Assembly (NCBI GenBank): GCA_944329365.1
Contig: CALVIC010000011.1
Span: forward strand, 1 to 42,279
Origin: an uncultured Bacilli bacterium
Lineage (GTDB): Bacteria; Bacillota_I; Bacilli_A; RF39; UBA660
Length of the DNA: 42,279 bases
Direction of reading: 5' to 3'
How positions within the stretch are numbered: position 1 is the stretch's first letter; each line of letters begins with the position of its first letter. Both the position numbers and the translations under genes were made by a program. Below, piece after piece: positions 1 to 42,279 of this stretch. Under the pieces are notes generated by a model. It saw only the letters and a list, made by a program, of their open reading frames with translations, was not told where the DNA came from and did no database searches.

Positions 1-611
1 CTAATTAATTTGTATTCTAAATCTTTTTCTAAAAGTGGTTTAGGCTCCTTTATTCCAAGAAATTCAAAAACATAAGGCTCTTTTATAATATCACTTGGTT
101 TGTTTAAGATTTGCCCTTCTTTTGATAGTTCTAATACCTTTTTCTTATTATTTTTACCATCTGAAAGAAGCAATCTTTCAAATAAAGAAGTATCTAATTG
201 TCTTTGCAATTCTCTAACAGACCAATTAGAGTTAATACATTCCTTTTCATAAAAATTTCTTTTTGCATCATCTTTGATTGTTATTAATTCAACGTAGTGT
301 GACCAACTTAAGGATTCATTTATCATATTATAATCAGGATATACGTTATAAAACCATCTCATATAAGTTAAATTAGTAAGTGAATAACCTTTACCTAAAA
401 GTTTTGTTAATTCCTTAGATAATTCTTTTAAAACTTCTTTACCATACTCTAGTCGATTATTATCTTCGTTTTCATGTTTAACAATAATTCTTCCTATATT
501 CCAATATACATAGATTATTGATTTATTAATTTCTTTTGCTAAATTTGTTTTTACTTCATTTACTAAACTAGTAATTTCTTGAATCATTTTTGAATTGTTC
601 TTTTCTAACAT
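1..611 (-). CDS. YhcG/DUF1016-family PDDEXK nuclease, C-terminus beyond window
   Basis: An open frame starts with ATG at 609-611 and runs off the left edge without a stop (203 codons visible). A Shine-Dalgarno AAAGGAG lies just upstream. The product reads like the N-terminal half of the YhcG/DUF1016 family: a helical start with NIGRIIV, then YGKEVLKELSKELT, the segment SWSHYVELI, NWSVRELQRQLD and the linker KEPYVFEFLGIKE that precedes the PDDEXK nuclease domain. That catalytic domain would lie outside the window. Family members are often found next to restriction-modification or other defence genes. Here the gene sits downstream of the 3' end of ssrA, a common integration hotspot. Promoter and operator candidates are in 612-700. 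Family assignment is by recognised motifs only. Confidence 0.8.
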   Translation of the reverse strand, partial: MLEKNNSKMIQEITSLVNEVKTNLAKEINKSIIYVYWNIGRIIVKHENEDNNRLEYGKEVLKELSKELTKLLGKGYSLTNLTYMRWFYNVYPDYNMINESLSWSHYVELITIKDDAKRNFYEKECINSNWSVRELQRQLDTSLFERLLLSDGKNNKKKVLELSKEGQILNKPSDIIKEPYVFEFLGIKEPKPLLEKDLEYKLI

Positions 612-626
612 AAATTGCTCCTTTCC

Positions 627-654
627 AAATTCTTCAGACGCGTCTGAAGAATTT
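627..654. promoter_or_regulatory. Perfect 28-bp palindrome, candidate operator
   Basis: A perfect inverted repeat without a loop is centred between 640 and 641. The left half is AAATTCTTCAGACG and the right half is its exact complement. It lies 16 bp upstream of the start codon at 611, directly before the ribosome binding site. There is no U-run on the minus strand, so it is not a terminator for a minus-strand transcript. A dimeric repressor site is the simplest reading. Confidence 0.55.
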
Positions 655-836
655 CAAAACCTTAATATTAGTTTATCATATAATTTACAAATAAATATGT
701 GTTATTTATATTTATAAATCAAAATCATCATGACTTTTATGATTATCATTTTAATACCATACACTTCAAATTATCCCTTCTTTCAGCAATTATATTTAAA
801 TATAATAATTTTCAAACGCAAAACCTCTAACTCCCA
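655..836. other. AT-rich stretch without a gene
   Basis: I see no gene, RNA gene or mobile element here. A weak minus-strand promoter for the nuclease gene is possible (TTGTAA, 17-bp spacer, TATTAA, near 660-690). The whole gene-free interval is 612-943, and the rest of it is occupied by the dyads described separately. Confidence 0.4.
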
Positions 837-866
837 ATATATTTTGACACAAGTATCAAAATATAT
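837..866. repeat. 30-bp near-perfect dyad
   Basis: Arms ATATATTTTGA and TCAAAATATAT flank a short centre. Only one internal pair (848/855) fails to match. It could be an operator or a transcript hairpin. It is the first of three consecutive inverted repeats downstream of the ssrA 3' end. Confidence 0.5.
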
Positions 867-870
867 AAAT

Positions 871-900
871 AAAATGTAGAACTTGTTAATTCTACATTTT
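871..900 (-). terminator. Hairpin downstream of ssrA, possible second terminator
   Basis: Arms AAAATGTAGAA (871-881) and TTCTACATTTT (890-900) pair perfectly around an 8-base loop. On the minus strand the hairpin is followed by a T-rich run, so it could back up the first ssrA terminator. Confidence 0.45.
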
Positions 901-904
901 AAAA

Positions 905-931
905 TATATAACAAAGCTCGTTAGTTCGAGC
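905..931 (-). terminator. ssrA terminator
   Basis: On the minus strand, GCTCG, a 6-base loop and CGAGC (916-931) are followed by TTTGTTATATATTTT. The hairpin begins 13 bases after the encoded CCA end of tmRNA. Confidence 0.6.
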
Positions 932-943
932 AAATTTCATAAT

Positions 944-1295
944 TGGTGGACCCGAGGAGAGTCGAACTCCTGTCCAAAGAAAGTTCCAATAAAACCTCTA
1001 CAAGTTTAGTTAGTTATTAGAAGTCCTAAAAGAACGGTAACTAACAACCTAATCTTTAAGCAAGCCTATCTAATTCATTATTACTTCTAGGCTAAGTAAT
1101 AACTAATCTCACTAAAAGCGAACCCTTAAAACTTCCCGTGAGCAAAGAAGTTAAAAGAGTGTACCTATAGCCTTAGGCAAATGAAGGTACTAAATTAGAA
1201 TTTCTGTTTCCAGTTATATTTAAGTTTGGACTTGACGTGTCCCTCCGACTTGCAGTTCTACCTTCCCTATCCCTGTCGAAACCAAAGACGGGCCC
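944..1295 (-). ncRNA. ssrA: tmRNA (transfer-messenger RNA)
   Basis: tmRNA rescues stalled ribosomes with SmpB and tags the nascent peptide for degradation. The 5' end GGGCCCG (1289-1295) pairs over 7 bp, with one G-U, with CGGGTCC (948-954). An A and an encoded CCA (944-947) follow. The 5' arm carries the conserved TTTCGACAGGG, and the 3' arm has the T-loop GTTCGACTC. The length is 352 nt. The sequence TTAAATATAACT just before the resume codon is the same as I recall for Bacillus subtilis tmRNA. The gene lies immediately downstream of smpB with its own promoter, the usual rnr-smpB-ssrA order. Confidence 0.95.
1173..1211 (-). other. tmRNA tag-peptide reading frame
   Basis: By alignment with the B. 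subtilis resume site (ATAACT followed by a glycine codon), the frame begins at GGA (1209-1211) and ends at TAA (1173-1175). Including the alanine carried by tmRNA itself, the predicted tag is (A)GNRNSNLVPSFA. It ends in SFA rather than the LAA of most Firmicutes. Mollicute tags often end in FA. Confidence 0.8.
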
Positions 1296-1308
1296 ATTAA
1301 GCTCTTAC

Positions 1309-1336
1309 ATTATAACACATAAAAGCTTAAAAACAA
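1309..1336 (-). promoter_or_regulatory. ssrA promoter
   Basis: TTGTTT (1331-1336) and TATAAT (1309-1314) are separated by 16 bp, with an extended TG before the -10. Transcription would start a few bases upstream of the mature 5' end at 1295, as expected for a precursor trimmed by RNase P. The promoter fills the gap between smpB and ssrA. Confidence 0.7.
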
Positions 1337-1338
1337 AA

Positions 1339-1773
1339 TTAATATTTAAGTTTAGCCCTAATGCTTCTCTCGATATCTCTTTTTTTAATATCCTCTCTCT
1401 TGTCGTATACCTTTTTACCCTTTGCTACTCCAAGCGATACTTTAGCTAAACCGTGTTTCAAATAAACCTCAAGAGGAACTAAAGTAAGACCTTGTATATT
1501 TATTTTATCTCGAAGTTTTAAAATTTCTCCCTTATGAAGTAAAAGTTTTCTCGTTCTTGTTTCATCGTGGTTAAATCTATTTCCATTATCATAACTACTT
1601 ATATGCATATTGATTAAAAATATTTCCCCATTCTTATAAGTCGCATATGCATCCTTAATATTTGCCTTACCTTGTTTTAAAGACTTAATTTCAGTTCCCG
1701 TTAAAACAATACCTGCTTCTATAACCTCTAAAATTTGATAATTAAATCTTGCTTTCCGGTTTTTTATCTCCAT
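1339..1773 (-). CDS. smpB: SsrA-binding protein SmpB
   Basis: SmpB binds the tRNA-like domain of tmRNA and delivers it to stalled ribosomes. The 144-residue product has normal family length and shows the hallmarks: an N-terminal basic NRKARFNYQILEVIEAGIVLTGTEIKSLKQGKANIKDAY, the HISSYDNGNRFNHDETRTRKLLLHK core and a lysine/arginine-rich C-terminal tail (GKKVYDKREDIKKRDIERS) that fills the empty mRNA channel. Its start lies 32 bp inside the end of rnr, so the two genes are translationally linked, and ssrA follows immediately. This is the conserved trans-translation and RNA-quality-control cluster. The name rests on direct recognition of the protein. Confidence 0.97.
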   Translation of the reverse strand: MEIKNRKARFNYQILEVIEAGIVLTGTEIKSLKQGKANIKDAYATYKNGEIFLINMHISSYDNGNRFNHDETRTRKLLLHKGEILKLRDKINIQGLTLVPLEVYLKHGLAKVSLGVAKGKKVYDKREDIKKRDIERSIRAKLKY

Positions 1774-3868
1774 GTTTCTTCTCCTCGTAAATCTTAAAAT
1801 TAATAAGTCCTTTATCCTTTAAAACACTATCGACAATAACCATAACTTCATCACCTAAACGATATCTCTTCTTCGTCCTGCGTCCGATTATACTAAATGA
1901 TCTCTCATCATAATAGTAATAATCATTAGGTAAATCATCAACTCTAACCATACCTTCTACTAAATTATCGAGTTCAATATACACCCCATAATTAGTGACT
2001 GTGTCGACAACTCCCTTGTAAACTTCACCGATATGTCCTTCCATATATTCGGCCATCTTCATATCAGTAACATCGCGTTCACACTGTACAGCTGCTCTTT
2101 CTCTTTCTGACGAATGTTTTGCAATCTCTGGTAAATGTTGATTATTATAATCGATAACTGAATTATTAATTTCATGTTTAAACAAATATGTTCTAAGTAA
2201 TCTATGAACAGTTAAATCTGGAAATCTTCTAATTGGCGATGTAAAGTGTGTATAGCATTTGCTAGCTAAACCAAAGTGTCCAATATTTACACTATCGTAA
2301 ATCGCCTTCTGCATACTTCTAAGAAGCATTGATGACAAAATCTGGTATTCTTTCTTTGAAGAAAGTTGTCTTAATATATCCTGAACCGTTTTTGGAGTAA
2401 GCTTTTTTAAATTCGCATTCACCTTATAACCTAAAACAGAAACAAAACTCAAGAAATTCTTAATTTTATCTTCATCAGGTAAACCATGAACTCGGTAAAT
2501 AAATGGAAGATCCATATTATAAATTGTTTCAGCCACAGCTTCATTTGCCATAATCATAAAGTCCTCGATTAAATTTTCACCAGACCTTTGAACTCTTCTC
2601 GTAATATCGATGGCCTTTCCATTTTCATCAGTTATAATCTTTGCTTCATCGACATCGAAATCTATATAACCTCGTTCGATCTTATTTTTTCTAATAACTT
2701 TTGAAAGCTCATACATTAACCGTAAATCATCAGCAAACTCCTCGTAACCATCAGGTACCGTATTTTCTTCGAGTATCTTATTTACACACTTATAAGTCAT
2801 CTGTTTACGTGATTTAATTACACTCTCAAAAATATCGCTAGAAACTGTATTACCTTTTTCATCGACTTCCATTACGCACGAAATAGCTAGCCTCTCTACA
2901 TTCGGATTAAGTGAACATATTCCATTTGAAAGTTGATGCGGCAGCATCGGAATTACCGTATTAGCCAAATATGAACTAGTCCCACGACTATAAGCCTCAT
3001 CGTAAATCGCACTACCTTCTTTAACATAATAACTAACATCGGCAATATGGACCCCTAAAATATAATGATTATTAGGAAGTTTTTTAATACTAATCGCATC
3101 GTCAATATCTTTAGTATCATCGCCATCAATTGTAAATATAACTTCTCCTGTTAAATCTCTTCGGCCCTGCTTATCCAAATCACTTACTTCAGTCGGTAAA
3201 ACTTTTAACTCTGAAATAACTTCATCTGGGAAAATATCGCTAATTTGATATCTCGCCGCAATTGACAAAATATCGACACCTGGATCATCCTTATGTCCTA
3301 AAATTCTAATAATTTCTCCTTTATAATAATTAGTATTTTTTTTATTTTCTAAAAGTTTTACAATTACCTTATGTCCAGTTACCGCTCCCATTGATTTATC
3401 ACTAGAAACTTCGATAATAATATTGACCTTATCATCATCCAATTTTACAAAATTTTTACCATCGCGAACATAAAACTCCCCAACTTGTAAATTTTGCAAA
3501 TTTCTTTGCAATATTCTTTCAATTGTAGCCTCGTGATTAACCTCATTGATTATATTAATGACAACCTCATCGCCATTTATCGCCCCTTTAACATGGCCGG
3601 CTGAAACATAATAATCTTTATCTGAACCTTCAACTACGACAAAACCAAATCCTTTAGGATTAGCCACAAAAACACCCTTCTTCTTTGATTTTTCGTTAAA
3701 TGGTTCATACTTTCCTTTATTAGTTACTCTAATCTTTAAATTGTTTTGTAAATTAATTAAAGATTTGCTTAATGCTGATGCATCCTTTTCTTCAAGTTCA
3801 TTCATAATCTCTTCATAAGTTAAAGCTTTATTATGATTATTAATTATTTCAAGTATTTTTTCTTCCAT
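1742..3868 (-). CDS. rnr: Ribonuclease R
   Basis: This is a 3'-to-5' exoribonuclease that degrades structured RNA and works with tmRNA-SmpB on defective messages. The 708-residue product has the expected order: an N-terminal helix-turn-helix-like part, cold-shock domains (about 65-200), the RNB catalytic domain with DGDDTKDIDDA (248-258) holding the metal-binding aspartates, and a C-terminal S1 domain (about 625-700, starting IGEVYKGVVDTVTNYGVYIEL). The ATG at 3868 has an AAGAGGTG ribosome binding site. It overlaps smpB by 32 bp. It is slightly shorter than E. coli RNase R, with a short lysine-rich tail. Confidence 0.95.
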   Translation of the reverse strand: MEEKILEIINNHNKALTYEEIMNELEEKDASALSKSLINLQNNLKIRVTNKGKYEPFNEKSKKKGVFVANPKGFGFVVVEGSDKDYYVSAGHVKGAINGDEVVINIINEVNHEATIERILQRNLQNLQVGEFYVRDGKNFVKLDDDKVNIIIEVSSDKSMGAVTGHKVIVKLLENKKNTNYYKGEIIRILGHKDDPGVDILSIAARYQISDIFPDEVISELKVLPTEVSDLDKQGRRDLTGEVIFTIDGDDTKDIDDAISIKKLPNNHYILGVHIADVSYYVKEGSAIYDEAYSRGTSSYLANTVIPMLPHQLSNGICSLNPNVERLAISCVMEVDEKGNTVSSDIFESVIKSRKQMTYKCVNKILEENTVPDGYEEFADDLRLMYELSKVIRKNKIERGYIDFDVDEAKIITDENGKAIDITRRVQRSGENLIEDFMIMANEAVAETIYNMDLPFIYRVHGLPDEDKIKNFLSFVSVLGYKVNANLKKLTPKTVQDILRQLSSKKEYQILSSMLLRSMQKAIYDSVNIGHFGLASKCYTHFTSPIRRFPDLTVHRLLRTYLFKHEINNSVIDYNNQHLPEIAKHSSERERAAVQCERDVTDMKMAEYMEGHIGEVYKGVVDTVTNYGVYIELDNLVEGMVRVDDLPNDYYYYDERSFSIIGRRTKKRYRLGDEVMVIVDSVLKDKGLINFKIYEEKKHGDKKPESKI

Positions 3869-3885
3869 ATTGCACCTCTTCTTAA

Positions 3886-3914
3886 ATTATAAAGCAAAAC
3901 CTATAAAAAATATA
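3886..3914 (-). promoter_or_regulatory. Possible rnr promoter
   Basis: A TATAAT at 3886-3891 lies 18 bp upstream of the rnr start. The -35 region (TATATT, 3909-3914, 17-bp spacer) is weak. Confidence 0.35.
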
Positions 3915-3957
3915 GTCTTTTTGCCTATAACTTCCTCATTTTACAAATTTTATTTAT

Positions 3958-3987
3958 AAAAAACAAAGCAAAATCATTTTTTGCTTC
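3958..3987 (-). terminator. Intrinsic terminator after the membrane protein gene
   Basis: On the minus strand, GAAGCAAAA, a short loop and TTTTGCTTT are followed by GTTTTTT. It lies 13 bases after the stop at 4000 and separates the rmuC unit from rnr. Confidence 0.75.
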
Positions 3988-3999
3988 ATTCTTTTAAAA

Positions 4000-4548
4000 T
4001 TATTTTTTATTCTTTATAAAATAAACAATACTTACAAAAATAGAACCACCAAATGCCACTATAATATCGAGCATCGTATCTGTAACACCCGTTTCAGCCA
4101 CTCTTTGAGCATCCCCACCAAATAAAGCATTACATGTAAACTCGAAAATCTCCCATAATCCGGCACACATAAAACTAAACGAAATAATAAACAAAATACT
4201 AAACATTAAATTGGTTATCTTCATGTGTTTTAAAATTAAAGTAGCCACATAACCACTAAGTACCCCAGAAACAGTATGCGTCACTTTGTCAAAACCTGGA
4301 AGACTATAGTGCCACTCTAAAACTACTCCTAAATAATGTGCCATAAAAATAAATATAATCCAAATAAAAGTAAGTCCGTCGTTTATCCGAACCTTAAATA
4401 ACTTTTGTAAAATATAAGGTAAAGTTACTGTTAAAATAATACTTGCATTTTTTAAAAACACAACTACTCCCTGATATGGCTGCAAAAAAATTGTCACTAT
4501 CGCACATATAATGGTTGCTAAAGTAAGTAATAAATTAATCTTCTTCAT
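4000..4548 (-). CDS. DUF2238/YjdF-like integral membrane protein
   Basis: The 182-residue protein has five or six predicted hydrophobic segments. The pattern FDKVTHTVSGVLSGYVA (about 86-102), then GLWEIFEF (about 131-138), then VTDTMLDIIVAFGG (about 155-168) resembles the DUF2238/YjdF family, which conserves D-x3-H, W/YE-x2-E and DT-x2-D motifs in or near membranes. VanZ-like proteins share some of this and cannot be excluded. The molecular function is not known. The start overlaps the end of rmuC by 14 bp, so the two are co-transcribed and probably translationally coupled. A terminator follows. Confidence 0.6.
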   Translation of the reverse strand: MKKINLLLTLATIICAIVTIFLQPYQGVVVFLKNASIILTVTLPYILQKLFKVRINDGLTFIWIIFIFMAHYLGVVLEWHYSLPGFDKVTHTVSGVLSGYVATLILKHMKITNLMFSILFIISFSFMCAGLWEIFEFTCNALFGGDAQRVAETGVTDTMLDIIVAFGGSIFVSIVYFIKNKK

Positions 4549-5596
4549 GTTCTATCTTATCCACCTCTACTTGATTAATAGAATTAAATCTCTTCGTAAT
4601 TTTATCAGTTGTCGTATAAATATCTTTTACATCCTTACTAACCGTCTCGATACTCCTATAAAGCTTATCCCATCTTTCTTTGTATCTTTTAAATTCAACA
4701 TCTAAAAGCCTAAGTTCTTTATGAATAACTTTAGTATACTTATCTCTCTCGATATTTTTAATAATAATTTGTAAAGTTGTCAAAGTACTAACCAAAGTAG
4801 TTGGTCCGCAAATCCAAACTCTTTTACTATAAGCATAATCTATTATATCTTGATGATAAGCATTAACCTCCGCAAAAATAGCTTCGGCTGGTAAAAACAA
4901 AATTGCTTGATCAGAAGTTTCCCCTGGAATAATATACTTAGAAGCAATCGCATCTATGTGCTTCTTCATATCACTCTTAAACTTTCTTTCCGCTAAACTT
5001 CGATTTTGATTGTTCTTATCAACCATTGCCTGATAATCCTCAAGTGGAAACTTAGAATCGATTGCCACCATACCAAGCGGTTCCGGAGTAAATAAAACGC
5101 TATCGGCAATTGTTCCATTACTTAGTGTGTACTGTAATTTGTAAATATTACTACTTTCACCAAAAACATTTGACAAAATATGCTTTAAATTAACCTCACC
5201 GAAAATTCCTCTTGTCTTTTTATCTGTTAAAACAGACTGTAATGACACAATATCATTTGACAAACTATCAATCTTCTTTTGAGCTTCATCGATTTTAGAA
5301 AGTCTTTCCAAAACAGAGATAAAAGTTTTATTCGTCTTTTCAAAATTTTGATCTAACCTTTCATTAACCTTATCATTAATTAAATTAAGTCTCTCATCAA
5401 TCTTGTTATTTAACCTTTCAAAATCGTCATTCAAACTCTTACTTAAATCACTTTTAAAAGTTCCCATTTCTTTAATCATTTCTGTTTCTAACTTTCCAAG
5501 CCTTTCCGTAATATTTGATTCATTAACATTTTTTGTCAAAGCAATTACACTGACAATTAAAATAATTACAAGTAATCCAATAATAATATACTCCAT
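4535..5596 (-). CDS. rmuC: DNA recombination protein RmuC
   Basis: RmuC proteins limit inverted-repeat rearrangements and belong to the PD-(D/E)XK nuclease superfamily. The 353-residue product has an N-terminal membrane helix (about 2-20), a long coiled coil (about 25-115), then the RmuC core with GEVNLKHIL, FTPEPLGMVAIDSKFPLEDYQ, ILFLPAEAIFAEV and VWICGPTTLVSTLTTL. It is shorter than E. coli RmuC (about 475 residues), mainly in the C-terminal tail. The ATG at 5596 has an AGAGGAA ribosome binding site and a good promoter upstream. It overlaps the next membrane protein gene. Confidence 0.92.
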   Translation of the reverse strand: MEYIIIGLLVIILIVSVIALTKNVNESNITERLGKLETEMIKEMGTFKSDLSKSLNDDFERLNNKIDERLNLINDKVNERLDQNFEKTNKTFISVLERLSKIDEAQKKIDSLSNDIVSLQSVLTDKKTRGIFGEVNLKHILSNVFGESSNIYKLQYTLSNGTIADSVLFTPEPLGMVAIDSKFPLEDYQAMVDKNNQNRSLAERKFKSDMKKHIDAIASKYIIPGETSDQAILFLPAEAIFAEVNAYHQDIIDYAYSKRVWICGPTTLVSTLTTLQIIIKNIERDKYTKVIHKELRLLDVEFKRYKERWDKLYRSIETVSKDVKDIYTTTDKITKRFNSINQVEVDKIEHEED

Positions 5597-5623
5597 TTCC
5601 TCTCACCTATCCATCTCTACTTC

Positions 5624-5653
5624 ATTATAACTTAAAAACTATCCTTTCTTCAA
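5624..5653 (-). promoter_or_regulatory. rmuC promoter
   Basis: TTGAAG (5648-5653) and TATAAT (5624-5629) are separated by 18 bp. The predicted start site is just upstream of the rmuC ribosome binding site. Confidence 0.6.
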
Positions 5654-5682
5654 GTAAAAATCGAAACATTTGTTTTCATTTA

Positions 5683-5720
5683 CAAAAATAGAAACTATTC
5701 AAAATCTAAATAGTCTCTAT
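5683..5720 (-). terminator. Terminator after the rhodanese gene
   Basis: On the minus strand, ATAGAGACTATT (5709-5720) pairs with AATAGTTTCTAT (5688-5699) around a 9-base loop, with one G-U, and is followed by TTTTTG. The stem includes the stop codon at 5717-5719. Confidence 0.75.
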
Positions 5721-5998
5721 CTACCTAATATATACGCTTCATATCCTCCCTTTATACTAATAACCTTATAACCTTTTGCCCTCAAAACCTGTGAAGCATG
5801 TAGTGAAGTCATACCTACCTGACAATATATATAATAAGTATCATCCTTATTTAAATACCTCTCTGGTACGCTCATAAGTGTAGCAAATTTAACATTAATT
5901 GCCCCAGGAATATGATTATCATTATACTTCTGTCCTGGTCTAATATCTATAATATTAGGGTTTGGTAATTTTAATAAATCCTCTACTGATATTTCCAA
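5717..5998 (-). CDS. Single-domain rhodanese-like sulfurtransferase
   Basis: The 93-residue protein is one rhodanese domain. It has NIIDIRPGQKYNDNHIPGAINV (about 15-36) and the active-site loop C-Q-V-G-M-T-S with the persulfide-forming Cys59, then GYKVISIKGGYEAY at the end. Single-domain rhodaneses carry sulfane sulfur or act in redox and sulfide handling, but the specific partner cannot be read here. Translation starts at TTG (5996-5998), 8 bases after a strong AGGAGG. The gene is a single transcription unit: its own promoter has a palindrome over the -10, and a terminator overlaps its stop. Confidence 0.88.
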   Translation of the reverse strand: MEISVEDLLKLPNPNIIDIRPGQKYNDNHIPGAINVKFATLMSVPERYLNKDDTYYIYCQVGMTSLHASQVLRAKGYKVISIKGGYEAYILGR

Positions 5999-6012
5999 AC
6001 TATTACCTCCTC

Positions 6013-6029
6013 TAACATATTATATGTTA
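6013..6029 (-). promoter_or_regulatory. Rhodanese gene promoter with a palindrome over the -10
   Basis: TATAAT (6019-6024) lies inside the perfect inverted repeat TAACATA-TTA-TATGTTA. A protein bound to the dyad would block the -10. The -35 is poor. Confidence 0.5.
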
Positions 6030-6072
6030 AGAAAAAAAATGTAATGAAGGTAAAAGGCTAATATATTTAAAC

Positions 6073-6098
6073 AAAAAATTCCTCTTTTAAAGGAATTT
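6073..6098 (-). terminator. Terminator after virD4
   Basis: On the minus strand, AAATTCC (6092-6098) pairs with GGAATTT (6076-6082) and runs into TTTTTTG. It closes the left end of the secretion locus. Confidence 0.65.
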
Positions 6099-8461
6099 TA
6101 TTCATCTTCATCAGAGAAGAAATCATCAAAAAATTGATCGTCAGTAACATAATCTCTTCTATTACTAACGTCTGAATTCTTATCCTCATTCTTTTTTATA
6201 TTTTGAACAACTGGTTTAATATTTGAAATTTTATTTTCATCCTTATTATTGCCTTCCGCCTTTAAATTATCATTTCTCTTCAAATCACTAACTTCAACAT
6301 CATTTGACTTATTATTTACAATTTCATGTTTAATTTCTTTATTTACATTACTTGTAATTCTCGCCGCAAAATCTTGAACTTTTTTATCTCTTGAAGGAAC
6401 AACCTCAACCGGTTTAACCGCAATATTATCCTTTCTTGTATTTTCGGTAGGTTGTTTTACTGCTCCAGGTTTAATTACCTCATTTATCTCAGAAGCAGGT
6501 TTAGAAACCGGCATTTTAATTGGATCAATTTTACCTACTGTCTGACCCTCTCTGGCCTTTTTCTGAGCCTCAGCTTGTGCGATTTTTTCATCCATACTCT
6601 TTAGTATCGCTCCAAAATCAAGTGAAGACTTTGGAGGCTCCGGCATCGGATTAGAATTTCTTCCGCTCTCTTGAGTCATTCTACTGATCATCTGATTTAT
6701 TTGTTCTTGATCGTGTTCTTTCTTCTTTTCATCGACAAACTTCTTTAAATCAAACACTTGAACCTTTTGTTTTTCTCTTGTTGGGTATGCCGCCTTTTCA
6801 TAAGACTCACCCCAATCAATTTGATAATCAAGCTTTAATTTAGTTCTAAAAGGATTACATCTCGTCCTAAGCAAAATAATTTCTCCAACCTTTAACTTCT
6901 GTAAATCACTAATTGTAATTAAAGGTCTTGTCTCTTCTATTGCTTTACCATCCTTATCTTTTTTATCTGTTTTAACTTTAACCTCACCGCACATCTTACT
7001 AATCTCTTCTAAGGCGGCAAGCTCTGTACTAATCAAATAAACTATATTTGTACAGTTACCCTTAATAGTATCTCCTTTTTCTTTACCATAAACTTCAGAA
7101 AGCTGAGCGAAGTTCTGGATAACAAAGAAGAACCTCATCTTTCTACTACGAGCAGCCGATACCATCGCATCGACATCTTTAAGTGGTGGCATATTTGCAA
7201 ACTCATCTAGTAAGAAATTTGTTCTATAAGGAAGTTTTCCACCGCATTTCTGAGCATAATCTACAAGTGTTTCATAACACTGTTTTAAGAAAATAGTTAC
7301 CAAAGAATGATAAGTCTTTTTCTCATCCTGAATAACAATAAATACAGCTGTCTTCTTTTTACCAATATCTTCAAACTCAAAATCGCTATGTGAAAGCATC
7401 TCTGATAAATTATCTCTAGCCGCAAAAAGCCTAATTTTTTGTTGAAAAACTGAAATAATACTTCCTCTCGTCTCTGAAGGTGCGGAAATAGTTGAAGACG
7501 CACTTACATAAGCTGAAGAAGCCGGATCCTTAGTAAGTTTAAAATACTCATTCGCATAAACCGATCTTGCTCCGCACTTTTCTTCACCAACAGTTGTAAA
7601 TAAATTAATACTATTTAAATTAATCTCCTCTTGTTTAGCATCTTCAAATAAACCTAGACAAATACCAGAAAAGTAGTTAGCAGACGTATTTTGCCAAAAC
7701 GGATCGTTATTTTGGCCAGCCTCATCATACAAAATATTAGCAGCAAGGTCATCAGTAAGCTCATTAGCCTTATCGATATTACCTTCTTTATAATACTTAT
7801 AAGGCAAGTGCAGAGGATTCCAACCACTACCCTGTTGTGGATTACGGAAATTAAGCAAAATTACGTTATAACCCCTAGCCTTTAACATATTAGCCGTCGT
7901 TTCATAAATTTCACCCTTAGGATCGGTAATAATCATTGATTCGTCGTGTTTAGCTAGTGAATGAACAAGAGGGAAAATAGCAACCTGAGTCTTACCAGCA
8001 CCAGTAGAACCAATAATAAGTGTATGAGCCTCACTATTATCAACCCACATAAACTTTCCATCATTAATTAAAGGAAGACCACCCGCATCAGCTTTTTCTG
8101 CTTTAACATCAACCTTAGCCAATTCCTTTTTAAGTTCAGAATCTTTCATCCATCTTGAATAACCTTTAGATTCTTTCTTAACATCAGTTCCAAAACCAAT
8201 ACCTTTATCTCTATCGAAGAATCTATCCTTGACACTAAATATACTAGCTCCCAAAGCTATTATATAACAAGGAATAGTTATTCCAATATAATCCGGGCCC
8301 AAAGCCGGAAAAGGATTTAAGCCATAAAATAAATGATCTAAATCACCTTTTGCAAATTGAATTATATTAAGTACAGCAACACATACCACATATAAAAGAA
8401 TAACGCAAAATCCACCAAACATTGCCCAATCTTTAGGTTCTGCATTTAATTTTAATTTCAT
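6098..8461 (-). CDS. virD4: VirD4/TraG-type type IV coupling ATPase
   Basis: Coupling proteins select substrates and feed them to a type IV secretion channel at the inner face of the membrane. The 787-residue product has two N-terminal membrane segments (about 14-36 and 57-76), Walker A GSTGAGKT (151-158), SMIITDPKGEIYE (175-187), and Walker B FLLDEFANMPPL (416-427) followed by AARSRKMRFFFVIQNFAQL, all typical of VirD4/TraG. From about residue 575 it carries a roughly 210-residue low-complexity tail, rich in Lys/Asn/Asp and ending in DEDE, which is unusual and could bind substrates or partners. The ATG has a GGAGGG ribosome binding site. The gene has its own promoter and terminator, apart from the rest of the machine. 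No relaxase gene accompanies it. Confidence 0.93.
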   Translation of the reverse strand: MKLKLNAEPKDWAMFGGFCVILLYVVCVAVLNIIQFAKGDLDHLFYGLNPFPALGPDYIGITIPCYIIALGASIFSVKDRFFDRDKGIGFGTDVKKESKGYSRWMKDSELKKELAKVDVKAEKADAGGLPLINDGKFMWVDNSEAHTLIIGSTGAGKTQVAIFPLVHSLAKHDESMIITDPKGEIYETTANMLKARGYNVILLNFRNPQQGSGWNPLHLPYKYYKEGNIDKANELTDDLAANILYDEAGQNNDPFWQNTSANYFSGICLGLFEDAKQEEINLNSINLFTTVGEEKCGARSVYANEYFKLTKDPASSAYVSASSTISAPSETRGSIISVFQQKIRLFAARDNLSEMLSHSDFEFEDIGKKKTAVFIVIQDEKKTYHSLVTIFLKQCYETLVDYAQKCGGKLPYRTNFLLDEFANMPPLKDVDAMVSAARSRKMRFFFVIQNFAQLSEVYGKEKGDTIKGNCTNIVYLISTELAALEEISKMCGEVKVKTDKKDKDGKAIEETRPLITISDLQKLKVGEIILLRTRCNPFRTKLKLDYQIDWGESYEKAAYPTREKQKVQVFDLKKFVDEKKKEHDQEQINQMISRMTQESGRNSNPMPEPPKSSLDFGAILKSMDEKIAQAEAQKKAREGQTVGKIDPIKMPVSKPASEINEVIKPGAVKQPTENTRKDNIAVKPVEVVPSRDKKVQDFAARITSNVNKEIKHEIVNNKSNDVEVSDLKRNDNLKAEGNNKDENKISNIKPVVQNIKKNEDKNSDVSNRRDYVTDDQFFDDFFSDEDE

Positions 8462-8499
8462 CTCAAGCCCTCCTAAAACAAATTTCTAACAGTAACAAT

Positions 8500-8508
8500 A
8501 TTATATCA
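8500..8508 (-). promoter_or_regulatory. Extended -10 promoter of virD4
   Basis: The minus strand reads TGATATAAT about 40 bp upstream of the virD4 start, after a terminator hairpin. No good -35 is visible, so the extended TG is probably what makes it work. Confidence 0.5.
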
Positions 8509-8509
8509 C

Positions 8510-8537
8510 AAAAAAAGTAACATTTGTTAAATATTAC
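8510..8537 (-). terminator. Terminator after the FG-GAP-like pair
   Basis: On the minus strand, GTAATATTT, loop AAC and AAATGTTAC form 9 pairs (one G-U), followed by seven T. It separates the FG-GAP-like genes from virD4. Confidence 0.75.
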
Positions 8538-8538
8538 T

Positions 8539-9306
8539 TTATAATTCACAATCATGAATAACTTTATATTTTCCATCTTCAATTCCATAAAGTTGATAGC
8601 ACTCATCATAACCTTCTTCATCTAAAGCTCTTTTCTTAACAATCAACTCTTTCTTTCCATCTCCAGTAATATCAATAATTGCATATAAATCATACCGTTC
8701 AATAGCGCTTTCAGCCACAACCTGGTTTATCTTACTTCCATCCCCAACTAGTAAAGAAGATTTTTTTATACCGTTATCTCTATTTTTCAAATTACTCAAA
8801 AAATATAAAACATCTTCCTCGTTATCACCATCTAAATCTAATCTAACCTCTTCCACATCAAACTCTGCCAAAGATGAACCTGAAAAATCATCTAAATAAG
8901 TTCTAATTATAACATTACCACTTGGCGAAACATTATTAACTTTGTATTTTACAAAGTCAAGTCTTCCAATATTAGTCGCAAGAATATAACCAGAATCCAT
9001 AAGCTCACTTGACCCAGACCTAGCAACAGATATAGTTCCTGCTCTATTATAAACATCTCCCTCTACCTCATCACCATTGTTCAAAAAAATTCTATAATTT
9101 CCATCTGTTTTATTAAAAGATGTTCCCATATCTGATATTTTTCCATTACTATAATTCCAAAAAAGGCCATCAGAATTAACAATATAATTTGGTGAAATTA
9201 CATCTAAAGGATTTCTTTTAAAAACAAATGTAACAGCTAACAAATAAATAATAAATATACCAATAATTACCATTATTATTTTCAAGTCTTTACGTTTGAG
9301 ATTCAT
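8539..9306 (-). CDS. Membrane-anchored FG-GAP/VCBS-like protein (copy 2)
   Basis: From the ATG at 9306 the product has 255 residues. This start is preferred because AGGA lies 8 bases upstream. An ATG at 9339 has no usable ribosome binding site. A single N-terminal membrane helix is followed by an extracellular region with two acidic loops, DLDGDNEED and DITGDGKKELIV, that look like the calcium-binding loops of FG-GAP/VCBS/integrin-type repeats. The end, DECYQLYGIEDGK, matches its upstream paralogue (DSCYQIYNVKDGE). The gene overlaps that paralogue by 17 bp and lies between it and virD4. Function is unknown; an envelope or adhesive role for the secretion machine is inferred from context only. 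Confidence 0.75.
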   Translation of the reverse strand: MNLKRKDLKIIMVIIGIFIIYLLAVTFVFKRNPLDVISPNYIVNSDGLFWNYSNGKISDMGTSFNKTDGNYRIFLNNGDEVEGDVYNRAGTISVARSGSSELMDSGYILATNIGRLDFVKYKVNNVSPSGNVIIRTYLDDFSGSSLAEFDVEEVRLDLDGDNEEDVLYFLSNLKNRDNGIKKSSLLVGDGSKINQVVAESAIERYDLYAIIDITGDGKKELIVKKRALDEEGYDECYQLYGIEDGKYKVIHDCEL

Positions 9307-10105
9307 ATAAACAGTCCTGTTTAAGAACCAACTCACCATCCTTTACATTATATATTTGATAACACGAATCAGTCGTTGGAACATTAATTGCATTGTTTGA
9401 AACTATAAGCTCATAATCTCCATTACCATCTATATCCGCAATTTCCTGAACATCAAATCCATATTCTTTACCAGTTAAATTTATTGTATCTAAAACTCGG
9501 CCATTTTTAGATAAAACCAAATATGATACCGGAGTATAATCTAAAACATCCAATTTATTATCTGTAAAAGTATAAATTACCTCATCCTGCCCATCATTAT
9601 CAATATCGATATATATCTTTTGCAAAGATGACCTCATCACCTGAAGCCTCATATAATCCACATCATGAACAGTCAAATTAATTATCTCATCATCATCCGC
9701 ATCATAAGTCTCACTACTATAATTTGCAACTTCTATATCTTTATTAATTCCAGTATAAGCAAGCCTAAAATCATTAACATCTACTTCCTTATAATCATCA
9801 TCAAAAAAATACCATTTTCCATTTAAAAATTGCGAACGTGAAACCTCTATTTTATCATCACCATTAAAAATTACAAAACTTTGATTTTCAATATCACTAG
9901 GAATCTCTGAAAGCTGTCTATATTCCCCATCATCTACATGCCAAAGCAAAAAATCTTTTACAAAAATATACGATTTGCTTTTAAAAACACCCTCATTATT
10001 TTCACTCTGATTAACAAACTGAGCGAAAATTATATAACAAATTCCAATCAAAACAAGGACAAAAAACAAAATAAGATCTCTTTTTAGTTCCCTCTTTTTA
10101 TCCAT
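9290..10105 (-). CDS. Membrane-anchored FG-GAP/VCBS-like protein (copy 1)
   Basis: The 271-residue product from the ATG at 10105 has one N-terminal membrane helix after a basic stretch (DKKRELKRD). Its extracellular part has two acidic calcium-loop-like motifs, DIDNDGQDEVIY and DIDGNGDYELIV. A GTG at 10114 is in frame, but AGGTG is spaced 6 bases from the ATG, so the ATG is preferred. It is clearly a paralogue of the next gene. Both may sense or bind something outside the cell. It is the first gene after a consensus promoter, divergent from the gene at 10224. I do not recognise a named family beyond the repeat motif. Confidence 0.75.
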   Translation of the reverse strand: MDKKRELKRDLILFFVLVLIGICYIIFAQFVNQSENNEGVFKSKSYIFVKDFLLWHVDDGEYRQLSEIPSDIENQSFVIFNGDDKIEVSRSQFLNGKWYFFDDDYKEVDVNDFRLAYTGINKDIEVANYSSETYDADDDEIINLTVHDVDYMRLQVMRSSLQKIYIDIDNDGQDEVIYTFTDNKLDVLDYTPVSYLVLSKNGRVLDTINLTGKEYGFDVQEIADIDGNGDYELIVSNNAINVPTTDSCYQIYNVKDGELVLKQDCLYESQT

Positions 10106-10131
10106 CGCAAGCACCTACCCTTATTACAATA

Positions 10132-10160
10132 ATTATATATTTTAATTTAAAGCCTGTCAA
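10132..10160 (-). promoter_or_regulatory. Consensus promoter of the FG-GAP-like operon
   Basis: TTGACA (10155-10160), a 17-bp spacer and TATAAT (10132-10137): a perfect sigma-A-type promoter on the minus strand. Confidence 0.85.
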
Positions 10161-10177
10161 TCAACATTTTAGTTGAT
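10160..10177. promoter_or_regulatory. Inverted repeat between two divergent promoters
   Basis: The sequence ATCAAC-ATTTTA-GTTGAT is a perfect 6+6 inverted repeat. It touches the -35 of the leftward promoter and overlaps the -35 of the rightward one, the place expected for one regulator controlling both. Confidence 0.45.
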
Positions 10178-10201
10178 AATATTTATTTAAACTGATATAA
10201 T
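10173..10201 (+). promoter_or_regulatory. Promoter of the plus-strand membrane protein gene
   Basis: TTGATA (10173-10178), a 17-bp spacer and TATAAT (10196-10201). The ribosome binding site GGAGG follows at 10213. Confidence 0.8.
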
Positions 10202-10223
10202 TTTACTAGAATGGAGGATAAAA

Positions 10224-10787
10224 ATGGAAGACGAAAATAAACTCAGAACAATATTTAAAACCATTATAATAATATTAATAATCATAGGAGTGATAGTAGC
10301 TAGTGTAATTATATATAATAACTGGCAAAACAAACAAAACAATGAAAGATTACTCACCTATTTAAAAGAAAACAACTATAATCAAAATGAAGATGGAATA
10401 TATTATAAAACAAAAAAAGAAGGAAATACAACCACAACTGATAAAGCTATATCAAATGAATATTTATTTTCTAGGGACACTCTAGATGAAAATGATAATT
10501 ATATAACAATGTCAGTTGAATATAAAAAAGACAAAACAATAGAAGTAACATATCAAGTCGAAGGCTTTGATAAAAATAATAATTATGGAATTCTCTTTCA
10601 AAAGGGAACATATAAAAATAAAAAATTCAAATGTGAAATAGTTACAAATATCGACTTTGAAACAAAATGTGATACTATGAAAAAAGCAGCTCAAAACTAT
10701 GAAGAAGAAATAAATGATATTCTAAATTCGCAAAAAATAAATCCAGACCACATTAAATTTCAGACTAAAAAAAGCTCTAAAATTTAA
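10224..10787 (+). CDS. Small membrane-anchored protein of unknown function
   Basis: This is the only complete plus-strand gene I accept in the window. The 187-residue product has a short charged N-terminus, one membrane helix (about 13-33) and a hydrophilic, lysine/asparagine-rich outer domain with the motif KCEIVTNIDFETKCDTMKKA containing two cysteines. It has a strong GGAGG ribosome binding site, a near-consensus promoter and a terminator. It is transcribed away from the FG-GAP-like operon across a shared control region and converges on the secretion operon. I recognise no family. Its position suggests a role linked to the machine, such as a regulator of assembly, but nothing in the sequence proves it. 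Confidence 0.75.
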   Translation: MEDENKLRTIFKTIIIILIIIGVIVASVIIYNNWQNKQNNERLLTYLKENNYNQNEDGIYYKTKKEGNTTTTDKAISNEYLFSRDTLDENDNYITMSVEYKKDKTIEVTYQVEGFDKNNNYGILFQKGTYKNKKFKCEIVTNIDFETKCDTMKKAAQNYEEEINDILNSQKINPDHIKFQTKKSSKI

Positions 10788-10789
10788 GA

Positions 10790-10823
10790 AAAAACCAAAG
10801 GCATACATAACCTTTGATTTTTT
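10790..10823. terminator. Bidirectional terminator
   Basis: CAAAGG (10796-10801) and CCTTTG (10811-10816) pair. A T-run follows on the plus strand, and the complement has TTTTTTC on the other side. It serves the plus-strand gene ending at 10787 and the minus-strand operon ending at 10824. Confidence 0.8.
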
Positions 10824-13436
10824 TTACCATATAGAACCTAAGTTACTAGCACTAGCAACCCTTTTGCCACCCCATTCACTAAACCAGCCATTATTACCAG
10901 GATTACCATATTGATTATAATAAGCTCTAGCTACCTCAAATTCTATAACATTTTGACCATTATTATGACCCCATTCGTTACAGCCAGGATCATTCGGATT
11001 TTTAATATCGGCTATAATACATGGTATTTTTGTGCCATCTTCTAAATAAAAGTCAACTTTATCACCGACATTACCATAAGTAGTCGTACAAGCAATCAAA
11101 TATCTTCCATCATATGTAGCTATACCATTGTCAAACTTCGCTCCACTCTTAAGCCAGTAATTATAGTAAAGTTTTCCTTGATTAGAATTTTCGGCCCATT
11201 GCCAGCTATTATCACTATTACTATAGAAAGTAACAGTATAACCACCATTACCATATTCTTCTGGTATTTTAATATCACCAGAACCAGAATCAACCGGATC
11301 ACATATATTTTCAGTTGTTGCCTTTGAACTGCTTATCGCCCATGGTCCATAATTTTCAACCTCTAATATATTTGTTGTTATATATTCTGGAGATTGATAT
11401 CCATATCCTTCTGTATTACTTCCATTTGGATTGAATACATAAATTTTATTGGTTTTCTCGTCATAATGATCAAGCATCATAAAGTGACCGCTAGATGTAC
11501 TGTAAACCCTATTGTTCGGTGCGACATTTACTAAAACTTTCTTTCCTTGCTTAAGTGCGTTAATTACATCATCGATATTTTTATTAAGTTTTTCGCCAGA
11601 AAGTCCCCAATTCTTCGTCATTGTTGGTGAACCATCTGGAGTATCAAAATACGGTGTGGCCATTCCTGCCTTAGAAGGTGTCCAAATTCCTTCTGCTTGG
11701 ACATCTTGAACAAATCTGTTGACATCCACAGTTTGACCTGTAAACATATACTGAATAGCCATTAAAGATGCAACCGCACATCCGGCACTACAAATATTAG
11801 TATTACCTAAAGCAACATTTTTTAAATTACTACCACATTGGAAATAATTAGAAAGTCCATCAAGTCTTGATTGATATTCTGAACTACTACTGTTGAAAGA
11901 AGCATTAACAACAGTCCCCGTCGAACTTGAACTTCCTGTAGAACCAAATTCAACATCATTCGCACAAAATTTATTATAAGAAACAAGAGAACTACCTTTA
12001 TAAGCTTCTTGAAGCGTTACTAAACCTTGTTGGCCGTTAGGTGGTGAAGGATCCAGGACATAAACCGTGCCATTTTCGACATGATCAAATGCAATCCAAT
12101 GTCCAAGCGATAAAAATAAAACTATAAACGGTTGATGATTTCCGTTACAAGGCTCATTTATTGCTTGACTTAAAACTGACGCCGCATTCGAAACATTTAC
12201 AGGAACATCTCTTGCTATAGTGATAAAATTAGGCGCAATTTTTTGCCAACTATCCCAATATAAAGCCCCGCCTGTGAAACCTGCATTTTGAACAAACACT
12301 CCTGGATCAAATGAAGGAACAGTAAGCTTAGTACCAGATTTAGCAATCAAATAAGAAACTGATGTTGCCGTACATCCTATTTGACAAACATTACTTGTAC
12401 CACCTAAAGATAAATTACTCCAAGGTTCATTACATTGTCTCCAGTTAGTAATATCGCCTGTCCCAACACTTCCAGCATCATATACACATTCATCTTCCTC
12501 TGGGAAAAGCGTTTTATAAAATTCGGCAAAATCAATTATATTTTGAGCAATCTCTCTTTTAGCAATCTCTTTTTCCGGCCCTTCATCCATTTGTCTAATA
12601 TTTTCAAAAGTACCACCAATAAAACCGTGCTGACAAATTTGTACAGTTTGATAAACCGCATATCTAGAATCAGAACCATTTCCTGAAGAAGGATCAATTA
12701 AAGAAACAAACCATCCTATTATAGGCAGTGACCTTATCGTCGCATTAATCGTCTGACCCACAAACTGCCCAGTACAAGCAACTCCATTTACTAAGAAATT
12801 ATCCGATCCAAAACCATTCTTAGCAAGGGCTTCTTTGTAATTTTCTTCATTATATTGTCCATCGACAGAAGAATTAATCATTATAATTGCTGCCGCATCA
12901 AGCGCATCAATCTCGCTTTGATCAATTCCTGTATACTCTTCGATATCAGTTGAACCACCCTCTTTTCCGATGATCCAATCACCTAAAGTCTCATACCACT
13001 CTCTATACTCTTCTTCGTTGTAATCTTCATCGTACACAGAGTCAAGCATACTATAATAATCACCTTGAAATAATACTGTCGATGCTAAAACAATTTTATC
13101 AATTTTATCGCCATTAACAGCCGCAATAATATCTATCTTGTTTTTAAATTGCTCAAGTTTAGTATCCTCAAGTTCCTCTGTCGAACAAAAAATACATGAA
13201 CCTCTAAGCGTATTATTAATTCGCTCGTCGGCTTGCTGTACAAAACCTAAAAAATAAGAAACAATAGCGACAATTATAAGTATAGAAAATAAGAAAATAG
13301 ATGCCCCTAAAACTATCCCTAAAATCATAAATTTAAAATGTGACTTAAAAAAGCCGCCAACCATCTTCGTTGGATCAAATCCCACAGATTTTGTTGCTTT
13401 ATTCTTTATAAAATTTAAGGCTAATTTAGGAAGCAT
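10824..13436 (-). CDS. Membrane-anchored protein with two C39-like peptidase domains and a tail-lysin-like C-terminal domain
   Basis: The 870-residue protein has a cytosolic start, one membrane helix (about 37-63) and a large outer part. Two papain-fold C39-like domains are visible. The first has QCxxPW..., Cys355 in QIGCTATS, His446 in GHWIAF and Asp462 in LDPSP. The second has Cys553 in SAGCAVAS, His651 in GHFMML and Asn669 in FNPNG. The last ~130 residues (about 735-845, with GDKVDFYLEDGTKIPCIIADIK and a later GHNNGQNVIEFEV) resemble barrel domains at the ends of phage-tail and conjugation wall hydrolases. It is the last gene of the VirB-like operon, after virB4, where Gram-positive systems often keep their VirB1-like hydrolase. 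That role is inferred. Region 75-330 is unassigned. Confidence 0.75.
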   Translation of the reverse strand: MLPKLALNFIKNKATKSVGFDPTKMVGGFFKSHFKFMILGIVLGASIFLFSILIIVAIVSYFLGFVQQADERINNTLRGSCIFCSTEELEDTKLEQFKNKIDIIAAVNGDKIDKIVLASTVLFQGDYYSMLDSVYDEDYNEEEYREWYETLGDWIIGKEGGSTDIEEYTGIDQSEIDALDAAAIIMINSSVDGQYNEENYKEALAKNGFGSDNFLVNGVACTGQFVGQTINATIRSLPIIGWFVSLIDPSSGNGSDSRYAVYQTVQICQHGFIGGTFENIRQMDEGPEKEIAKREIAQNIIDFAEFYKTLFPEEDECVYDAGSVGTGDITNWRQCNEPWSNLSLGGTSNVCQIGCTATSVSYLIAKSGTKLTVPSFDPGVFVQNAGFTGGALYWDSWQKIAPNFITIARDVPVNVSNAASVLSQAINEPCNGNHQPFIVLFLSLGHWIAFDHVENGTVYVLDPSPPNGQQGLVTLQEAYKGSSLVSYNKFCANDVEFGSTGSSSSTGTVVNASFNSSSSEYQSRLDGLSNYFQCGSNLKNVALGNTNICSAGCAVASLMAIQYMFTGQTVDVNRFVQDVQAEGIWTPSKAGMATPYFDTPDGSPTMTKNWGLSGEKLNKNIDDVINALKQGKKVLVNVAPNNRVYSTSSGHFMMLDHYDEKTNKIYVFNPNGSNTEGYGYQSPEYITTNILEVENYGPWAISSSKATTENICDPVDSGSGDIKIPEEYGNGGYTVTFYSNSDNSWQWAENSNQGKLYYNYWLKSGAKFDNGIATYDGRYLIACTTTYGNVGDKVDFYLEDGTKIPCIIADIKNPNDPGCNEWGHNNGQNVIEFEVARAYYNQYGNPGNNGWFSEWGGKRVASASNLGSIW

Positions 13437-13462
13437 CTTATCACCACCATACTATCTATATT

Positions 13463-15247
13463 TTATAATCCACCACCAGAACCAAATGAATCAAGTTCTT
13501 GATCAGTAACTACAACATTTATTCTCATTCGTTTACTACCACATACAAACAAGGCTTCACCTTGATTGTATCCTTTAATATTTTCTTTTTCGTTATCGTT
13601 TAAATCTATTAACTTAGACAAATCTTCAACAGCTTGTTTTTTCAGACCCATTACCAAGTAATAAGAAGCATTATCAAATATTGCCTTACCTTGAGTAATA
13701 ACTGATGGATCACTAAAATCAGTTGGCTGCTGTGTAATAATAATTGTTCCTGTATTATACTTACGCGCACGTCTTTGAATTTGAGCTAAGAAATCCGCAC
13801 CTAAAGTATTACTACCAGATAAAAGAACATGAGCTTCATCTACCATAAGTACTGTATTTTGATTAACATCTAAAGTTAAACTCCACGCATATTTAAGAAC
13901 ATTGAAGAATAATGCATTTCTAATATTAGAATCAGTATTCATAAGTTCTCTAATATTAAACACTATAAAATCACTTCTTGGGGTAATTGTCGTTGTCCCA
14001 TCAAAATAGAAACGAAGCTCGCCAATTAAAGGCCTCATTTTAAGCTCCAAATGTTCCAAAATATCTCTTTCTCTACTCTGTTCAGGCATTGAAGTAATCT
14101 TACCTCTTACAGTCGCATAAACATCCTTTAACGTAGGATAATCTGCTGAAGTAAAATGTGTAAAATCTGTATTAAAATCAATACCAAAACGTTTATAAGT
14201 CTCTTGAACCATTTCACTAAATACATTTACAACATCATCAGTAATAGACGGATCATAATATTTTATAAACGCTTTTATAGTCTGTAAAGTTCTAGTTAAA
14301 ACAGCATATCCAAGACCTTGTTTAATTTCATCCTCATCGGCATCGATTACGACTTCAAGTGGATTGATCATACCAAACTCTCCACCTTTACCTAAATCGA
14401 TAAAGTCTCCGCCATAAAGTCTTGTCATATCCTCAAGTTCACCCTCAGGATCGATTACAACAAGTTTATATCCATTTCTAATATGATTACGAAGAAGTAA
14501 TTTAGCCGCCGTAGACTTACCACTACCAGACGTACCAAGAATAATCATATTAGCATTATTTCTATTGTGTTCCTTTTGAACTTGATATAAAAACTGATTG
14601 AATAAAACAACACCACCTGAGAAATCGACACCAAGTAAAGTCGATAAACCAGGATCTTTAATACTATCAAATACGAAAGGATACATTGCCGCAATAGTTG
14701 GAGATGGAATAGGAGTTCCTATCCTATCCTCAATATCTTGCTTAGGAAAAATTGGAAGCATTGACTTTAAAACCTTTTCCTGTTCAAATCTTAAAGGAAT
14801 AGCTCGCATATTCATTGCTTCTAGATACCCTCTAAGTTGTAATTTCTTAGAAGTAAGTTCCTCATCAGAATCAGCCGTAATCATCAAATGTAGTTGAAAA
14901 TCAAATATTCTTGATTGACTAGCCGCAAGTTGTTTAATAAACTCCTCCAAAGACTCATAATCCTGTCTAAGTCTTTCCTGAATAGTTACATCATGCTCTT
15001 CCTGATAACGAACCTTTAAATCGGCAATCTCTTTATTAACCATCTTCGTAATAACACTAAATGGTAAAGGAATATGTTTAATAACCATTTTAATACCAGA
15101 CATACTAGTTAAATTAGCTAAAAACCCAGGTGCGATGACCTTTGGATAAGATATAACTGTCATAATAGTTGAATACTTATCACTAGCCACAAAACTACTA
15201 GGTCTAAACTCAAGCCCTTTCGGCGCAATTTGTGTCTTTATATCCAT
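13463..15247 (-). CDS. virB4: VirB4/TraE-type secretion ATPase
   Basis: VirB4 energises assembly of the secretion channel and pilus. The 594-residue product begins with a VirB4 N-terminal subdomain (YSTIMTVISYPKVIAPGFLANL, about 25-46). The motor domain has Walker A GTSGSGKS (238-245), LVVIDPEGELEDM (262-274), Walker B VLMVDEAHVLL (466-476) and the QRRARKYNTGTIIITQQ segment (490-506). Usual VirB4 proteins have about 650-850 residues. The missing first part corresponds to the gene just upstream, whose stop overlaps this start as TAATG, so the two are translationally coupled. No separate ribosome binding site is evident. Confidence 0.93.
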   Translation of the reverse strand: MDIKTQIAPKGLEFRPSSFVASDKYSTIMTVISYPKVIAPGFLANLTSMSGIKMVIKHIPLPFSVITKMVNKEIADLKVRYQEEHDVTIQERLRQDYESLEEFIKQLAASQSRIFDFQLHLMITADSDEELTSKKLQLRGYLEAMNMRAIPLRFEQEKVLKSMLPIFPKQDIEDRIGTPIPSPTIAAMYPFVFDSIKDPGLSTLLGVDFSGGVVLFNQFLYQVQKEHNRNNANMIILGTSGSGKSTAAKLLLRNHIRNGYKLVVIDPEGELEDMTRLYGGDFIDLGKGGEFGMINPLEVVIDADEDEIKQGLGYAVLTRTLQTIKAFIKYYDPSITDDVVNVFSEMVQETYKRFGIDFNTDFTHFTSADYPTLKDVYATVRGKITSMPEQSRERDILEHLELKMRPLIGELRFYFDGTTTITPRSDFIVFNIRELMNTDSNIRNALFFNVLKYAWSLTLDVNQNTVLMVDEAHVLLSGSNTLGADFLAQIQRRARKYNTGTIIITQQPTDFSDPSVITQGKAIFDNASYYLVMGLKKQAVEDLSKLIDLNDNEKENIKGYNQGEALFVCGSKRMRINVVVTDQELDSFGSGGGL

Positions 15248-15801
15248 TAACTCATCACCGCCCCAAACGTTGTGGTTGAACCACCATTTAAGAAATTATC
15301 TAAAATTATTCGCAAATCATCATTAGAAGTCTGAGTTGCAACAAGCTGAGCACTCGCAAAATTTTGAATTAAACTTCTTATTTTCTTCTGAATTTTATCC
15401 ATATCTTTTTCTTTAAAAAGCAAATAAAACTCAGTATCGACAACATTATTTGTCGTAAACATATTTGCCTTATTAATGTCTTCCATAATTAATTTTCTTC
15501 TAACAGGGTTAATTTCTGAATTGTATAAAAGTTGAAGTCTTGATAAATAAGCCGTTATATCAACTGGCCTATCAGCTGCAATAATCCAGAATTCATAATC
15601 AATCATGTTATAAACATTACGCAAATTATTGATTATTAAGTTTTGTTCACTAGGATCGAGAATAAAAATATTTCTAGGGGATATTTTTACACCCGTTACC
15701 TTATCATTGTTTTCACATATAATAACGCCATTTGTAATTGATTTAATAGGTACAAAATCATTTGTGTATTTGCTTCGACTCGTCGTACTCATCTTTTGCA
15801 C
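15247..15801 (-). CDS. TrsD-like protein, detached N-terminal part of VirB4
   Basis: The 184-residue protein reads like the first domain of VirB4/TrsE ATPases: FVPIKSITNGVIICENNDKVTGVKISPRNIFILDPSEQNLIINNLRNVYN, then an RPVDITAYLSRLQ segment and REL-type helices. A separate TrsD gene before TrsE (VirB4) is known in staphylococcal and enterococcal conjugation plasmids. The annotated start is GTG (15799-15801) with AAAGG 5 bases before. An ATG at 15792 is an alternative that removes three residues. It overlaps the PrgI-like gene by 44 bp and virB4 by 1 bp. It is probably a structural partner that rebuilds a complete VirB4. Confidence 0.75.
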   Translation of the reverse strand: MQKMSTTSRSKYTNDFVPIKSITNGVIICENNDKVTGVKISPRNIFILDPSEQNLIINNLRNVYNMIDYEFWIIAADRPVDITAYLSRLQLLYNSEINPVRRKLIMEDINKANMFTTNNVVDTEFYLLFKEKDMDKIQKKIRSLIQNFASAQLVATQTSNDDLRIILDNFLNGGSTTTFGAVMS

Positions 15802-16084
15802 ACCATCCTTTCCAAATAAATCTTTGCCTAGTTGTATAAAAAGTGTATAACTCTCTTATAATAACCAAAGTATTATGATAATTAGGAATTGGTAAAACCA
15901 AAAATCCTGTTATTACTCCCGGAGCCAAATCAATAGCCGCCATAAGTAAACTGGAAGGGGACAGAATCATAAGCATTAATATTGTGATTCCAAGTCCCGT
16001 TCCAAAAAGTATCAAATCCCCTGTTGTAAACACTCCAAATATGAGCATTGATTTCTTTGTATTTGTCGGTATCAAATAGTTCAT
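15758..16084 (-). CDS. PrgI/VirB3-like membrane protein
   Basis: PrgI-family proteins are the VirB3 equivalents of Gram-positive conjugation systems and associate with VirB4 at the inner face of the channel. The 108-residue product has the family layout: IPTNTKKSMLIFGVFTTGDLI at the start, two adjacent membrane segments (about 27-45 and 48-66), and a cytosolic C-terminus with an aromatic/arginine-rich segment (YTFYTTRQRFIWKG). It precedes the TrsD-like and virB4 genes, the standard VirB3-VirB4 neighbourhood. Strong ribosome binding site AAGGAGG. Confidence 0.85.
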   Translation of the reverse strand: MNYLIPTNTKKSMLIFGVFTTGDLILFGTGLGITILMLMILSPSSLLMAAIDLAPGVITGFLVLPIPNYHNTLVIIRELYTFYTTRQRFIWKGWCAKDEYDESKQIHK

Positions 16085-16098
16085 TTATAAAGCCTCCT

Positions 16099-18354
16099 TT
16101 ATTTCTTTCCAGCAGATCCTCCGCCTGGTTTACCTTGAGCATCAGATATTTCTTGAAGTTTACCTTGTTCTTGACGAATACTTTCAGCTTGAATATCAAG
16201 ATCGATAATAGACCTTTCATTTGATGCAAATATATCAAAGTCATTATTATTAACTTGATTAATTTCACCAGTGGCAACCTTATCTTTAAGTCCTTGAACT
16301 TCAGCATTAAATGTAATAGCATTGCCATTCTCATCAAACATCAAATTACCATTCTCATCACGCATCTGGAATGTTTCTGTATAAGTTCCTGACTCATTTA
16401 AAGCTCTCATATATTGATTATAATCATATGTAATCTTATTACCATTGGCATCTAACAATCTTTCATTATTAGCATCTGAAGCATAGAATGCTGCATCAAA
16501 ATCTTTCATCGTATGTTTTGTACCTGATATGAATTGGGCTTGAGCTTGTCGCATACCACTTTCTTGTTGAATTAAATTTTCTCTATTACGTTGTAAATTC
16601 TTAATATCTCTATCAATTTTACCTATACCAGCATCTTTATTCTGAATATTGGCAAACTGACTAATTTTATCACTAACTCTAGAACCAATGCCATATCTTC
16701 CTCTATTAATATCACGAGTATTTCTCGCTTCAGTTGCGCCCTGAATTCCTGTCTTAATACCTGTAATTGCATTTTTACCAGTAGAACCAGCAAGGCCACC
16801 TCTTGCAGCCGCACTGACACCACCTGTAACAATTCCAGCAATTGGTGAAGCAACACTTCCAATTCTTCCACCAACAAGATTAGCCTTATTTCTTAATCCT
16901 TTAAATCCTGTACCAGTACTATCCCACTGATTTTTAAAGTTAGAAAAGTTATTACCCCAATTATTTCTTATATCTTGTATACCTTCTTTACCTTGTCTTA
17001 AAGCACTAATTGCATTTGCTGTCATACCACCAAGACCGGCAACAGCACCTCCAACAGCACCGCCAAGTACTCCAGCCGCAAGTGGACTTTGTGAAATTGC
17101 TTTAAGTGGATTAAGACTAAAGTTACCAGAAGCTTTAATACCTGTAATACCTTCAATAAGTTTTGGTATTTGATTAGCAAATATAAGTAATCCAATAATT
17201 ATCATAACTTGAACTAATATCGCCATCCATCCGCTTGGAACATCACCATTCGCATATGTTACCGAAGTATTTGTCGCAAGTATTGTAGATGTTATTGCAT
17301 CCACCATAAAGAAGACAAAATATATTATTGCAAGTCTAATAAACAGCGAAGCAAACGTACTAGAACATTCTTTAATCCATTTATGCAGCATACTCTCGCT
17401 ATAAGGTTTTCTTGGATCCATATAAGACACAATTGGAATAGGCGCGATTATTTCTAAAAATGCAAGCTTTATTGCTCTTACTGCAACCTCAATACAAGAA
17501 GAAATAAGTAATAATACCACAACGACTCCAACTATTGTTGAAATAATAAACATATAATTAATAATATAATTACCTTGAGAATCCTTTACATTAATTATAT
17601 CCGAATACTTACTAAAATCACGTCCATCTTTATCGTCAGTTCTAAAGAAATAGCCTATATTACTTCTCTCTTCATCACCATCCATCATAAGTTCTTTTTG
17701 AACTCTATCTAAACAAGATGCATTCTCTTCCTTTTCACCATAATCATTATTTGGATCATACGTCCCTGTTGCTTGAACCATCGCTTTAGTACCTAAAACC
17801 GGACCATCTTTACAAATTCCATAAAAAACATCATCATCGATTGAAGCAAACGTTCCAAAAACCAAAAATTGCATATCAATTGACATTGTTTTATTAGCGG
17901 CATTAATAGAAGTACTATCACCTACAGAATTTCCCAAAACAATTTTTCCGATAACATTATTTGATAAAATTTTTGATTGAATATTATAAGCAAATGCAAA
18001 TATAAAAGGAACTGTAACTATCAAAACAAGTGAAACTAAACAATTTGTTATAAGTTTACCGAAACCCTTTCCCTTGTCGGAAAAAGCATCGGGATTTACC
18101 ATATACTGAAGTATTGCAAACGCAATTTGAAATAACATTATAACGCCAAGAAAAACATATATTCTACTGGCAAACTTAAATATCAAATTATTATCATCCA
18201 AAACAAAGCCAGAACCAGTATACATGCTACTTATTCCAAATAAATCAAGGTTGGCTAAATACATAAGTAATTCGTATAAAATACTAATTAATCCATAAAC
18301 TATATTATCTATTTGAAAAAAAATCCATCTAATTGCATCTGTAAGCCATGACAT
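16099..18354 (-). CDS. VirB6/TrbL-like polytopic membrane protein
   Basis: The 751-residue protein is very hydrophobic in its first ~400 residues, with about six to seven membrane segments (for instance near 60-82, 101-125, 270-292, 335-357 and 380-405). This is followed by a glycine/alanine-rich hydrophobic stretch (about 430-460), a long polar glycine-rich region and a predicted coiled coil (DRDIKNLQRNRENLIQQ). It resembles the VirB6-like proteins of Gram-positive and mollicute conjugative elements, which form the inner-membrane channel platform. It lies between the pilin genes and PrgI/VirB4. The assignment rests on topology, size and neighbours more than on sharp motifs. Confidence 0.75.
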   Translation of the reverse strand: MSWLTDAIRWIFFQIDNIVYGLISILYELLMYLANLDLFGISSMYTGSGFVLDDNNLIFKFASRIYVFLGVIMLFQIAFAILQYMVNPDAFSDKGKGFGKLITNCLVSLVLIVTVPFIFAFAYNIQSKILSNNVIGKIVLGNSVGDSTSINAANKTMSIDMQFLVFGTFASIDDDVFYGICKDGPVLGTKAMVQATGTYDPNNDYGEKEENASCLDRVQKELMMDGDEERSNIGYFFRTDDKDGRDFSKYSDIINVKDSQGNYIINYMFIISTIVGVVVVLLLISSCIEVAVRAIKLAFLEIIAPIPIVSYMDPRKPYSESMLHKWIKECSSTFASLFIRLAIIYFVFFMVDAITSTILATNTSVTYANGDVPSGWMAILVQVMIIIGLLIFANQIPKLIEGITGIKASGNFSLNPLKAISQSPLAAGVLGGAVGGAVAGLGGMTANAISALRQGKEGIQDIRNNWGNNFSNFKNQWDSTGTGFKGLRNKANLVGGRIGSVASPIAGIVTGGVSAAARGGLAGSTGKNAITGIKTGIQGATEARNTRDINRGRYGIGSRVSDKISQFANIQNKDAGIGKIDRDIKNLQRNRENLIQQESGMRQAQAQFISGTKHTMKDFDAAFYASDANNERLLDANGNKITYDYNQYMRALNESGTYTETFQMRDENGNLMFDENGNAITFNAEVQGLKDKVATGEINQVNNNDFDIFASNERSIIDLDIQAESIRQEQGKLQEISDAQGKPGGGSAGKK

Positions 18355-18368
18355 TGTAAATCACTCCT

Positions 18369-19292
18369 TTATTTACCAACCCCACAAAGTGGATCGTCTT
18401 GATTAACTCCGGCTATATTACCGATTCCATTAACTGTTTGAATTGCAAAATTAACTATTACTGGTGCAAGTAATAAAACCACTAAACAAATAATTCTCAC
18501 CTTAAGTCCTTTAGCAAAGTCTTTAATTGCATCCTCCGTTCCAGTTATCACCTTAATACCTGAAACACAAGTCATTACAATAACCAGTATAATACCACCT
18601 ATACTTATCCAAGTAAAAATAGTATTTAACAAGTTTTTAAGATCATCATCTATTAAATTACAATTACCTGAATCATTACTATAATTAGATGTTTGATCCT
18701 TTCCGTAATAATTTTTTATATCATCGACTGAAGCCAAGCTATCATCTACAATTGGCGTATCCGCACTATCATCACTAGGTACAGTCGTATTAGTAGTTCC
18801 TTCATGAAAAACTTCATCATCATCCACAGAAAAACTACTATTATTATCATTATTAACATCACTTTTACTCAAAGACATAGTTGTAATATTTTTAGCTCCA
18901 GCCTCTTCCGCAGATTTTTGGGTAAGATAAACCTCATTCATTGAAAAACCAGTAGAAGAAGCCAAAAACAAATAATTAGGACATTTCCATTTACCATCAC
19001 TCTGAAATCTCTCTTTTATCGTATCCGCACCCAAAAATTTCATATTTGTCGGCGCACTACCTTGATCAAAAGTGTTTTTATTATTATAAATAAGAATATT
19101 ACTTACAAACAATCCCTCAGAGTTAGTATAAACATTCGCTTCTATCCGATATGAAGCCCCATTATCACTAGTTGATGATTGAAATTGACCATAGTCACAT
19201 AAAGCATAGCCATTCATTGTTTTTATATCAGCTGCCAAAGTATGTGGGACAAACGTAAAAAACAAAATCAAAATTAAAAGTTTTAGTTTCAT
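18369..19292 (-). CDS. Large VirB2/TrbC-like pilin with secreted N-terminal domain (copy 2)
   Basis: The 307-residue precursor has a signal peptide (cleavage near residue 20, HTLA), a ~180-residue outer domain starting IKTMNGYALCDYG, and an acidic Ser/Asp-rich linker. The C-terminal 107 residues hold two membrane helices separated by the basic loop GTEDAIKDFAKGLKVR. This two-helix unit matches VirB2/TrbC pilins and the two short pilins upstream. Cysteines in GNCNLIDDD before the first helix and PLCGVGK after the second could close a disulfide. Its last 107 residues are almost identical to those of the preceding gene, while the outer domains have diverged. It may be a decorated or tip pilin, or a membrane component of the channel. 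Confidence 0.75.
   Translation of the reverse strand: MKLKLLILILFFTFVPHTLAADIKTMNGYALCDYGQFQSSTSDNGASYRIEANVYTNSEGLFVSNILIYNNKNTFDQGSAPTNMKFLGADTIKERFQSDGKWKCPNYLFLASSTGFSMNEVYLTQKSAEEAGAKNITTMSLSKSDVNNDNNSSFSVDDDEVFHEGTTNTTVPSDDSADTPIVDDSLASVDDIKNYYGKDQTSNYSNDSGNCNLIDDDLKNLLNTIFTWISIGGIILVIVMTCVSGIKVITGTEDAIKDFAKGLKVRIICLVVLLLAPVIVNFAIQTVNGIGNIAGVNQDDPLCGVGK
18372..18692. repeat. Direct repeat B of a 321-bp duplicated segment
   Basis: Aligned without gaps to 19320-19640, I count 19 differences in 321 bp, about 94% identity. It covers the last 107 codons of the gene ending at 18369. The flanking outer-domain codons are not similar at this level. Confidence 0.9.
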
Positions 19293-19316
19293 ATTTATAT
19301 CACCTAATTAATAAAA

Positions 19317-20336
19317 TCATTTACCAACCCCGCAAAGTGGATCATCTTGATTAACTCCGGCTATATTACCAATTCCATTAACTGTTTGAATTGCAAAATT
19401 AACTATCACTGGTGCAAGTAATAAAACCACTAAACAAATAATTCTCACCTTAAGCCCTTTAGCAAAATCTTTGATTGCATCCTCCGTCCCGGCTATCACC
19501 TTAATACCAGAAATGCAAGTCATTATAACAACCAGTATAATACCACCTATACTTATCCAAGTAAAAATAGTATTTAACAAATTTTTAAGATCATCATCTA
19601 TTAAATTGCAATCTCCTGAATCATTACTATAATTAGATGTCGGATTCTTTTCATAATAATCTTTTATCTCTTGAAGGGAAGGCACCCCCTCCAAATAATG
19701 TTTTAAATCATCTTGAGTCTGCGTATTATCCTTATTGGTCTCGTTTTTTTCTTCATTTTTAGTAGTGTCACCACCAGACACGCCAGCTCCCGTTTGTTTG
19801 CCATCATTGATAACCGCCCCTTCTTCATTACTTCTATCTATAGATGAATTATCAAGAGCTAAAGTAAAACATCCACTATTTTTAGCATTCTTATTATTGC
19901 AGTTAATTCCAAAAACTAAATTACCACCTTTACTTAAATCATCTAAATTAGTAAAAGTAAAATTAACATTACTTGGCTGGCAAACAAACACTTTTCTTTT
20001 TCCGGATTTATCTGTTGCATCATTAACATAAAAATAACGCATCATATTCTTATTATCTCTAATTGCTCCATCATAATTATTTATCGATACATTATATGAA
20101 TTATTATTACCACTTGAAATAAAATCGACATCAGCTCCAGTTTTTGGATTATTATTCTTATCATAATATGCCCAAGTTCTAACAACTAAAGTTTCTCCTG
20201 ATACATTTGCGGTATATCTACAAAATGCATATCCATTTTTTGTTTCAATCCTATTTGTAGGCACAGCAGCCAAAATATTGCTTTTAAACATGACAAAGCT
20301 CATAAAGCAAATTAGAATCAATAAAATTTTTCGCAC
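19317..20336 (-). CDS. Large VirB2/TrbC-like pilin with secreted N-terminal domain (copy 1)
   Basis: The 339-residue precursor starts at GTG (20334-20336) after AGGTG. The signal peptide ends near residue 24 (ILAA), and the outer domain starts IETKNGYAFCRYT, parallel to the next gene's IKTMNGYALCDYG. A Lys/Asn/Thr-rich linker leads to the C-terminal two-helix pilin unit with the same flanking cysteines (GDCNLIDDD and PLCGVGK). Only 5 of the last 107 residues differ from copy 2. The gene ends in TGA. It has its own extended -10 promoter behind a terminator. Function as a variant pilin is inferred from the shared core. Confidence 0.75.
   Translation of the reverse strand: MRKILLILICFMSFVMFKSNILAAVPTNRIETKNGYAFCRYTANVSGETLVVRTWAYYDKNNNPKTGADVDFISSGNNNSYNVSINNYDGAIRDNKNMMRYFYVNDATDKSGKRKVFVCQPSNVNFTFTNLDDLSKGGNLVFGINCNNKNAKNSGCFTLALDNSSIDRSNEEGAVINDGKQTGAGVSGGDTTKNEEKNETNKDNTQTQDDLKHYLEGVPSLQEIKDYYEKNPTSNYSNDSGDCNLIDDDLKNLLNTIFTWISIGGIILVVIMTCISGIKVIAGTEDAIKDFAKGLKVRIICLVVLLLAPVIVNFAIQTVNGIGNIAGVNQDDPLCGVGK
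19320..19640. repeat. Direct repeat A of a 321-bp duplicated segment
   Basis: Partner of 18372-18692. The duplication ends abruptly at the ATTAGATG-type junction at the start of the pilin core. Confidence 0.9.
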
Positions 20337-20364
20337 CAGAGAATCACCTCAACTATCTTATCTT

Positions 20365-20373
20365 ATTATATCA
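20365..20373 (-). promoter_or_regulatory. Extended -10 promoter of the large-pilin/VirB operon
   Basis: The minus strand reads TGATATAAT, about 30 bp upstream of the GTG start at 20336. It directly follows a terminator, so it can restart transcription of the large pilins, VirB6, PrgI, VirB4 and the hydrolase. Confidence 0.55.
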
Positions 20374-20401
20374 TACAATTTAAAAATAATATATAACGAA
20401 C

Positions 20402-20432
20402 AAAAAAATATAAGAATTTAACTTATATTTTT
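20402..20432 (-). terminator. Terminator-like hairpin after the short pilins
   Basis: On the minus strand, AAAAATATAAG and CTTATATTTTT pair over 11 bp around a 7-base loop and run into T residues. It overlaps the stop codon of the second short pilin. It probably lets the short pilins be made in excess over downstream genes. Confidence 0.7.
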
Positions 20433-20850
20433 ATTCATCATTTGCTGAATCAGTATTATCATCTGCTTGAGTATCATTAGAACTATCAACTCCGTTGATA
20501 AACTTCTTCGTACAACCCCAAACATCTGTAATAGTCTGACCATCCTCATTTGATTGTTCTTCGACGCTTGATACTAAATTAACTGCAAATTGAACAATTA
20601 CAACTATCAAGAACACTACCAAAGCAGATATAAGTCTTGAAACAAAAGCCTTCTGATATTTTTTGATATCTTCTTCCTTCTTAGCTACAACTGATTTTGC
20701 AAAATCAAGCATACCCCAAATGATAAGCAAAATAGGTACAACTATTTTTATCATTTGAATAATGGTTGATACTAAATTAAAAAGTTCGTTCGGAACCAAG
20801 ATGTTTCCACATAATGTAGAATCACCTTCCAATACATAAAATAAATCCAT
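20431..20850 (-). CDS. Short VirB2/TrbC-like pilin (copy 2)
   Basis: The 139-residue product from the ATG at 20850 begins MDLFYVLEG, matching MDLFNVLDY of its neighbour. This and AGGTG placed 6 bases upstream favour it over the in-frame GTG at 20859. Two membrane helices (about 27-50 and 70-94) flank the basic loop FAKSVVAKKEEDIKKYQ, the VirB2/TrbC hairpin. One cysteine lies before helix 1 (TLCGN) and one after helix 2 (VWGCTKK). The C-terminus has an acidic Asp/Asn/Ser tail. No cleavable signal peptide is evident. It is likely a structural subunit of a pilus or channel, made with the adjacent paralogue 15 bases upstream. Confidence 0.82.
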   Translation of the reverse strand: MDLFYVLEGDSTLCGNILVPNELFNLVSTIIQMIKIVVPILLIIWGMLDFAKSVVAKKEEDIKKYQKAFVSRLISALVVFLIVVIVQFAVNLVSSVEEQSNEDGQTITDVWGCTKKFINGVDSSNDTQADDNTDSANDE

Positions 20851-20865
20851 ATTATGCACCTCTCA

Positions 20866-21216
20866 TTAAGGTTGACCATTAATTAAACTTTTTGCACATG
20901 TCCAAGCATTAGAAGAATCGTTACCATCGCCACCTAAATTACCTACAATGTTAATTGCAAGTTGAACGATTGTTACAATTAAGAACACAATTAAAGCAGC
21001 AATAAGTCTCTTCATAAATTTAGCTTGACCAGCTTTAATATCATCCTCTTTTTGAGCAATAACTGCTTTTGCAAAATCAAGCATACCCCAAATGATAAGT
21101 AAAATTGGTACAACTATTTGAAAAGCTAAAACAGCCATGTGAATAAGATTACCAACTGGTAATGGAATATTAAATCCTTGAGCAGTACAATAATCTAAAA
21201 CATTAAATAAATCCAT
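20866..21216 (-). CDS. Short VirB2/TrbC-like pilin (copy 1)
   Basis: The 116-residue protein has two membrane helices (about 25-48 and 67-92) around the basic loop FAKAVIAQKEDDIKAGQAKFMKR, typical of VirB2/TrbC pilins. It shares VVPILLIIWGMLDFAK with the next pilin. Cys10 and a cysteine near residue 107 (AWTCAKS) bracket the hairpin. It has the best ribosome binding site of the locus (AGGAGG) and the strongest promoter (TTGACA, 17 bp, TATATT), which fits an abundant structural subunit. VirB2 proteins polymerise into pili and may line the channel. Confidence 0.85.
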   Translation of the reverse strand: MDLFNVLDYCTAQGFNIPLPVGNLIHMAVLAFQIVVPILLIIWGMLDFAKAVIAQKEDDIKAGQAKFMKRLIAALIVFLIVTIVQLAINIVGNLGGDGNDSSNAWTCAKSLINGQP

Positions 21217-21230
21217 AATTTACCTCCTCT

Positions 21231-21263
21231 TTTATAACATAAATATACCTTAAATGTTATAAA
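21231..21263. promoter_or_regulatory. 10-bp perfect inverted repeat around the pilin -10
   Basis: TTTATAACAT (21231-21240) and ATGTTATAAA (21254-21263) are exact complements 13 bp apart, on either side of the -10 box at 21242-21247. It suggests an operator, or a hairpin at the transcript start. Confidence 0.6.
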
Positions 21264-21270
21264 ATGTCAA
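21242..21270 (-). promoter_or_regulatory. Strong promoter of the short-pilin genes
   Basis: TTGACA (21265-21270), a 17-bp spacer and TATATT (21242-21247). It lies in the gap between the TadZ-like gene and the first pilin. Confidence 0.8.
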
Positions 21271-21290
21271 TCTTCTTAAAACATTATTTT

Positions 21291-22304
21291 TTATTTAAAC
21301 ATACCGAATAAACCTTTTTTACTTTGTTTATTACCAGTATCGCCATTTTGTTTATAAAAACCAAGCTTAACTAAAAAATTGTTAAGTTCCGCACTATCAT
21401 CTAATTGATCATTAAGTGGGGGAATTGTTCCAAAAATATCGAGCTTAGTTTCATAACTAAAATCAGAAACATCTTGCTCACTAAGTAAACACTTGTTTAA
21501 AACTACCTTTTTATTCTTATAATTTTCTAAAGCTCTTGGACTACGTGAAAGCAATTTATTTATTTGAATTTTTGAAGGTTCAAGTAAATAAATATTTTCA
21601 TTAGCTAGTGTCTCTGCCGCTGGACTATTATTCGCATCTATTAAAATAATATCCGCATTCCCATACTTCGTAATCGCATTACCAAGCTCGCTGTTAGAAA
21701 CACTGTACATCTTATCTTCATCGAAATACATAAAATCGTGTTTGTCGACCTCGATAGCAACTACATTATAATTATGAGAAAGTTGTCTTTTAGCAATATA
21801 AACCAAAGTTGTCGAACCCGCATTTTGCGTTACATCTTTAAAACTAATTACCACGCGGCTCTTAACATCCTGAAGTGGTGTCGGCGCTTGATAACTAGCA
21901 CCCATCTCTCCTGTATGCACTGTATCAAGTTGATGATACTGTGCCACATCACGATAACTATTAGGGTGACTATACAAATACTTGACACCTTCAACATTCA
22001 TCGTAAAATTGTAAATCCGCATTGAAATCAAATCAGATAAATACTCCGGAGCCGAAGTCTCAGGCGAACCATCTAAAAGCAAAATTACCCTATCCATATC
22101 TAAAGAAAGTGATAACTTCTGTAAAGTTTTAATATCCTTATAATTTTTAAGTGCCGTTATATCTAATATCATCTTTTGAAAATAGAAATTTTTGAAAGTT
22201 TCTATTATCTCATCAACACTAAACTCCCCTTCTAATTTTTTTATAATCTCTATATCCAAACTAGCCAAGGCATCACGATATTTATTAGCAACAATTACAT
22301 TCAT
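21291..22304 (-). CDS. tadZ: TadZ/CpaE-like ParA-superfamily protein with degenerate P-loop
   Basis: TadZ/CpaE proteins position Tad pilus machines at the cell membrane. The 337-residue product has an N-terminal receiver-like half (about 1-115, with VILLLDGS and a segment IYNFTMNVEGVKYLYSHP). The second half is ParA/MinD-like, starting VVISFKDVTQNAGSTTLVYIA (151-171), then a VVAIEVDKHD strand, ADIILIDANN, KKVVLNKC and DIFGTIPP. The P-loop is TQNAGSTT, without the signature or catalytic lysines, as in some TadZ proteins, so nucleotide binding may be altered. It has a strong AAGGAGG ribosome binding site. It lies between the TadE/F-like genes and the VirB2-like pilins. Confidence 0.78.
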   Translation of the reverse strand: MNVIVANKYRDALASLDIEIIKKLEGEFSVDEIIETFKNFYFQKMILDITALKNYKDIKTLQKLSLSLDMDRVILLLDGSPETSAPEYLSDLISMRIYNFTMNVEGVKYLYSHPNSYRDVAQYHQLDTVHTGEMGASYQAPTPLQDVKSRVVISFKDVTQNAGSTTLVYIAKRQLSHNYNVVAIEVDKHDFMYFDEDKMYSVSNSELGNAITKYGNADIILIDANNSPAAETLANENIYLLEPSKIQINKLLSRSPRALENYKNKKVVLNKCLLSEQDVSDFSYETKLDIFGTIPPLNDQLDDSAELNNFLVKLGFYKQNGDTGNKQSKKGLFGMFK

Positions 22305-22325
22305 GAATTACCCCTCCTTATAAAA

Positions 22326-22826
22326 CTATGAATTAGGAACAACGTGACCCAAATCAGAAGAAGTATCGACTGCGTTAAACGTTACCGTTTCTCCTCTAAC
22401 CGGAATCCTAATTAAATCACCAATAATTGGGAAATCAAAATACATATATGCAATAACCCTATAATATTTACCGCATTTATAAGTATCTGAATGCCTATTA
22501 CAAGTATTATATTCATATACACAATAATCATAAGGATTACTACCTGTACCATCACTAACCAAAACACCATCATCTTGGCTAGGACAATTATGTGAAACAG
22601 TTGTACTCTTAAGTCTATATCCAACCCCTTCACTACTTATCCAATTGTTAATATCCTCTACTGTATTTTCTGTGTAATCCTCATCTTTCTCAATTTCTTC
22701 GACAATTCTATTTTTAACCTTAAAAGCTTTAGAATAACTGAGAGAACCTATAAATAACATTATCAAAACAACAACAAAAATAATAATTAAATTGAAAATC
22801 ATCGCATTACTAATTGCTTCTTTCAT
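22326..22826 (-). CDS. TadE/F-like membrane-anchored minor pilin-type protein (copy 2)
   Basis: The 166-residue protein starts MKEAISNAMIF, leading straight into a membrane helix (about 9-31). An outer domain follows with four to five cysteines and the pattern NCPSQDDG...YDYCVYEY...YRVIAYMYFDFPIIGD..IPVRGE. The upstream neighbour has the same pattern, so they are paralogues. The short M[K/R]E start plus helix resembles TadE/TadF pseudopilins of Tad systems. I cannot see a canonical prepilin peptidase site. Its start overlaps the stop of the upstream gene as TAATG. The class is inferred from architecture and Tad neighbours. Confidence 0.65.
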   Translation of the reverse strand: MKEAISNAMIFNLIIIFVVVLIMLFIGSLSYSKAFKVKNRIVEEIEKDEDYTENTVEDINNWISSEGVGYRLKSTTVSHNCPSQDDGVLVSDGTGSNPYDYCVYEYNTCNRHSDTYKCGKYYRVIAYMYFDFPIIGDLIRIPVRGETVTFNAVDTSSDLGHVVPNS

Positions 22827-23344
22827 TATCTATCACCTGAATACATTGCCGTATCCCCTTCACTAAAATTATAAGTTCTCTCACCCTTCGTATAAACTGG
22901 AATCTTAAACTCGCCTACTATTGGCAAATTGACAAATATATAACTAACCACACTATAGTTATAATAAATCGGCTGATTATCACCATTCTCTTTGTTTACT
23001 TCCTTATCACCCCGATCATCCGGATGGAAATAAACACAATATAGATGAGTTGAATCTTCGTTAATATCTAAAGTTCCCTCATCAGAACTATTTGGTGAAG
23101 AAGGACAATCAGTGCGTTGAATACCACCATTTAAACTGGTATATCCAATACTAATCAAATAATCCTCTATTTCCGCTTTAGCCAAATCATTATGACCCTC
23201 AAACTTCTCAATAGTACCTAATATTCTCTCATTGACTTTGAAAGCCTTATAATAGCTAATAGTTGCCGAAATAAGACCAAATACAATTATTATAAAAAGT
23301 ATAATCATGTTATATAGAAAAACACTACCAATACCTTCACGCAT
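22826..23344 (-). CDS. TadE/F-like membrane-anchored minor pilin-type protein (copy 1)
   Basis: The 172-residue product starts MREGIGSVFLYN and has one membrane helix (about 10-33). The outer domain contains RTDCPSSPNSSDEG, LYCVYFHPDD and YSVVSYIFVNLPIVGEFKIPV, matching its downstream paralogue position by position. The ATG is preceded by a GGCGGTG-type site. A terminator-like hairpin lies between this gene and the Flp-like pilin. It is probably a minor pilin or assembly factor of the Tad part. No enzyme motif is present. Confidence 0.65.
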   Translation of the reverse strand: MREGIGSVFLYNMIILFIIIVFGLISATISYYKAFKVNERILGTIEKFEGHNDLAKAEIEDYLISIGYTSLNGGIQRTDCPSSPNSSDEGTLDINEDSTHLYCVYFHPDDRGDKEVNKENGDNQPIYYNYSVVSYIFVNLPIVGEFKIPVYTKGERTYNFSEGDTAMYSGDR

Positions 23345-23373
23345 TTTAAGACACCGCCCATCTTTTTACTAAG

Positions 23374-23399
23374 AAAATCTTGCCATAAAGCAAGAATTT
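23374..23399 (-). terminator. Attenuator-like hairpin after the Flp-like pilin
   Basis: On the minus strand, TCTTGC (23390-23395) pairs with GCAAGA (23378-23383), with A/T flanks that extend the stem, and ends in TTTTC. It is a plausible partial terminator that raises Flp pilin over downstream genes. Confidence 0.55.
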
Positions 23400-23408
23400 T
23401 TTAACATC

Positions 23409-23642
23409 TTATTTAGTATTAGAGTTGTTAACGCACTCTCTATAACCAGCCTCATCATAAGTATTACTGTTACCACGAGTACATTGACCACTTTTCCATA
23501 CACCACCAGCATCTGTACAACAAGCACGTTCAGCTGTATTACTCATCAAACTAGTGATTAATGGAGTAACAACCGCAACGATAACACCGATTAAGATAAT
23601 CGCAACAACTGTTAAGTTTGCCTCACCTGCAGCTTCTTTCAT
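23409..23642 (-). CDS. Small Flp-like pilin
   Basis: The 77-residue protein starts MKEAAGEANLTVVAIILIGVIVAVVTPLI, a short start with a Gly-Glu pair followed by a long hydrophobic helix, as in Flp/type IV-like pilins. The remaining ~45 residues are outside the membrane and hold four cysteines (ACCTDAGG, SGQC, YRECV). Its own extended -10 promoter, a strong AGGTGGTG ribosome binding site and a following attenuator suggest high expression, as for a major pilin. It sits directly after tadC. The exact processing site is uncertain: cleavage after Gly6 is possible, but no prepilin peptidase gene is in the window. Confidence 0.68.
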   Translation of the reverse strand: MKEAAGEANLTVVAIILIGVIVAVVTPLITSLMSNTAERACCTDAGGVWKSGQCTRGNSNTYDEAGYRECVNNSNTK

Positions 23643-23677
23643 CTAATATCACCACCTTACCTTATCCTCTATTTCAA

Positions 23678-23686
23678 ATTATAACA
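23678..23686 (-). promoter_or_regulatory. Extended -10 promoter of the Flp-like pilin gene
   Basis: The minus strand reads TGTTATAAT, about 35 bp upstream of the start codon at 23642. The -35 is weak. Confidence 0.55.
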
Positions 23687-23736
23687 CATTTATATCACGA
23701 TTTCTATAAAATATCTAAAACTTAACTTTTACTTTA

Positions 23737-24531
23737 CTAATAATTCATCATCATCATCATTGATAAAAGTAGGAAACCTAAAATTCCACCACCTGTACCG
23801 AATAACATGATCATCGTCTTGTTTTCCATCTTCTCAAGACGCTCTTTATATTTTTGCTCACGAGCCTTATTTTGAAGTGTTGAAATAGTTCTTGAGAAAA
23901 CAAGCAATTGTTCCTGCTTATTTTCTTGACTACCAAGTCCTAAACGATAAAGCAGTCTCATCATTCGCATTGAATCACGAACTGGATACTCATTTGCAAA
24001 ATCCATATAAGGTTGAACAGAAGAATCACCGGAATCGATTTTTGCAACTAAAGTTCTAAGACCAGGCTTAAAAATTTCAGGAGCTGTATCGATTGATTTC
24101 GCAAGAGCAACAGGAACTGTATAATGTTGTATCAAAATTTCAAGTCCCTTTAAATAGTATGGAAGCATTAAGTTAATTCTATGTAAATTTGCCTTATAAT
24201 AATTTTTTAAATTCATATAAGGAAGTTTAAATACTAAGAAACCAATAAGTAATGAAAGTAAAATATAAGCAAAAGATAATTGATTTAAGAAAATGAAAAA
24301 CATAACAATAATTGCCAAAATTCCATTTCTTACTCTCTGTCCAAATAACTTTTCGACATCGATATCTCCGCCATATCTAACACTTAACAAAAACTTATAA
24401 TCATCTTCCATCAAAAACATGAAATAAGGCTCTGTCTCTTTAATAAATTTATGAGAACTAAAATGATTATTAAAGGACAAAATAATAACTATAATAATAC
24501 CAATTAAAATAAACATTAATCCTAAATTCAT
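23737..24531 (-). CDS. tadC: TadC-like GspF-family membrane platform protein
   Basis: TadB and TadC form the inner-membrane platform that works with the CpaF/TadA ATPase. The 264-residue protein has an N-terminal helix (1-20), a helix pair near 70-110, a cytosolic GspF-type helical domain (LNLMLPYYLKGLEILIQHY onward, with PVALAKSIDTAPEIFKPGLRTLVAKIDSGDS) and a C-terminal helix (about 242-262). It follows tadB with a TAATG overlap. The segment order and neighbours make TadC the natural name, though the TadB/TadC distinction is by position. Confidence 0.82.
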   Translation of the reverse strand: MNLGLMFILIGIIIVIILSFNNHFSSHKFIKETEPYFMFLMEDDYKFLLSVRYGGDIDVEKLFGQRVRNGILAIIVMFFIFLNQLSFAYILLSLLIGFLVFKLPYMNLKNYYKANLHRINLMLPYYLKGLEILIQHYTVPVALAKSIDTAPEIFKPGLRTLVAKIDSGDSSVQPYMDFANEYPVRDSMRMMRLLYRLGLGSQENKQEQLLVFSRTISTLQNKAREQKYKERLEKMENKTMIMLFGTGGGILGFLLLSMMMMMNY

Positions 24532-25436
24532 TATTCCGCCCCCACATCTTCGTTATAATATTTTTCACCAGACAGGATAAAATATGTATTAAGCCAAATA
24601 ATACCATGTAGTAAAAGTACTACCCACCAGTCCTCAAGCATCTGGTTATAAGTCTCGATTCCAAGCATAAACTGAACAAGCATAACCATCAAATAAAGTA
24701 ATATACCAAATTGTAAAAACTTTTTATGGAAAGTTGCTCTATCAATTCTATCTCGGTAAACAGATTCGACTAACATATCAATATCCTGACTCATGTTTTC
24801 CAAGGATTCACCAGAATCCTTAGCACCTTCATTAGTAATCTGTAAAAATAATTGATGCATATTTCTAACGATAAAATAATCATATTTAGAATTCATATAT
24901 TCTATTGACTGTTCGACAGTTCCGTTTTCATAAGCCAAATCAATCATCATCTTGACATCTGACTTAACCGGATCTTCCAAAACATTAGAACTATAAACCC
25001 CTTCCAAAGCCTTAACAAAAGATTGCGTCGTTGCAAATTCCATAATTGTATTTGTCGTATATACTTGAATCTGTTCAAATATAAACTCACTATAAAGTCT
25101 CTTACACCTTAAATAAGTTAAATAAGGAATAACAGCTACTGCCGCAATTGAATATATAATTGATACGATAATATTATAAAAATACAAATATGTCACAACT
25201 GCCGCCCCAACCGCAAATACAATTACCTGAATCGCATACTGCCTTGGTGTATACTCTTGACCAAGCTCCTTAACTTTCTCTCTGACAACTTTAAATGAAT
25301 AAGGAGCATAACGGTCATATAACGCACCAACTTTTTTGTTTATGAACTTATAAACATTATTTGAATTGCTGTTATTACGATATAGAATTATAAACACAGC
25401 AATCGCTAAAACAATTAAGAAAATTACAATTGTCAT
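24531..25436 (-). CDS. tadB: TadB-like GspF-family membrane platform protein
   Basis: The 301-residue protein has an N-terminal helix (1-19), two central helices (about 72-115), a T2SSF-type cytosolic helical bundle (FEQIQVYTTNTIMEFATTQSFVKALEGVYSS and NEGAKDSGESLENMSQDID) and two C-terminal helices (about 245-290). This is the usual TadB layout and it directly follows the CpaF gene. It would couple ATP hydrolysis by CpaF to pilin movement in the membrane. It overlaps tadC by 1 bp. Confidence 0.85.
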   Translation of the reverse strand: MTIVIFLIVLAIAVFIILYRNNSNSNNVYKFINKKVGALYDRYAPYSFKVVREKVKELGQEYTPRQYAIQVIVFAVGAAVVTYLYFYNIIVSIIYSIAAVAVIPYLTYLRCKRLYSEFIFEQIQVYTTNTIMEFATTQSFVKALEGVYSSNVLEDPVKSDVKMMIDLAYENGTVEQSIEYMNSKYDYFIVRNMHQLFLQITNEGAKDSGESLENMSQDIDMLVESVYRDRIDRATFHKKFLQFGILLYLMVMLVQFMLGIETYNQMLEDWWVVLLLHGIIWLNTYFILSGEKYYNEDVGAE

Positions 25437-25452
25437 ATTTCACGTACCTCCT

Positions 25453-26937
25453 TTATTCAAATAAACTTTCACTAGTTTGACTACCAGTTAAAGGAGCCTG
25501 ACTTTGTGATTGGTTAATATTTTGATTAACCACTTGACCTTGTTGCGCATTCACTGCCGAATCAAACGCATTACTAAACACGCTCTGACTAGTCATGTTC
25601 ATATTCACTTGACCGTTAGTATTTACATCTTGACTAACCACATTACTTGAATTAACAATGCCTTGATTAATATTTGAATTAACCGCGCTACCTTGGCCAG
25701 TCACATTATTTGAATTAAAATTGTTATTCACTGATGTGACACTGTTTGAAAACATCATATTTTGTGTACTAGAACTATTAGTCACCACAGGTTCATCTTT
25801 CACTTCTGGAATAACACCTTGATTATTAGAACCATCCTTTATAAACATACTATTTTCTGGTGTCTCTTCCTCAGGCTCACCAGCCAAATTTTGAAGCTCT
25901 TTTGGTAAAAATACACCTTGAACTTCCAAATAATCGATTAAATATGGACTTGGATTATTTCTAATAATCTTACCATCCGCACCCTTTCGATATATAACAT
26001 TATGTTTAGCCTCGTTTGTATCCTCAGTTACATAAAATTCCGTAACCTCAGCAATCTCACGTTTGAATTTATGAGTAGCCTTATCAGTAAATCCTCGAAC
26101 ATAAATACCAATCTGAATATATCTACAAATAGACTTTAAAAACTGATCCATATCTTGACTAGTTTCAAGCAAACTATACATACGACTAGGAATAGAAGAA
26201 GCTTTATCAGCGTGAATAGTTGACAAAATATAATGACCAGAAGAAATAGAATTTCTAACAGCCATAACCGCTTCTGCACTACGAACCTCGGAAAGTAAAA
26301 TCCACTTTGGATTTTGACGCATACAAGCTTCCAAAATATCTGTATATGTTGCAATATTATTGGTTTTCATTGACACGATATCTCGCGTCGGAAAAATCTT
26401 ATCTAAATGAAGCTCTAAAGTATCTTCGATTGTAATAATCTTTTCATTTTCAGCAATCTTAGAAGCTAAATACTTAATAAGCTCCGTCTTTCCAGAACCA
26501 GTCTCCCCACAAGCAATAATATTACAATGACCCAAAACACATTGTTCTAAAAAATCGATAATATCGAGTTCGACATACTTTTCAGCAACAATCTTTTCCT
26601 TTTGAAGTCTAATCTTTGCCGGTGTCTTACGAACAACACAAGCAATACCATTTTGTGCGATTGAATCATGTACAAACGCTAAACGGAGTTCAGCACTTTC
26701 AGCATCCAAGAATGGATGAGCCATATTGAATGTTTTACCCATTACATTAGAACACTGAAAGGCTAATTTCTCCATAAAAGAATTATTTACTTCCTTATTT
26801 TCAACTCTGAATATACCCTTAGATAAAGTTTTTAACCATACCTGTCCACCATTGTCATAAGAAATATCAGTAATATCATCATCTTCCAAATATGGCTTTA
26901 GCGGTCCAAAGTCAATTTGGTCGAACATATTATTCAT
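25453..26937 (-). CDS. cpaF: CpaF/TadA-family secretion ATPase with N/Q-rich tail
   Basis: CpaF/TadA ATPases drive Tad pilus assembly and belong to the VirB11 superfamily. The 494-residue product has the N-terminal domain with DDDITDISYDNGGQVWLK (19-36), Walker A GETGSGKT (144-151), the Asp box ITIEDTLEL (169-177), Walker B WILLSEVRSAE (212-222) and the His box STIHADKASSIP (239-250). After about residue 365 comes a ~125-residue Asn/Gln/Ser-rich, low-complexity tail not typical of the family. In this locus it could serve the Tad part, or act as the missing VirB11 of the VirB part, or both. ATG with GAGGAG upstream. Confidence 0.92.
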   Translation of the reverse strand: MNNMFDQIDFGPLKPYLEDDDITDISYDNGGQVWLKTLSKGIFRVENKEVNNSFMEKLAFQCSNVMGKTFNMAHPFLDAESAELRLAFVHDSIAQNGIACVVRKTPAKIRLQKEKIVAEKYVELDIIDFLEQCVLGHCNIIACGETGSGKTELIKYLASKIAENEKIITIEDTLELHLDKIFPTRDIVSMKTNNIATYTDILEACMRQNPKWILLSEVRSAEAVMAVRNSISSGHYILSTIHADKASSIPSRMYSLLETSQDMDQFLKSICRYIQIGIYVRGFTDKATHKFKREIAEVTEFYVTEDTNEAKHNVIYRKGADGKIIRNNPSPYLIDYLEVQGVFLPKELQNLAGEPEEETPENSMFIKDGSNNQGVIPEVKDEPVVTNSSSTQNMMFSNSVTSVNNNFNSNNVTGQGSAVNSNINQGIVNSSNVVSQDVNTNGQVNMNMTSQSVFSNAFDSAVNAQQGQVVNQNINQSQSQAPLTGSQTSESLFE

Positions 26938-26943
26938 AAAATA

Positions 26944-27990
26944 TTACTCCTCGTCATTTGCCATTGGCACATTAGTTGTGGCAGTATGAACTTCACCCGA
27001 TTGCTCAGTAACTGAAGCTGTAAGAGTTCCTTCTTCATCGAAAGTAACTGTTACTCTTCTGTCATTTACAACAACTGGATCTTCATTATTTACAGTATAA
27101 GAACAAGTATATTCACTTCCACATCCTTCAGGGAATCTAACTGTTACACGCATATTGTTATTCTTGTTAGCTGAGAACGTTGGAACAAGCTCACTAGCAT
27201 CAATAGTATCTTGAACAATTGGAATATCTACTGAATGAGCATTAATATAATCTACAAGTTGTTGAGTTGAAACTTGAGTCGCACCTTCATCTGGTGCCTC
27301 ACCACCGTGTGGTACTGGATAAAGTTCAACACCTAAATCATCCATGTAAGAAGCTTTCTTAAGTAAGCTATACATATCAGCTGGTAAACCGAATATTAAC
27401 ATAGATGGACTTCTCTCTTCTGAAGTATTTTCAAATACCGCTCTACCAGAAGAATCCTTAACAGCTAAAACTTCGATATTTTCAATAAGCTTACCAATCA
27501 TGATAAGTTCATCCTCACCATTACCAACTTTCATATAAATATCAATCTTATTACCAGGGAAAATTGAATTACCATAAGTACTTTCCATATCAACTGGGAA
27601 ATTATACACAACCTCGCCAGCTTTTACTTTTGTAAATGCCGCATCAGGAAGTTCATCTTCGTCAATAACAGTATCCGTATAGAACATACTACCCTCAGGG
27701 ATAACTGTATTAATATTAGAATACTTACCGACAATTTGTGAAGTCGACCTAATTACATTATCTGAAATTGAAATATTAGGCATATCAATTTCCTGAACCA
27801 TATCACTCGTTATCTCAGTTCTGGGTTGAATTGTTTCTGTAGCAACTGGAATTGAAACCGGTTCTACTGCTTTATTAATTTGACTACTATAACCAATATA
27901 AAGTAATACCAAAATGATAATTACACCAATAATGGTTACAGTATTTTTGTTCTTAAAAAACCTTTTAAATGAAGCCATTACATTTTCCAT
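26944..27990 (-). CDS. cpaB: CpaB/RcpC-like SAF-domain protein
   Basis: CpaB/RcpC proteins are membrane-anchored periplasmic or wall-facing parts of Tad pilus machines. The 348-residue product has an N-terminal membrane helix (about 18-34) and a SAF domain (about 45-108: VSIPVATETIQPRTEITSDMVQEIDMP, then GKYSNINTVIPEGSMFY). A beta-rich CpaB region follows with NKIDIYMKVG and IENIEVLAVKDSSGR, then an extra C-terminal immunoglobulin-like stretch ending in an acidic tail. It lies 6 bp upstream of cpaF. The SAF domain in other CpaB proteins is thought to bind cell-wall sugars. Confidence 0.85.
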   Translation of the reverse strand: MENVMASFKRFFKNKNTVTIIGVIIILVLLYIGYSSQINKAVEPVSIPVATETIQPRTEITSDMVQEIDMPNISISDNVIRSTSQIVGKYSNINTVIPEGSMFYTDTVIDEDELPDAAFTKVKAGEVVYNFPVDMESTYGNSIFPGNKIDIYMKVGNGEDELIMIGKLIENIEVLAVKDSSGRAVFENTSEERSPSMLIFGLPADMYSLLKKASYMDDLGVELYPVPHGGEAPDEGATQVSTQQLVDYINAHSVDIPIVQDTIDASELVPTFSANKNNNMRVTVRFPEGCGSEYTCSYTVNNEDPVVVNDRRVTVTFDEEGTLTASVTEQSGEVHTATTNVPMANDEE

Positions 27991-28017
27991 ATTTATTCCT
28001 TCTTTCTATTCTCTATT

Positions 28018-28425
28018 TTAATAAGGGACCTCAAGTATAGCATTAATACGATCAGATAAATCAAAGTTCATCGTCTCACCACTCATACCATTAGACCCGA
28101 TTACCCCACTTGAAACTCTAATGCTTACCTTTGGTGGTTTCTCGTTTATATCGTAAAATTTAATATTGTATTCTCTAGACATGCTCGCACTTTCCGCATA
28201 TCTTCTAATAAAGTTTTCTACAAACTTCTCTCGGTTTATTCGAATCTCGCCAGTTGACCTATAAGAAGCATAATCAAATGAATCCCACATCGCTGCTTCT
28301 GTAACTTCTTTAAGAAGCTGTGAATTATGTTCGTCGGTATTTGTTAAATTTTGAAATAAGAATATAAAGATAATTCCAGCCACACCGAGCATTACGACAA
28401 ATACGCCCCAAAATGACTCTTTCAT
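28018..28425 (-). CDS. TadE-like membrane-anchored protein
   Basis: The 135-residue protein starts MKESFWGVFVVMLGVAGIIFIF, a short MKE start and one membrane helix as in the other TadE/F-like genes here. It continues with FDYASYRSTGEIRINREKFVENFIRRYAESAS and a beta-rich end. It has no cysteines in the outer part, unlike its relatives downstream. It lies between the large secreted protein gene and cpaB. A minor pilin or pseudopilin role in the Tad part is likely but not proved. Confidence 0.65.
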   Translation of the reverse strand: MKESFWGVFVVMLGVAGIIFIFLFQNLTNTDEHNSQLLKEVTEAAMWDSFDYASYRSTGEIRINREKFVENFIRRYAESASMSREYNIKFYDINEKPPKVSIRVSSGVIGSNGMSGETMNFDLSDRINAILEVPY

Positions 28426-28428
28426 CCT

Positions 28429-31239
28429 TTAATCACTACCTTTCTTACTACTATCACAGCTATAGAAATTACTCTTATTACTATCTGCACATAAACCTGA
28501 TACCTCAACAACATCATTCAAGAAATCACTTACGCATGCTTTTCCATTATCCTTACACTTTAAATCCCAATCATCGTAATTAGTATCATCGTTATAACTT
28601 CTAATCGCTGAAATTGATTTTTTATCTAAAGTTACCTCATAAAGTGCATCACCAGTATAAACCTCACTACGTTTATTTATTGCATAATAACTTGAAATTT
28701 TATTATCATAACTACAATCAAGTCTTCCTTTCGCAATTTCGTAAGCACACCAGTTCGTACCTGTACTTCTTGCATTCGTTTCACTACCCTCTTGACCAGG
28801 GAATGGGAATTTCAAATCAATAGGTCTATAAATAACATTTATACCGCCCATACCCGGACAAGTTCCATCAGGCATCGGCGCACATTCGCCACTTGGACAG
28901 CAACCATAAGGACATTCGCTCTCTGGACACTTAAACGTCGTACTACCAGGACAAATTCTATCGTACTCTTCTTTACTTATCTCATTACCATTAAAATCAT
29001 AATACTTGCCATCAGAAACATAACAATTTCCACCATTTGGACAAATCTCATAAAATTTCTCCTTAGTAATTTCATTACCACTAAAATCGTAATACTTACC
29101 GTTCTCTATTCTACAAGTATACTTATCATTACCATTTTCACAAGTTCCTGTTGACGGATTATAAGAAGTTCCTACTGGACAACAAGTATTAGTTTTAAAG
29201 TTCCAATCACGTCCAAGCCTATTTGCATCAGCTTCGCTTGAACAGTCATCATCACCAGATGGATTATTATCACAAATTCTATAGTAATCTTCCTTCGTTA
29301 TTTCCGCCCCATTATAATAATACTTGCCATTTCTTATCTCACATTTATTTTTGTCATTCTCATCTCTTAAAATAAGACAAATATAACCATTATTATTATC
29401 AATCTTGTTCAGTGAAATACAATTACCAATTTTATTTTTCGTTCTTTCATTTACGCAACTTTCAAAACCACTACCTGAAGTGCCATACATTTTCGCACAT
29501 GCACTATTATTTAAAATATCTTGATCCCCATCTTCCATTTTTCCATTTTTATATTTCTTATAAATATTATCTGCTTTATTATTACCAGTAATAAAATAAT
29601 CATTACTTTGAGTATAAGCTTTTGCAATCCTTGAATTTTTAGGAAGTGTATATGAAAATTGAATATCGCCGGCTTTACTAGTTCCCGTATTTTCATAAGT
29701 ATTATTAAATGATATAGGCAAATTAGGTAAACCGATATTTATATATTTTTGAAGCTCATTACTATCATTAGTAGGCTTCCTCTTCATTGAAAGTCCATCT
29801 TGCATTCTAATATATTGATAATAGTTTTGTGGAAGAGTATAAGAATAAGTAACTGACATTGTTAAAGTATTACCATTTATCGTAGCTAAATAACTATCAG
29901 GAGCATCATATCTTCTCATCTCTTCAGCCGAACTCATGTTATAAGGACTATTACTGTTAGTCTCTTTATATTTAAACTTTACCGTTCCTGTGTCCTGCTT
30001 AAATTCATTTTCCGCTCTTCGAGCATAAGCATTTAAATCTCCGCCGCGGCACTGTCTAATCTTAGTTACTCTAATAGGTTTAAAGTTGGGAATTCCAGGT
30101 GAAGAAATATTTTCCATTTCTGTCGCTGAAGGATTTACGTAAAAATACCTTCCTGTACCAACATTTACTGTATTGTTAACATTTGGTAAAAACACTCTAT
30201 ACTCTTCCCTGCAATAAACACCATTTCCTCTATTAAAATATGTCTTTGCATTTCCAGTCATTTTTGAGCTATTCATAATAGCTTTCCAATCAGTAGTATC
30301 TTGAATTATATAAGCTTTATTTTCAGCATCCTGAGAATTACAATTAACACAGGCCGCATCAATTGAATAATCATATGCCGGATAATAAGGATTGTGACCA
30401 ATACTTATAATTCCAAGACCAATACCACTATTATAATTTCTAAAATTATCATAATTCCAATTAGAACCCATATATCTTACATTGATATCATCTTTTGTTG
30501 TTCTAATATCACCCGGATATACCCCGGTTCCATTTGCTAAAGTTCTAAGTTCCCAAAGACCTTCGTAAAAACTTGTAGTCCAAACTGACCTATCATTTGG
30601 GATTACTTGAGCAAGCTCTTTTCTAGAATTAGCAAAAAACCAACCAACATTAGTCATGATAATTAATTTTTCTGCGATAAATCTATAACCTTTATGATTC
30701 CAGCCCATCTCTTCCAAGCTCTCTTTACTCATCCGTGACTCGTTAACCCCAAGTTCATTAATTATGGATTTTAACCTAGCTGAATCATTAGCTTCAAGCT
30801 CACTTCTTATTCGGCCCTCATTAGTAGTTCCATTTTCAACTCCAGCAACCTGTTGACCAAGCCAGTACAAATTAGGCTTAGCATTGTTATCAATCAAACC
30901 AAGTCTTGTATTATTATTACCATGTAGTCTAACAAGTTCCCGGTAACTAGACCCCGGAACACCAACATCATTTACAACGACGTCAAAACTAGTTATCTCT
31001 TGCCATGCGCTTTCTCCGCGGGTTCCAGACGGATCAGAACCATCATAATATACCAAACGAATTTTATAACCCCTGTAAGGATAACTAATTCCGTAAGGGT
31101 TATTATAAAAGGAAGTCCAATTACCCCCGGCATTATATCCACCGCCAGGTCCTGAACCGATTGTAACATCAGCACGCACTGATGTTAAACATATACAAGA
31201 AATCATCATAACAACAAATAAATATTTCAAAAACTTCAT
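28429..31239 (-). CDS. Large secreted cysteine-repeat protein, candidate adhesin or substrate
   Basis: The product has 936 residues from the ATG at 31239 (AAGGTG 6 bases before), with an in-frame GTG at 31248 as alternative. A clear signal peptide (MKFLKYLFVVMMISCICLTSVRA) precedes a ~560-residue N-terminal region containing a thioester/Cna-like sounding GYKIRLVYYDGSD and many Asn/Gly. A cysteine-rich region follows, with three ~24-residue repeats of the form C-x3-(N/D)GKYY-x2-(S/N)G-x-EI(T/S)KE-x-(F/Y)-x2-IC (28951-29343) and a CCP-x2-ECxPMPDG knot. No C-terminal membrane anchor or LPXTG is seen. It is the largest outer protein in the locus, upstream of the Tad genes. Adhesin or secreted-effector roles are inferred. 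Confidence 0.7.
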   Translation of the reverse strand: MKFLKYLFVVMMISCICLTSVRADVTIGSGPGGGYNAGGNWTSFYNNPYGISYPYRGYKIRLVYYDGSDPSGTRGESAWQEITSFDVVVNDVGVPGSSYRELVRLHGNNNTRLGLIDNNAKPNLYWLGQQVAGVENGTTNEGRIRSELEANDSARLKSIINELGVNESRMSKESLEEMGWNHKGYRFIAEKLIIMTNVGWFFANSRKELAQVIPNDRSVWTTSFYEGLWELRTLANGTGVYPGDIRTTKDDINVRYMGSNWNYDNFRNYNSGIGLGIISIGHNPYYPAYDYSIDAACVNCNSQDAENKAYIIQDTTDWKAIMNSSKMTGNAKTYFNRGNGVYCREEYRVFLPNVNNTVNVGTGRYFYVNPSATEMENISSPGIPNFKPIRVTKIRQCRGGDLNAYARRAENEFKQDTGTVKFKYKETNSNSPYNMSSAEEMRRYDAPDSYLATINGNTLTMSVTYSYTLPQNYYQYIRMQDGLSMKRKPTNDSNELQKYINIGLPNLPISFNNTYENTGTSKAGDIQFSYTLPKNSRIAKAYTQSNDYFITGNNKADNIYKKYKNGKMEDGDQDILNNSACAKMYGTSGSGFESCVNERTKNKIGNCISLNKIDNNNGYICLILRDENDKNKCEIRNGKYYYNGAEITKEDYYRICDNNPSGDDDCSSEADANRLGRDWNFKTNTCCPVGTSYNPSTGTCENGNDKYTCRIENGKYYDFSGNEITKEKFYEICPNGGNCYVSDGKYYDFNGNEISKEEYDRICPGSTTFKCPESECPYGCCPSGECAPMPDGTCPGMGGINVIYRPIDLKFPFPGQEGSETNARSTGTNWCAYEIAKGRLDCSYDNKISSYYAINKRSEVYTGDALYEVTLDKKSISAIRSYNDDTNYDDWDLKCKDNGKACVSDFLNDVVEVSGLCADSNKSNFYSCDSSKKGSD
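28951..29343 (-). repeat. Three cysteine-bounded 24-25-residue protein repeats
   Basis: Copies at 28951-29025, 29041-29115 and 29272-29343. Each runs from Cys to Cys and shares GKYY, a G-x-EI core and KE-x-(F/Y)-x2-IC. The first two in genomic order are separated by only 15 bp. Confidence 0.85.
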
Positions 31240-31244
31240 TCTTA

Positions 31245-31880
31245 TCACCTTCTACCTTTAAACCTATTGTAAATAAGCATTCCTACTAAAATCAAAACAA
31301 TAACACCAAATATTGCAAATCCAAAAGCGTTATTTGATAAAAACTCTAAAATAACACTCCAAACTGAAACTTCTTGCTTATGAACATTATCTTCTTCTTC
31401 CAACTCTTCTTCATAATTAGCAAGCTCATTTTCAAATTGCTTATTAGAAAATGATGTATCAGTCCACATCTGACACAAAGAAAAATTTGGATAAGCCTTG
31501 CATTCATCAGAATTATAACGTGGATTAAACTCTGGTAAATTAACATATTTAGTACTTATTTCTCTCCCAAGACAACTAGGATCATTAGAATAAAAAGTAA
31601 ATCTCAACTTATTTCCATCTTTATATACCGAACTAACTTCGCCTACCGCTGAAAATCTTGTTCCATAATTATCTATCATATATATATCATTCGTTAAATT
31701 AGTTGCTGTAATTGTAAATTGTGGATAATAATCGATAAACTGATAATTATAACTAAATTTTACATTACTAGCAAGCTTTGAAAGCTCAGCTAATCTCTGA
31801 TAATCACAGTCTGCTTTTACCATAAAAGGAGACATACAAATAAGTGTCAGCACAATGTAAAATACCTTCTTACCCTTCAT
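31245..31880 (-). CDS. Signal-peptide membrane protein of unknown function
   Basis: The 211-residue precursor has a signal peptide (cleavage near residue 22, MVKA), a ~160-residue outer domain with four or five cysteines and the motif ECKAYPNFSLCQMWTDTSFS. A Glu-rich helical stretch (ELANYEEELEEED) leads to a C-terminal membrane helix (about 183-205) with the basic tail NRFKGRR. This is type I topology. The gene has its own extended -10 promoter and an excellent AAGGAGG. It lies 5 bp upstream of the large cysteine-repeat protein, so the two may form a complex or chaperone pair. I recognise no family. Confidence 0.72.
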   Translation of the reverse strand: MKGKKVFYIVLTLICMSPFMVKADCDYQRLAELSKLASNVKFSYNYQFIDYYPQFTITATNLTNDIYMIDNYGTRFSAVGEVSSVYKDGNKLRFTFYSNDPSCLGREISTKYVNLPEFNPRYNSDECKAYPNFSLCQMWTDTSFSNKQFENELANYEEELEEEDNVHKQEVSVWSVILEFLSNNAFGFAIFGVIVLILVGMLIYNRFKGRR

Positions 31881-31899
31881 TACCGTATCCTCCTTTATT

Positions 31900-31908
31900 A
31901 TTATAACA
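31900..31908 (-). promoter_or_regulatory. Extended -10 promoter upstream of the 211-residue protein gene
   Basis: The minus strand reads TGTTATAAT followed by AATAAAGGAGG, so the leader is very short. The -35 is poor. Confidence 0.5.
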
Positions 31909-31950
31909 TATATTCTTCATATTTTTTATTTTTTTACGTAAATCATCTGT

Positions 31951-33558
31951 CTATTTTAAATTATATTTATAAATTGCCCCGCGCACATTAAATGTCAAAT
32001 AAACTGAGCTAGCATCTTTAACATCTATCGGAACCTCGATATAATAAGTATTTGCTTCATTTACAGCCGTTGACTTCACACTTTGTGAAGCTATATCCGC
32101 ACTCTTCCAAGCATCACCAATCTTATAATTGATAGTTCCATATAAATTTATAAAATATCTAAAATCATTTAAATCAGACATGTTAATTGTCTCATCGACA
32201 TTAAGCGTAGCTTTAAGCTTCATAAGTGTTTTACCATAGTTACCCGTAGCTGTAGGTGTTACATATTCGTATGAGTTGTTGCACTTATTATTTCCGTAGC
32301 AATACACATAATCAACTCTAAACTTATCAGAAACCTCAAAACTACTTATATTTAAACTAGTCCCCCCTAAAACACTATCGTAAAAATCAAGATTCTCGTT
32401 TAAATTAACTTCTCTAACCGTTTTTCCATTTCCAAAACTTTCAGGACGTAGTTGTACAAAATTATTTTTCGCACCTATCTGACCCTTTACATAACTTAAA
32501 TTATCGTTCATCTTTAATTTCATACTTCTAGAAGATAAATTCTTAGGAATTTCAAAAACCATTATATAAGAATCAAACTCTGAATTTAATTTTTGATTGT
32601 TATAAGGCGTTCCAATATCATATAACTCCTTTGCTAGACTCTTATTCTGACCAAAAGAATCATTACCAATTCTAAGTGTAATTAGCCCTGTATTAAGCAC
32701 ATCAGTTCCCAAAGCCTTTACATCAAACTTTACAACAACAAGCGTATTATTATCAGAAACAATCCTATTACCATCTATATCCGTATTAGTTATATAAACA
32801 TTTTTAACGTTTAAATCGACCCCACTTGCTGAAAAAGTTGTCCCTTGACTATAATTAGCCGTATAAATTCCAATATTAAAGTAAACCAAAAAAGCAACTA
32901 TAACTAAAACTATAATCAAAATTGTATTTATAATAAACTTATTTTCAAAATAAACATACTTCGCATTTCTAAAACCTTTACGTACATTTCTAATCGCATT
33001 ATTCTTATCGAACTCTAAAGCAACCTCGATCTCTTCACTGTCTTTTTCACTAATATCTAATTTTTGTAAATCAGAAGCAAAATCGAATTGTTTAATATCA
33101 AAACCAGTTGCTCTAACAACTGCTAAAATAAAACTAATTCCTTGAAGAATCATTGCCAAGAAAGACAAGTCAGAAAAAGCTCTAGTAACTCTAATATCCA
33201 AAACGACGTTATCTATATTAACCAAACTAGAATAACAAAATCCATATAAAACGGTAACTAAAACATAGACAACGATATTATATATATACAAAAACTTCGG
33301 CTTTTTTTTGTAAATCATTACTGAAAGAAGAGCTATTGTTACGATAATGATAAACATTGAAAGCAAAAAACTGTATACCTTTAAAACATCACCAGGTACA
33401 AAATTGGCGATAGCTGTTTGATAATCACTTAAATAATCATTAAAAAAGCGATAGAGCGTAAACGTTCTAAAAAGTAAAATCAATATTAAAGCCGCCATTA
33501 TAACATGTAATAGCTTAAAATACTTTATAAAAAGTGCATATGGCTTTCTTAGAATCAT
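31951..33558 (-). CDS. Polytopic membrane protein with C-terminal outer domain, unknown function
   Basis: The 535-residue protein has about four membrane segments in its first 150 residues, a basic/acidic cytosolic stretch (about 152-200), another membrane helix (about 209-229), and then a ~300-residue beta-rich outer domain (TFSASGVDLNVKNVYITNTDIDGNRI onward) reminiscent of DUF4352-type immunoglobulin-like domains. It is the first gene of the long minus-strand run, with a strong GGGGAGGG ribosome binding site and an extended -10 promoter. It could be an assembly platform of the secretion machine, but I cannot assign a family. A VirB8-like role is possible on topology alone. Confidence 0.65.
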   Translation of the reverse strand: MILRKPYALFIKYFKLLHVIMAALILILLFRTFTLYRFFNDYLSDYQTAIANFVPGDVLKVYSFLLSMFIIIVTIALLSVMIYKKKPKFLYIYNIVVYVLVTVLYGFCYSSLVNIDNVVLDIRVTRAFSDLSFLAMILQGISFILAVVRATGFDIKQFDFASDLQKLDISEKDSEEIEVALEFDKNNAIRNVRKGFRNAKYVYFENKFIINTILIIVLVIVAFLVYFNIGIYTANYSQGTTFSASGVDLNVKNVYITNTDIDGNRIVSDNNTLVVVKFDVKALGTDVLNTGLITLRIGNDSFGQNKSLAKELYDIGTPYNNQKLNSEFDSYIMVFEIPKNLSSRSMKLKMNDNLSYVKGQIGAKNNFVQLRPESFGNGKTVREVNLNENLDFYDSVLGGTSLNISSFEVSDKFRVDYVYCYGNNKCNNSYEYVTPTATGNYGKTLMKLKATLNVDETINMSDLNDFRYFINLYGTINYKIGDAWKSADIASQSVKSTAVNEANTYYIEVPIDVKDASSVYLTFNVRGAIYKYNLK

Positions 33559-33584
33559 TTCTAGCCCTCCCCTATTCTGCGTTA

Positions 33585-33593
33585 ATTATAACA
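33585..33593 (-). promoter_or_regulatory. Extended -10 promoter at the head of the secretion locus
   Basis: The minus strand reads TGTTATAAT, about 27 bp upstream of the start at 33558. Upstream bases are T-rich and the -35 is not clear. Confidence 0.55.
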
Positions 33594-33605
33594 CAAATTT
33601 AAAAC

Positions 33606-33634
33606 AAAAAAAAAGATAAAACAAAAAATTTATC
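33606..33634 (-). terminator. Terminator after the SDR gene
   Basis: On the minus strand, GATAAA and TTTATC pair around an 8-base T-rich loop and are followed by nine T. It isolates the SDR gene from the secretion locus. Confidence 0.6.
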
Positions 33635-33656
33635 TGAAAAATCATAAAATTTCACA

Positions 33657-34520
33657 TTATCCCTTATATTGTCCACCATTTATATGAAATACCTGACCCG
33701 TCGTATAAGAGGCCTCATCACTAGCCAAATAAACAAAAATAGTAGCTATCTCTGCTGGTTGGGCTGCCCTTTTCATCGGATTATCAGTTCCTAAAATCGG
33801 CATCTTCTCGGCCTTCCAAGTCGAAGGTTGTAAAGGAGTCCAAAAAGTCCCTGGAGCCACAGCATTAACCCTTATATTTTTTAGCGCTAAATTAGTACTT
33901 AAAGATCGCGTAAAACCAATTATTGCCCCTTTACTCGTCACATAATCGATCAAATTAGGCTCCCCAACAAAAGTCGTAACTGAACTTACATTGATAATCG
34001 CTCCCTTTTTCATAACTTCTAAAACTCGCTTAGTCAAATAAAACATCGAATATATATTAGACTTCAAAGTATAATCGAACTGTTCATCGCTTATATCCAA
34101 AAGACTCTCTTGCTCTATCTGAACTCCAGCATTATTGACTAAAATATCTGGCTTTCCAAAAACTTCACACGTTCTTTTAACGATAAAATCACTAAAACTA
34201 GGCTCTTTTAAATCCCCTTCTATAAGTAACACTTCACCCCCAAAATTATTAATATAATTTTTTGTATATAAAGCATCTACTTCTTCATTAAAGTAGACAA
34301 TTACTACCTTTGCTCCCTCTTTAGCATAAGCAACCGCCACAGCTCTGCCTATTCCTGAATCCCCACCAGTAATAATAGCTACCTTTCCTTTAAGTTTATT
34401 ACTACCCTTGTAATTATCAAAAACTGGCCTTGGGTTCATCAAATACTCAAGTCCCGGTTGATTTTGCCTCTGAGGTGGAAATTGATAATTTACATTTTCA
34501 CACTTCATAATTTTTTTCAT
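33657..34520 (-). CDS. SDR-family NAD(P)-dependent oxidoreductase (YhdF/YghA-like)
   Basis: This is a cytosolic short-chain dehydrogenase with 287 residues. It begins with the FPPQRQNQPGLEYLMNPRP extension seen in the YhdF/YghA stress-related subgroup. It then has the Rossmann motif TGGDSGIG (51-58), NNAG (about 127-130), catalytic Ser in NVSSVT and Tyr-x3-Lys in YVTSKG. The end, GQVFHINGGQY, is also typical. The substrate is unknown. It is the second gene after the NAD(P)HX repair gene, 42 bp away and behind a terminator. Starts at ATG with a GGTGAT-type site. Confidence 0.9.
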   Translation of the reverse strand: MKKIMKCENVNYQFPPQRQNQPGLEYLMNPRPVFDNYKGSNKLKGKVAIITGGDSGIGRAVAVAYAKEGAKVVIVYFNEEVDALYTKNYINNFGGEVLLIEGDLKEPSFSDFIVKRTCEVFGKPDILVNNAGVQIEQESLLDISDEQFDYTLKSNIYSMFYLTKRVLEVMKKGAIINVSSVTTFVGEPNLIDYVTSKGAIIGFTRSLSTNLALKNIRVNAVAPGTFWTPLQPSTWKAEKMPILGTDNPMKRAAQPAEIATIFVYLASDEASYTTGQVFHINGGQYKG

Positions 34521-34554
34521 TTATATCACCCAAAAAAGTATATGAAAATAAAAG

Positions 34555-34581
34555 AAAAAAGATTACTTCATTGAAGCAATC
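34555..34581 (-). terminator. Terminator overlapping the end of the NAD(P)HX repair gene
   Basis: On the minus strand, GATTGCTTC, loop AAT and GAAGTAATC (one G-U) are followed by TTTTTTC. The stem includes the last codons and the stop. Confidence 0.7.
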
Positions 34582-36041
34582 GCCCTTCCTATATAATTAA
34601 TCGTATCCGATGAAAGCATACTTATATCATTTCCACCACTTGCCATTTCGCCAGCTAAACCATTAATATAAGCCCCGCAACTTACAACATCGATACTAAC
34701 ATCATTAAAACCACATAGACCTAAAATAATTCCTGAAAGTACATCGCCACTTCCAGCTGTCGCCATCCCCGCGCATCCTCTATTTACAAGCTCTGTCTTA
34801 AATCCATCCGTAACAATCGTTGTCGTTCCCTTAAGTAATAAAATAATCTTATACTTGTCAGCAAACACTTGAGCAAGTTCTACTGGGTTATTTAAAATCT
34901 CATCGACTGTATAACCACTAAGCCTTGAAAATTCTTTCACATGTGGTGTCAGTATGACCTTGCACTTAGTATTTTTTAAAATATCCAAATTCATCTTACT
35001 AAGTATGTTAATCGCATCTGCATCTAAAATAAGCGGAATTGCATAATTCTCTAAAATAAATTTTAAAATAAGTTGATACTCCCTAGACTCACCCCAGCCA
35101 ATTCCAACAAGTAGAGCTGTAACTTTCTCTAGCGCCATCTCGAGATTTTTCTTGTTGTAAACCATCTTACCTTCTTCATCGAAAACTGGCATTAACGTAC
35201 TTTCAAGTAAATAAGGAAGAACTCCAGGTGCGATTGACCTTGGAACAATTAACCTTGAAACTCCTGCTCCAGCTCTCAAAGCTGATAAACTCATATTAGC
35301 CAGCTTCACTGAACCGCTATATTCAAGGCATCCTCCCATCACCGCTACAAGACCATAACTACCCTTATGACTATAATTAAGTCTATCCTTCAAAATATCC
35401 TTAAAATCGTCCTTTTCCATCAAACTCATCTTTTCACCGATAATCGGAATACCGATGTCGACGCACTTTAACTCTTTAATATTATCCTTTGCCATATTTA
35501 AAAAATGACCAAGTTTATAACTTCCAATTGCTACAGTAAGATCGGATTTCACACACTCCAAAGTAATCCCACTATCCGCATCTAAACCGCTATTTATGTC
35601 AATACTGATAACTTTTTTTTGACTATTATTGATCATTTTAATAACTTCTGCCTCTTTTTTCGGTAAAATCCCTTTAAAACCGCATCCATATATCGCATCG
35701 ACTAAAATATCATATTTTGAAAAATCTACGTTTTCCACCATATAAATCGGTACTTTATTTTTCTTACACATCTCAAAATAAACTTTACCATTTAAAGAAA
35801 ACTTATTACTGACAAGAGCAATTGTCACCGAAATATTGCGTTCCTTCAAATGCAGGGCCAAAGCATAACCGTCTCCAGCGTTGTTTCCAGAGCCCGTAAT
35901 AACCAAAACCTCACCTTTAAAATTATAACTTCGCATCACGGCCATTCCAGCTCTATTCATAAGTTCCTTAGACGAAACCAAATAACCAATCGCATATTTT
36001 TCACTTCTCTGCATCACATTTCGGGAAACAACTGATTTCAC
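34563..36041 (-). CDS. nnrD: Bifunctional NAD(P)H-hydrate epimerase / ADP-dependent dehydratase
   Basis: The enzyme repairs hydrated NAD(P)H. The N-terminal half (YjeF_N, about 1-210) epimerises NAD(P)HX and carries SGNNAGDG (51-58), DAIYGCGFKG (115-124) and SIDINSGLDADSG (146-158). The C-terminal half is the ADP-dependent dehydratase, with HKGSYGLVAVMGG (225-237), LTPHVKEFSRL (364-374) and the phosphate-binding GSGDVLSG (429-436). The 492-residue length fits the fused form (NnrE+NnrD). It starts at GTG (36039-36041) with GAGGTG upstream. It has a promoter of its own and a terminator over its stop. Confidence 0.95.
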   Translation of the reverse strand: MKSVVSRNVMQRSEKYAIGYLVSSKELMNRAGMAVMRSYNFKGEVLVITGSGNNAGDGYALALHLKERNISVTIALVSNKFSLNGKVYFEMCKKNKVPIYMVENVDFSKYDILVDAIYGCGFKGILPKKEAEVIKMINNSQKKVISIDINSGLDADSGITLECVKSDLTVAIGSYKLGHFLNMAKDNIKELKCVDIGIPIIGEKMSLMEKDDFKDILKDRLNYSHKGSYGLVAVMGGCLEYSGSVKLANMSLSALRAGAGVSRLIVPRSIAPGVLPYLLESTLMPVFDEEGKMVYNKKNLEMALEKVTALLVGIGWGESREYQLILKFILENYAIPLILDADAINILSKMNLDILKNTKCKVILTPHVKEFSRLSGYTVDEILNNPVELAQVFADKYKIILLLKGTTTIVTDGFKTELVNRGCAGMATAGSGDVLSGIILGLCGFNDVSIDVVSCGAYINGLAGEMASGGNDISMLSSDTINYIGRAIASMK

Positions 36042-36065
36042 GGCTACTCACCTCACTTCACTCAT

Positions 36066-36095
36066 ATTATACCAAAAATATTACCTTTTAAACAA
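36066..36095 (-). promoter_or_regulatory. Promoter of the NAD(P)HX repair gene
   Basis: TTGTTT (36090-36095), an 18-bp spacer and TATAAT (36066-36071). Confidence 0.6.
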
Positions 36096-36126
36096 AAAAT
36101 AAGCTATCGTAAATAACTTATTTTTT
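36094..36126 (-). terminator. Terminator after the 564-residue protein gene
   Basis: On the minus strand, AAAAAATAAG and CTTATTTTTT pair over 10 bp around an inner loop. The stem includes the stop codon at 36118-36120. Confidence 0.65.
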
Positions 36127-37812
36127 AAAGCCTTGATAATTAATAACCTTATTCAAAAGTCCTACATCATCCAAATTATTCTGATTAATAAGGCATTTCT
36201 TCATTTTTGAAATCTCCTTATTTAAAATTTCCATCAAATAATCCGGACAAACATCATATAACTCTCTGATTATCTCTTCAAACCTCTCATCTGAAAAAAA
36301 TTCATCTAAAACTTCTCTATGAAGCGAAAGTCCATTGCGATTGTTTAAAAATTTCGTAATAATTTCTAAAGCCAAATTCTCAAAATTACTATCATTCAGT
36401 CTCTCTACCATCTGAGAAATCTCTAAAGACCACTTCTCTCCTAGTTTATAAGGATCAATCTCGATTAACGGAATACCAAAATCAGAAGCTGCTTTTAAAG
36501 CCATCTCATATCCCTTCTTATTGTCCTTAAACCATAAAACATAATCAGGCATTACCACTCTAAAATCATCATAACGTTCAAACACGAGCTCATTATAATC
36601 ACTTCTCGTCTCATTCATTAAAGATGAGCTACTCTGAAAATTACCGGGAATTCTCGATGCTTGATTCAAGTCATTTTCCGAAACACCTGAATTTAAATCC
36701 TGCTCCTTCATATTAAGCAAATTACGGTTCATTTCTTTAAAACCTAAAATCACGGTCTTAACCGGCGCTAAAGCTAAATTATCATCACTTACGAGCGAAC
36801 ATGACATCAAAGGGCTTATCTTCGCTCTAATCCACAAATCTCTATAATTGTCTATCTCTCTATCCCGTCCATAAGCGCCCAAAACCGTAACTAAAAGCTT
36901 AAAATTATCTTCGTCAAATTCCAAACTTTGATTTATATTTTCTAAAAAAGCTTCCTTTAATCCTCTTTCAAATAAATAATACTCTTTATAACTTTTCTCT
37001 TCAAACCCTAGACGCTTAAGTTCAGAAACACTCTCGCTCTCTATCACTTTTAAAATATAATTATAAGTCTCTAAAACCGAAGGATAAACATTCACATCTT
37101 TAATATTGTAAGTTTTAATAAGTAAACAAGCTGACTTTAAATCAAACCCACACCTTGCGAGTAAAACTTCCTTTATCTCATCTAAATCATTTGCCTGATT
37201 CAATTTTTCCATCCAAAATTCAGATGAATTTAAAATCTTAAATTCTTCAAAACTTTGAACATCAAACAAAACCTTTGAATTATATAAAAATATAAGCCCT
37301 TCTCTCTCCTCGTCACTGAGGTTATCCGGCAAACTCTGATTAAGTAAATCATATCTAACCATACTATTCCTAAATGGACTCTCGCCCATGTTATCCAAAA
37401 AACATTCGGCAAAAGAAAGAGAATATTTATCCGGAACATCATCCATCAACTTTTCAAACAAATTAAGCTCTCGGTCATCCAGAGAAATTAACTTCTGCTG
37501 AAAATCGATATCTGCTGTAATCACATTTAAAACTTTATTTAAAAAACTATACTTTTCATTTAAAACTCTAATATCTATCGTTTTCTCTAATTCAAAGTTA
37601 TATTTTTTTAAAAGCAAAAACTTATCTTTATCAAAATCTAATTTCTTAATCAACTTCCAAGCTTCATCGAAATGTCCCGTCCACTGAAGTAATGTTATCT
37701 TATCTAAAACATCGCTTACTTTATCTAAAGCTTTACTTAAAATACCCTCGTCTCTCAAGTTATCACCATAATAATATCTCAAATATCTAAGCTCATTTTG
37801 ACCAGCTGTCAT
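36118..37812 (-). CDS. Unrecognised 564-residue soluble protein
   Basis: I do not recognise the family. There is no signal peptide or membrane helix. The first ~340 residues are helical and Leu/Lys/Asp/Glu-rich, with many LLNK/FEKL-type segments. Near 345-385 lies MSCSLVSDDNLAL...VILGFKEMNRNLL, and near 423-456 MPDYVLWFKDNKK and AASDFGIPLIEIDPYKL, which look like a compact alpha/beta unit. The rest is helical again. Its start overlaps the stop of the P-type ATPase gene (ATGA), and it has a good AGGAGGAG site, so it is co-expressed with that transporter. The alpha/beta segment recalls uncharacterised proteins of gut Firmicutes, but I cannot name a domain or activity. Confidence 0.6.
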   Translation of the reverse strand: MTAGQNELRYLRYYYGDNLRDEGILSKALDKVSDVLDKITLLQWTGHFDEAWKLIKKLDFDKDKFLLLKKYNFELEKTIDIRVLNEKYSFLNKVLNVITADIDFQQKLISLDDRELNLFEKLMDDVPDKYSLSFAECFLDNMGESPFRNSMVRYDLLNQSLPDNLSDEEREGLIFLYNSKVLFDVQSFEEFKILNSSEFWMEKLNQANDLDEIKEVLLARCGFDLKSACLLIKTYNIKDVNVYPSVLETYNYILKVIESESVSELKRLGFEEKSYKEYYLFERGLKEAFLENINQSLEFDEDNFKLLVTVLGAYGRDREIDNYRDLWIRAKISPLMSCSLVSDDNLALAPVKTVILGFKEMNRNLLNMKEQDLNSGVSENDLNQASRIPGNFQSSSSLMNETRSDYNELVFERYDDFRVVMPDYVLWFKDNKKGYEMALKAASDFGIPLIEIDPYKLGEKWSLEISQMVERLNDSNFENLALEIITKFLNNRNGLSLHREVLDEFFSDERFEEIIRELYDVCPDYLMEILNKEISKMKKCLINQNNLDDVGLLNKVINYQGFKK

Positions 37813-40298
37813 ACACTCCTCCTATGTCTTTTAAAATATTTGACAAATTCATACCAAAATACAGAAATAAACGAAATAAATATAACTAACATCATCTGAC
37901 CGAAACTCAAAGGAGTAAACTTAAGTATTGAATGAAGTGGACTATAAGTAATCACTAAAACGAAAATTATCATCAAACATAGAGCAATAATCATAACCTT
38001 ATCCCTCATTAACTTTTTAACCGTCTCATAAGCATAATCGTAATCTGAAGAATTAACCATAACTAAGAACAAATTAGCCAAAATAATAATCAAAACGCCT
38101 TGTGTTCTAGCTGTACTTGCATCCCCTGTCGCATTATATAAATAATAATAAGTTATAAACGCCATTAAAAATATAACCAAACCTTGAATTATACTCTTAA
38201 TAAGCAATCCCTTACTGACGATTGATTCACTAACATTTCGTGGACGTCTATTCATTATATTACTCTCGGCCGGCTGTCTTTCCAAAACAATTGAACACGT
38301 CGGATCGATAACTAATTCTAATAAAACAACATGAAGCGGTAAAAGTAAAAATGCCGAAGGATCTAACCTTAAAAGCGGTGCGGCCAAAGATGATAAAGCA
38401 ATTGGTATATGAACAACCAAAATATAACCGATTGCTTTTTTAATATTATCATAAATTCTTCTTCCATCCTTGATTGTTAAAACAATTGTTCTAAAATTAT
38501 CATCCATTAAAACCATGTCGGCTGCTTCTCTTGAAACCTCACTACCACGTTTACCCATTGCAATTCCGATATCCGCCTTTTTAAGCGCAGGTGCATCATT
38601 AACTCCATCTCCAGTCATCGCAACAACTTCGCCATTTGCTTGAAGTGCCTTAACTATTCTCATTTTGTGTTCAGGAATGACCCTCGAAAAAATAGAAACC
38701 GTTTTTACTCTTTCTCTAAGCTCATCATCTGTCTTCTCATCAATTTCTCTTCCTGTCATGACATCTAAATCTTTTCCCATTTGAATTTCTTCAGCAATTG
38801 CCTTAGCTGTAACTCCATTATCCCCAGTTATCATGATAACTCTAACTCCAGCTTCACGGCACTTTCTAATATCTTCTAAAACTGTATCTTTAGGTGGGTC
38901 TTGAAGCGCGACTATTCCAACATATTTTAACTTTGCATCAGTTAACTTCAAAGGGAGTTCATTTTCTAAATAATCCCCCTTAGCAACAGCAATAACCCTA
39001 AGACCCTTGCGCTGCATCTCATCTATCTGTGAAGTAACATCCCTCTTTAATTCATCTGTCATATTACAAATACTCATAATACTCTCGGCCGAACCTTTAG
39101 CTGCTAAAGTAATCTTACCATTAACTTCCCAAGCCTTACCCATCATTTTATCCTCATCAGTAAACGGATAATTTTTAACGAGTCTTCCGCCAAAAATATC
39201 TTTTTCACTAAATCCTTGACTACTTGCATATTTAAGCATTGCCCTCTCCATTGGGTCAAAGGTCTGAACCTCACACCCCATTCCCATCGTTAAAGCAAAA
39301 TCTTTATCATCTGAAACAACTTCCTTAACTGTCATCTCGTTTTTCGTAATTGTTCCAGTTTTATCCACACAAAGAGCCGTTACAGCTCCCAAAGTCTCAA
39401 CCGAATTTAAATTTTTCAAAAGAGAATGCCTTTTGGCAAGTCTCCATGCCCCCATAGATAAAAATACGGTTAAAACAACTGGATACTCTTCCGGAATCAT
39501 CGCCATTGCAAGCGTCACTCCGGATAAAATACTATTTATAATTCTCTCCTTTAAACCATAAGAATCTAAATCAATAAAAGTAAATAAAACAACACTTATA
39601 AATAAAACCAAAGCAATAATCGCACACCACTTAACAAGCTTATCAGTCTGTTTTTGCAGCGGTGTCCTCTCTTCTTTAAGCTTACTAATATTATCATAAG
39701 TCTTTCCATACTCAGTTTCTAATCCGGTTTTTAAAACTTTTAAAACACCCGTCCCCTTAATAACCAGTGTCCCTTGGTAGCACATATTCTTCTTCCAGTA
39801 ATCTGAGCTATCATCTCTATTACTAGTTTTCCAAATACTTACAGACTCACCGGTCAAACTAGACTCATCTACTCGAAGACCGCTGCACTCTAAAACCTGC
39901 CCATCTGCTGGAACTTTAACTCCTTCGTGAATAAAAATAATATCACCGGGAACTAATTCCGTACTTGATATCTCAACTCTCTCGCCATCTCGTAATGCCG
40001 TAATTTTGGGCTCAGACAAATCCTTCAAAGCTTGAAGCGTTCTATCCGTTTTAACCTCCTGAACAATATCGATAATAATAATTATAAATAAAAAGGAAAA
40101 CATAATTATCCCATCGCGATACTCTCCTAAAATAAAATATACCATCGAGGTCACAATCAAAAGTAAAAACATTGGTTCACAAATTATCTTTATAATTTTA
40201 ATTATTAAAGGATCCTTTTTAACCTCCATTAAAACATTTTTTCCATACTTCTCTTGTAACTCTTCTACCTTCTTACTAGATAAACCTTTATACTTCAT
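37809..40298 (-). CDS. P-type cation-transporting ATPase
   Basis: This is a membrane pump, probably of the P2 (calcium-like) group. The 829-residue product has the N-terminal cation-ATPase segment (GLSSKKVEELQEKYGKN), actuator motif TGES (149-152), the membrane-4 ion-site motif IPEEYPVV (268-275), phosphorylation site DKTGT with Asp312, the KGSAE nucleotide-binding segment, TGDN and MTGDGVNDAPALKKADIGIAMG in the hinge, and four to six C-terminal membrane helices. PEEYP differs from the PEGLP of SERCA pumps, so ion choice is uncertain. A strong promoter drives it, and the 564-residue gene follows with a 4-bp overlap. Confidence 0.93.
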   Translation of the reverse strand: MKYKGLSSKKVEELQEKYGKNVLMEVKKDPLIIKIIKIICEPMFLLLIVTSMVYFILGEYRDGIIMFSFLFIIIIIDIVQEVKTDRTLQALKDLSEPKITALRDGERVEISSTELVPGDIIFIHEGVKVPADGQVLECSGLRVDESSLTGESVSIWKTSNRDDSSDYWKKNMCYQGTLVIKGTGVLKVLKTGLETEYGKTYDNISKLKEERTPLQKQTDKLVKWCAIIALVLFISVVLFTFIDLDSYGLKERIINSILSGVTLAMAMIPEEYPVVLTVFLSMGAWRLAKRHSLLKNLNSVETLGAVTALCVDKTGTITKNEMTVKEVVSDDKDFALTMGMGCEVQTFDPMERAMLKYASSQGFSEKDIFGGRLVKNYPFTDEDKMMGKAWEVNGKITLAAKGSAESIMSICNMTDELKRDVTSQIDEMQRKGLRVIAVAKGDYLENELPLKLTDAKLKYVGIVALQDPPKDTVLEDIRKCREAGVRVIMITGDNGVTAKAIAEEIQMGKDLDVMTGREIDEKTDDELRERVKTVSIFSRVIPEHKMRIVKALQANGEVVAMTGDGVNDAPALKKADIGIAMGKRGSEVSREAADMVLMDDNFRTIVLTIKDGRRIYDNIKKAIGYILVVHIPIALSSLAAPLLRLDPSAFLLLPLHVVLLELVIDPTCSIVLERQPAESNIMNRRPRNVSESIVSKGLLIKSIIQGLVIFLMAFITYYYLYNATGDASTARTQGVLIIILANLFLVMVNSSDYDYAYETVKKLMRDKVMIIALCLMIIFVLVITYSPLHSILKFTPLSFGQMMLVIFISFISVFWYEFVKYFKRHRRSV

Positions 40299-40323
40299 AT
40301 ATTGACCACCCTATTCTATTTCA

Positions 40324-40352
40324 ATTATACGAAAATTAATATAAATCGTCAA
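40324..40352 (-). promoter_or_regulatory. Promoter of the P-type ATPase gene
   Basis: TTGACG (40347-40352), a 17-bp spacer and TATAAT (40324-40329). Confidence 0.8.
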
Positions 40353-40355
40353 TTT

Positions 40356-40377
40356 AAAAAACTGATAAAAATCAGTT
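40356..40377 (-). terminator. tgt terminator
   Basis: On the minus strand, AACTGA, a 6-base loop and TCAGTT are followed by TTTT. The first arm contains the TGA stop of tgt. Confidence 0.7.
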
Positions 40378-41571
40378 ATAATAATCCTTCAAAAATTTAT
40401 CTCTATATTCTTCAAAATTACCATTGATAATTGCCTCTCTAATCTCTTCCGTAAGCCTAATAATAAATCTTAAATTGTGAATAGAAGCCAAATTATAATA
40501 TTTTACTCTATCCTCATTATTTTGTGACTTCATTAAATCGCGCATTTCTCCCCTTGTATGTCCATTCGTGCATACAGGACAGTCACAATCATCATCTAGT
40601 AAATCTGTACTATCCTTAAACTTAGATAGTTTTATATTTCCATGTCTAGTATAAATCCTTCCATGTCTTGCCTCTCTAGTTGGCGCCACACAATCAAAAG
40701 TATCAGCCCCAGTTTCAGCTCCAATTAAAATATCGTCAGGATGTGAAAGACCGAGTAAATGCCTTGGCCTATCCTCAGGTAACTCTTCACAGCACCAGCT
40801 CAAAATCTTTCCTAAATCTTCTTTCAAGAAAGCTCCACCTAAACCATAACCATCAAAAGCCATTTTAGCAAACTTCTGTGCCGTCGACCTTCTTAAATCC
40901 TCCCATCTTCCACCTTGCAAGACACCATATAAAGCTTGATAATAGCCTAAATCCATACAATGTTTCTTATGCTCTTCTAAACTTCTAACCGCCCATCTCT
41001 CAGTCCTACCTAAAGCCTCGACATTATATTCATAACTATCGGCAAGTGAAGTAAGCTCATCAAAAGCCATATGAATATCTGCCCCAATTCTGCATTGTAT
41101 CTGCATAGACTCTTCAGGTCCGATAAAGTCCTCCTTATTTAAAATCGGATCGTAAAAACTAACTCCTTCTTCACTGACATGAGCAAGTCTATCCTTAGGA
41201 TCAGTATTTACTATCTCATCTTCTCTATCCATACTGACAACCTTACCAAGTCCAGAACCGAGTGACATAACTTGAAAACCACCTGAATCAGTTATCGTTG
41301 GTCCGTCAAATCCAGACCACGCACTAAGCCCACCTTTTTCGGCAATCTCATATGAAGTATTTCTTAAATGATATCCATTACTAAGCATCGCCTGTGCATA
41401 AATACTTTTTAAATCTTCATTTGATACAAACTTAACATGACCTTTAGTCCCTACCGCAATAAAAGCTGGGGTTTTTATATCCCCATGCGGAGTATGAATA
41501 ATTCCCGCTCTTCCAAGCTTTCCAGGAATTCTTTTTGTTATCTCAAAATAAAATTTATTGTCGTTCTTCAT
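40372..41571 (-). CDS. tgt: tRNA-guanine transglycosylase
   Basis: Tgt exchanges guanine at position 34 of GUN-anticodon tRNAs for a queuosine precursor or base. The 399-residue protein has Asp95 in TDSGGFQVMS, the substrate pocket GGRWEDLR and GLGGAF, the nucleophile Asp292 in FDCVAPTREARHG, and the zinc site Cys328-x-Cys330-x2-Cys333 with His364. It ends in TGA, showing a standard code. No queuosine synthesis or transport genes are near, so the source of the base cannot be read here. ATG with AAAGGTGG site. Confidence 0.95.
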   Translation of the reverse strand: MKNDNKFYFEITKRIPGKLGRAGIIHTPHGDIKTPAFIAVGTKGHVKFVSNEDLKSIYAQAMLSNGYHLRNTSYEIAEKGGLSAWSGFDGPTITDSGGFQVMSLGSGLGKVVSMDREDEIVNTDPKDRLAHVSEEGVSFYDPILNKEDFIGPEESMQIQCRIGADIHMAFDELTSLADSYEYNVEALGRTERWAVRSLEEHKKHCMDLGYYQALYGVLQGGRWEDLRRSTAQKFAKMAFDGYGLGGAFLKEDLGKILSWCCEELPEDRPRHLLGLSHPDDILIGAETGADTFDCVAPTREARHGRIYTRHGNIKLSKFKDSTDLLDDDCDCPVCTNGHTRGEMRDLMKSQNNEDRVKYYNLASIHNLRFIIRLTEEIREAIINGNFEEYRDKFLKDYYN

Positions 41572-41605
41572 CTAAATCATCCACCTTTAAAATAATCGCA
41601 AAATA

Positions 41606-41634
41606 AGTATACCACAAAAACACTTTATTCTACA
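41606..41634 (-). promoter_or_regulatory. Possible tgt promoter
   Basis: TGTAGA (41629-41634), a 17-bp spacer and TATACT (41606-41611), overlapping the end of the HAD gene. Confidence 0.4.
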
Positions 41635-42089
41635 AAAGAACTAGGATGATAAGACTTAATTCCAAGTACCTCTGCTTCCCTTAAAACATCTAACCTATCA
41701 TCCACAAATATAACATCCGAAATATTCCAATTAAAATGTTTTACGTATTCTAAAATAACTAAAGGTTTTATCTCAGCCCTATTTATAAAAATAATGTTCT
41801 CTTTCTTTATATTAGGAAAATTTTCAGCCAGCCATCTATACTTTTGCCGAGCTTCGTTACTGGTAAAAACTGTCCCTAAAATAAATACTTTATCACTATC
41901 TAAATTACTTATAACCTTTTGCATAGTTTTTAGCGGTCTAGCTTTATAAAATAGATCTCCAAAAAGCAAATCATTTAAAGATTGACAACCAATTTGATCA
42001 TCAGAAAACAACTTATCATTATATCTAAACTCTGATAAAGTCCCATCAATATCAAAAAATACATATTTTCCTTTTAATTTTTCTAACAT
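41625..42089 (-). CDS. HAD-superfamily hydrolase, 5'-nucleotidase/phosphatase-like
   Basis: The 154-residue protein has HAD motif I FFDIDGTL (Asp13 and Asp15), motif II near FILGTVFTSNE, a lysine near ITFINRAEIKPL and motif III/IV VIFVDDRLDVLREA. It lacks a large cap domain, which fits small phosphatases acting on nucleotides or proteins. The position of DDR suggests a functional Mg2+ site. The substrate cannot be inferred. It lies between tgt and the divergent leader at the right edge. Extended -10 promoter TGTTATACT at 42112-42120. Confidence 0.8.
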   Translation of the reverse strand: MLEKLKGKYVFFDIDGTLSEFRYNDKLFSDDQIGCQSLNDLLFGDLFYKARPLKTMQKVISNLDSDKVFILGTVFTSNEARQKYRWLAENFPNIKKENIIFINRAEIKPLVILEYVKHFNWNISDVIFVDDRLDVLREAEVLGIKSYHPSSFVE

Positions 42090-42111
42090 AATTCACATCC
42101 AATCAATTCTA

Positions 42112-42120
42112 AGTATAACA
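42112..42120 (-). promoter_or_regulatory. Extended -10 promoter of the HAD gene
   Basis: The minus strand reads TGTTATACT, 23 bp upstream of the start. A small dyad (ATGTT-AA-AACAT, 42122-42133) lies between it and the divergent plus-strand promoter. Confidence 0.45.
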
Positions 42121-42135
42121 CATGTTAAAACATAA

Positions 42136-42144
42136 TGATATAAT
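42136..42144 (+). promoter_or_regulatory. Extended -10 promoter of a plus-strand leader
   Basis: TGATATAAT. The start site would be near 42151, just before a strong hairpin. A second TATAAT at 42244-42249 lies close to the start codon at the edge. Confidence 0.5.
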
Positions 42145-42158
42145 AATTAAAGAAAGGA

Positions 42159-42201
42159 CAGGATAAACGCATGAGTTTGTAAAAACTTATGTGTTTATCC
42201 T
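42159..42201 (+). other. 20-bp leader hairpin
   Basis: The arms at 42159-42178 and 42182-42201 pair over 20 bp around loop GTA. Two pairs are G-T on the plus strand, which would be mismatches in a minus-strand RNA, so it is a plus-strand RNA structure. It is not followed by a U-run. An ATG-AGT-TTG-TAA mini frame (42171-42182) with AGG 8 bases before lies in the left arm. Confidence 0.65.
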
Positions 42202-42274
42202 GATGAAATTCGCATTTTACTTAAATTATTTAAATATTTATAGTATAATTAATGCATAGGTAGGTGACAAAACA

Positions 42275-42279
42275 ATGAC
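42275..42279 (+). CDS. Start of a plus-strand gene at the right edge
   Basis: ATG at 42275-42277 follows GGTAGGTGA with 7-8 bases spacing and a TATAAT at 42244. Only the first codon and part of the second are visible, so nothing can be said of the product. Confidence 0.35.

Follow-up and report, generated by a model that had tools for sequence, protein, structure and literature searches.

A chromosomal locus of an uncultured Bacilli bacterium encodes four tandem pilin-like proteins between the genes of a Tad pilus and those of a type IV secretion system (T4SS). The window, the whole stretch of DNA that we analysed, is 42,279 nucleotides long. We consider it rather likely that the four genes form the lineage-specific VirB2-type array of a machine that is fixed in the chromosome, has no relaxase and unites both systems, that cysteines close their hairpins, that the two long pilins are decorated copies, and that the machine is of plasmid descent. 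The genes and the basis of their assignment are given in Table 1.

Table 1. Features of the composite locus, in coordinates of the window, from high to low
Feature	Coordinates	Strand	Description and basis
Secreted Cys-rich protein, 939 aa	28429..31248	-	32 Cys; fast-evolving
DUF5411 protein	28018..28425	-	First of the small genes in the Tad part; PF17424, E 6.5e-54
CpaB/RcpC-type protein	26944..27990	-	2 conserved Cys; PF16976, E 1.8e-6, 28.2 bits against a cut-off of 28.8 bits
TadA/CpaF-type ATPase	25453..26937	-	PF00437 T2SSE, E 9e-28
TadC and TadB-type platform proteins	23737..25436	-	Position and synteny; no significant Pfam match
Flp/type-IVb-pilin-like protein, 77 aa	23409..23642	-	4 Cys; putative, by position and a hydrophobic segment at the N-terminus
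Two TadE/F-like single-TM proteins, 166 and 172 aa	22326..23344	-	4 and 2 conserved Cys; putative assignment
CpaE/TadZ-like protein	21291..22304	-	Position and synteny; without Pfam match
pilA	20866..21216	-	116-aa short hairpin pilin; hairpin bracketed by Cys10 and Cys107
pilB	20431..20859	-	142 aa from GTG, 139 aa from inner ATG; Cys17 and Cys116
pilL1	19317..20336	-	339 aa, GTG start; signal peptide, Cys-bearing ectodomain, hairpin with Cys243 and Cys335
pilL2	18369..19292	-	307 aa; signal peptide, beta-rich ectodomain (about 22-155), hairpin 216-293, Cys211 and Cys303
VirB6-like polytopic protein, 751 aa	16099..18354	-	NF045848/NF045889, E 3e-9 / 2e-8, under curated cut-offs; synteny
108-aa protein (g108) in VirB3/PrgI position	15758..16084	-	Assigned from position, which is conserved; no family match
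VirB4 N-terminal half, separate 184-aa ORF	15247..15801	-	NF045975 VirB4_plasma positions 94-276, E 4e-17, under cut-off
VirB4 ATPase half, 594 aa	13463..15247	-	P-loop_TraG, E 1.3e-12
Peptidase_C39-like protein, 870 aa, in VirB1-like position	10824..13436	-	PF13529, E 5e-11
VirD4/T4CP coupling ATPase	6098..8461	-	PF02534, E 1.8e-59

The four pilin ORFs lie in tandem on the minus strand, as the preliminary description had it, with pilB extended to a GTG. Its claim that the hairpins are VirB2-like was borne out for the long pilins by the PF18895 T4SS_pilin profile, whose curated cut-off of 26.6 bits both exceeded (37.8 and 37.1 bits; E = 3.3e-9 for pilL1 and 2e-9 for pilL2). pilB fell under this cut-off (20.7 bits, E = 4.5e-4), and pilA alone gave no PF18895 match in the Pfam profile search; we join both to the PF18895-type family because hhalign finds the short and long pilins homologous (probability 98.5). 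Against the TrbC/VirB2 profile PF04956 (cut-off 27.9 bits) the long pilins scored only 13.8 and 15.8 bits, and PDB searches by fold and by sequence returned generic helical hairpins or chance matches only. The context is that of VirB2-type pilins, with VirB4 and VirB6 encoded alongside and VirD4 nearby. So is the architecture of two membrane helices and a basic loop: AlphaFold2 models place helices at residues 19-53 and 57-94 of pilA and, beyond the beta-rich ectodomain, at 216-250 and 254-293 of pilL2, and Lys and Arg residues number 0 in the N-terminal tail, 6-7 in the loop and 1-2 in the C-terminal tail. These counts predict hairpins that are N-out/C-out with both cysteine-bearing tails outside, in agreement with the earlier prediction.

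Within one genome, the hairpin cores of the long pilins are 87-100% identical and their ectodomains only 16-26% (96% and 16% between pilL1 and pilL2). Hence, the long proteins look like decorated copies with a variable ectodomain, as had been proposed. Apart from two isolated weak matches, these ectodomains contain no known Pfam domain. By inspection, a signal peptide is seen in pilL1 and pilL2, and none in pilA or pilB. The hairpins could instead be membrane scaffold or channel subunits of the T4SS core, VirB6-like or serving as anchor modules, that form no filament. The short copies' lack of a signal peptide is consistent with this, as are weak matches to the VirB6-type family NF045848 and, in the part of Beltran et al. 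(PMC9905601) considered here, the homology of the CedA N-terminal region to the CedA1 pilin, with a weaker VirB2/VirB6 equivalent. In some relatives the hairpin is fused to an NlpC/P60 (locus L061) or CHAP (locus L075) hydrolase domain, to which a membrane anchor is as well suited as a pilin. However, the locus already has a separate VirB6, archaeal CedA1 pilins are likewise without processing in the same part of that paper, and the multi-copy arrays here, whose ectodomains vary and whose genes have duplicated repeatedly in particular lineages, resemble pilin arrays. We regard scaffold or channel subunits as distinctly unlikely, and continue to treat the four proteins as pilins.

In all four proteins one cysteine precedes helix 1 and one follows helix 2, as previously noted. 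pilA and pilB have exactly two cysteines each; pilL1 and pilL2 have 6 and 9 in total, the extra ones lying in the ectodomain and the membrane part. The pair had been proposed to be conserved, and when homologues were scored for its loss, none had lost either cysteine. It is kept in 94 of 94 source-genus homologues, with the C-side cysteine displaced in four: 34/34 of the pilA type (shifted by 3 residues in one), 34/34 of the pilB type and 26/26 of the long type (displaced in three). The pair is also present in all 64 untruncated pilin-like ORFs scored from wider-family loci, a set drawn nearly all from other genera that includes the window's long and pilB pilins and a few same-genus copies. 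The N-side cysteine drifts in position among homologues but is never lost, and in the alignment of the long family it is among only four invariant columns. Outside the source family, the PF18895-type hairpins inspected, including those of two plasmid systems, lack the pair. Comparators from outside were restricted to small hairpin proteins, since class-wide PF18895 matches are in part due to chance (for example, P-type ATPases in loci L077 and L083).

The two outside cysteines would most likely bond to each other and so close the outer side of each hairpin, which may make the subunit more robust. Cysteine statistics, which cover the exported proteins of the locus, point to disulfides: an even number of cysteines is seen in 128 of the 132 components that are exported or belong to the envelope (CpaB, Flp-like, TadE/F-like, pilA and pilB), and these components are unrelated. 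Membrane platform proteins, VirB4 and DUF5411 have no or one conserved cysteine. Judged from its sequence, the pilin array is probably disulfide-closed. Counting against a disulfide, the habitat is probably anoxic, and profile searches found no DsbA, Thioredoxin_4 or VKOR in the source genus. Three exported thioredoxin-like proteins are encoded in the genome, one of them with a CPHC motif. The flanking cysteines might, then, bind a metal or cofactor or be acylated, and form no disulfide. The failure to find a known thiol-oxidation pathway in the genus would suit such a role, but each subunit offers only two ligands, of drifting position, no lipobox was seen, and both the even cysteine counts and the exported thioredoxin-like proteins argue against it; we consider it highly improbable. 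Alternatively, the cysteines may join neighbouring subunits, from an N-tail to the next C-tail or from a short pilin to a long one, giving a covalently chained filament. Conservation of the pair fits bonds within and between subunits alike, and links between subunits are consistent with an N-side cysteine that drifts without being lost and with three different pilins co-encoded with the same two cysteines. However, exactly two same-side cysteines on a short hairpin make the simplest intramolecular pair, and we think a chained filament unlikely. The AlphaFold models of pilA and pilL2 are uncertain at the tails, too much so to give a distance between the cysteines; residues 1-15 of the pilA model, which hold the N-side cysteine, have a pLDDT <50. 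Closure of each hairpin by its own pair, the reading that we prefer, makes one ask what enzyme could oxidise the cysteines of exported proteins when the genus has no recognised DsbA or VKOR.

In loci long enough to show it, the order of the Tad part is DUF5411-CpaB-TadA-TadB-TadC-Flp-TadE-TadF-CpaE, followed by pilA, and that of the T4SS part is pilA-pilB-pilL-VirB6-g108-VirB4N-VirB4C. VirB4 is split into two ORFs in 11 of 11 loci, and the 939-aa Cys-rich protein is syntenic in every locus long enough to display it. We identify the Tad part by its T2SSE and RcpC matches, the latter just under the cut-off, and by the position of TadB and TadC; one A24 prepilin peptidase is encoded elsewhere in the genome. 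The families matched by the VirB6-like protein, NF045848 and NF045889, are NCBIfam models of an Mbov_0396-type ICE TM protein. No relaxase was found among the annotated genes of the window, and a genome-wide search for the PF03432 family found none in this genome; four genomes of the same genus gave scattered PF03432 matches, of which one was weak. Because the machine keeps VirD4, it could conceivably transfer DNA with a relaxase that escapes recognition.

The carriers are gut bacteria with small genomes, and their family has been studied little. A hairpin of the PF18895-type family is present in 104 of 116 sampled genera of this family, and TadB in 96 of 117 genomes; VirB4C and TadB lie <=12 kb apart on one contig in 35 genera (our own count from the tables). 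The locus could be an ordinary integrated conjugative element whose relaxase is unrecognised or recently lost, as suggested by the presence of VirD4, VirB4, VirB6 and the C39-peptidase protein, and by plasmid relatives of the same layout, one with a MobP3 relaxase. However, VirB4C is found in 99 of 117 family genomes, usually as one copy and mostly at 64-81% identity, and full-length VirB4s of the ICE type are separate, more distant and confined to a minority of genomes. Housekeeping genes (smpB, rnr and tgt) flank the locus on both sides, and the PF03432 search was negative in this genome. We judge an ordinary conjugative element very unlikely and favour a chromosomally fixed machine.

Plasmid searches with a pilin or TadB as query found nothing, and a search with a VirB4 half found plasmid relatives. 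One stretch of the Exiguobacterium plasmid pEYLC1.2 (L129) carries a MobP3 relaxase, VirD4, a pilin, VirB6, a split VirB4, CpaB, an AAA ATPase and a T2SS/T4P-type ATPase. This plasmid and that of Mycoplasmatota strain zrk4 (L128) share the composite, with VirB6, split VirB4, a Tad-type ATPase and a CpaB or SAF-domain protein, and their VirB4C is about 28-31% identical. Unlike the chromosomal locus, they are plasmid-borne and have a single hairpin without the cysteine pair, and the Exiguobacterium plasmid has its relaxase. In our reading, the chromosomal locus descends from such plasmids, most likely from plasmid-borne Tad+T4SS conjugation modules, and has been domesticated, with an expanded pilin array.

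Several known systems resemble parts of this machine. In Patescibacteria, VirB2-like pilins come in arrays of 2-11, most of which lack a relaxase (PMC12102498); epibiotic growth requires one of these arrays (PMC10633639). Like the locus described here, these Patescibacteria/Saccharibacteria T4SSs are chromosomal, belong to monoderms with a T4P-type pilus in the same organisms, and place tandem divergent two-helix pilins beside VirB4 and VirB6. In contrast, the present locus is in Bacillota, is joined to a Tad locus, keeps VirD4, splits VirB4 and has long decorated copies with homogenised hairpins. Every untruncated copy inspected here has the cysteine pair; Patescibacteria were compared by description, of which their cysteines were no part. 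The archaeal Ced/Ted DNA-import pili (CedA1/TedC), in the part of PMC9905601 considered here, are likewise a domesticated T4SS with VirB2, VirB6 and VirB4 homologues and, for CedA1, a two-helix pilin without processing, but their loci as described have no Tad genes and a single pilin; cysteines or disulfides go unmentioned there. The Mycoplasma ICE pilin-like family NF045849 (NCBIfam, Mbov_0395/MMCAP2_0565) is also of hairpin type, in an ICE with VirB6-like and VirB4 families, and matches the present pilins weakly, under its cut-off. Linear plasmids of C. acnes combine tad and conjugation genes (VirB4/TcpC) on one Gram-positive plasmid, but are actinobacterial and have no VirB2-type array in the portion of PMC5696575 considered here, which calls the functional link between tad and conjugation unclear.

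A composite cluster of two secretion machines without an adjoining DNA-transfer enzyme suggests a retooled device for contact with neighbouring cells. In our model, a monoderm T4SS with split VirB4, VirB6 and VirD4 is combined with a Tad pilus; pilA and pilB would insert N-out/C-out as subunits of a shaft or conduit, and the long pilins would be minor subunits, placed at the filament's tip or along its length, with the variable ectodomain pointing outward. The present role would be contact with neighbouring cells and delivery of cargo to, or uptake from, them. The physical joining of Tad and T4SS genes suggests, in a form open to testing, that both machines act as one, and with a cysteine pair so strictly kept, a change of a single residue (Cys to Ser, with reducing versus non-reducing gels) could show how monoderm T4SS pilins are stabilised. 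According to a 2025 review, Gram-positive T4SSs lack VirB2 pilins, Patescibacteria excepted (PMC12857230); with the source family, pilin arrays would be known from two unrelated monoderm lineages. More tentatively, and with some doubt, we propose that about 100 genera of gut Bacilli with small genomes have inherited a chromosomal Tad+T4SS organelle with disulfide-closed arrays of VirB2-type pilins and with decorated pilins that can be swapped, and that it serves contact with, and exchange between, microbial or host cells. If so, it would correspond in Bacillota to the essential T4SS of Saccharibacteria and would suggest that these bacteria live like epibionts.

Both cysteines that bracket the membrane hairpin of the pilins, one on the N-terminal side of helix 1 and one on the C-terminal side of helix 2, are conserved throughout the genus. 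Homologues within the genus fall into the short orthologous groups A and B and one long group; their genes are ordered A-B-L, and the long gene occurs in one to three copies. Both cysteines are present in all 34 B homologues. In group A, the N-side cysteine is found in 34/34 and the C-side cysteine is aligned in 33/34, with the remaining one displaced by three residues. In the long group, the N-side cysteine is found in 26/26 and occupies one of just four columns that are invariant in the long-family alignment; the C-side cysteine is aligned in 23/26 and displaced in the other three. The short-pilin profile matched 105 of 117 genomes of the wider family (104 of 116 genera). Among the compared loci, both cysteines are present in all 64 uncut pilin-like ORFs scored on both sides, a set drawn mostly from other genera, to which the B pilin and the long pilins of the window and a few further copies from its own genus also belong; ORFs without one cysteine are cut by the locus end or start within the hairpin. 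The position of the N-side cysteine drifts across the wider family, with loss in none. Small PF18895-type hairpins of other Bacilli (loci L058, L060, L064, L071, L072 and L085) and hairpins of plasmid relatives from Exiguobacterium and Mycoplasmatota have no such pair. In the sample compared, the pair is specific to this lineage and is not shared by the pilin family at large.

The four adjoining pilin genes of the window, on the minus strand, encode proteins of 116, 142, 339 and 307 aa. The short pilins have two cysteines apiece and no others; the long pilins have more than two, one on each side of the hairpin. In a profile search, both long pilins passed the PF18895 (T4SS_pilin) cut-off, the 142-aa pilin fell somewhat under it and the 116-aa pilin gave no match; profile comparison linked the short pilins to the long family (hhalign probability 98.5). 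AlphaFold2 modelled two long helices, as expected for a hairpin, and an additional beta-rich ectodomain in the long pilin. The host has a 1.3 Mb draft genome, and its closest named relative among the compared loci is Candidatus Coprosoma intestinipullorum (L032; pilA 97% identical); this places the host in a small-genome lineage of gut Bacilli.

Based on Lys/Arg counts of 6–7 in the hairpin loop versus 0–2 in the tails, both flanking cysteines are predicted to be outside the cell, where they probably close the hairpin by a disulfide. We count as indirect support the even number of cysteines in 128 of 132 exported or envelope protein sequences of the locus, which are related to one another and so do not represent 132 independent events (CpaB, TadE-like, pilA and pilB, two each; Flp-like and TadF-like, four each). 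TadB, TadC, VirB4 and DUF5411 have one conserved cysteine or none. Counting against a disulfide, we found no DsbA, Thioredoxin_4 or VKOR in the genus, in searches whose controls gave matches. Three thioredoxin-like proteins, exported or lipoproteins, are encoded in the window's own genome; one of them has a CPHC motif and is a candidate oxidase for a genus in which neither DsbA nor VKOR is recognised. In the AlphaFold2 model, the pilin tails are too uncertain for a Cys–Cys distance.

Coordinates of features in the window and in compared loci
Feature	Position	Observation
Split VirB4	13463-15801	ORFs of 184 and 594 aa, stop/start overlap
Long-pilin genes	18369-20336	3' ends near-identical (DNA 85-100% per 33-base block, last 330 bases)
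DUF5411 (PF17424)	28018-28425	adjoins cpaB in loci long enough to show
939-aa secreted protein	28429-31248	32 Cys, 22 conserved Cys columns; always at start of Tad part; no Pfam family matched
Exported thioredoxin-like protein (L127)	G000:C13:22254-22511	CPHC motif; own genome
Hairpin-NlpC/P60 fusion	L061:832-1776	Cys-bracketed; other genus
Hairpin-CHAP fusion	L075:292-1410	Cys-bracketed; other genus

The pilins occupy the middle of a composite locus, flanked in the window by the housekeeping genes smpB, rnr and tgt, in which several gene names were assigned by position and synteny without a profile. On one side lies the Tad part (the Cys-rich secreted protein, DUF5411, CpaB/RcpC, a TadA-type ATPase, TadB, TadC, Flp-like, two TadE/F-like and CpaE-like), and on the other the T4SS part (VirB6, a small protein at the place of VirB3, the two VirB4 ORFs, a C39-peptidase protein and VirD4). 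Gene order is identical in relatives whose loci are long enough. The 594-aa ORF, VirB4C, was found in 99/117 and TadB in 96/117 family genomes; by our own count from two presence tables, there are 35 genera in which the two share a contig and lie ≤12 kb apart. No relaxase is among the annotated window genes, and the PF03432 relaxase profile had no match in the window's own genome, with scattered matches in four other genomes of the genus. In the Exiguobacterium plasmid, a small protein precedes cpaB in the position matching DUF5411; given this and its own place beside cpaB, DUF5411 is probably a Tad component. Some genera (genomes G105, G272 and G148) have up to 14 hairpin matches, which lie on several contigs and are not confined to the composite locus.

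The split of VirB4 is genuine: a 594-aa VirB4C is kept in 11/11 genus loci, where the two ORFs overlap at stop and start or are separated by no more than 1 base, and VirB4C open frames are ~600 aa across the family. Distant full-length VirB4s (about 780–860 aa) occur in a minority of family genomes. The plasmid relatives L128 (Mycoplasmatota) and L129 (Exiguobacterium) also have a split VirB4.

Two long pilins from the same genome are 87–100% identical in the hairpin region versus 16–26% in the ectodomain, and a long-pilin hairpin is only 67–85% identical to its best match in another locus. Hence, the hairpins are homogenised while the ectodomains diversify, which fits subunits of one machine with differing surfaces, for example for different partners. 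The protein-level pattern recurs in loci L033, L036 and L038 and, together with the near-identical 3' gene ends, suggests gene conversion. The ectodomains matched no known domain beyond two isolated weak matches.

The nearest plasmid VirB4 relatives (28–31% identity) are on the Exiguobacterium and Mycoplasmatota plasmids, which resemble the chromosomal locus in having VirB6, split VirB4, CpaB or a SAF-domain protein and a Tad-type ATPase, but differ in their hairpins. The Exiguobacterium plasmid additionally has a MobP3 relaxase, VirD4 and one 'pilin'. PLSDB types both plasmids (pEYLC1.2 of Exiguobacterium acetylicum and that of Mycoplasmatota) as 'non-mobilizable', the former despite its relaxase and VirD4. 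A Tad-assisted conjugation module probably became fixed in the chromosome, where it would have lost the relaxase, multiplied the pilin and gained the cysteines. In a pilin tree built on few columns with rough supports, groups A and B each form a single clade nested in that of the genus, and sister pairs of their own are seen in several further genera, which agrees with repeated lineage-specific duplication.

Beyond the sequence, we infer a working scheme in which the short pilins would be shaft or conduit subunits and the long pilins minor, decorated subunits, with each hairpin held closed by its disulfide on the outside of the cell. VirB4 would drive pilin handling, VirD4 would recruit substrate, and the Tad pilus would reach a partner cell and pull it in. 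Functionally, the nearest precedent is the T4SS of Saccharibacteria, whose pilin array is essential (PMC10633639; PMC12102498). Pilin arrays have been described before, as have Tad loci on plasmids of Gram-positive bacteria (PMC5696575) and T4SSs that became domesticated (PMC9905601); a 2025 review names only Patescibacteria for monoderm pilin arrays (PMC12857230). Within the literature searched, the new features are the strictly kept cysteine bracket, a second monoderm lineage with pilin arrays, and the occurrence of the composite across an entire bacterial family.
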